IMG/VR virus record: IMGVR_UViG_3300033142_000699
Location: 1 to 39,604 of that record
Direction: 5' to 3' (one strand)
DNA: 39,604 nt
From: a virus
Below are positions 1-39,604 of this stretch, one piece after another. Numbering within the stretch: position 1 is the first letter of the stretch; each line of letters starts with the position of its first letter. The notes beneath the pieces are model-generated. The model saw only the letters and a program-made list of their open reading frames with translations. It did no database searches and was not told where the DNA came from. Made by a program: the position numbers and the translations under genes.

Positions 1-1
1 T

Positions 2-1195
2 TCTTCTATTGCTAATAGTGGTACTATTTCTGTACTTGCAGGATCAAACATAAGTACAACGGGTAACGGTTCTGGTGGCGTAACTATAGCATACACTGGA
101 GGTACAGGATCAATGAGTAGTTGGACGATAGCTGGTGACTCAGGAACATCTACAGTTTCAGATAGTCAAACAGCAACAATTGCAGGTTCTACAGGTATTG
201 ATACTGCTGAGTCTGGACGTACCGTAACTGTAAGTCTTGATTTAGCTGAATTAACTACAGTAACTTCTATTGATCCAGCAGCAGATTTCTTAGTTGGGGT
301 AGATGGAAGTGCAAACGAAAAAATATTATATAGTAATGTACATTTAAATCAGTGGGGTGCAGCTGAAGCAGATGTTGCATTTGGTGCTAATAAACTAACA
401 GGTGTTGCAAATGGTACTGCAGGAACTGACGGTGTTAACTTAGGACAAGTTCAATCTTTAGTAGCTGGGGTTGGTGTATTTCAAGGAGGTTATAATGCAA
501 ATACAAACTCACCAGCAATAGCAGGAGCAAGTAACATTGCAGCTGACACAGGTGACTTCTACGTTGTAACAACAGCTGGAACTATTGCTTTTAATGGTTC
601 AAGTGTTGTAGTAGAGGTGGGAGATTTAATTTTTGCTAATGAAGCAATTTCAGCATCTACTAATCCTGCAGCTACAAAGTATACTATTGTAATTCAAGAC
701 CAGAATATAGCAGGAGCTGGAGCAACCGATGGAGCAACACAAAAAGGTGTGGCTGGGTTTGATAGTGCAAACTTTGGTGTTACAGTAAATGGATTTGTTA
801 CTATAGATGACTCAGGAGTTACAGCTGCTTCATATGGTGGTGTAACTAAATCATTAAGTGCAACTGTTGATGCAAAAGGATTTGTTACTGCAATGTCTGA
901 AAATACAATTGCAATACCAGCATCACAAATTACTGATTTCTGTGCTGCAGTAACAACTTGTATTGGAAATAATCATAATTTTACTGCAAACATAGGTAAC
1001 GGTGTTGCAACAACTTATGCAATAACTCATAACTTAGGAACACGAGATGTAATGGTTCAAGCATACAGAAACTCTTCTCCTTATGACTCAGTTGAATTAA
1101 CAGTTGAAAGAACATCAACATCAGTTGTTACTTTAGAAACTGTTGATCCATTAAGTACAGATGAAGTTAGAGTAATGATTACTGAAATTTTATAA
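2..1195 (+). CDS. Phage fibre or adhesin protein, 3' part (5' end outside window)
   Basis: The reading frame is open from the left edge; the first internal ATG (113) is not a credible start because low-complexity Gly/Ser/Thr coding continues upstream of it. The visible 398 codons are rich in small polar residues and beta-strand patterns, as in phage fibres and baseplate-associated adhesins. A segment near 113-270 (GDSGTSTVSDSQT, then LDLAELTT) recurs in the large fibre at about 7555-7710. The C-terminus, with ITHNLGTRDVMVQAY, resembles the end domain of many phage tail fibre proteins. The gene ends just before a long hairpin and a promoter box. Role inferred: virion-surface fibre involved in host attachment. 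I cannot name the receptor or the N-terminal anchoring domain, which is missing from the window. Confidence 0.7.
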   Translation, partial: SSIANSGTISVLAGSNISTTGNGSGGVTIAYTGGTGSMSSWTIAGDSGTSTVSDSQTATIAGSTGIDTAESGRTVTVSLDLAELTTVTSIDPAADFLVGVDGSANEKILYSNVHLNQWGAAEADVAFGANKLTGVANGTAGTDGVNLGQVQSLVAGVGVFQGGYNANTNSPAIAGASNIAADTGDFYVVTTAGTIAFNGSSVVVEVGDLIFANEAISASTNPAATKYTIVIQDQNIAGAGATDGATQKGVAGFDSANFGVTVNGFVTIDDSGVTAASYGGVTKSLSATVDAKGFVTAMSENTIAIPASQITDFCAAVTTCIGNNHNFTANIGNGVATTYAITHNLGTRDVMVQAYRNSSPYDSVELTVERTSTSVVTLETVDPLSTDEVRVMITEIL

Positions 1196-1205
1196 CACAC
1201 TTTAC

Positions 1206-1254
1206 ATATACGAGTTTAATTATTAGCAAAACGCTTTTAATTAAATTCGTATAT
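1206..1254 (+). terminator. Long imperfect inverted repeat (hairpin) between fibre genes
   Basis: The arm 1206-1222 pairs with 1238-1254 over 17 positions, with a single G-T pair. An inner AGC/GCT stem (1225-1227 with 1233-1235) closes an AAAAC loop. It sits 11 bases after the stop of the upstream fibre gene. No clean T tract follows directly, so it may be a terminator, a bidirectional regulatory hairpin or a protein-binding site. The 3' arm contains most of the promoter box at 1250-1257. Confidence 0.55.
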
Positions 1255-1257
1255 TTG
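1250..1257 (+). promoter_or_regulatory. Bacteroidota-type -7 promoter box TATATTTG
   Basis: TATATTTG matches the TAnnTTTG consensus of primary-sigma promoters in Bacteroidota. It lies in the 127-base gap between two fibre genes, overlapping the 3' arm of the hairpin. I do not see a convincing -33 TTG element. It would drive the fibre-like gene that follows. Confidence 0.55.
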
Positions 1258-1322
1258 TAAAAATCTATTTTTTATATCACGATGGTAGTAATAGCTATAT
1301 TAATGAGTCAGGTACTGGAGAT

Positions 1323-2354
1323 TTGTTTATTAGAGGTATTAATGTTCAAATTTCTAATACTTCGGATGTAAAAATGTTTAGAGGTGTATCAGCAGGAGAA
1401 GCTATACTTTATTATAACAACTCTAAAAAGCTTGAAACAGCATCTACAGGAGTTTCAGTAACAGGAGATGTAAGAATAGCTGGAACCTCTACAATTTATA
1501 GCACTGATTGTACTTTAGCTGGAGAGTTAAACATGGAAAACGGTAGTGATATTTTATTATCTGCTACTGCAACTCTTCAAGTAGATGGTGATGCTGGAGT
1601 TGGAAAATATTTAAAAAGTGTTTCAGGAGGATTAGAGTGGACTGCAATAAATTCTGGTACAGTTACTTCTGTAGGTATAACTGCGGGAACAGGAATCAGT
1701 GTTTCTGGATCACCGATAACATCTTCTGGAAGTATTACAGTAACAAACACTATTACAAACAATAATCAATTAACAAACGGAGCAGGGTATACTACAAATG
1801 CTGGTACAGTTACTTCTATTGCAACAACTTCACCAATTACTGGTGGAACCATAACAGGATCAGGAACTATAGCTTTTGATTCAACAGCTGTAACCAGTCT
1901 AACAAATTTAAACACGACAGGGACTATTGTTGATGGTGTTTGGAATAGTGATAGAAAATTTGACAAAACATCAACCACAGATTTATCATATCAAGGTGAT
2001 ATAGTATATTGGCACTCAACTACAGTAACAGCTGGTAAAGTATATGTTTATCAACAAGACCAATGGACAGCTGCTGACGCAGATGCAGAGTCAACATCTA
2101 AAGGAACTTTAGCAATTGCATTAGGAAATGGTGCTTCTAACTCAGTTGGTATGTTAATCAGAGGAACATATACTTTAAATTATGATCCAGGAACGGATGG
2201 TGACTTATTATATATATCTACAACTGCAGGTAATTTAGTAACAGAACCACCAAGTGCCTCTGGTGATGTCGTTAGAATCGTTGGTCAATTACTTGACACT
2301 ACCAATGGGCAAATATTTTTTAATCCAGACTATACATTTATAACACTTTCTTAA
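1323..2354 (+). CDS. Fibre/tail-spike-like structural protein, start uncertain
   Basis: This is a phage fibre-type protein of about 343 residues from a TTG at 1323. Fibre-like coding clearly extends upstream in the same frame: codons from 1278 read HDGSNSYINESGTGDLFIRG, a motif common in marine phage fibres. There is no ATG or GTG before the in-frame stop at 1242. The start given is therefore only the first TTG, and the gene may be 5'-truncated or use a rare start. The middle contains repeated TVTS and ITSSGSITV blocks, and a GAGYTTNAGTVTS segment shared with the 1835-residue fibre. The C-terminal part (from about residue 215) has a YQGDIVYWHSTTVTAGKVY segment, probably a separate beta domain. 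It is followed after one base by the LamG protein, so the two are likely co-transcribed. Role inferred: part of the attachment apparatus. Confidence 0.6.
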   Translation: MFIRGINVQISNTSDVKMFRGVSAGEAILYYNNSKKLETASTGVSVTGDVRIAGTSTIYSTDCTLAGELNMENGSDILLSATATLQVDGDAGVGKYLKSVSGGLEWTAINSGTVTSVGITAGTGISVSGSPITSSGSITVTNTITNNNQLTNGAGYTTNAGTVTSIATTSPITGGTITGSGTIAFDSTAVTSLTNLNTTGTIVDGVWNSDRKFDKTSTTDLSYQGDIVYWHSTTVTAGKVYVYQQDQWTAADADAESTSKGTLAIALGNGASNSVGMLIRGTYTLNYDPGTDGDLLYISTTAGNLVTEPPSASGDVVRIVGQLLDTTNGQIFFNPDYTFITLS

Positions 2355-2355
2355 T

Positions 2356-3252
2356 ATGTCTATAGCAAAGGTTAATGGAGTTGCGGTAGACAGTATATCA
2401 GAGATAAATAATTTATCTCGTACTTCTCAAATAGATAAAATAAACGCAGTTGATATTGGCTCATCATTTAGCACAGATTACTCTCTTGAGTTAAACGGTA
2501 GTTCACAATATGTAGATTTAGGAGACCAAACCTCTTCAGCACTAAATCCTTCTCAATCTTCAATTAATAGTAGCGGCCTTACTTTAACTGCTTGGGTATA
2601 TATTGATACACTTGGTACTGGAGGAGGTGATTTTATTTATGACTTAGGAAATTGCTGTACTAATAATTACTATGGTCTTAAAATGGTTGTAAACGGAAAT
2701 GGAGCTTTAGTTTTTCATGTTATGGGATTAAATCAAGGTTTTGCTGGTGCTGGTAGTAATAACAGAAATACTACAAGAACAGCAAACTCAACAATATCTA
2801 CTGGACAGTGGTATCATTTAGCAGTGGTTATACCTTCAGGAAGTATGGGTTCTACACAAACGAGAGATTCATGGCTAATATATATTAATGGCTCTGCTTA
2901 TAGTGGTACTTATACAAGGTCAGGAAATCAAAATGTTACTTTAGCTTACAATGGTAATTCAAGTTTAGGAGTTTGGAGACGGGCAAGTAATGTAAACTTT
3001 TTTGATGGTGAAATGAATAATTATGCAGTATTTTCTACAGCTTTAAATGCTACTAACATTTCAGCTATTTATAATTCAGGAGCTCCTATAGATTTAAGCA
3101 CAAATTCTGGTAATTATAATCAATCGGCTAACCTTACTGCATGGTGGAGATTTAATGAAGGAACAGGAACTTCATACACTGATAGTTCGGGCAATGGATT
3201 TACAGGATCTGGTGTTGGCTCACCTTCGTTCAACACGAATGTTCCAACGTAA
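2356..3252 (+). CDS. LamG / concanavalin A-like lectin-fold protein
   Basis: A 298-residue protein whose residues from about 40 to 290 show the pattern of the laminin-G_3/concanavalin A-like jelly roll. It has YSLELNGSSQYVDLG at the start of the domain, LTLTAWVYID, then GQWYHLAVVI, WLIYINGSAYSGTY, FFDGEMNNYAVFSTALN and LTAWWRFNEGTG. This order of elements is the family signature. Such domains bind glycans or decorate fibre tips in phages. It starts one base after the preceding fibre gene and ends before a promoter. No enzyme residues can be assigned, so a binding rather than catalytic role is inferred: recognition of host-surface or algal polysaccharide is plausible. The first 40 residues have no recognised domain and may attach it to the fibre. 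Confidence 0.8.
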   Translation: MSIAKVNGVAVDSISEINNLSRTSQIDKINAVDIGSSFSTDYSLELNGSSQYVDLGDQTSSALNPSQSSINSSGLTLTAWVYIDTLGTGGGDFIYDLGNCCTNNYYGLKMVVNGNGALVFHVMGLNQGFAGAGSNNRNTTRTANSTISTGQWYHLAVVIPSGSMGSTQTRDSWLIYINGSAYSGTYTRSGNQNVTLAYNGNSSLGVWRRASNVNFFDGEMNNYAVFSTALNATNISAIYNSGAPIDLSTNSGNYNQSANLTAWWRFNEGTGTSYTDSSGNGFTGSGVGSPSFNTNVPT

Positions 3253-3272
3253 TTTCATAAATAAAATATTTG

Positions 3273-3280
3273 TATCTTTG
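3273..3280 (+). promoter_or_regulatory. Bacteroidota-type -7 promoter box TATCTTTG
   Basis: TATCTTTG fits TAnnTTTG and lies in the 58-base gap upstream of the small gene at 3311, leaving a leader of roughly 25 bases. It probably drives the 89-residue gene and the 1835-residue fibre gene. The -33 region is not clear. Confidence 0.6.
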
Positions 3281-3310
3281 TGCTTTATTAACTAATTAAA
3301 TTATAATCAA

Positions 3311-3580
3311 ATGGCAAAAAAAGAAGTAAAATTAACTACAGACGAATTAACAAAATTACAATCATTACAAAGTGAATATAATCAGCTAAAAATACAATTA
3401 GGTGATACAGTTATGCAGCAATCACTTTTAATGAAAAAGATTGAAGATATTAGAGATAAGTTTAAGGCTGAAGAAGGACCTCTAATGGAAAAGTACGGTA
3501 AAAACGCAACTATCAACCTGGAAACAGGAGAGGTGTCTGAAAAGCCTGCAGAAGCTGCAGACTTAAAGGTAACCAAATAA
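3311..3580 (+). CDS. Small charged coiled-coil protein
   Basis: An 89-residue Lys/Glu-rich protein. Residues about 8-60 show heptad spacing of Leu, Ile and Met (LTKLQSLQSEYNQLKIQ and onward), predicting one long helix or coiled coil. The C-terminus has the short strand-like segment ATINLETGEV. There is no signal peptide, membrane segment or catalytic motif. It is the first gene after a promoter and ends 12 bases before the giant fibre gene. It could be a fibre-assembly chaperone or a minor virion component, but that is inference from position only. Proteins of this size and style are common in marine Bacteroidota phages and remain uncharacterised. The start follows a typical A-rich leader. 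Confidence 0.65.
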   Translation: MAKKEVKLTTDELTKLQSLQSEYNQLKIQLGDTVMQQSLLMKKIEDIRDKFKAEEGPLMEKYGKNATINLETGEVSEKPAEAADLKVTK

Positions 3581-3592
3581 AAATGAAACTAT

Positions 3593-6500
3593 ATGGCTAA
3601 AATATTTAATACTACGGTATATCCTACTATTGTTCCTGCGGCAACAGATTTATTAATAGGAACGGATGTAAGTGATAACAACAAAACCGTAACTTTTAAA
3701 ATTAGCGATATAGTAGGAGGTGGAGGTGCCGCTCAAGATTTAGCTTCTGTATTAGCTATTGGTAATTCAGCAGCTAACAATATTACACTAACAGGTACGG
3801 GAATACTAACAGCAGTTGATGTATTCCCTACTGTTATTTCTGCAGGAACACAAGGTACTCATGGTGTTGTAGGGCAATTTTTAGCATCTACGGGAACAGG
3901 GATACAATGGCAAACTCCTCCAGGAGCAAATTTAACTTGGCAAAATGTTGTTGATAATAGTAACATTGTTCAGGCAAAAAGTTTATTTCTTCAAGATGGT
4001 AGTTTTTCTATAACACAACCAAACAATACTTCAGGTAGTTTTAGTGCAGATACAAAAACATCTTTATCATGGAATGCTCTTGCAACATTTCATAGTGACG
4101 TAGCATTAGGAGATGGAACTGGAACTACTGCTACATCAGTTTCTTTTTATTCTGCAACACAAATTTTAGCTGATGATGGAACTGGAGTAATGGTTCCAGG
4201 TACTGCAGGACAGCTTCTATCCTCAACGGGAACAGGAGTACAATGGTCTTCAGCATCTACACTTATTACACCAACTCTACAAGATGTATGTACTCCAACA
4301 TCATCTTCAGATAATGTATTAACAGGTGTTGGAATTGAGTTTGTTGGTACAAATTTAGGAAGTACAACTTCTTTTGATTCAGATACTATTTTACAATCTC
4401 AAGGTACAGTCAAAATTATAGGGAATGCTGATATTACAGTACCTGCATCACAAGGATTTTTAGAAATTAATGGCGGTGCAATAGATATTAAGGGTGACTA
4501 TACAGAATTTAGAATAAAAGGTTCACCAGGAACGTCAGGTCAGCTGTTAGTTTCAAAAGGTTCTTTATTAACACCAGCTTGGGAAACTGTATCAGGATTA
4601 AATCAAAACCTTCAAGATACTTTAGGCAATGGAAATACAGCAAACGGTACAAATGCAAACATAACTTTAACAGGAAATGCGTCAACTCTTGCAAATCCAA
4701 CTGAAGGAGTTGTAGAGGTAAGTAATGGTGCTTTTTCTTTAGTTGGAGATCATTCAGGTGTAAGTTTAAAAGGTTCTTTTGGTAATGCTGGTCAAGTATT
4801 AGTTTCTCAAGGAGAAGGTGCTACTCCAGTGTGGGGTGCAAACGGAAGTGGTACAGTAAATAACATAGTAGGTGGACTTACTAATTATATTCAAGTAAAT
4901 GTAGATGCTACAACTGCAGCATCACCAGTAGTTTCAAGTTCTCTTTTAACTACAGGAACTTCTATTCCTACTACAACGGGAGTAGCAACATTTACAGATA
5001 TACAAACAAATGGAACAGCATATACTCCAACAAATAATGTAGTTACAACACCAGTTGTGTCAGCAAATGGTTCTGGCTTAACTGTAAATGTAAATAGTGT
5101 AAACATTCAAAGCTCCAGTGATTTTACTGTAGTTTCTGGTGGTACAGGATATCTTGTAGGAGATACAGTAGAAATACCAGGATCAAGTGGAACTCCTTGT
5201 ATATTACAAATTCAAAATGTATCCTCAGACAGATATTATGATGCACTTGGAAAATTTTCAGAACCAAGTGGTAAGGATTGGGATTTATCATTTTTAAATA
5301 CTAACTCAGGTGTACCTGTAACAGTTTCAATACCTTCTGGTCAAGGAGGTTCAGGATATACAGATCCAACAACTACAGGTGTGGCTGTAGGATCAAACGG
5401 TTTAATTGTAACCTTAAATACATCTGGAGGTGTTGCACAAACAGCAACAATTACAACTCCAGGAACAGGGTATGCAGCTGGATCTTCATTTTCTGGGTTA
5501 TCAGGTGGTACGGGTACAGGAACAACTGTAGTGGTTGATACCGTAAAGGGTGATAGTACATTAAGAAATTCAGACGGAACAAGAAGTAGTGATGTTGTAT
5601 TTAAAGAAGGGAATAATATAGAATTTGTAAGAGGTATTAATAGTAGTGAAGTTACAATAAATTCAAGTGCAGGAGGTGGTACTGTAACATCGGTAGGTGC
5701 AGTAAGCACAAACGCTACTCTTTCAATATCAGGAAGTCCAATTACAACATCAGGTGATTTAGATATAGAGTTACCAACCATGTCTGCTCTTACTCCAGGT
5801 TCATATACTAATTCTGATATAACTGTTGACGCATATGGAAGAATAACTGCGGCTGGAAATGGAACTCCAGTGGCTAATACAACTTATGATTTAACATCTT
5901 CTCAGTCTGGTCCTGTTTTAACTATGACAAACCCATCTGGTGGTTCTGGTTATGTAGCAGGTTCTACTTTATCGACTACAGTTGTAACTGGTGGAGGAGA
6001 TGGGAACTTAACTGTTTTAGTTGGAACTGTAACAGCAGGTGCAATAGATGCAAATCAAATAACCGTAGTTGCAGCTGGTGCAGGATATGCACCAGGAGAT
6101 ACTTTTACAGTAGATGGTCCTGGAGCAGATGTAACAGGAGTAGTTGCAACGGTTAGCACAACAACTGCAGGAATAAACTTAGTTCCGTCTACAGGAACTA
6201 CAGATACGGTTCTTTTGAAAGAAGGTTCAAATATAACCTTAACAGATAATGGTTCAAATGAAATAACAATTTCTGCAGCAAATTCTTCAGGAATTGCTTC
6301 ATTTGGTATAGCTACTAACCCAGCAAGTACAGCGGGAACGATAAATGTTACAGACAATACAATAACATTCACAGAGCAAGTAAATACTATAAATTCTGTT
6401 AATTATAATTATATATCTCAAGATATTAGTGCTACTAATATATTAACTACTGGTTTAAGTGCAGACACATCTGGTTTAAACGGTACTACAGTATTAACAC

Positions 6501-9100
6501 ACTTTTTAAGAGCTGATAATACATGGGCTGCTCCAGCATCTACATCTTATATAGGAAGTGGTGGTGTAGATATAGGAACAAATGGTGTTGCATCATTATC
6601 AGGTTTTACCGCTGGTTCTGCCTACAACACTGGAAAAGATTTAGGATATAAAGTTATTTTTGATGTAATAGGTGGTACAGGATCTGGTTGTCAAATATTA
6701 GCTTTAAATACGGGAGGTGTTTTATCAGCACCAGAAATTTACGCAAAAGGAAAGGGGTATACTGTAAATGACACTTTATCTTTACAAGAAGCAAACGGAC
6801 AAGGAGCAACTCCTGGAACACCTGCACAAGTTACAGCTGCTTCACTAACCACTCCAGGAGAGTTTCAAGTATTTAGTAAACCAGATAATTTACAAACACA
6901 ATACAAGCCTACTTTAAAAGCAATCAATACAGGCGGTACTACTGCAGATCCTGAATTAGAATTTACATTATTAGGACCTGCAACAAAATCAGTTGATACA
7001 GTTGCTTTAGCAGGTGGAACTGATATAAGCGTTATAAGAGATAACGATGGACAAATAACTATATCAAGTACAGCTACTTTTACCCCAGCAGTTACAGCAC
7101 CAATATATTTAGATGGTAGTAATATTAGGTTAAATTATAATGATGCTTCCGTTACAAATAATGTTGTTACTGCAGCTGATGCTTTTTCAGCAAGCCAACC
7201 TGTTGTTCCTGCTACTGATACGGTTTTAGTAAATAAAAGAACATCATATGTAACATCATTTAGTGGAAGTGGTTCAGGTTATACTCCAGGTATAACAACT
7301 GGTGTAACTCTTCAGTTATTATCAGGTGGTCCAGTACCCGTACTCCCAGTTGTAAGTTTTACAGTTCAAGGCTCAGGTGCCATAAATACAGCAACAATAG
7401 TATTTACAACTTTAGGAACAGGAGTTCAAGCAAACGATCAATTTAGAATACCAGGTAGTACAGGGACACCAGTCGATATTACTATAACAAGTTCAAATCA
7501 AAATATAGTTGAAAGTGTTCCGATTTCTGAGTTATCTACAGCTATAGGAACAATGTCAAGTTTTGGAATTGGCTCAGATAGTGGAACAGCAACTATTACT
7601 GATGGACAAACAATATCATTTTCAGGGGGTGTGGGGATTACTACAGCTATAGGATTAGGAACTCAAACTGTTACTTTTGATTTAGACTTAAACGAACTTA
7701 CAACATCAACAGATAATGCAGATGGAGACTTCTTTGCAGTAGTAGATACAACAGGAGTTCAAAAGAAATTAACTAAAGCTAATATTAATAACTCAGGTTT
7801 CAATAATGACGCTGGTTATACAACTAATACAGGAACCGTAACAGGAACAGGTACTCAAGGAGTAATACCTGCGTGGGCATCTGGTGGTGCGGGAATTGAA
7901 AACACAGTTCTTTTTTATGACTCAAGTAACAAAGTTTTTTCTTTTAATAACAATAACGTTGTTAATAATGATTATACATTAACAGTTGGTGCAAATGGAG
8001 GATTTGGAAATGGATATATTTATGTTGAAAACACAACTAACAATGTAAGAATAGGTAAAAATTCATTAGGAACTTTAAGCGAAACAGGTTCAGCAGTTTC
8101 TAATACAATAATAGGAACTCAGGCTGGACAAGCTATAACAGATGGTGCTGAAAATACAGTAGTTGGATTTAATGCAATGGCAGCAGCTACAAAACAAACT
8201 GGAAATACTATAGTTGGTGTTGGTGCAATGTCTAATGGTTATGGTGGTGCAGATGTGGCTATAGGAAAAGACTCGTTAAAGTTTGGTGCAAATACAAATT
8301 CAAATCCTAATATTAATGATGCAACTAATAGAGTAGCTATAGGTAATAATGCTTTAGCAGGTGAATCTACTACACTACAAATAGGTGAAGAAATAGTAGC
8401 TATTGGTACATCAGCAGGACAATACACTTCAAGCACTGCAGCAGGAGGTGGTATATTTATAGGTTCTTTTGCTGGACAACATACTGTAAATAATCAAACT
8501 AAAAACGGTATAAATCAAATAGCTATTGGAAGACGTGCAATGCAGTATTTTACAACTTCTGAATCCATTGCTATTGGAGCTTATTCTATGATTGATGATA
8601 ATGCTTCAGGTGCAAAAATTGGAGGAACAGGACATATTGCAATTGGAACTCATTCTTTAGGATCGGTAGGTGGAGCACCAACTGTAAGCGGAAGTTATAA
8701 TATAGCTATAGGATATAAAGCACAAGATGCTGTACAAGATTTAGGTGCAGACACTATAGCAATGGGAAGAGAAGCTAAAGCACAAGGAACTGACTCCATA
8801 GCAATAGGTAGACAAACTCAAGCTGGTACATCGGCTAATGATGAATCAATAGCAATAGGATCTTCAGCTTCAGCTGCAGCAAAAAATTGTATGGCAATAG
8901 GTTTTAATTCAAGTGCGTCAGGAGACGGTTCATTAGCTTTAGGGAAAAACTCAGTTACAACTGATGATAATCAGCTTTCTTTTGGTAGTACAACTGTACC
9001 TTTAGGTCTTATTGAAAACAGCGGAGTAACTGCAACTAAAAGATGGAAAATACATATTAATGGTGCTTATTACTATGTTGGATTAGAACCAGTACCATAA
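3593..9100 (+). CDS. Giant tail fibre / adhesin with YadA-head-like C-terminal repeats
   Basis: An 1835-residue protein. Residues 1-60 (start MAKIFNTTVYPT, then a FKISDIV segment) look like a short fibre N-terminal block. Residues about 60-500 carry recurring strings such as GTAGQLLSSTGTGVQW and LVSKGSLLTPAWETV. Between about 510 and 1300 there are five beta modules built around G-x-G-Y-x-x-G(D), for example GGTGYLVGDTVEIPG and GSGYTPGITTGV. Near 1320-1375 is the DSGTATITDGQT...LDLNELTT module shared with the first gene. Residues about 1503-1798 contain some 17 copies of a short (S/N)-I-A-I-G-x-x-(A/S) repeat like the YadA/Hep_Hag left-handed beta-roll head. The last 25 residues (RWKIHINGAYYYVGL) resemble a fibre C-terminal cap. 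It most likely forms a trimeric host-binding fibre. Confidence 0.8.
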   Translation: MAKIFNTTVYPTIVPAATDLLIGTDVSDNNKTVTFKISDIVGGGGAAQDLASVLAIGNSAANNITLTGTGILTAVDVFPTVISAGTQGTHGVVGQFLASTGTGIQWQTPPGANLTWQNVVDNSNIVQAKSLFLQDGSFSITQPNNTSGSFSADTKTSLSWNALATFHSDVALGDGTGTTATSVSFYSATQILADDGTGVMVPGTAGQLLSSTGTGVQWSSASTLITPTLQDVCTPTSSSDNVLTGVGIEFVGTNLGSTTSFDSDTILQSQGTVKIIGNADITVPASQGFLEINGGAIDIKGDYTEFRIKGSPGTSGQLLVSKGSLLTPAWETVSGLNQNLQDTLGNGNTANGTNANITLTGNASTLANPTEGVVEVSNGAFSLVGDHSGVSLKGSFGNAGQVLVSQGEGATPVWGANGSGTVNNIVGGLTNYIQVNVDATTAASPVVSSSLLTTGTSIPTTTGVATFTDIQTNGTAYTPTNNVVTTPVVSANGSGLTVNVNSVNIQSSSDFTVVSGGTGYLVGDTVEIPGSSGTPCILQIQNVSSDRYYDALGKFSEPSGKDWDLSFLNTNSGVPVTVSIPSGQGGSGYTDPTTTGVAVGSNGLIVTLNTSGGVAQTATITTPGTGYAAGSSFSGLSGGTGTGTTVVVDTVKGDSTLRNSDGTRSSDVVFKEGNNIEFVRGINSSEVTINSSAGGGTVTSVGAVSTNATLSISGSPITTSGDLDIELPTMSALTPGSYTNSDITVDAYGRITAAGNGTPVANTTYDLTSSQSGPVLTMTNPSGGSGYVAGSTLSTTVVTGGGDGNLTVLVGTVTAGAIDANQITVVAAGAGYAPGDTFTVDGPGADVTGVVATVSTTTAGINLVPSTGTTDTVLLKEGSNITLTDNGSNEITISAANSSGIASFGIATNPASTAGTINVTDNTITFTEQVNTINSVNYNYISQDISATNILTTGLSADTSGLNGTTVLTHFLRADNTWAAPASTSYIGSGGVDIGTNGVASLSGFTAGSAYNTGKDLGYKVIFDVIGGTGSGCQILALNTGGVLSAPEIYAKGKGYTVNDTLSLQEANGQGATPGTPAQVTAASLTTPGEFQVFSKPDNLQTQYKPTLKAINTGGTTADPELEFTLLGPATKSVDTVALAGGTDISVIRDNDGQITISSTATFTPAVTAPIYLDGSNIRLNYNDASVTNNVVTAADAFSASQPVVPATDTVLVNKRTSYVTSFSGSGSGYTPGITTGVTLQLLSGGPVPVLPVVSFTVQGSGAINTATIVFTTLGTGVQANDQFRIPGSTGTPVDITITSSNQNIVESVPISELSTAIGTMSSFGIGSDSGTATITDGQTISFSGGVGITTAIGLGTQTVTFDLDLNELTTSTDNADGDFFAVVDTTGVQKKLTKANINNSGFNNDAGYTTNTGTVTGTGTQGVIPAWASGGAGIENTVLFYDSSNKVFSFNNNNVVNNDYTLTVGANGGFGNGYIYVENTTNNVRIGKNSLGTLSETGSAVSNTIIGTQAGQAITDGAENTVVGFNAMAAATKQTGNTIVGVGAMSNGYGGADVAIGKDSLKFGANTNSNPNINDATNRVAIGNNALAGESTTLQIGEEIVAIGTSAGQYTSSTAAGGGIFIGSFAGQHTVNNQTKNGINQIAIGRRAMQYFTTSESIAIGAYSMIDDNASGAKIGGTGHIAIGTHSLGSVGGAPTVSGSYNIAIGYKAQDAVQDLGADTIAMGREAKAQGTDSIAIGRQTQAGTSANDESIAIGSSASAAAKNCMAIGFNSSASGDGSLALGKNSVTTDDNQLSFGSTTVPLGLIENSGVTATKRWKIHINGAYYYVGLEPVP
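8103..8988 (+). repeat. Coding repeat: about 17 YadA-head/Hep_Hag-like units
   Basis: In-frame units have the core I-A-I-G followed by two variable residues and a small residue: VAIGNNAL, IAIGRRAM, IAIGAYSM, IAIGTHSL, IAIGYKAQ, IAMGREAK, IAIGRQTQ, IAIGSSAS, MAIGFNSS, LALGKNSV. Spacing is irregular, from about 14 to 35 residues. In bacterial trimeric autotransporter adhesins these motifs form a left-handed parallel beta-roll. Confidence 0.75.
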
Positions 9101-9120
9101 TATAAATTAAATAAAATAAA

Positions 9121-9255
9121 ATGAGAGTAGAATTAAATGATGATTCTATTAAAACCATAAATCGTTTATTACAATCTTTACCAATTAGTACATTACCAAT
9201 AGTAGAGAAAATAACAGAAGAAATAAACAAAGGTTTAGTAGAAGATAATAAATAA
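9121..9255 (+). CDS. Small hypothetical protein (44 aa)
   Basis: A short gene with a typical leader (ATAAAATAAAATG) running from the ATG at 9121 to TAA at 9255. The protein begins MRVELNDDSIKTINRLL and is amphipathic and predicted helical, with a Pro break near residue 21 and an acidic C-terminus. It lies in the gap between the fibre gene and the next gene, and the same AAATAAAATG leader precedes both this gene and the next. No domain is recognised. The good leader, the clean fit between neighbours and the plausible amino-acid composition support it as a real gene. Confidence 0.6.
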   Translation: MRVELNDDSIKTINRLLQSLPISTLPIVEKITEEINKGLVEDNK

Positions 9256-9261
9256 AATAAA

Positions 9262-9486
9262 ATGGATATTAGAAAGATTTCAATAGGTTCTGATTATAAA
9301 TCAGGATCAATGCACTATATTGTTGGTCAACCTGTTCTGGGAGGCGATTATAAAATACACTTAATACAAGCTAAGGAAGAAACTCAATCATACAAGTTGT
9401 GGGTAGAAAAAAATAATGAGGTTTTTATTTGGAAAGAATTTTTGTACACTTTACCGATTACGTTAGAGTATAACATAAATTTTTAA
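9262..9486 (+). CDS. Conserved small hypothetical protein (74 aa)
   Basis: A 74-residue protein starting MDIRKISIGSDYKSG followed by MHYIVGQ, and ending ITLEYNINF. The pattern suggests a small beta-rich domain with aromatic residues and no membrane segment. I recall similar small proteins near the packaging genes of Bacteroidota phages but cannot name a function. The last base of its stop codon is the first base of the next gene's ATG (TAATG arrangement), which points to translational coupling with the co-chaperonin-like gene. Confidence 0.6.
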   Translation: MDIRKISIGSDYKSGSMHYIVGQPVLGGDYKIHLIQAKEETQSYKLWVEKNNEVFIWKEFLYTLPITLEYNINF

Positions 9487-10055
9487 TGAAAGCGTTATAT
9501 TCTTTTATAGCTAAACCATACAACAATAGAAGATACGATAATATAAAAACTATTGGTGGTATGGAGTTTGTTACCAGTGTTTCTGAAGAAGATCATACGT
9601 CTTCCAATAGATTTGCTGAAGTAGTTTCTACTCCTTTAAATTATAATGGAGATATAAAGCCAGGTGATATTCTTTTGGTTCATCATAATGTATTTAAATT
9701 TTATAATGACATGTATGGTAACACGAAAAGCGGTAAAAGTTTTTTTAAAGAAAATTTATTTTTTATAGAACAAGACCAGTTTTTTTTATACAAGTCTGAT
9801 GATAAATGGAAAACACATGGTAAGTATTGTTTTGTAAAACCTGTTGATAAAAAAGACTCATATATTAAAAAAAGTTCTAAGTATGAACCTTTAACAGGAA
9901 TTGTTAAGTATTCAAATAAACAATTAGAAAAGTTAGGAGTAAAAGAAGGAGACCAGGTGATTTATCAACCAGAAAGTGAATATCCTTTTTATGTAGATGA
10001 TGAGCTTTTATACAGAATGTTTACTAATAATATAACCATGATAATAAATGACTAA
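9486..10055 (+). CDS. Probable duplicated GroES-like co-chaperonin
   Basis: A 189-residue protein that looks like two GroES (Cpn10) folds in tandem. In the first half, residues 20-30 (IKTIGGMEFVT) correspond to the GroES mobile loop, which carries the chaperonin-binding Gly-Gly-Ile/hydrophobic motif. RFAEVV and IKPGDILLV match the GroES segments RGEVLAV and VKVGDIVIF. In the second half, TGIVKYS and GVKEGDQVIY, then YVDDELLYRMFTNNITMII, match the second GroES copy including the terminal EEVLIMSESDILAIV-type strand; the mobile loop is missing there. Phages such as T4 (gp31) encode their own co-chaperonin to fold capsid protein with host GroEL. The position just upstream of terminase, portal and capsid genes fits. 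The similarity is judged by eye, so the function is inferred. Confidence 0.6.
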   Translation: MKALYSFIAKPYNNRRYDNIKTIGGMEFVTSVSEEDHTSSNRFAEVVSTPLNYNGDIKPGDILLVHHNVFKFYNDMYGNTKSGKSFFKENLFFIEQDQFFLYKSDDKWKTHGKYCFVKPVDKKDSYIKKSSKYEPLTGIVKYSNKQLEKLGVKEGDQVIYQPESEYPFYVDDELLYRMFTNNITMIIND

Positions 10056-10326
10056 CAAAGAATTAAAATTACAAATAATAGAAGCAGGTAGTAAGGCAGT
10101 AAAACAACTTATAAAAGTTGCAAAAGAAGATATAATAAAATATGATGCTGAAGACGAGTTAGCTGCCGACAGATTAAAAAATGCTGCAGCCACAAAGAAG
10201 TTAGCTATATTTGATGCTTTTGAAATATTAAAAAGAATAGAAGAAGAAAAAGATATATTAAATGGTGATGTTAGTGATAATAAAAACAATACATTAAAAG
10301 GGTTTGCAGAATCAAGATCAAAATAG
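10048..10326 (+). CDS. Small helical protein upstream of TerL (possible small terminase subunit)
   Basis: A 92-residue, highly helical, charged protein. It overlaps the preceding gene by 8 bases and the terminase gene by 23 bases. Residues about 30-72 (AEDELAADRLKNAAATKK and onward) form an Ala/Lys/Glu-rich helix, probably a coiled coil. The C-terminus GFAESRSK is a short basic tail. Its place immediately before the large terminase gene is where small terminase subunits are often found, and helical oligomers fit that role. No helix-turn-helix is evident, however, so the assignment rests on context alone. It could equally be an unrelated packaging accessory. Confidence 0.5.
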   Translation: MTNKELKLQIIEAGSKAVKQLIKVAKEDIIKYDAEDELAADRLKNAAATKKLAIFDAFEILKRIEEEKDILNGDVSDNKNNTLKGFAESRSK

Positions 10327-12550
10327 TATTTATAAAGTTTTAAAAAACTATATACCTAAAAATGTAATGGTTAAAAAAAATAAAGCCAGAACATGGAAGT
10401 ATGGATATAACGATAAATATAATGTAGTTATTATATCAAAAGACGGAACTTTAGGAGATATATATGAAATCAGTAATGTTATTATTGGATTACCAAAAAC
10501 ACCTAAAACATTTGAAAATCAAAAAGATAAAAAAGAAAATCAAGTGTGGAATCCTAAAGTTCAGCCAAAAGCATTAAAAAGAATATCTTCTATATTTCAA
10601 TGGAATGAAATGCCAGCTGCTTTTAAAAACTCTTGGGTAGAATATATAGAAAAAGAATTTGACAAGAGAGAAGAAGGACATTGGTTTTTAAATAATGGAT
10701 TACCTACATATATAACGGGAACTCACTATATGTATTTACAATGGACTAAAATAGATGTTGGTCATCCTGATTTTAGAGAAGCTAATAGAATATTTTATAT
10801 TTTTTGGGAAGCGTGTAAGGCTGACAATAGAAGTTTCGGTATGTGTTATTTAAAAATAAGACGTTCTGGGTTTTCATTTATGAGTTCATGTGAAGGAGTA
10901 AATCAAGCTACTATTACCAGAGATGCACGTATTGGTATACTTTCTAAAACAGGAGCTGACGCAAAAAAAATGTTTACAGATAAAGTAGTCCCAATATCTA
11001 ATAACTACCCTTTCTTTTTTAAACCTATTCAAGATGGTATGGATAAACCAAAAACTGAATTAGCATATCGTGTACCTGCTTCTAAAATTACTAAAAAAAA
11101 TATGTATGTTACTGATGAGCAAGATTTAGATGGATTAGACACTACAATAGATTGGAAGAACACTTCTGACAATTCATACGATGGTGAAAAACTTCAATAC
11201 CTATTACATGATGAAAGTGGTAAGTGGGAAAGACCAGAAAATATTTTAAATAACTGGAGAGTAACTAAAACTTGTTTGAGATTAGGTAGTAAAATTATTG
11301 GAAAATGTATGATGGGTTCAACTTCTAATGCTTTAGATAAAGGAGGAGGTAATTTTAAAAAACTTTATGAAGACTCTAATGCAGCTAAAAGAAATCAAAA
11401 CGGTCAGACAAAATCTGGTTTATATAATTTATTTATACCTATGGAATGGAATTTTGAAGGATATATAGATAAATATGGTATGCCTGTTTTATATACTCCT
11501 CAAAAAACGAGAGTAGGTATAGACGGTGAAGATATAAAAATGGGTGCAATTGACTACTGGAAAAATGAAGTAGAATCTTTATCTTCTGATGCCGATGCTT
11601 TGAATGAATTTTATAGACAATTTCCAAGAACTGAATCTCATGCTTTTAGAGATGAAAGCAAACAGTCACTATTTAATTTAACTAAAATATATCAACAAAT
11701 AGACTATAATGATTCGTTAATACTTGGTCAACATGTAACAAAAGGTTCGTTTCATTGGCAAAACGGTATCAAAGATACAAAGGTTATATTTAGTCCAAAT
11801 AAAAGTGGTAGATTTTTAGTATCTTGGACACCAGCTAAACACTTACAAAATAAAGTGTTTTTAAAACAAGGAATAAAATATCCTGGTAATGAGCATATAG
11901 GTTCTTTTGGATGTGACTCTTATGATATATCAGGTGTAGTTGTGGGAAAAGGTTCTAATGGTGCATTACATGGCATGACTAAATTTAACATGGATGATGC
12001 ACCAAGTAATGAGTTTTTTTTAGAATATATTGCAAGGCCACAAACTGCAGAAATATTTTTTGAAGAGGTGTTAATGGCATGTGTATTTTATGGTATGCCA
12101 ATTTTGTGTGAAAATAATAAACCAAGATTATTGTATCATTTTAAAAACAGAGGTTATAGAGGTTTTTGTATGAACCGTCCTGACAAAAGATTTAACAAAC
12201 TTTCTAAAACAGAAAGAGAATTAGGGGGTATACCTAACTCTTCAGAAGATGTAAAACAATCACATGCAGCTGCTATAGAATCATATATAGAAAAACATAT
12301 AGGATTAGATTTAGATGGTACTTTTAGAGACCAGGACGTTATGGGTACAATGCCATTTCAAAAAACATTAGAAGATTGGGCAAAGTTTGATATTACTAAT
12401 AGAACACGTTTTGATGCATCTATAAGTTCAGGTTTAGCTATCATGGCTAATCAGAAGCACTTATATACACCATCTAAACAAAAATCAAAAATAAGTGTTA
12501 ACTTTGCAAGATATAATAATGAGAGTTCCATTAGTCAATTAATAAGATAA
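10304..12550 (+). CDS. terL: Terminase large subunit (TerL)
   Basis: The 748-residue packaging motor: an ATPase that translocates DNA into the prohead, with a nuclease that cuts concatemers. The ATPase half has a deviant Walker A around residues 184-192 (KIRRSGFSF), a Walker B at 299-304 (YLLHDE) with catalytic E304, and a coupling motif near 333-341 (GKCMMGSTS). The nuclease half shows the RNase H-like first acidic strand at about 534-545 (SFGCDSYDISGV, D538 and D541) and later a conserved MPILCENNKPRLLYHF segment and SEDVKQSH. The length is in the upper range for TerL. The ATG at 10304 overlaps the previous gene by 23 bases; an alternative ATG lies at 10366. The portal gene starts directly after the stop codon. 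Confidence 0.88.
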   Translation: MQNQDQNSIYKVLKNYIPKNVMVKKNKARTWKYGYNDKYNVVIISKDGTLGDIYEISNVIIGLPKTPKTFENQKDKKENQVWNPKVQPKALKRISSIFQWNEMPAAFKNSWVEYIEKEFDKREEGHWFLNNGLPTYITGTHYMYLQWTKIDVGHPDFREANRIFYIFWEACKADNRSFGMCYLKIRRSGFSFMSSCEGVNQATITRDARIGILSKTGADAKKMFTDKVVPISNNYPFFFKPIQDGMDKPKTELAYRVPASKITKKNMYVTDEQDLDGLDTTIDWKNTSDNSYDGEKLQYLLHDESGKWERPENILNNWRVTKTCLRLGSKIIGKCMMGSTSNALDKGGGNFKKLYEDSNAAKRNQNGQTKSGLYNLFIPMEWNFEGYIDKYGMPVLYTPQKTRVGIDGEDIKMGAIDYWKNEVESLSSDADALNEFYRQFPRTESHAFRDESKQSLFNLTKIYQQIDYNDSLILGQHVTKGSFHWQNGIKDTKVIFSPNKSGRFLVSWTPAKHLQNKVFLKQGIKYPGNEHIGSFGCDSYDISGVVVGKGSNGALHGMTKFNMDDAPSNEFFLEYIARPQTAEIFFEEVLMACVFYGMPILCENNKPRLLYHFKNRGYRGFCMNRPDKRFNKLSKTERELGGIPNSSEDVKQSHAAAIESYIEKHIGLDLDGTFRDQDVMGTMPFQKTLEDWAKFDITNRTRFDASISSGLAIMANQKHLYTPSKQKSKISVNFARYNNESSISQLIR

Positions 12551-14989
12551 ATGAAAGGAATTAGTATAGATATAAAATCTGCTGCTTTTCCTGATCAGTT
12601 TGTATCTGATTCTGAAAAAGCTACAAAAGAATTTGGATTACAAGTTGGTCAAGCAATTCAATACGAATGGTTCAGAAAAGAAGGGGTAAATCAGTGTAGA
12701 TTTTATAGTCAATGGTGGGAGTTCAATCGACTAAGACTATATGCAAGAGGAGAACAATCTATTAAAAAATACAAAAACGAATTAGCTGTAGATGGCGACT
12801 TATCTTATTTAAATTTAGACTGGACACCTGTTCCTGTTATCCCTAAGTTTGTTGACATAGTTGTAAATGGTATGTCGGACAGATTATTCACTGTAAAAGC
12901 ATATGCACAAGATGCAATGTCCTCAGAAAAAAGAGGTGAGTTTCAAGACATGGTTGAAAAAAATGTTATATCAAAAGATTTGTTTATGCAAATAGAAAAA
13001 GATTTTGATGTAAAACTTTTTAATATGAACCCTGATGAATTACCAGAGAGTGATTTAGAGATGGAGCTATACATGCAAATGAATTACAAGCCAGCTATTG
13101 AAATAGCAAATGAAGTTGCAATAAACACTTTGTTAGAAGAAAATCATTATGAACAGACCAGGAAAAGGTGTGACATGGATTTGATGACTTTAGGCTTGGC
13201 AGTTGTAAAGCATAATTTTCAGTTAGGTGATGGTATTAGGGTTGAATATGTTGATCCAGCAAATGTGGTATATAGCTATACAGAAGATCCTTATTTCAAA
13301 GATTGTTTTTATTGGGGTGAAATTAAAACTGTTCCAGTTGGAGAACTTCTTAAAATTAAACCTGACTTAACTAACGAAGATTTAGAAGAAATATCAAAGT
13401 ACAGTCAATCATGGTATCAATATTTTAATGTAGCTCAGTATTATGAAAACTCAATGTTTTATAGAGATACAGTAACATTAATGTATTTTAATTATAAAAG
13501 CACTAACACATTTGTATATAAAAAGAAACAAACAGCTACGGGTAATTATAAAGTAGTACCAAAAACAGATGAATTTAATCCACCAGAAGAAATGATGGAG
13601 GAAGGTAAATTTGAAAAAGTAACCAAAAAAATAGATGTGTGGTATGATGGTGTTATGGTTATGGGTACTAATATTTTATTAAAGTGGGAGCTTGCTAAAA
13701 ATATGGTAAGGCCACAGTCAGCCAGTCAATATGCTATGCCTAATTATGTAGCAACCGCACCACGAATGTACAAAGGTGTTATAGAATCTTTAGTTAGACG
13801 AATGATTCCATTTGCTGACTTAATACAAATGACACATTTAAAATTACAACAGGTAATAGCAAGAGTAGTACCAGATGGTGTATTTATTGATGCAGATGGT
13901 TTAAATGAAGTTGATTTAGGAACAGGAAATGCATATAATCCTGAAGACGCTTTAAGATTATATTTTCAGACAGGTAGTGTTATAGGTAGAAGCTTTACTC
14001 AAGATGGAGAGTTTAATAATGCAAAAGTTCCTATTACTCAACTTACATCTTCAAGTGGTTCTTCAAAAATGCAAATGCTTATTGGTAATTATAATCATTA
14101 CATGAATATGATTAGGCAAGTTACAGGGTTGAACGAAGCCAGAGATGGTAGTACACCTGATCCATCATCATTAGTAGGAGTGCAAAAATTAGCTGCTTTA
14201 AATTCAAACACAGCGACCAGACATATATTAGAAGGTAGTTTATATCTAACACAAACTTTAGCTGAAGCATTATCTATTAGAACAGCAGATGTGTTAGAAT
14301 ATTCAGATTTTGCAGACGAGTTTGCTATGCAAATAGGAAAATATAATATTGGGTTATTAGATGATATAAGAAATTTATATATCTATGATTTTGGTATTTT
14401 TATCGAAATGTCACCTGACGAAGAACAAAAAGCTTTATTAGAAGCTAATATTCAAATGGCTTTATCAAAGCAAGATATTAATTTAGAAGATGCTATAGAT
14501 ATTAGAGAGTTAAAAAATATCAAGATGGCTAATCAACTTTTAAAAGTAAAGCGTAAGCAAAAACAAATGCAGGACGCACAGAAAAAACAGCAAGAACAAC
14601 AAATGCAAGCTCAAATAAATATGCAGTCTCAACAAGCTGCAGCACAAATAGCAATGCAAAAAGTTCAAATGGAGACTCAATCTAAAATGCAAATCAAACA
14701 AGCAGAAATAGGATTTGAAATAGAAAAAATGAAAAATGAAGCTGCATTAAAAGAATCATTAATGCAAACAGAATTTCAAATGAATATGCAGTTAAAAGGA
14801 ATTGAGCAATCACAAATTGATATGCGTGAGCAAAATAGAGAGAAGGCAAAAAACGCAAGAATTAGTCAACAATCTTCTCAACAATCTCAGTTAATAGCAC
14901 AAAGAAAAAACAATTTACCACCTATGAGTTTTGAGTCTAATGAAGACAGTATGGATGGTTTTGACTTAGCTGAGTTTGATCCAAGATAG
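12551..14989 (+). CDS. Portal protein
   Basis: An 812-residue protein directly after TerL, with the composition and order of a portal: the dodecameric ring at the capsid vertex through which DNA enters and leaves. Its N-terminal half has RFYSQWWEFNRLRLYARGEQ followed by a PVPVIPKFVDIVVNGMSDRL segment, seen in portals of Bacteroidota podoviruses. The middle has VEYVDPANVVYSYTEDP, typical of the portal wing. Residues about 667-785 form a Gln/Met/Lys-rich helical extension, longer than in most portals, which could form a coiled coil inside the head. The start codon abuts the TerL stop (TAAATG). It ends shortly before a promoter. Confidence 0.82.
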   Translation: MKGISIDIKSAAFPDQFVSDSEKATKEFGLQVGQAIQYEWFRKEGVNQCRFYSQWWEFNRLRLYARGEQSIKKYKNELAVDGDLSYLNLDWTPVPVIPKFVDIVVNGMSDRLFTVKAYAQDAMSSEKRGEFQDMVEKNVISKDLFMQIEKDFDVKLFNMNPDELPESDLEMELYMQMNYKPAIEIANEVAINTLLEENHYEQTRKRCDMDLMTLGLAVVKHNFQLGDGIRVEYVDPANVVYSYTEDPYFKDCFYWGEIKTVPVGELLKIKPDLTNEDLEEISKYSQSWYQYFNVAQYYENSMFYRDTVTLMYFNYKSTNTFVYKKKQTATGNYKVVPKTDEFNPPEEMMEEGKFEKVTKKIDVWYDGVMVMGTNILLKWELAKNMVRPQSASQYAMPNYVATAPRMYKGVIESLVRRMIPFADLIQMTHLKLQQVIARVVPDGVFIDADGLNEVDLGTGNAYNPEDALRLYFQTGSVIGRSFTQDGEFNNAKVPITQLTSSSGSSKMQMLIGNYNHYMNMIRQVTGLNEARDGSTPDPSSLVGVQKLAALNSNTATRHILEGSLYLTQTLAEALSIRTADVLEYSDFADEFAMQIGKYNIGLLDDIRNLYIYDFGIFIEMSPDEEQKALLEANIQMALSKQDINLEDAIDIRELKNIKMANQLLKVKRKQKQMQDAQKKQQEQQMQAQINMQSQQAAAQIAMQKVQMETQSKMQIKQAEIGFEIEKMKNEAALKESLMQTEFQMNMQLKGIEQSQIDMREQNREKAKNARISQQSSQQSQLIAQRKNNLPPMSFESNEDSMDGFDLAEFDPR

Positions 14990-15014
14990 CTTAATCTTGC
15001 ATATAAATAATTAT

Positions 15015-15022
15015 TAACTTTG
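15015..15022 (+). promoter_or_regulatory. Bacteroidota-type -7 promoter box TAACTTTG
   Basis: TAACTTTG fits TAnnTTTG and lies 21 bases before the scaffold-like gene, in the 53-base gap after the portal gene. A TTG at 14997-14999 is upstream, but its spacing is shorter than usual. It would drive the scaffold and capsid genes, which end at a strong terminator. Confidence 0.55.
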
Positions 15023-15042
15023 TATAAATTAAATTAAATAAA

Positions 15043-16173
15043 ATGGATAATATAAAAGTAAAGGCTGTTGAATTAGTTGAAGACAACAAATCACAAGCAG
15101 AAATAGAAGAGACACTTCTTAAAAAACATGAAGAAACACTTGAGGAAACAACTCCTGAAGTAGAACAAACAGAAGAAAAAACTCCTGAGATAGAAGCAAA
15201 AGAAGAAGTTCAGGAAAAAGAAGAAACTCCCTCGTCAGAGTTAAATGACGAAACAGTTCTTGATTATATTAAAAATAGATATAATAAAGATATTGAATCA
15301 GTTGATGATTTATTTGCTCAACGTGAGCAAAATGAAGAATTACCAGAAGATGTATCTACCTATTTAAAATATAAAAAAGAAACAGGGCGTGGTATTGAAG
15401 ACTTTTATAAATTACAGAAAGACTACGATATCATGGACGATGATCAACTTTTAGCTGATTATTATGGTGTTATAGAAGAAGGTTTAGATGCTATTGATAT
15501 CCAAGACTTAATTGAAGATAAATTTAGTTTTGATTCGGAGCTTGATGAACCTAAACATATAAAGAAATTAAAATTAGCTAAAAAAAGAGAACTTGCGAAA
15601 GCTAAAAAGTATTTCAATGATCAGAAAGATAAATATAAAATTCCTCTTGAGTCAAGTGGGAGTGGGTTATCTGACAATGACAGAGAAAAATTAGATGCTT
15701 ATAAAAGTTACATTGATGAATCGAAAACTGTGCAGGAAGCTCAGAAAAAAAGGTATGATTGGTTTCTTGAAAAAACTAATGAAGTTTTTAACAATGAATT
15801 CAAAGGTTTTGAATTTAATGTAGGAGAAAAAAGTTTTACTTATAAACCTGGCGATGCAACTGAAATTAAAAACGTTCAAAAAGATGTCAATAATTTTGTT
15901 GGCAAATATATGGACGATAAAGGTTTAATTCAAGATGCACAAGGATATCATAGAGCATTATCAATTGCTATGAATCCTGAAAAATACGCTAAGTTTTTTT
16001 ATGAGCAAGGCATGGCTGACGCTGTAGATAATGTTTCTAAAAAATCAAAAAACATTAATATGGATGTCAGACAAGCTTCTCAAAGTGTATCGAAAGACGG
16101 TTTAAAAATTAGAGCTGTTGGTGATACAGGCAGTGGAAGAGGACTCAAAATAAGAAGTATAAACAGAGTATAA
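15043..16173 (+). CDS. Probable scaffolding / head assembly protein
   Basis: A 376-residue, strongly charged, mostly helical protein. Residues about 15-75 are a Glu/Lys/Thr-rich disordered stretch. Residues about 78-135 have the pattern YIKNRYNKDIESVDDLF, then YLKYKKETGRGIEDFY, and KLAKKRELAKAKKYF follows near residues 178-192. The C-terminal 40 residues are basic and end GRGLKIRSINRV. It lies between the portal and the major capsid protein, the usual place of the scaffold, and the composition fits an assembly factor that is not a shell subunit. There is no protease motif, so whether it is cleaved or released is unknown. An alternative is a minor capsid or internal head protein. Confidence 0.6.
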   Translation: MDNIKVKAVELVEDNKSQAEIEETLLKKHEETLEETTPEVEQTEEKTPEIEAKEEVQEKEETPSSELNDETVLDYIKNRYNKDIESVDDLFAQREQNEELPEDVSTYLKYKKETGRGIEDFYKLQKDYDIMDDDQLLADYYGVIEEGLDAIDIQDLIEDKFSFDSELDEPKHIKKLKLAKKRELAKAKKYFNDQKDKYKIPLESSGSGLSDNDREKLDAYKSYIDESKTVQEAQKKRYDWFLEKTNEVFNNEFKGFEFNVGEKSFTYKPGDATEIKNVQKDVNNFVGKYMDDKGLIQDAQGYHRALSIAMNPEKYAKFFYEQGMADAVDNVSKKSKNINMDVRQASQSVSKDGLKIRAVGDTGSGRGLKIRSINRV

Positions 16174-16192
16174 ATTTTAAACATAAATAAAT

Positions 16193-17632
16193 ATGTCAGT
16201 ACAATTAAACCCAACATTTGCTTTACAGCCATCAGCACAAAAGCAAGTGTTATCAACAAACTACATAACTGACTTTGATTTCTTAAATCAGTATCTTCCT
16301 GATACTTATGAAAAGGAATTTGAGCGTTATGGAAATAGAACAGTAGCTTCATTCTTAAGAATGGTAGGTGCTGAGATGCCAACTAACTCAGATATGATTA
16401 AGTGGGCAGAACAAGGTAGATTACATACTAAGTACGTTAACTGTATATCTAACCAAGCTGCAGGACAAAACACTGCACAAATTACTATCAATGACACTAA
16501 TATACCAGGATTAGTTGCTAACCAAACTTCTATTGGATTAAGAGTTGGACAAACTGTTATGATTTCTGATAACACACCAGGTTCAACACTATCTAATAAA
16601 GGTGTAATTACAACTGCTCCAACACCAGGTGCAAATACTTTTGATGTAGCTTACTACGAAGCTGGAGGTCAAACTTTCGGTAACGCAGCTATTTTATCTG
16701 TTTTTGTATACGGTTCTGAATTTGCTAAAGGAACACCTGGTATGCAAGGTTCATTAGAAGCAGATGATGTAATCTTTTCTAACAAGCCAATTATTATGAA
16801 AGATACTTATGAAGTATCAGGTTCTGATATGGCACAAATTGGATGGATTGAAATCACTACTGAAAATGGAGCAAATGGTTACTTATGGTATATGAAGTCT
16901 GAGCATGAAACAAGACTACGTTTCGAAGACTACATGGAAACTGCTATGATTGAGGCTGTACCTGCGGGAACAGGATCAGGAGCTGAAGCTGCTTTAAGTT
17001 CAGCTACAGGGGGTGCATTCCCACATGCAGGTTCTGAAGGAGTATTCTACGTTGTAAATGAAAGAGGAAATGTTTGGGGTGGAGGAAACCCAACAACTCT
17101 TGCAGGTTTTGATTCAATTATTCAAAGACTTGATAAGCAAGGTGCTATTGAAGAAAATGTATTATTTGTAAACAGAAACTTCTCATTTGATATTGATGAT
17201 ATGTTAGCTGCACAAAATTCTTACGGAATGGGTGGAACTTCATATGGATTATTTGATAATGATAAGGATATGGCTTTAAATTTAGGATTTACAGGATTTA
17301 GAAGAGGTTACGACTTCTACAAGTCTGATTGGAAATACCTAAATGATCCTACAATGAGAGGAGGTTTAGTAGGTGGTGGTATCAATGGACTTATGGTTCC
17401 AGCTGGTTCTACTACTGTATATGACCAAATCTTAGGTAAGAACGCAAAAAGACCATTCTTACATGTTAGATACAGAGCTTCAGAAACTGAAGACAGACGT
17501 TACAAGACTTGGATTACAGGTTCTGCAGGAGGAGCACGTACAACTGACATCGATAAGATGCAGGTGAACTTCTTGACTGAAAGAGCTGTTTGTACTTTAG
17601 GTGCGAACAACTTCTTCCTATTCAACGCTTAA
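16193..17632 (+). CDS. Major capsid protein (HK97-fold, crAss-like)
   Basis: A 479-residue shell protein. Its C-terminal third has segments I associate with crAss-like and related Bacteroidota phage capsid proteins: DMALNLGFTGFRRG, DFYKSDWKYLND, LHVRYRASETEDRR and KTWITGSAGG, ending TLGANNFFLFNA. Residues about 94-173 form a beta-rich insertion (IGLRVGQTVMISDNTPG, then ANTFDVAYYEAGGQTF) that looks like an inserted domain on the HK97 core. The codon choice differs from the neighbours: by my count Tyr is TAC about 14 times and TAT about 7, with many TTC and AAC codons, as expected for a very highly expressed gene. It is followed at once by a strong terminator. The upstream helical gene is probably its scaffold. 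Confidence 0.88.
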   Translation: MSVQLNPTFALQPSAQKQVLSTNYITDFDFLNQYLPDTYEKEFERYGNRTVASFLRMVGAEMPTNSDMIKWAEQGRLHTKYVNCISNQAAGQNTAQITINDTNIPGLVANQTSIGLRVGQTVMISDNTPGSTLSNKGVITTAPTPGANTFDVAYYEAGGQTFGNAAILSVFVYGSEFAKGTPGMQGSLEADDVIFSNKPIIMKDTYEVSGSDMAQIGWIEITTENGANGYLWYMKSEHETRLRFEDYMETAMIEAVPAGTGSGAEAALSSATGGAFPHAGSEGVFYVVNERGNVWGGGNPTTLAGFDSIIQRLDKQGAIEENVLFVNRNFSFDIDDMLAAQNSYGMGGTSYGLFDNDKDMALNLGFTGFRRGYDFYKSDWKYLNDPTMRGGLVGGGINGLMVPAGSTTVYDQILGKNAKRPFLHVRYRASETEDRRYKTWITGSAGGARTTDIDKMQVNFLTERAVCTLGANNFFLFNA

Positions 17633-17649
17633 GCGGAAGTAAATTAACT

Positions 17650-17677
17650 AAGGGGGGATTCGTCCCCCCTTTATTTT
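17650..17677 (+). terminator. Rho-independent terminator with TTCG loop after capsid gene
   Basis: A nine-pair stem, AAGGGGGGA (17650-17658) against TCCCCCCTT (17663-17671), is closed by a TTCG tetraloop and followed by a T-rich tract (TTTATTTT). It begins 17 bases after the capsid stop codon. A G/C-only stem core in such AT-rich DNA is distinctive. It likely stops or attenuates transcription after the capsid gene and stabilises its 3' end. Confidence 0.88.
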
Positions 17678-17702
17678 AAATTAAATTAAATTAAATATTA
17701 TT

Positions 17703-18461
17703 ATGAAAAAAACAAATTCAAGATTTTCCGATAAATCTTACAGACTAAAAAGAAATGTTGCACCGCTATCATATATGTTAGCATCAAGACATTCAAGCAG
17801 ATATCCATTATTACATTTTGATGAAGAGGCTGGTATTAATAGGCCATTGCGTTATGCACGTAATCAAAAGTCTCCTTTTGAAGATGAGCAAGATGGAAAT
17901 GCAATATTAGAACCTATAGTATTTGAAGATGGGTTTTTAAGTGTTCCAAAAAACAATCAAGTATTACAACAGTTTCTACATTATCATCCACAAAATGGTA
18001 TGGTATTTGAAGAAATTAATGAAGAAAGAGATGCAGCTGCAGAATTAAAGCAAGTTGAAGATGCTTTGGATGCACAAATAGCTGCAAAAGACTTAACTGT
18101 AGATAAATTAGTTACAGTGTGTAGAGTATTTATGGGAGGTTCAGTAGATAAAATGTCAACAGCTGAGTTAAGAAGAGATGTGTTGATGTATGCAAAAAAC
18201 CAACCTATAGAGTTTTTAAGTATACTTAATGATCCGATGTTAGAACTTCAAGACACAGTAATACAAATGTTTTCTAATGACTTATTGCAGTTTAAAAACG
18301 CAAATAAAGATGTGCATTTTAACTTACCAAAAAATAAGAAAAGAATGCTAAGTGTACCATATGGAGAAGATCCGTATTATATTGTAGCATCATTTTTTCA
18401 AAGCGATGATGGTTTAGAAACTTTTAAATTGCTAAAGAAGAGCTTAAATAAGGGAGATTAA
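17703..18461 (+). CDS. Conserved head-associated hypothetical protein
   Basis: A 252-residue protein between the capsid terminator and the decoration genes. The N-terminal 100 residues include RHSSRYPLLHFDEE, a NRPLRYARNQKSPFEDEQDG segment and ILEPIVFEDGFLSVP. The middle (about 105-135) is an acidic Ala/Glu helix. The C-terminal part is helical, with PIEFLSILNDPMLELQDTV and a final PYYIVASFFQ segment. I recall the NRPLRYARNQKSPFEDEQ stretch as conserved in structural regions of marine Bacteroidota phages but know no function. There is no promoter box in its leader, so it depends on read-through of the preceding terminator. A head-completion role is a guess. Confidence 0.6.
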   Translation: MKKTNSRFSDKSYRLKRNVAPLSYMLASRHSSRYPLLHFDEEAGINRPLRYARNQKSPFEDEQDGNAILEPIVFEDGFLSVPKNNQVLQQFLHYHPQNGMVFEEINEERDAAAELKQVEDALDAQIAAKDLTVDKLVTVCRVFMGGSVDKMSTAELRRDVLMYAKNQPIEFLSILNDPMLELQDTVIQMFSNDLLQFKNANKDVHFNLPKNKKRMLSVPYGEDPYYIVASFFQSDDGLETFKLLKKSLNKGD

Positions 18462-18467
18462 TTTAGT

Positions 18468-18475
18468 TATATTTG
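18468..18475 (+). promoter_or_regulatory. Bacteroidota-type -7 promoter box TATATTTG
   Basis: TATATTTG lies 32 bases before the first decoration-like gene, in a 46-base gap. With the terminator at 20188 it bounds a two-gene transcription unit. No -33 TTG is seen at the usual distance. Confidence 0.6.
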
Positions 18476-18507
18476 TACTTTATTAACCCCTTAATTTTAT
18501 TTTTATT

Positions 18508-18924
18508 ATGGCAATGACAAAATTTTTAAGAGTAGACAATGCTGCAGCATCAATTGCTGGTGGTAAAGTCCTCATACCAATACAAAATATAGCAGTTATA
18601 GAACAAGCTTCTGCAACTACTTGTGTAATCAAATACTCAAACAGTGACTCTGGCTTTGATGTGTGTACAATAACACACACAGCTTTACCAAGTTTTGCTG
18701 ACGCTTCTGGTGCAGAAAATGCACAGACGTTTGTTGGTGGAAACGTAGACCAGTGTAGAAACATGAGAATGTTAATACAAGACTCAGTAGCTGATGCATT
18801 ATCAACAGGATGGACAAGCCCATTATATGATGTTGTTGTACCTTCTCCAAGAGCAGGTTTTCCTGCAGCAACTGGTGGTACATCTCCTGTACAAGTGACT
18901 ATAGATACTATAGTTTTTAATTAA
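18508..18924 (+). CDS. Small decoration-like head protein
   Basis: A 138-residue protein of beta-rich composition with its own promoter. It starts MAMTKFLRVDNAAAS and contains VLIPIQNIAVIEQASATT followed by IKYSNSDSGFDVCTITHT. The same features appear in the next gene's two ends, so the proteins are related. A helix near residues 90-100 (MRMLIQDSVADALS) precedes a C-terminal beta segment. The position after the capsid gene, the small size and the separate promoter suggest an auxiliary or decoration protein made in high copy. The fold and binding site cannot be read from sequence. Confidence 0.6.
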   Translation: MAMTKFLRVDNAAASIAGGKVLIPIQNIAVIEQASATTCVIKYSNSDSGFDVCTITHTALPSFADASGAENAQTFVGGNVDQCRNMRMLIQDSVADALSTGWTSPLYDVVVPSPRAGFPAATGGTSPVQVTIDTIVFN

Positions 18925-18943
18925 TATTTAAAACAATTATAAT

Positions 18944-20167
18944 ATGACAGCTAAATATTTAGAAATACCAATAAACTCCGTAGCAGCTTCAGGCACTATG
19001 GACTTGGTAATAAATTCAACAGCGTCAACAACTCTTGCATCTGGTACAAATGCATCACAAGGAAATGTAGCTACTATTAGTGGACCTGGTGGTACTAACA
19101 CAGGGTATACTCCTGGAACGACTACTGGTGTTGCAACTACTGGAGGTGGAAATAACGACTGTACAGTTGACGTAGTAGTTAGTGGTGCTGGAAATGTTAC
19201 TACTATTACTGTAAATGCAGCTGGTACAGGTTATGCAGGTTCTGATACTTTAACGATAAACGGAGCAGGTGGTACAAACTGTACTTTTACTGTTTCTACG
19301 GTAGACAACGCAAGTATTCCAGCAAGATTGACTGACTCAAGTGCAACATTTGTAACAGATGGAATTGCTGCAAATGACATAGTTTACAATGGAACTTCAG
19401 CAGTTGGTGCGGTTTTAAGTGTAGACTCAGAAACTCAAATTACGTGTACTACAGCATTGCTTCCAGCTGGTGGTGAAACTTATAATATAAGAAAGCCTAA
19501 ACAGTTAAATGCTTCAAGTGCTACATTTACAGCACGTAAAGTAAGAGTTGGTGATATTGTTAAAAACACTACAGCAACAACACAAACTACAGTTGCAGCT
19601 TTAATTAATGAAACATCATTAACTTTAACTGCAGATATTTTTGCAGCAGCTGGAGCGTTTGATGATAATTTTACAATTGAACCATTAGCAACTGAGGTTT
19701 ATGATCCTACTGCAACTTTCTTATCTTCTGTTACTATAGACGATGTAGTTGAAAACACATCTGACAACGTAACGGGTACAATATTAAGTGGAGGTATTAT
19801 TGATAATTTTAGAATAAAAACATCACAAGGAGCAATGTTTGGTGATGGAGATACTTATTCTATTTTTGATCAATCTTCAAATTCTAACAAATTATATTTG
19901 ATAGATAATGTTGTAGCGGTAGATAAAGTTGATGCAACTACGACTAAGATGTTCTTAAACGTTGTAAATACATCTGCTGATGTAGTAACCATCACTCACT
20001 CAGATCAAGGGACAGGTAGAGCTGTAGCTGCGGCTATAGAATCTGCTTTAGTTCGTGGAGCTGTTGGTATTAATTTACCAGAACCTCCTGGTCCTGCGGT
20101 AGTTCGACCATTGATGCCAATCTTTAATGGCTCTCAAGTGGTTGTTGAAAGCGTGACTATAGGTTAA
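18944..20167 (+). CDS. Large decoration-like / head fibre protein with inserted beta modules
   Basis: A 407-residue protein. Its N-terminal 25 residues (MTAKYLEIPINSVAAS) and C-terminal 92 residues (KLYLIDNVVAVDKVDATTT, later VVTITHS and AVAAAIESALV) match the upstream 138-residue protein. Between them are about 280 residues of modules: one GYTPGTTTGV-type module (about 45-118), and three units of about 60 residues (127-183, 187-247, 250-309), each with ATF, then (G)D-I-V-N and ending in a Tyr/Phe-x-Ile strand. The first type also occurs in the giant fibre; the second also in neck and tail proteins. The gene is the last of its cassette, ending before a terminator. Role inferred: capsid decoration with protruding domains or a head fibre. 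Confidence 0.6.
   Translation: MTAKYLEIPINSVAASGTMDLVINSTASTTLASGTNASQGNVATISGPGGTNTGYTPGTTTGVATTGGGNNDCTVDVVVSGAGNVTTITVNAAGTGYAGSDTLTINGAGGTNCTFTVSTVDNASIPARLTDSSATFVTDGIAANDIVYNGTSAVGAVLSVDSETQITCTTALLPAGGETYNIRKPKQLNASSATFTARKVRVGDIVKNTTATTQTTVAALINETSLTLTADIFAAAGAFDDNFTIEPLATEVYDPTATFLSSVTIDDVVENTSDNVTGTILSGGIIDNFRIKTSQGAMFGDGDTYSIFDQSSNSNKLYLIDNVVAVDKVDATTTKMFLNVVNTSADVVTITHSDQGTGRAVAAAIESALVRGAVGINLPEPPGPAVVRPLMPIFNGSQVVVESVTIG
19322..19870 (+). repeat. Three tandem ~60-residue coding modules
   Basis: Units at 19322-19492, 19502-19684 and 19691-19870 encode DSSATFVTDGIAANDIVYN, ASSATFTARKVRVGDIVKN and DPTATFLSSVTIDDVVEN, followed in each by a variable beta segment and a closing strand (GETYNI, DDNFTI, GDTYSI). 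They are divergent at the DNA level, so the duplication is not recent. Confidence 0.65.
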
Positions 20168-20187
20168 CACTTAGACACTATATTAAG

Positions 20188-20221
20188 AAGAGGTTACAAA
20201 AAAAGTAACCTCTTTTTTTTT
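20188..20221 (+). terminator. Rho-independent terminator after decoration genes
   Basis: A perfect ten-pair stem, AAGAGGTTAC (20188-20197) against GTAACCTCTT (20205-20214), with an A7 loop, is followed by an unbroken T run to 20221. It lies about 20 bases after the stop of the 407-residue gene and just ahead of the next promoter box. Confidence 0.9.
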
Positions 20222-20223
20222 GC

Positions 20224-20231
20224 TATATTTG
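20224..20231 (+). promoter_or_regulatory. Bacteroidota-type -7 promoter box TATATTTG
   Basis: TATATTTG begins three bases after the T tract of the terminator and 31 bases before the ring protein gene. This back-to-back terminator and promoter marks the start of the neck/tail transcription unit. Confidence 0.62.
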
Positions 20232-20254
20232 TAAAAGATAAAATTACATTTTCT

Positions 20255-21223
20255 ATGGCCATGATTAACGAAATAAGGAACACTGTTTTAGCTGTAATTA
20301 ATAAAAATAATTATGGTTACTTGTCTCCTCAAGATTTTAATTTATATGCTCAACAAGCACAGTTAGATATATTTGAAGATTATTTTTATCAGTATAATCA
20401 GTTTATTAATAAAGAAAATGTTAGACAGTCAGGTACAGGATATGCTGATATTGTTAAAGGTTTAGTAGAAGTTATTGACTCTTTTTCTGAAGAGGTTTTT
20501 TTAACTCAAGTAAATGAAAACACTTTTAACTTACCAGCAGACTATTACTTAATAAATAAAATATTTTATTACCCAACATTATTGGCAAGTGGTACTACGC
20601 AAATAGGTGGTTTAGCTAAAAAATTAGATTCTACAGGGACACCTTTTGTTGTAGCTGGGGGTTTTAATATACCACAGTTTCCTCCGACAAATAGTATTGT
20701 AATTAATACTGACTCAACAACTTTAGGACAGGCTTTTGTTACAGCTGTAGATTCTACTAACGTATTAAGTATATCGGACTCTATATTTAATGTAGCTTTA
20801 GGTGGTGAAAACTATTCTATTTATGATAACACTAACATAACCGAAGTAGAAAGGGTTAGTCAAAACAAAATATTTTATTTAACAAGCTCTACTTTGACTG
20901 CACCATCTAATCAATATCCTGCGTATGTGTTGGGAGGTAATGTGATAACTGTTTATCCAACAAGTATTAGACAAGCTGGTCAAATTAAAACTCAATATGT
21001 AAGATATCCAAAAGCACCTAACTGGACTTATAGTCAACTGTCAGGCGGAGAACCTTTATTTAACCAATCATTAAGTGGATATCAAGATTTTGAATTACCT
21101 GATTCAGATAGAAACGGTCTGATAGCCAGAATATGTCAGTATGTAGGAATAGAGATTAGAGAAAAAGATGTGTATCAATTTGGTACACAAGAAGATTTAC
21201 AAGAAACACAAACACAGCAATAA
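20255..21223 (+). CDS. Ring / head-tail adaptor protein
   Basis: A 322-residue neck protein resembling the ring proteins of crAss-like phages. The N-terminal helices (NKNNYGYLSPQDFNLYAQQA, then LDIFEDYFYQYN) and FNLPADYYLINKI are the recognisable parts. Residues about 124-191 look like an inserted beta module (LDSTGTPFVVAG, then SIVINTDSTTLGQ and GGENYSIYD) akin to those in the 407-residue decoration-like protein. The core resumes with VERVSQNKIFYL and VITVYPTSIRQAGQIKTQYV. It is the first gene after a promoter and is followed by another ring-type gene with a three-base gap. It probably forms one of the stacked rings between portal and tail tube. I rate the ring identity moderate. Confidence 0.68.
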   Translation: MAMINEIRNTVLAVINKNNYGYLSPQDFNLYAQQAQLDIFEDYFYQYNQFINKENVRQSGTGYADIVKGLVEVIDSFSEEVFLTQVNENTFNLPADYYLINKIFYYPTLLASGTTQIGGLAKKLDSTGTPFVVAGGFNIPQFPPTNSIVINTDSTTLGQAFVTAVDSTNVLSISDSIFNVALGGENYSIYDNTNITEVERVSQNKIFYLTSSTLTAPSNQYPAYVLGGNVITVYPTSIRQAGQIKTQYVRYPKAPNWTYSQLSGGEPLFNQSLSGYQDFELPDSDRNGLIARICQYVGIEIREKDVYQFGTQEDLQETQTQQ

Positions 21224-21226
21224 GAT

Positions 21227-22147
21227 ATGGGATACATTTCAAATTATAAATATTACGAAAATAACGGAGTAAGCCCAACGGATAAAAATTGGGGTTCATA
21301 TCAATATGTAACTTTAAATGATATTGTATCTAATTTTATGTTAATGTATCAAGGTAACAATGAAATAATCAATAACATAGAAAGATATCAAGTATTGTTT
21401 CATGCTAAACGTGGTATTCAAGAATTGAATTACGATGCAATGAAGCAAATAAAAATTCTTCAACTTAATGTAGATGAAGAAATAAGGTTTATTTTACCAC
21501 CAGACTATGTAAACTACGTTAGAATTTCGAAATATATGGATGGTGTTTTATTTCCTTTGGTTGAAAACATACAAACAATGTTTGCTCAGTCATATTTACA
21601 AGATGCCAACGATGAAATAATTTTTGATGCAGAAGGAAACGCAGTTAGTCCTGCTAATTCAGAGGTAGACTTAAGCAGAATTAAAGGTGGTATGTCAAAA
21701 TTATACTTAGGACCAGGACCATATAATGGGCAAATGGGATTATGTTGTGATGGAGAATATTATTTTAATTTTGCAATAGGAGATAGATTTGGTTTAAATA
21801 CTGAGACAGCAAACATCAACCCAACTTTTACAATTGATAGACAAACGGGTGCTATTTATTTTAGTTCAGATATGGCAAACTCATCAGTAGTTATGGAGTA
21901 TATATCTGATGGTATGGAAAATGGTGATAATGACAAGATAAGTGTAAATAAAATGTTCGAAGAATATTTATATGCTTATATAAGATATTCTATTTTAAAC
22001 AATAAATTAGGTGTACAAGAATATGTTGTAAATAGAGCAAGAAAAGATAAGTCATCATTATTAAGAAACGCAAAAATTAGATTAAGTAATATCCAGCCAG
22101 GACGATTACTAATGAGTATGAGAGGTAAGGACAAATGGTTGAAATAA
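21227..22147 (+). CDS. Ring / tail tubular protein (T7 gp11-like)
   Basis: A 306-residue protein with the layout of crAss-like ring or T7 gp11/P22 gp4-type adaptors. It has an N-terminal YVTLNDIVSNFMLMYQGNNE helix, FHAKRGIQELNYDAMKQIK, then LPPDYVNYVRIS. A beta segment follows (FTIDRQTGAIYFSS, VVMEYISDGM), and finally the helix FEEYLYAYIRYSILNN with a basic ARKDKSSLLRNAKIRLS tail. These features recur in podoviruses of Bacteroidota. It sits between the other ring protein and the muzzle-like gene, and one base separates its stop from the next ATG. Role: part of the connector through which DNA is ejected. Confidence 0.75.
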   Translation: MGYISNYKYYENNGVSPTDKNWGSYQYVTLNDIVSNFMLMYQGNNEIINNIERYQVLFHAKRGIQELNYDAMKQIKILQLNVDEEIRFILPPDYVNYVRISKYMDGVLFPLVENIQTMFAQSYLQDANDEIIFDAEGNAVSPANSEVDLSRIKGGMSKLYLGPGPYNGQMGLCCDGEYYFNFAIGDRFGLNTETANINPTFTIDRQTGAIYFSSDMANSSVVMEYISDGMENGDNDKISVNKMFEEYLYAYIRYSILNNKLGVQEYVVNRARKDKSSLLRNAKIRLSNIQPGRLLMSMRGKDKWLK

Positions 22148-22148
22148 A

Positions 22149-25100
22149 ATGGATATTAACACTAATTTTATAGCGGGACGAATGAATAAGAGCGTTGATG
22201 AACGCTTAATCCCACCTGGAGAATATAAAAATGCACTGAATGTTAGGTTAGGATCAACTGAAACCACTGATATTGGTGCAGTAGAAAACTCTAAAGGTAA
22301 CACCAAGCTAACAACACTTGAATATGATGGAAATCCTTTGTCTGCAAATGCAACTTGTTTAGGAGCTTTTGCCGATGCTATAAATGAAACCATGTATTGG
22401 TTTATACATGACGCAAACCCTAACGGTACTACTGTTTGTCTTATTGTCTCATTTAATACTGTATCTGAAGTTACTAATTATCATGTTATTAGCACGAGTG
22501 TATTAAACTTTAACCCGTCATTTTTAATAACTGGCGTTGATTTAGTAGAAGATTTGTTATTTTTTACAGACAATATAAATCCTCCACGTTGCATAAACAT
22601 AAACAGAGATTATCCCTTTCCTGTCTCTGGTGTAGACCAAATAAAAGAAACTGATATAAGTTTAATTGTTAAGCCTCCAGGATTTCATCAATATATTTCA
22701 TCAACAGGTGCAACTATTTATGATTTAGCAGCACCAGTTGTTTCATTATTTACAACTCCAACTGAAGAAGAAAATTATTTAACCGATAGATTTTTATCTT
22801 TTGCATACAGATACAGGTATCAAGACAAACAATATAGTGCTTGTTCATTATTTTCATTAGCATCATTTGTTCCAGATAAATTTAATGTTGCACCCGTAAC
22901 AATGATAAATGAAGGAATGCAAAATAAAGCAAATGGTGTGCAAATACAATATAGTACAGGACCAGAAACAGTCAAAGAAATTGAATTGCTATATAAAGAC
23001 TCTACCTCAAATGTTATTTATGTTATAGAAACATTTAAAAAAGACGAGTTAGGGTGGGGTAATAATGATATTAAAACATTTGAATTTATTGCAAATAAAG
23101 TCTATGGCACTTTAGGATCAGATGAATTATTAAGACAGTTTGATAATGTTCCAAAATTAGCAAAAGCATTAACAGTTCAGGGTAATAGATTAATGTTAGG
23201 TAATTATACTGAAGGATATGATATAACAACAGATAATGGCCAACCTATCCCTATTGACTTTACTACTACCTTATCAACAAATCCTGTGTCTACAGGAGTA
23301 TTAGGACAACCTTTTACTTTATTAGATGGTTTAGGCAACAATGTGTCAATAAATTACACAATCAATGGTCCTCTTTTTGGAACACCTTTTACTTCAAGTA
23401 GTCCATTTAATTCTATTGTATTTTCATTAGAAGGTGTTGAGTTACCAATTCAGGCAGGAATTACATTTGACTTTCCAATAAAGTTTTATTCATACGAAAC
23501 AGTTGGTTTTGCAACTTCGTCTACAACCACTACTGCATTAACTGATGTTTATCCTCTTGGTAATGCTGTTGATCCATTATCTGTTACATTAAGCTATACA
23601 GCTGTACAACAGTTTGATTCAGTTGCCGACATGTTGAATCATCAGTCTTTTAGAGACGCAGTTGGTTGTGATTTAAATGTAAATACAGCTATTGCAACGT
23701 CATCCACTCGTAATACTTTGTTTGATCAGTTTAATACAATAATGCTTGAAAAAGTTGAATTTGCACAAGTAGCAAATGGGTTTGCTGATGATTATATATA
23801 TGACTTTTTTAGTTTCGATAGTTTTGTAAACAAACAAGCTGTTTTTTATTCAGGAGCAATAAAAAAACAAATAGGTGGAACAGGTAACGCTGATTGTTTT
23901 CGTATAGCTTTTCCTGCAGTTGCTTTTAGGCCTGTTAATTTTCCATTTACTGTAAGTGCTATTTATAATTATTTTAGATATGTTTTAATAAATTCTGAGA
24001 CTAATACAGCTAATCCATACGAACCTAATAATGCGTCATACACATTAACTCCAGAGTTTCCATTACCTGGATTTTTAGAAAGACCTTTGTTTTCACAATC
24101 ATTACACAGTAATAGAGATTATGAAACGGGTATTGTCTATTTAGATGAATATGGAAGAGCAACAACACCATTAGTTTGTACATCAAACACAATATATATA
24201 CCAGCTGAAAACTCAATAACAACAAACAAAATTAGTGTATCAATTGATAATAAACCACCGCATTGGGCTAAAAGATATAAATTTGTTGTAAAGCCATCAC
24301 GTGCAACTTATGAAACAATTTATTGTAGAAGATTTTATCCAGATCCAAATGACACTTCGATAGTTTGGTTTGCATTAGAAGGAGAAGACAGGCAAATAGT
24401 AAAAGAAGGTGATCAGTTAATAGTTAAGGCTGATGATACAGGAGCTTTAGATAAAGTTACTTTGACATCTGTACTTGCGGTTCAGGCATATGCAGCAGAT
24501 GAATTAATTGATGGAAGTTTAGCTGGTTTATATATGTCAATGAAGCCGAATAATTTTACAGCAGAAGTTAAAGAAACTGATACAGTAAATTTTGGTAAAA
24601 ACCCTACAGCAGGATTAGAACAATCACCTGATTACAGTGCTAATACCGCAAGTGCTTTGAATGGTCCTCGTGTTTTTTATCCTATTCCTCAAAAATTAAA
24701 TCTTACTACAAATCAATACGAGTTACTTCCTGTTCCACAAGGTGCAAGAATAAAAATAAATTTTAGAGTATGGAGGTCTAAGTGGGATCCGTTTATTGGA
24801 AGTAGTGATCCAAGTGTAGATTGGAGGTGGTCACAAGAATTTGTTTCTCCACAAAATTACCCTTCATTTTGTCATTGGTGGGAAGGAGAAAATATTGCTT
24901 CATACTCGGGTGGTTCTGTAAATAAAGGGCAGTTAGAAATTAAATTACCTCCAGTTCAATCTGCACCTCCTACTATTGTAGGACAAACTGTTAATTTACA
25001 GGCAATGAGTTTTTACTCTTCTTCATCATCTACTTTAAGAGAACCACAAACAGTGGGTTCAATACAAAAAAATCAAATAAACTATGCTTTTTTAGAAAAC

Positions 25101-27425
25101 GTTAATCCACAAGATAATGAAAAAAAGTTTTATTTAATGTTAAAAGCAAGAGTAAAAGCAGGAGGTTCTGAAATTGATAGAAGGCCATCTCACGTTGATA
25201 TGGAAATAGAATTTTATGGACAGGATAATTTAATTATATTTGAAACAATGCCTCCTGACTCAGATGATAATTTATTTTATGACTCGTCAGAACTATATGA
25301 TATTGATTTAGATATTAATGGTGATTTATCACATAAAGGACCTATTCAAGACCAAGTTATTGACACTAATATACCAGCTATTGTTCAATTACCACATTTC
25401 AACTGTTATACTTTTTTTAATGGTGCTGAAAGTTATAAAATTGATGATTCAGCTACAGGAAAAAGTTTAGTTTTAGGACAAAGGACTACAGCTTTATCTA
25501 CAGAACCTTATTCTGAAATAGAAAGAAGTGCCAGTATAACATATAGTGGAATATATTATAAATCATCTGGAGTAAATAATAGTAACGAATTTAATTTAGG
25601 TTTAGTAAACTTTAAAGATTTAGAAAATAATTTTGGTCCTGTTATGAAACTACACTCACGTGAAACTGATTTATTGGTTTTACAAGAAGACAGAATATCT
25701 TACGTTTTATTAGGTAAAAATTTAATTTCTGATTCAGTTGGTGGTGGTGCAATAGTTTCTGTGCCTGAAGTTTTAGGAAAACAAATAGCAAGAAAAGAAG
25801 AATACGGTATTAGTTTTAATCCAGAAAGTTTTGTGAGTTGGGGAAGAAACATGTATTTTACAGATTCTAAACGAGCAGCTGTTTTACAATTATCAGGAGG
25901 TTCAGCACAAAATGATGTGTTAAATGTAGTGTCTGATACAGGAATGCGTTCTTATTTTAGAGATAAATTTATAACACAATTAACTACACAAAAGTTAGGA
26001 GGATATGATCCGTATATGGATGAGTATGTTTTATCTTCTAATACCACTCCTGTACCTACACCACCAAGTGTATTATCTTGTGGAAGATCGGTAACTAAAA
26101 AAGATGCAAGTGTTTTTACGTTAAGAGTAGAAATAGGTGCTTTAATAGGACAATTTAAGGTTGCATACAAAATAGATGGACTTGCTACTGATAAATTAGA
26201 TATCGATATAATATATAATGGAACCTCTACATCTTTTACAAATTTAACGGGTACTTCTAATGTTAATATTAATAAAAATTCTGTTTACCCAACTTTTGCG
26301 GATGTTATTATATCACCACAACAAGAATGTACTTACACTATAACTCCGTTGTGTATAGAGTCTAAAGCAATTACCCAAGTAACTCAATTTGTTTTAACAT
26401 CAAATCCAAGAAAGAGAAATGGAGAAACTTTTCATTATGGTTACAGCTGGACTGATGGTGCATTTGACAGTCCAATAACTGAAGACCAGGCTATAAACAT
26501 ATATCCATCTCAAAGACAGTGTTTAGCAGCTCTGGGTATTTTAGAAACTCAAGTAAACTCAGGTATTGCATCTTCTGGTTTAATACCTTATGGTGGTACA
26601 ACAGTTAAAATGTTTATTGACAAAAAACAAACTGACACTGTAGGTTTTGATATAAACTCAAATAAATTATATGCATACACGCAAAAAACGTTTATAAATG
26701 GATGTAATACTATTTTAGCTGATTTAACAAATTTAACTCCATTAACAATTACCTTTCCAACACCAGACAAAGCTGTAGGTACAGCAACAGATATAAAGTT
26801 GTCAGGATCAACTTTTTCAGGAACAAATAGTCCAGGAGCACCTGCAACTATTATTTTAGACACAACAGTTAATTTTATAAACTTACAAATAGATGTAGGA
26901 GATCTTGTAGAATCAGCCTCTGGAGTAACGGGAACTATTAGTAGTGTGTCAGCAACTCAATTAGTAACAAGTGATAGTACAGGACCAGCAACAATTGTAA
27001 ACCCTAATGAAGCGTATACTATAACCAGAAGAGGTTTAGAGCAATTGGTATTAGTATATGACATGAGAGAAAGAAGTTCTGTAAACGGTTGCTTTGATCT
27101 TTCTTCTACTCAAGTATGTCAATGCACTGGTGTTTGTACTCCATATATAACGACTGTTGTTCCACAATCAAATGCCTTAGATGCATGCTTACAAGGAAAT
27201 GATCCTACAATGGGTGGTACATTTACAGCTGGTGGCCATAGTGGAATACAAGCTACACCTGTGGTGGGTTCCATTTGTTATAGATATCCAACTTGTTCGC
27301 CAACAAATGAATTTTGGCCTGATGGATATTATTGGGTAACCGATCAGTTAGTGTCACCTTCTAATCAAGTTATAAGAGTACAAAGCGGTATTTGTACTGA
27401 ATCATTAATCGTAAACTGTTCTTAA
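22149..27425 (+). CDS. Muzzle / tail stabilisation-like protein
   Basis: A 1758-residue protein. The first 60 residues (NFIAGRMNKSVDERLIPPGE, then YKNALNVRLGSTETTDIGAVEN) are typical of P22 gp10-like tail stabilisation proteins and the muzzle of crAss-like phages, which close the short tail. Long beta-rich repeats follow, with segments such as DLLFFTDNINPPRCININRD and later a propeller-like part (FKDLENNFGPVMKLHSRETD, SYVLLGKNLI). Residues about 1564-1628 look like one ATF/GD-type inserted module (ILDTTVNFINLQIDVGDLVE). The last 110 residues are Cys-rich and end ESLIVNCS. The size is large for the family. It starts one base after the ring gene and is followed by small tail-tip genes. Confidence 0.72.
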   Translation: MDINTNFIAGRMNKSVDERLIPPGEYKNALNVRLGSTETTDIGAVENSKGNTKLTTLEYDGNPLSANATCLGAFADAINETMYWFIHDANPNGTTVCLIVSFNTVSEVTNYHVISTSVLNFNPSFLITGVDLVEDLLFFTDNINPPRCININRDYPFPVSGVDQIKETDISLIVKPPGFHQYISSTGATIYDLAAPVVSLFTTPTEEENYLTDRFLSFAYRYRYQDKQYSACSLFSLASFVPDKFNVAPVTMINEGMQNKANGVQIQYSTGPETVKEIELLYKDSTSNVIYVIETFKKDELGWGNNDIKTFEFIANKVYGTLGSDELLRQFDNVPKLAKALTVQGNRLMLGNYTEGYDITTDNGQPIPIDFTTTLSTNPVSTGVLGQPFTLLDGLGNNVSINYTINGPLFGTPFTSSSPFNSIVFSLEGVELPIQAGITFDFPIKFYSYETVGFATSSTTTTALTDVYPLGNAVDPLSVTLSYTAVQQFDSVADMLNHQSFRDAVGCDLNVNTAIATSSTRNTLFDQFNTIMLEKVEFAQVANGFADDYIYDFFSFDSFVNKQAVFYSGAIKKQIGGTGNADCFRIAFPAVAFRPVNFPFTVSAIYNYFRYVLINSETNTANPYEPNNASYTLTPEFPLPGFLERPLFSQSLHSNRDYETGIVYLDEYGRATTPLVCTSNTIYIPAENSITTNKISVSIDNKPPHWAKRYKFVVKPSRATYETIYCRRFYPDPNDTSIVWFALEGEDRQIVKEGDQLIVKADDTGALDKVTLTSVLAVQAYAADELIDGSLAGLYMSMKPNNFTAEVKETDTVNFGKNPTAGLEQSPDYSANTASALNGPRVFYPIPQKLNLTTNQYELLPVPQGARIKINFRVWRSKWDPFIGSSDPSVDWRWSQEFVSPQNYPSFCHWWEGENIASYSGGSVNKGQLEIKLPPVQSAPPTIVGQTVNLQAMSFYSSSSSTLREPQTVGSIQKNQINYAFLENVNPQDNEKKFYLMLKARVKAGGSEIDRRPSHVDMEIEFYGQDNLIIFETMPPDSDDNLFYDSSELYDIDLDINGDLSHKGPIQDQVIDTNIPAIVQLPHFNCYTFFNGAESYKIDDSATGKSLVLGQRTTALSTEPYSEIERSASITYSGIYYKSSGVNNSNEFNLGLVNFKDLENNFGPVMKLHSRETDLLVLQEDRISYVLLGKNLISDSVGGGAIVSVPEVLGKQIARKEEYGISFNPESFVSWGRNMYFTDSKRAAVLQLSGGSAQNDVLNVVSDTGMRSYFRDKFITQLTTQKLGGYDPYMDEYVLSSNTTPVPTPPSVLSCGRSVTKKDASVFTLRVEIGALIGQFKVAYKIDGLATDKLDIDIIYNGTSTSFTNLTGTSNVNINKNSVYPTFADVIISPQQECTYTITPLCIESKAITQVTQFVLTSNPRKRNGETFHYGYSWTDGAFDSPITEDQAINIYPSQRQCLAALGILETQVNSGIASSGLIPYGGTTVKMFIDKKQTDTVGFDINSNKLYAYTQKTFINGCNTILADLTNLTPLTITFPTPDKAVGTATDIKLSGSTFSGTNSPGAPATIILDTTVNFINLQIDVGDLVESASGVTGTISSVSATQLVTSDSTGPATIVNPNEAYTITRRGLEQLVLVYDMRERSSVNGCFDLSSTQVCQCTGVCTPYITTVVPQSNALDACLQGNDPTMGGTFTAGGHSGIQATPVVGSICYRYPTCSPTNEFWPDGYYWVTDQLVSPSNQVIRVQSGICTESLIVNCS

Positions 27426-27426
27426 T

Positions 27427-27603
27427 ATGCCAAGTAATTTAACAATATTTTTTGATAGCCCATATTTTTGTACTGCAACAGCAATATTTCAAGATGCAGA
27501 CTTAACAATTTATGCGGTATCTGGATATTATGCTTATCAATCTCAAAAAAGATTTTGGAACGCATCAACTAAAGTATTAGGACCTTGTGAAAACTGTAGT
27601 TAA
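27427..27603 (+). CDS. 58-aa tail-tip-like module
   Basis: A short gene running from the ATG one base after the muzzle-like stop to TAA at 27603, and two bases before the next ATG. The protein begins MPSNLTIFFDSPYFCTA and ends RFWNASTKVLGPCENCS. It has a GYYAYQSQKRFW segment and four Cys residues. This resembles the final part of the preceding large protein (GYYWVT, then a terminal Cys-Ser), and the GYY..W..C pattern seen at tail-tip C-termini in Bacteroidota phages. It may be a split-off or duplicated tail-tip unit. The very tight gene spacing supports translation. Confidence 0.6.
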   Translation: MPSNLTIFFDSPYFCTATAIFQDADLTIYAVSGYYAYQSQKRFWNASTKVLGPCENCS

Positions 27604-27605
27604 TT

Positions 27606-28391
27606 ATGTCTAAACAAAACGAAACATTATCATATAGCGAAGGTTCAAAAGGATGGCCTTCATTTTATTCTTACATACCTGAGTTTATGAAAGGCATGAA
27701 TAGTTATTTCTATAGTTTTGACGGTGGTAATTTATATCGTCACAATACCAATACACTAAGAAATAATTATTACGGTGTACAGTATGAGTCATCTATTACA
27801 GGTGTATTTAATACTAAACCTCTGGTCATAAAGCTGTTTAAGACAATGTCTTTTGAAAGTAATGCGGCATGGGAAGTAAAAAGCTTATTTACAGACTTAA
27901 GCACTGGTTCTATGTTAGATACATTTTTTGAACAAAAAGAAGGAGAGTGGTTTAGTTATATAAGAAACAAAGAAACAACACTTGATTTTAAATTAAGATC
28001 TGCTAATGGTATTGCAAACTTAGTTGACTCACAAGACATTCAACCACCTGTACCTCCAGCATTAGGAGAGTATCAATTAGAATTTGATGCAACAGTAAAC
28101 ATAGGTAGTATTATTAGTTATGGAGATTCTGTATTTGAACAAGCTGGTTCAAGTAATGTATTGTTAGGAACAGTTGCATCGGTTAACAAAAATAAATTAA
28201 TTATAAATTATGATGGAGCTACACCTAATCCGACTGTTGGAAATTTTATTTTCTTTTATAAAAATCCAGTTGCTGAGTCTAACGGTGCAAGAGGATACTT
28301 TATGCAGTTTGAAATAACCCTTCCTACAACGGTAACTACGCCAGTTGAATTGTTTTCTGTAGGGAGTAGCATCATGCAAAGTTATCCATAG
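27606..28391 (+). CDS. Conserved tail protein
   Basis: A 261-residue protein beginning with SYSEGSKGWPSFYSYIPEFM followed by YFYSFDGGNLYRHNTNTLRN and YYGVQYESSITGVFN. This GW.SF...P..M...N..Y.F..G.L..HN pattern is one I associate with tail proteins of crAss-like and related Bacteroidota phages, downstream of the muzzle. Residues about 155-220 hold a beta segment (YGDSVFEQAGSSN, LLGTVASVNKNKL) somewhat like the dispersed modules elsewhere in the window. The C-terminus resumes with GYFMQFEITLPTT. No enzymatic motif is seen. It is the last gene of the tail operon before a promoter. A part in the tail hub or fibre attachment is inferred. Confidence 0.62.
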   Translation: MSKQNETLSYSEGSKGWPSFYSYIPEFMKGMNSYFYSFDGGNLYRHNTNTLRNNYYGVQYESSITGVFNTKPLVIKLFKTMSFESNAAWEVKSLFTDLSTGSMLDTFFEQKEGEWFSYIRNKETTLDFKLRSANGIANLVDSQDIQPPVPPALGEYQLEFDATVNIGSIISYGDSVFEQAGSSNVLLGTVASVNKNKLIINYDGATPNPTVGNFIFFYKNPVAESNGARGYFMQFEITLPTTVTTPVELFSVGSSIMQSYP

Positions 28392-28398
28392 ATTTTAT

Positions 28399-28406
28399 TA
28401 TCTTTG
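28399..28406 (+). promoter_or_regulatory. Bacteroidota-type -7 promoter box TATCTTTG next to a start codon
   Basis: TATCTTTG ends only five bases before the ATG at 28412, so transcription from it would begin at or very near the start codon. Either the message is leaderless, or the box is fortuitous, or it serves genes further downstream. Confidence 0.45.
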
Positions 28407-28411
28407 TATGT

Positions 28412-28813
28412 ATGAGTTTTAATATTCAACTGCTTACAGATAAAGATTATGATGAGATACTTTGTAAGTGGTGGAAAGATTGGAGATGGGTACCTCCAGC
28501 AAAAGATTTTTTACCTCCAACGGGGTATATGGTTTACTATAAAGATAAACCTATTTGTGCTGGATATATGTATGTAACTAACTCTAACGTGGTATTATTA
28601 GAGTGGATTGTATCTGATTTTAATTTTAAAGATAAAAAAATTAGAAAACAATCTTTATTGATGTTAATACAAACAATAACATCATTGGCAGAAGGATTAG
28701 AAAAAAAATATATATATTCACTTTTAAAAAGCCAGTCTTTGATAAAGTTATATAAAGAATTAGGATACACAGAAGGAGATTCAAACGCAACTGAAATGAT
28801 AAAAAAATTATAA
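28412..28813 (+). CDS. GNAT-like acetyltransferase-fold protein
   Basis: A 133-residue protein with the outline of a GNAT fold. It has an N-terminal strand and helix (IQLLTDKDYDEILCKWW), a central strand pair (TGYMVYYKDKPICAGYMYV), LLEWIVSDFNF, a helix with ITSLAEGLEKK, then YIYSLLKSQSLIKLYKELGY, which corresponds to the last strand-helix of GNAT enzymes. The acetyl-CoA binding loop (R/Q-x-x-G-x-G/A) is not clearly conserved: KDKKIRKQSLL stands where it should be, so activity is doubtful. Similar proteins occur in the structural regions of crAss-like phages. Its role in the virion gene cluster is unknown; it could modify a virion or host protein. Confidence 0.6.
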   Translation: MSFNIQLLTDKDYDEILCKWWKDWRWVPPAKDFLPPTGYMVYYKDKPICAGYMYVTNSNVVLLEWIVSDFNFKDKKIRKQSLLMLIQTITSLAEGLEKKYIYSLLKSQSLIKLYKELGYTEGDSNATEMIKKL

Positions 28814-28814
28814 T

Positions 28815-29924
28815 ATGGGAGCAGCAACAGCAGTAACAGTAGGCTTAGGATTAGCTGGAGCAGGTTTAAGTTTTGCTCAAGCAAGAAAATTAGCAGCTGA
28901 TAATAGAGAGGCTAATAGATTAGCTGCAGCACAAATGGCTGAGTTAAGAAAAAGAGCTGAAATTAAATTTACAGACGAATTAAGTCTAAACCAAGATGTT
29001 TACCAAGAACAAATAGAACAAAATTTACAAGTAAGTACAGATTTAATTAATGCAGCACAAGAAGCGGGACCACGAGAGGTAGCTGCTTTAGCAGGAAGAA
29101 TAGGAGCCAGTCAAGCACAAACAGCTGAAGCTATTCGTTTATCTAAAATGCAAAGACAGGATGAAATCGAAGAGGCACAGATTGAAGAAGAGTCAGCTAT
29201 TAATCAACAGTTATTAGCAATGGATGTAGCACAGATGCAAGATGCAGCCGCAAGAGATGCACAAACAAGAGCGGGTGTTGCTTCAGCTACCATGAGTGGT
29301 ATACAGGCTTTAGGAAGTGCTTTGACTTCAGTTGCTGAAAACGCACCTTTATATGCTAAAAGTAGAGAAGCAAGACAAGCAGGAAAAGTTTTTGAAAAAA
29401 ACAAAGGTTTATTAACTAAAGCAGGAGTTTCAAAAGAACAATATATTCTTGATCCTACTAAATATCAAAATATAATTTTTAATACAGACGGTAGTCGTAT
29501 AGCTGATGTAGGTGTTAAAGCAATTGATGTATCTACTGATATGAAAGTAGATCCTATAGATATGAATGTAGAACTTCCCGTAAAACTTATGAAATCAAAA
29601 CCTTTAAATAAGACAGCGAGGTACATCCCAGCAGGACCAGGAAGATTGGATTATATTCCAAATCCAGATTATGTTGAGCCAAGTGCTCCTCTGAGTGAAC
29701 TAACACCTGAGTTGATGAAGGAAAATATTGCGGATATGGGTTTTAATACTGGAATTGTTTCTCCTATGCAACAAAATATAAATGATCAGGTAGTAGCTGC
29801 TGGTGGTTCTTTAAGGCCACAACTACAACTTAGTCCAGATGTCGGCATGCAAGGTTATATGCCAGGATTAGTTCCTCAGCAAAGCTATGATGATTTACTA
29901 AAAAAATATGGAATAAGACTTTAA
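28815..29924 (+). CDS. Internal virion (ejection) protein, small
   Basis: A 369-residue protein. Residues 3-22 are a Gly/Ala/Val hydrophobic segment (ATAVTVGLGLAGAGLSFAQA). A long Ala/Gln/Glu-rich helical region follows to about residue 175, with heptad-like spacing, and then a more extended C-terminal domain (GFNTGIVSPMQQN, MPGLVPQQSYDDLLKKYGI). This matches internal ejection proteins of podoviruses such as T7 gp14, the first protein expelled into the outer membrane. It opens a run of three such genes of rising size, as in T7 (gp14-15-16) and in the cargo genes of crAss-like phages. Its start lies one base after the GNAT-like gene. Confidence 0.62.
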   Translation: MGAATAVTVGLGLAGAGLSFAQARKLAADNREANRLAAAQMAELRKRAEIKFTDELSLNQDVYQEQIEQNLQVSTDLINAAQEAGPREVAALAGRIGASQAQTAEAIRLSKMQRQDEIEEAQIEEESAINQQLLAMDVAQMQDAAARDAQTRAGVASATMSGIQALGSALTSVAENAPLYAKSREARQAGKVFEKNKGLLTKAGVSKEQYILDPTKYQNIIFNTDGSRIADVGVKAIDVSTDMKVDPIDMNVELPVKLMKSKPLNKTARYIPAGPGRLDYIPNPDYVEPSAPLSELTPELMKENIADMGFNTGIVSPMQQNINDQVVAAGGSLRPQLQLSPDVGMQGYMPGLVPQQSYDDLLKKYGIRL

Positions 29925-29928
29925 TATT

Positions 29929-31674
29929 ATGGCAAGACCTAACTTAAACTTTAACACATTTGTACCTGAAGATTTACAAAAGTCTACTATAGATTGGGGT
30001 GCGGTAACTTCTGGCTTAACTGCTCAACTTACAAAGATAAAAAAAGATAGAGAAGAAAAAAGAGCTGAGTTTGAAGATAAAACTTATGAAAACACTCGTA
30101 AACTTAGAGATTTAGAGCAATACGACAACCCTACATTAAACTCTTTAGTTATAGACGCATCAGGTTCAGCACAAGAATATTTGAGAACACAAAATCAAAT
30201 GTTTAAAAATGGTTTAATATCACAGTCAGAGTATACCAAAGCTATGGATAGAATATCAGGTAACTTTGCTGACTTTTCAAAAGCTGCAAAAAACTATGAT
30301 AAATCTTATCAAGATTACCAAGCAAGAATTGCTGCTGATCCTTCAAAAAATTATTTAGGTTCTTCAAAAATTGAACAAGACTTTGCTGAAGGTGCTTTGG
30401 CATTTGGTAATTTAAAAGGTTTAGTTGAATATGTAAACCCACAGTCAGGAGAAATATCTTTAGTAAGGCCTAATGAGGATGGTTCTATACCAACTGATCC
30501 GTCTAAACATATACCTTTTTCTGGTATGAATAATCGTATGAATTTTAGGCAAGACATTTATAATGTTGGACTCATACAAAAAGGTATAGTAGATTCTTTA
30601 GGTACTACAATAGAATCAACAGGAACAATAGATGATGCTACTATTTTTACTGAAACTGCTACTGCAAGTTTAGATAAATATGTAGATGGTATGATGGTTA
30701 AAAATTTAGATGTTGCCAGTGTTCTGGTCGACACTAAAGGTGGTTACTACACTACTACTGATTTAAACGACACCAATCCAAACGCTATTCATATTAATTA
30801 TTCTAATAATAATCAGCCTACAATTATAGAAGGAGAAAGATGGGATAAACAAAGTGATGTAGCCAGAGAATATTTAAAGGAAAGAATGACTGATATGATA
30901 GATAATAAAGCTAAAGCTATCAGGACTAAATTTGAACCAGCTTCTGCTACATCAGGTAGACTTGACAAAGAGTATGATAGGTTAGAACAAAAACTTCCAG
31001 TATATACTAATAAAGTACAAGTGGGAGGAACCGTACAAACAGGTATTGATTACTTAACAAAAGGTGATGATGGTTTAGGTAAGTTTGTGGGTGGTGATCC
31101 TAATATAGCTTTTGGCGTAGAGGGACCAAGTAGTGATACTGATGCTGATATTCAAAAAAGATTCTTTAATGTTACAAATTCTTATATACCTACACCCGTA
31201 AAACAACACTTTGGAAGAAATCCTTTATTAATACAATATTTTGACGAGGTTGAAGTTCAAGATAATGGTGATGGAACGTTTAGTAATTATTATATTGATC
31301 ATGATGGGACACGAGTTAAAATGAAAGACAACCAAATACCAGGTTCTACTCAAGATAGTCCAATTAAAAATAGCTTTAATAGCGAAGATGAAGCTAAAGA
31401 AAATTTACCTAAAATGGATCGTAAGAATGAATTTATGACAGTTGAATTTGGAGGTATCAATTATCTAATACCAGAGATAAGAGGTAGAAGAACAGACGAG
31501 GTTTGGATTTCAATACAAGAAAATGTAATTAATCAGGCTGTTGATAGATATAATGATGATATGTACCAAGAGGTTTACGGAAGAGGAAGACCAGGAAGTG
31601 ACCAGGAAGTGGAGGTGCAGGATCAAGATATAACGACTAATAATGAACGAACAGGCAATAAAAGACGGGTATGA
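29929..31674 (+). CDS. Internal virion (ejection) protein, middle
   Basis: A 581-residue protein of mixed, highly polar composition. Residues about 1-130 are helical and charged (TAQLTKIKKDREEKRAEFED, then YLRTQNQMFKNGLISQ). The rest includes FFNVTNSYIPTPVKQHFGRN and NEFMTVEFGGINYLIPEIRG. No enzyme motif is recognised. It lies between two proteins with ejection-protein features, and its gene overlaps the giant one by 32 bases, indicating coordinated production. By position it corresponds to T7 gp15 or a crAss-like cargo protein. That assignment is inferred from order and composition, not from a recognised domain. Confidence 0.55.
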   Translation: MARPNLNFNTFVPEDLQKSTIDWGAVTSGLTAQLTKIKKDREEKRAEFEDKTYENTRKLRDLEQYDNPTLNSLVIDASGSAQEYLRTQNQMFKNGLISQSEYTKAMDRISGNFADFSKAAKNYDKSYQDYQARIAADPSKNYLGSSKIEQDFAEGALAFGNLKGLVEYVNPQSGEISLVRPNEDGSIPTDPSKHIPFSGMNNRMNFRQDIYNVGLIQKGIVDSLGTTIESTGTIDDATIFTETATASLDKYVDGMMVKNLDVASVLVDTKGGYYTTTDLNDTNPNAIHINYSNNNQPTIIEGERWDKQSDVAREYLKERMTDMIDNKAKAIRTKFEPASATSGRLDKEYDRLEQKLPVYTNKVQVGGTVQTGIDYLTKGDDGLGKFVGGDPNIAFGVEGPSSDTDADIQKRFFNVTNSYIPTPVKQHFGRNPLLIQYFDEVEVQDNGDGTFSNYYIDHDGTRVKMKDNQIPGSTQDSPIKNSFNSEDEAKENLPKMDRKNEFMTVEFGGINYLIPEIRGRRTDEVWISIQENVINQAVDRYNDDMYQEVYGRGRPGSDQEVEVQDQDITTNNERTGNKRRV

Positions 31675-34600
31675 CTACTTTGTAAAAACGGGATACAAAG
31701 GTACATTAGAAGACTACATTCAATTAATGGCTACCAATCCTAATGCTGTTAAGGATACTTATATTTATTTTCAAGAAACTGGTTATAGAGGTTCAGAAGA
31801 AGATTTTAATGTTTTATTTGGATTAAATCAAGGTGTAAAAAAAAAAGACACTCCGATGGTTACTCCAGAAGTTTCAGATGGCACTGGGGAAACGGAAATT
31901 ACGGAGGAAGTTTTACAAGAAGAGGAGGGGGTACCAGCTATGTCGGCTGGTTTACCAGAAGATGATTTAATTCCACAAGCTCAAGAAGTAAGGCCATATA
32001 GTCCTATTGGTTCTGAAACAAATTTCGAAGATTTATCTGTTGGTGAAAAAGACACACTATTAGAAAGAACATTTGGTAAAACTGTTGTAACTGATTTGTT
32101 TGGTGATATGTATCGTTCTTTTATGCAAGGCCAAGCACAAGGTGGATCAGTAGATGAATCATTAGAGTTATTGGGTAAATCCAGAGTGGGTGCCGACATA
32201 ACATCTGAAGACATACAAGATTTTATTGCAGCACAAAAAAGAATGCAAGCAGCTGGTGTTTCTGATGAAATGAAAGATTTTAACAGAATTTATCAGGAAT
32301 CAGGTGGAGGTGCATGGGGTTGGGTAAAGGGTGTAGTTGCTAATCCTACTACAATACCTCAGTTATTTGTTTCTTCAGTAAGTGCAATGTTAAACCCTAC
32401 TGTATTAGCTGGTGCTGGTGCTGGTGCAGCTATTGGTTCTGCTGCAACACCAATTGGAACTGCTGTAGGTTTTTTTGCTGGTGCTGGTATTACATTAGAA
32501 ACAGGATTGACTTTTGCAGAATTATTACAGAAAGAAGTACAAGAAAAAGGACTTAAATTTGATGAAGAAGGAGTTCGTCAAGTATTAGAAGATAGAGGTT
32601 CGATGAGTCAAATAAGAACTCGAGCTGCTGCAAGAGGTGCTGTTATAGGTGCCATAGACGGTATAGCATCTAAAGTTGGTATAAAAGTTGGTGCTAAAGT
32701 TTTAGGAGGAAAGGCATATGGTGTTGGTACTAAACTAAAAGCTGCTGGTGCTGTTATTGGAACTGAAGCTGTAGGAGGTTCAACAGGAGAAGTTGCAGGA
32801 CGTTTAGCAGCAGGACAAGAGATGGATGCAGCTGAAATACTTTTTGAGGGTGTAGCTGGAACAGCAACTGCACCTGCTACACTTGGTATTGCCGCTTACA
32901 AAGCACCCAAATATTATGTAAACATTAGTAAATTTAATGAGAACGAAAAAGATATAGCACGTGTAACTCCAGAAGAAATGAATGAGATGGTATATGAATC
33001 ATCAGATGCAGATTTCATGAACATGGAACTAACGATTAAAAATAATCCTAAGTTAAATCAGGATATGAAAAATCGTAGAGAAAAAATTTATAGTAAAGGT
33101 GCAGCACAAAAACAAATCTTAGATGCAAATCCTAACATAAGTCAAGAAAAATTAGACAAGCTTGTTCCTTTACAAGAAGAACTTAATAAGTTAGAAAACA
33201 ATCAATCACAACCAGCAAAAAGAAGAAAAAAAGAAATAGTTGCTCAAATGAACCAAATAGAAGATGGTTCAGCAGAAGTAGAAATAGATGTTACAACTGA
33301 AGAAGCAAGAAAGTCATTAGAAACAGACAACGAACTTTCTGTGGAAATGAGAAAACAAGGACGACCAGGTCCTGACATGGTTATAATTAACGATGCAAGT
33401 ATAGAAGAACGTAGACAAAAATTAATAAGAGAAAAACAAGGACAGAAAAAAGATGTAAAAGAAGCACCTGCCAGTCCTGAAGTTCAACAAGAGGCAAAAG
33501 ACTTAGACCAAGCTGTTAAAATAGATACTGATGAAACAACCGATATAACTGAAACTACAGAGGTTACTGAAGAAACACAAGTAACCGAAGAACCACAGGT
33601 TACTGAAGAAACACAGGTTACTGAAGAAACACAAATTACTCAAGCAGGTAATATTTTTGATAATCAACTAACAGAAGGGGAAACTAAAGTAAAAAATATA
33701 AGTGATATACAAGTTGTAGAAACAAGTAACCCAGAAGTAAATAAGGGTAAAGTTAGTGTTTCAGGTCAATTTTCAAAAGGATACGAATCAATTGTAGGTG
33801 ATCCTAAATTAAATAAAGACAGAAGAAATGTAGTTACAAAGAAAAGTAAAGTAAAAGATGGTGTTAGAATAGAAGAAGATGTTGACTTAGTATTTGACGA
33901 GTACACCTTACCTGATGGTAGTAAAGTCTTTTCTTTAGTAAACCCTAATCATAGAGACTCAGCAGGAAGACCAGGAGTATATGGAGTAAATCTAACTTAT
34001 GATGCTAACTCTAATGTTACTTTGAATGATGTAAAAGATGTATTGATAAATAAAATGAATAAAATTACTTCAGAAGTTACTGGAGTAGAAACTAAAACAA
34101 CACAAGATGCCACTACGCAGCAAAGCACAACTCAGGTGGATGGCCAAAAACAAACCCAACCTGTTCAAGATGTTTCTAAGCGAGACACCAGACGTAAGCA
34201 GTCTACCCGAAAGAAGCAAGGCCAGCAAAATGAGAACACGAAAAAAGCGGAAACGCAAGCGAAAGTAGGAAAACTTTCAGCTATAGGACCAAACCTTTAT
34301 ATTAATAGAACAAAACCTGATGCACCTGTATCAGATTCTTTTATAGATAAATTTACAAAACCTGCAAAACGAGCTCTTGCGGTACTTAAAAAAATATTAC
34401 CTGATACTATAGTAGTTATTCATGAAACAAACGAAGCATACCAAAAAGCAACAAATACAGAGGGTAAACCATCACGTGGACTTTTTAATCCAAACAATAA
34501 TGTTATACATATCAATGCTGAGTTAGCAACCAACCGTACTTTGGCACATGAAATTTTTCATGCATTACTAAAAAATAAATTAGGAAGTGAGACCAGGATA

Positions 34601-37600
34601 GCCGCTTTATCAAACAGAATGCTACAAGCATTAAAAAAAGCTGAGTTAGATCCTAAAGTAAGACAAGCGATAGAAAAATATTTAGAACAATATAAGAAGA
34701 TAAACGAAGGTAATGAAGCAAGATTAGCCTTTGCGGCTGAAGAATATATGGCAGAAGTTTTTGCTTTTATAGCAAATAACTATACACAGTTAAAAGCTCC
34801 AGAACAAAGTATTATAAAAAGATTTTTAAGTAAGGTAAGTAATTTATTAGGGCTAACTGCCGAAGATGTTATTGCTACAGATGAAGCTTTGATTGATTTA
34901 GTAAACAATGTAGCACAAAAATTAGCTGCTGGTGAAACAGTTTTGGAAAGTGATATAAAAGCGTTAGATGATTTTAAAGGAGGTAAGAAAGTTAAAAACC
35001 CTGCTTCTGCACTTAAAACACAAACCGTAGGTGGTTTCGAGGTAAGTTATACTCAACAAGATAGTATAGCAGAAATGATTAAAAAAGGTTTAGTTACTGA
35101 GCCTAAAGATGTAAGTTTCTTAGAAGGTAACGAAACTGTTATAACAGCTCCAGATGACATGTTAGCAGGAGAGATTAAATATAATGGTAAAGTTATTTTT
35201 GAAGGTGAGGGTGGTGTGTTTTTTGTAACTAAGTTTGGTGATGTATGGGCTTCAGGTAACAAAGGAACTGCAAATAATATAGCTAAAAATTTAAATAAAC
35301 AATTAGAAACTAATGGTGGTAAAGCATACTTAACTTTAACTAAAGGATCAGATGCAAAATTAGTTAGTAGTGCTTCTGGTGTAAATTCTACTTTAGCAAT
35401 ATTAAACACAATGTTAGATAATAAATTAATTACCCCATCTAATTTTAGAAGTGCAGTTTCTGCAGCTGTTAAAAGTGCAGGAGGTACAATTAATTTAAGA
35501 CAAAGTGCTAAAGATTTAAAAACAGATATACAAAAATATTTTACTAATCCAAAAACATCAACCTTTGAAAAACGAGGAGATGTGGTTAGAGATATTGTAG
35601 GAGAAATAGCTAAAAATCTTCCTAAAGAAGATAGAAGTGCTATTATTAATTTTTTAGATGGTAATCCAAATAAGTCTTTAGCAAAGAAAACATCAGCAAC
35701 TGCTAACGGGTTAGTTGATTTAATTGCTCGTATAGCAGCTGAACAACTTACGAAAGGTTTGAATACTGGAGATGTTTATGCAATTGTAGAAATCAACAGT
35801 CCTGTTGAGGTTAAAGAAGATTCTCATCCAAGCTATCCATTTCACATATCAATAAAAGATGGTGGTAAACCTATATTACATTTACCACAAAACAGACAAT
35901 CAGGAAGTGAGGTATTAATACAAAAATCAGGTGTAGAATACAAGGTTCGTAATGTATCTATAGTAGAAGGTAGATACAAAACTAAATCAGAAGTTAAGAC
36001 TCAGATTATAACTGAATCACAAAACAATGCAGATATAATATTTCAAAAGTCAGATAGTATAAATGATGTTGTTGCAAAAGCAAGAGGGAGAGATTATAGT
36101 GACGCAGCTATATATGAATACTTAAGAAACAATAGAAAGCTATCTGTAGACGAAGCAAGAGCTGCACTGGAAACAAAAGGACAAGATATGGCTGGTATGC
36201 CATTTGAATTTGGTACTGTTGAGGGTGGTATAAATGAAGGGCAAACTCTTTACAATGAAATAACTTATGAGTTAAATAAATATATTGCAGAAAATCCAGA
36301 TGCTACACCAATACAAGTAGCTAAAAGAGGATTAGAAATATTAAGAAACAATGATATATTTAAAAAACAACCTGATATAACAAAGGCTGAATTAGAAATA
36401 TCTTATGATGGTGTATTAAATAAAGTAAAAAGCAAAGCAATCAGAAGACGTATAGCCAGATTAAAGAGAGATTTATTTATAAGAAAAAAAGGACAAAGAG
36501 ATTTAAGAAGAATACAATTACAACTAAACAAACTTCTTAAAACTTATTTACCAAAAGAAGCTCAACTAAGTAAAACAGAACTTACACGTTTAATTAATGA
36601 AATAGCAAAAGCAACTCCTGACTCTATTTTATCTGTAGGTAATAAAATATTTGATGTTATTGGTAGACAAAGAAACAAATTAAAACAGAAGCGTATAAAA
36701 GAAATAAAAGACCTGGTCAGAAAACAGGCACAAGGTACAGCACCAAAACAAAAAGCTACAAACTTAGAAGCACAAGGTAAGCAGTTTTTCAAAGATATTT
36801 TAGAAGTTGTTATGGCTGTTACAAAGTCAGATAAACAAGAAGCTGATGGCTTTACACCAAGACAAAAGGCATTACTTAAAATTGCAAACGAAATAAAAGC
36901 AAAAGAAAAAGAAACTAATATTGCCTTAGAAAAACAAAAGCGTGGTGAAAAGCTAACAGTTCAAGAAGTGTCTTTAATTAATAAAGTATTAGCTTATGAT
37001 ACATTTGCTAATCTACAAAGTTTAGAATTAGAAGCAGTTGAAGGAGTTTTGAAACAATTGAAAGACACTAAGAAAGCATCAATAGCTTTACTTAACATGT
37101 CAAGATTAGAAAGAGCTGAAATAAATAATTCGTTATCTCAACAAGCTATAAATCAAATAAGAGAAAACTATCCAATGTTGTTTAATGAAGATGGTACTCT
37201 TAAAAATGAAAACGATTTAGCTCAGGATGAAAACCAAAGATCATTAGGACCATTTAGAAAAAGATTAGCTAAATGGTGGGAAACGTATCCATTAACAAAA
37301 GGTATTGGTATAGCAAATTATTTTAGAAACAGACTGTCTCATTTGGGAACCCTGATGAATTTGTTAGACAATGTTGCAAAGAAAAATACATTTTTTTACA
37401 AAAATGTTTACTTAGCATTAAATAGAATGCATACAAAAGCATTACGTGGATATTACAATCAAATGGAAAACTTAAATTCTATTGCAGCATCTATTGATGG
37501 TGTAGATGATTATGCAGATTTAAAAACAAAAATCCCACAAGACTTAGTAGAGTTAAAAGTAGAAGGAAGAAAAGATCCTAAAACTTTTAGTATTGACCAG

Positions 37601-39457
37601 TTGATGAGAATATATGCATTGTCTAAAAATCCTGTGCAAAGAAAAAAATTATTAAAGAATGGGATAGGTGAAACTCAATTAAGAATAATTGAAGATGAAA
37701 TTGGACCAATTGCAATAGAGTTTGCAGATAAGATTGTAGATTATTTAAGTAATAGTTATTTTGAAAGTATAAACGATGTGTATGTTCAGAACAATTATGT
37801 TAATCTAAATCCTGTAGAAAATTATTTTCCTACACGAAGTGTCTCAAAAGAAGATGTGTCTAAAGATTTAATAGCTGGTAATTTTAGTAAAGTATTTAAT
37901 GCAGAAACTGCACCTGCTTTAAAAGACAGAAGTGATACTGAAGGAGAGATATCAGAAAACGAAACCTTTACAGCTGCTTTAGAAAATCATGTAACTCAAA
38001 TGGAACGGTTCAAAGCTTACGCACCAGGAGTAAAAAACTTAACAGCTATTTTTAACACACCAGCGGTAAATACATTGATGAAAGAATTGGGTATTGAACA
38101 AACAGTGTATAGGTCAATAAACTTAGCCATTAATCCAAACGCTGGTGCGGTTGCTCCTGATTGGATTGGTAGGTTATTAAGTAAGTTTACTGGATTTGCT
38201 TTATCATTTAAAGCTGTGCAGTTGGTAAAACAAGCAACATCTTTTGTAAATGCTTATGAAGATTTTCCTGGAGTTAAAGGAAGTAAGGTGCCAAAACCTG
38301 TTCAGTTTATATTTGGTATGACTAAAATTTTAGCAAACTTACCAAAGTATATGGATTTAGCAAAACAAATATCTCCAGACTTTGCTGATCGTGTACGTAA
38401 AGGTTTAGAAGGTGATATTTACAGATTAGAGACTGGTAGTAGAACGGTAAAACCTGTAGAAAAAAGAACAGCAGGAAAAGATAGAGAGGCACAAATAAAT
38501 AGATTTGTAAAATTATTTAAACAAGCTGCAGCCAGTCCAACAGTAATGGGAGATATACTTGGTGTTATGGGATACATGATAAACTATGAAGCAAATATTG
38601 AAAATGGTATGTCAAAAGCAGAAGCTGCAGCAGCATTTAATGAGTACAATGCAACTCAGCAGTCCAGAAGAGGAACAGATAAAATACCTATTCAACAAAA
38701 TCAAGACAATTTATCCAGAGCTTTTACTATGTTTGGTAGTACATTGTTTTTACAAATAAATAAAGTTTTACAAGCTCAGGCAAATATCATGCGTTCTTTA
38801 GGAGAAGGTAAAGGAGTAAAAGGAAGAATAAGTAACGTAAGAAGTAAAGATATAAAGTCAATAGCATTAAATTATGCAGGTGCAAACGTTATGTTTGCTT
38901 TAGCAGCTAACATGGCTAAATTACTAAAAGGTAATGATGAGGACGAAGAAGTAGTAATGGAAAGATTAAAAGACGCTCTTTATGGTTTAAATTTATTATA
39001 TCAAATACCTTTGATAGGAGGTGCAGCTGAAGAGGTAATTAATAAAGCAAAAGGAAGACCAGGATATGGGGATGATGTAGTCAATCCATACAAATCTGTA
39101 TTTAGAAAAATAGCTAAAGCTACGCAAGAAGGAAGTAGTGTAAAAGGATTGCAGCCACTTGTTGAGATAATTATAGGAGCACAGGTTGATCCTTTTGTTG
39201 GAGTTTATAATGCTTTTGCAGGAGATACAGAAGAACAGTCCAAAGCTATCTATGACATATTAGGTATTAGTCCATCATATCAACCATCTTTAGGCATGTC
39301 ATTTTCAAGTGAAGATATGCAATATATAAAAAAGACTGATCCTGATTTATATAAGTTATTGCAACAACAAAAAAGAGGAAAAAACAAGTTGATGCCGAAG
39401 TCTCAAATGAAAAGAGAAAACCCTGAATTATATTATAGCTTATATGGAAACGAGTAA
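31643..39457 (+). CDS. Giant internal virion / polyvalent-type protein with zincin motif
   Basis: A 2604-residue protein. Residues 5-29 and 35-59 are a tandem 30-residue repeat (YFVKTGYKG and YFQETGYRG). Residues about 251-290 form a Gly/Ala hydrophobic, membrane-like stretch. Residues about 630-665 are a Thr/Glu repeat linker (VTEETQ). A zinc-metalloprotease motif HEIFH lies at 969-973, with Glu residues near 1033-1038 as a possible third ligand. A long Lys/Glu helical region follows (about 1580-1860). The C-terminal part resembles the structural parts of large phage polyvalent proteins (NLNPVENYFPTRSVS, QNQDNLSRAFTMFGSTLF). It likely sits inside the capsid and is ejected, the zincin perhaps opening the cell wall or acting on host protein. 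No RNA polymerase DxDGD motif was seen. Confidence 0.7.
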   Translation: MNEQAIKDGYDYFVKTGYKGTLEDYIQLMATNPNAVKDTYIYFQETGYRGSEEDFNVLFGLNQGVKKKDTPMVTPEVSDGTGETEITEEVLQEEEGVPAMSAGLPEDDLIPQAQEVRPYSPIGSETNFEDLSVGEKDTLLERTFGKTVVTDLFGDMYRSFMQGQAQGGSVDESLELLGKSRVGADITSEDIQDFIAAQKRMQAAGVSDEMKDFNRIYQESGGGAWGWVKGVVANPTTIPQLFVSSVSAMLNPTVLAGAGAGAAIGSAATPIGTAVGFFAGAGITLETGLTFAELLQKEVQEKGLKFDEEGVRQVLEDRGSMSQIRTRAAARGAVIGAIDGIASKVGIKVGAKVLGGKAYGVGTKLKAAGAVIGTEAVGGSTGEVAGRLAAGQEMDAAEILFEGVAGTATAPATLGIAAYKAPKYYVNISKFNENEKDIARVTPEEMNEMVYESSDADFMNMELTIKNNPKLNQDMKNRREKIYSKGAAQKQILDANPNISQEKLDKLVPLQEELNKLENNQSQPAKRRKKEIVAQMNQIEDGSAEVEIDVTTEEARKSLETDNELSVEMRKQGRPGPDMVIINDASIEERRQKLIREKQGQKKDVKEAPASPEVQQEAKDLDQAVKIDTDETTDITETTEVTEETQVTEEPQVTEETQVTEETQITQAGNIFDNQLTEGETKVKNISDIQVVETSNPEVNKGKVSVSGQFSKGYESIVGDPKLNKDRRNVVTKKSKVKDGVRIEEDVDLVFDEYTLPDGSKVFSLVNPNHRDSAGRPGVYGVNLTYDANSNVTLNDVKDVLINKMNKITSEVTGVETKTTQDATTQQSTTQVDGQKQTQPVQDVSKRDTRRKQSTRKKQGQQNENTKKAETQAKVGKLSAIGPNLYINRTKPDAPVSDSFIDKFTKPAKRALAVLKKILPDTIVVIHETNEAYQKATNTEGKPSRGLFNPNNNVIHINAELATNRTLAHEIFHALLKNKLGSETRIAALSNRMLQALKKAELDPKVRQAIEKYLEQYKKINEGNEARLAFAAEEYMAEVFAFIANNYTQLKAPEQSIIKRFLSKVSNLLGLTAEDVIATDEALIDLVNNVAQKLAAGETVLESDIKALDDFKGGKKVKNPASALKTQTVGGFEVSYTQQDSIAEMIKKGLVTEPKDVSFLEGNETVITAPDDMLAGEIKYNGKVIFEGEGGVFFVTKFGDVWASGNKGTANNIAKNLNKQLETNGGKAYLTLTKGSDAKLVSSASGVNSTLAILNTMLDNKLITPSNFRSAVSAAVKSAGGTINLRQSAKDLKTDIQKYFTNPKTSTFEKRGDVVRDIVGEIAKNLPKEDRSAIINFLDGNPNKSLAKKTSATANGLVDLIARIAAEQLTKGLNTGDVYAIVEINSPVEVKEDSHPSYPFHISIKDGGKPILHLPQNRQSGSEVLIQKSGVEYKVRNVSIVEGRYKTKSEVKTQIITESQNNADIIFQKSDSINDVVAKARGRDYSDAAIYEYLRNNRKLSVDEARAALETKGQDMAGMPFEFGTVEGGINEGQTLYNEITYELNKYIAENPDATPIQVAKRGLEILRNNDIFKKQPDITKAELEISYDGVLNKVKSKAIRRRIARLKRDLFIRKKGQRDLRRIQLQLNKLLKTYLPKEAQLSKTELTRLINEIAKATPDSILSVGNKIFDVIGRQRNKLKQKRIKEIKDLVRKQAQGTAPKQKATNLEAQGKQFFKDILEVVMAVTKSDKQEADGFTPRQKALLKIANEIKAKEKETNIALEKQKRGEKLTVQEVSLINKVLAYDTFANLQSLELEAVEGVLKQLKDTKKASIALLNMSRLERAEINNSLSQQAINQIRENYPMLFNEDGTLKNENDLAQDENQRSLGPFRKRLAKWWETYPLTKGIGIANYFRNRLSHLGTLMNLLDNVAKKNTFFYKNVYLALNRMHTKALRGYYNQMENLNSIAASIDGVDDYADLKTKIPQDLVELKVEGRKDPKTFSIDQLMRIYALSKNPVQRKKLLKNGIGETQLRIIEDEIGPIAIEFADKIVDYLSNSYFESINDVYVQNNYVNLNPVENYFPTRSVSKEDVSKDLIAGNFSKVFNAETAPALKDRSDTEGEISENETFTAALENHVTQMERFKAYAPGVKNLTAIFNTPAVNTLMKELGIEQTVYRSINLAINPNAGAVAPDWIGRLLSKFTGFALSFKAVQLVKQATSFVNAYEDFPGVKGSKVPKPVQFIFGMTKILANLPKYMDLAKQISPDFADRVRKGLEGDIYRLETGSRTVKPVEKRTAGKDREAQINRFVKLFKQAAASPTVMGDILGVMGYMINYEANIENGMSKAEAAAAFNEYNATQQSRRGTDKIPIQQNQDNLSRAFTMFGSTLFLQINKVLQAQANIMRSLGEGKGVKGRISNVRSKDIKSIALNYAGANVMFALAANMAKLLKGNDEDEEVVMERLKDALYGLNLLYQIPLIGGAAEEVINKAKGRPGYGDDVVNPYKSVFRKIAKATQEGSSVKGLQPLVEIIIGAQVDPFVGVYNAFAGDTEEQSKAIYDILGISPSYQPSLGMSFSSEDMQYIKKTDPDLYKLLQQQKRGKNKLMPKSQMKRENPELYYSLYGNE
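33531..33637 (+). repeat. Thr/Glu-rich coding repeat linker
   Basis: Short in-frame repeats of the type VTEETQ (also ITETTEVTEETQ and VTEEPQ) encode an acidic linker between the N-terminal block and the domain before the zincin of the giant protein. The DNA repeats ACTGAAGAAACACA-like units, so copy number could vary between strains. Confidence 0.7.
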
Positions 39458-39604
39458 TTTTGATGAAGACAAGTGTTTTAACAACACCTATGAATTAATT
39501 ACAGGTAAAAAAACTTTGTCTGATTTTTTAGATAATGGTGACCAGCTTTGGTTTTTATATAACCCACAAAAAGAAAAACTAAGATACAATGATCCTGTCT
39601 ATGA
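39444..39604 (+). CDS. Small hypothetical protein, 5' part (runs off window)
   Basis: The ATG at 39444 lies inside the end of the giant gene (14-base overlap), and the frame stays open to the right edge for 53 codons. The protein begins METSNFDEDKCFNNTYELIT, continues GKKTLSDFLDNGDQLWFLYN and ends the window with LRYNDPVY. It is acidic and probably a small soluble domain. I recall similar short proteins in Bacteroidota phages but no function. The overlap arrangement matches the other gene junctions here and supports the start. Confidence 0.55.
   Translation, partial: METSNFDEDKCFNNTYELITGKKTLSDFLDNGDQLWFLYNPQKEKLRYNDPVY

Follow-up and report, generated by a model that had tools for sequence, protein, structure and literature searches.

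A small beta module recurring in ring, muzzle and probable decoration proteins of a crAss-like phage as a candidate mobile accessory domain

The viral DNA analysed here, a 39.6-kb stretch referred to throughout as the window, carries its head and tail genes in a crAss-like order: terminase, P22-like portal, scaffold-like protein, capsid, a 252-aa protein, a 138-aa protein (p138), a 407-aa protein (p407), the ring protein, a 306-aa protein, the muzzle and a 261-aa protein (Table 1). In the tail barrel of phicrAss001, dodecameric rings are stacked and end in a hexameric muzzle (PMC10172136). Those rings, 7qoj chains D, F and E, are the closest Foldseek matches of the AF2 model of the window's ring protein (pLDDT 76; E about 4e-6), which like them comprises a helical domain and a beta-sandwich. 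The muzzle orthologue of one related contig (L007) matches the Pfam family crAss_MUZ (PF25731), for which the window's own 1758-aa muzzle protein did not reach the threshold. The Pfam crassvirus muzzle C-terminal domain (PF25729) is found on the separate 261-aa gene downstream, and the muzzle is thus apparently split into two genes here (22149-28391). Elsewhere in the window (2356-9100), two genes probably code for adhesion or fibre proteins: one product, of 298 aa, has a Laminin_G_3 (concanavalin A-like lectin) domain, and the other, of 1835 aa, has YadA head repeats.

Table 1. Genes, module copies and insertion sites discussed in the text; the last four rows are sites within muzzle proteins of the window and its relatives.
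Feature	Coordinates in the window	Strand	Residues	Basis or remark
138-aa protein	18508..18924	+		module-free paralogue of the 407-aa base domain
407-aa protein	18944..20167	+		split p138-like base, one GxGY module, three beta modules
Second, different module of the 407-aa protein (GxGY...GGGN..TV...G.GY)	19052..19318	+		alignment; PHROGs matches
Beta module copy 1, 407-aa protein	19322..19498	+	127-185	expanded HMM i-E 3e-20
Beta module copy 2, 407-aa protein	19499..19684	+	186-247	expanded HMM i-E 2e-22
Beta module copy 3, 407-aa protein	19691..19870	+	249-309	expanded HMM i-E 3e-14
Ring (tail-barrel) protein	20255..21223	+		Foldseek: phicrAss001 rings 7qoj D, F, E; phrog_14543
Ring insertion, leader plus beta module	20585..20833 (module about 20618-20827)	+	122-191 (module)	expanded HMM i-E 4e-15
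Muzzle-like tail-tip protein, 1758 aa	22149..27425	+		phrog_14478, E 5e-212
Muzzle insertion with diverged beta module	26778..27035 (module about 26844-27032)	+	about 1566-1628 (module)	expanded HMM, clean insertion
Muzzle site			near 490	L196
Muzzle site			near 1035	L030, L048, L064 and others
Muzzle site			near 1320	L007, L090
Muzzle site			near 1570	window, L085

The gene of p407 sits between the capsid and ring genes, and its product is probably a head or neck decoration protein. The first ~20 and last ~95 residues of p407 match the adjoining 138-aa family, as a profile comparison of that family with the split base of the 407-aa family shows (hhalign probability 99.4, E 4e-21). p407 can thus be described as a 138-like protein that was opened after its first strand to accommodate a GxGY module and a string of beta modules. 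Among its orthologues, the number of beta modules varies from one to three. On other contigs, the interval from the 252-aa protein to the ring gene contains one to three small proteins of the 138/407 type (for example on L036, L161 and L170).

A sequence-only reading of this DNA had placed the beta module at five locations, namely the 407-aa, ring and muzzle proteins and, as weaker candidates, a capsid insertion and the 261-aa protein. The three tandem copies of p407 were borne out, and a hidden Markov model built solely from them recovered the ring protein from the window proteome at E 0.001 and the muzzle domain only at i-E 0.04, with the capsid far below. Applied to the open reading frames of about 90 fetched contigs and the window, the same model gave significant matches in 407-aa homologues, rings and muzzles. 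Its iteration led to a stable family, and reversed-protein decoys returned zero matches with any iterated model in every round. An expanded model was built from 305 segments of the module on other contigs; it excluded the window record and included near-identical contigs of the same phage (Table 1). This model scored the muzzle domain at i-E 0.0012. Taken in isolation, the ring segment was equalled by none of 1000 shuffles, and neither was the muzzle segment (E 6e-7), which hhalign aligned with one relative at a probability of 79% (E 1.7e-5). The ring copy is confirmed. So is the muzzle copy of the window, which is weak by sequence alone but has the clean junctions of an insertion when set against all the other aligned muzzles except that of L085.

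The two weaker candidates did not hold up. The capsid insertion (16472-16711) scored -0.6 against the module, 524 of 1000 shuffles did as well, and hhalign gave a probability of 1%; this segment corresponds to the E-loop insertion domain common to crassviruses (PMC10172136). The segment of the 261-aa protein (28067-28266) was matched by 25 of 1000 shuffles and reached an hhalign probability of 52%. It is intrinsic to its family, being present in every aligned member, and is therefore not an insertion.

The junctions of the remaining copies are well defined. In the ring protein, the module and a leader of about 10 residues replace a short turn between the conserved segments YYLINK... and ...EVERVSQNKI, and the insert is missing from the rings of Elemovirus, Maribacter phage Panino and the spring-water phage ctfjg026. 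Rings with and rings without the module are both common among the sampled loci. On a tree built without the insert, its presence or absence changes state about four to five times, where the count of five scores contig L248 as negative even though a diverged copy is visible there. Of the 47 module-bearing rings in the tree, 38 fall in one starred clade, every member of which keeps the module. In muzzle proteins at least four insertion sites are in use, each of them a short loop in relatives (Table 1), and within the sampled set the site occupied in the window is common only to L085. Together, the junctions, the variation in copy number and the differing muzzle sites lend good support to the earlier proposal of a mobile domain inserted into several virion proteins of one phage.

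In a first sample of loci, every scorable module-bearing ring was flanked by a gene of the 138/407 type or by a gap of the same length, as if the two depended on each other. Fetching loci by the module rather than by the ring uncovered 12 module-bearing rings that have no p138/p407 gene. Given these and the paucity of phylogenetically independent pairs, the apparent partnership is withdrawn as a sampling effect of how the loci had been fetched.

The module extends well beyond this phage. A search with the consensus sequence matched 69 viral contigs and one genome contig; many of the viral matches are crAss-like rings, and others are not crAss-like. Outside the crAss-like phages, the module occurs in a Baseplate_J protein, where it corresponds to an exact gap in a Klebsiella phage homologue, and in a podoviral tail-tubular-B/stabilisation protein whose relatives have an E1_FCCH domain at the same place. 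The module classes, namely p407, ring, muzzle, baseplate J and tail-tubular B, are non-homologous. Further module-bearing proteins match structural, tail and tail-fibre PHROGs, and some are unassigned. Among prokaryote genomes, an exact-peptide-pattern search, by which diverged bacterial copies could be missed, gave one match in 84,980, and the module-bearing protein of the matching contig is itself Baseplate-J-like. No matching family for the module was found in Pfam, PHROGs, NCBIfam or the PDB, where its sequence relatives appear only at E 0.46 or above, and a tblastn search of the consensus against phage records gave no match, to which low-complexity masking may contribute. As judged from these sequence comparisons, the module is an undescribed, phage-restricted family.

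The module comprises about 56 residues with the consensus QLTDSTATFTTDTVAVGDIVVNTTTGTQATVTAVDSATTLTLSADIFNAGGDNYSI. Its conserved columns (F9, G17-D18, V20, N22, V31, L40, Y54 and I56) are hydrophobic, core or turn positions; no binding site is obvious among them and no ligand is evident. In the AF2 model of p407 (pLDDT 82), each copy forms about five short strands with pLDDT mostly between 85 and 95. Our best guess is an SH3-like fold or another small barrel. Whole p407 gave no usable Foldseek match in the PDB, V-ATPases being listed weakly.

Within the ring protein, mean identity is 46% for the module, 66% for the beta-sandwich and 80% for the helices. The module thus diverges fastest, as would fit a peripheral domain. 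The closest in sequence to any module are those that occupy its position in other phages; the insertions are therefore old and have since been inherited in place. Two modules from one phage resemble each other no more than two from different phages do (observed similarity 0.120, permuted mean 0.127, p 0.96), and no exchange or homogenisation among the modules of one genome was detected, the clustering being by position and not by phage. The earlier, tentative idea that the module gives one shared surface, for instance to bind glycans or to hold virions together, finds no backing in within-phage likeness, which gives no hint of a common ligand, in the conserved columns, which are those of a core and its turns, or in the withdrawn link between the ring module and the p138/p407 gene.

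Ig-like domains (Big_1, Big_2, I-set, FN3) on phage virions were reportedly described by Fraser and colleagues in 2006. Neither the module consensus nor any of 39 members matched these Pfam families. Phage Ig-like domains are present in proteins of the tail fibre, baseplate, tail tube and capsid and in Hoc, and their role is mostly unproven (PMC9022992). Like the module, they are accessory beta domains of several virion protein classes, added in loops or at ends and dispensable in relatives (PMC9022992). The module differs in belonging to another, shorter sequence family of about five strands, in its presence in crAss-like ring and muzzle proteins and in baseplate J, and in occurring by in-frame insertion only. 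T4 Hoc, a further precedent, is a small protein of the head on which as many as three variable beta domains are strung (PMC10385173); p407, with its conserved base and one to three modules, is comparable. Unlike Hoc, p407 has a p138-like base that the modules split, its modules are not Ig-like in sequence, and its presumed placement on the head derives from gene position. BACON and other Ig-like adhesin domains offer a precedent within the crAss-like phages, likewise as modular accessory domains (PMC13370021); epithelial binding was tested there, in Ig-like adhesin proteins, whereas the module resides in conduit and probable decoration proteins.

We favour, with a probability of roughly 0.6, the interpretation that the module serves as an exposed, promiscuous accessory domain in the manner of phage Ig-like domains, with p407 as a Hoc-like protein. 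Unrelated virion proteins have taken up a five-stranded beta domain of about 56 residues in their loops: the tail-barrel ring at one place, the muzzle at no fewer than four alternative places, and a small protein of the head gene cluster, which also occurs module-free, as one to three tandem copies. It would fold on its own and project from the virion surface, an exposure suggested by loop insertion and fast divergence. By analogy, p407 would be a Hoc-like decoration displaying a string of such domains. Less certainly, the modules may together make many weak contacts with the envelope of the host or with polymers of the environment. Homology, the junctions of the insertions, the variation in copy number, occurrence in several protein classes and inheritance by position are demonstrated at the level of sequence; adhesion, drawn by analogy, is put forward with less confidence. 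The module adds an undescribed family to the few domains that are shuffled by phages among their virion proteins. The natural series of rings with and without it, of muzzles with four sites and of p407 with one to three copies would open the disputed role of these domains to testing in conduit proteins, and with the module profile, virion proteins from marine and freshwater phages that are at present without a family could be better annotated.

A rather unlikely alternative is that the inserts are structural spacers or cement that fill gaps between stacked rings, at the head-neck junction and at the tail tip, stabilising the particle with no outside binding. The tandem copies in a probable decoration protein, the fact that one particle has the module in both ring and muzzle, its grouping by position and its core-like conservation are all in keeping with such a role, which is harder to reconcile with related phages that have no module or use another site in the same protein, with the faster divergence of the module than of the remaining ring, and with the lost dependence on the p138/p407 gene.

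Descent from a known domain is compatible with the accessory-domain interpretation, but we also regard it as unlikely. Here the module would be a divergent form of the small E1_FCCH/F1-ATPase-like beta-barrel known in phage tails. E1_FCCH (PF16190) is a non-Ig small domain of phage tail-tubular-B and baseplate proteins, and the Foldseek search with the ring model weakly listed Uba1/Uba6 and F1-ATPase chains, as that with p407 did V-ATPases. In one tail-tubular-B-like protein (L205:2804-4330), the module occupies the slot in which Pelagibacter-phage relatives have E1_FCCH, an apparent domain swap. Profiles do not support the homology suggested by this common slot: none of 39 module members matches PF16190, and the profile-profile comparison (hhalign 10.7, shuffled maximum 16.0) is no better than shuffled.

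It is quite improbable that the module is a nearly neutral passenger, spread by illegitimate recombination into loops that tolerate a small autonomous domain of little benefit. The many alternative insertion sites and at least four to five presence/absence changes on the ring tree would be expected of a passenger, but the insertions persist across long divergence with their core intact: the F, GD, V and Y positions stay conserved, and every member of the large ring clade retains the module. We consider it very improbable that the modules of head decoration, ring and muzzle recognise one another, packing together on one particle or interlocking between particles; if they did, they would form an unbroken sleeve around the virion that makes it stiffer or allows virions to cluster. 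Chance resemblance among beta-rich, low-complexity virion proteins, which are rich in Ser, Thr, Gly and Val and among which the capsid candidate scores at chance level and the 261-aa candidate equivocally, is virtually negligible for p407, ring and muzzle, being already refuted by the reversed and shuffled controls, the clean junctions and the E-values from the model that excluded the window.

The GxGY module of p407 is another mobile virion domain. It is missing from many 407-aa orthologues in the alignment, and has weak to moderate PHROGs matches to phage structural, baseplate, tail-fibre and head-closure proteins. Compared with predicted viral structures, the p407 model resembles fibre and structural proteins of marine cyanophages, possibly through this module rather than the beta module. 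Another protein of the 407 family (L024:8111-8911) has a GxGY-type module close to its C-terminus, as opposed to the N-terminal position in the window.
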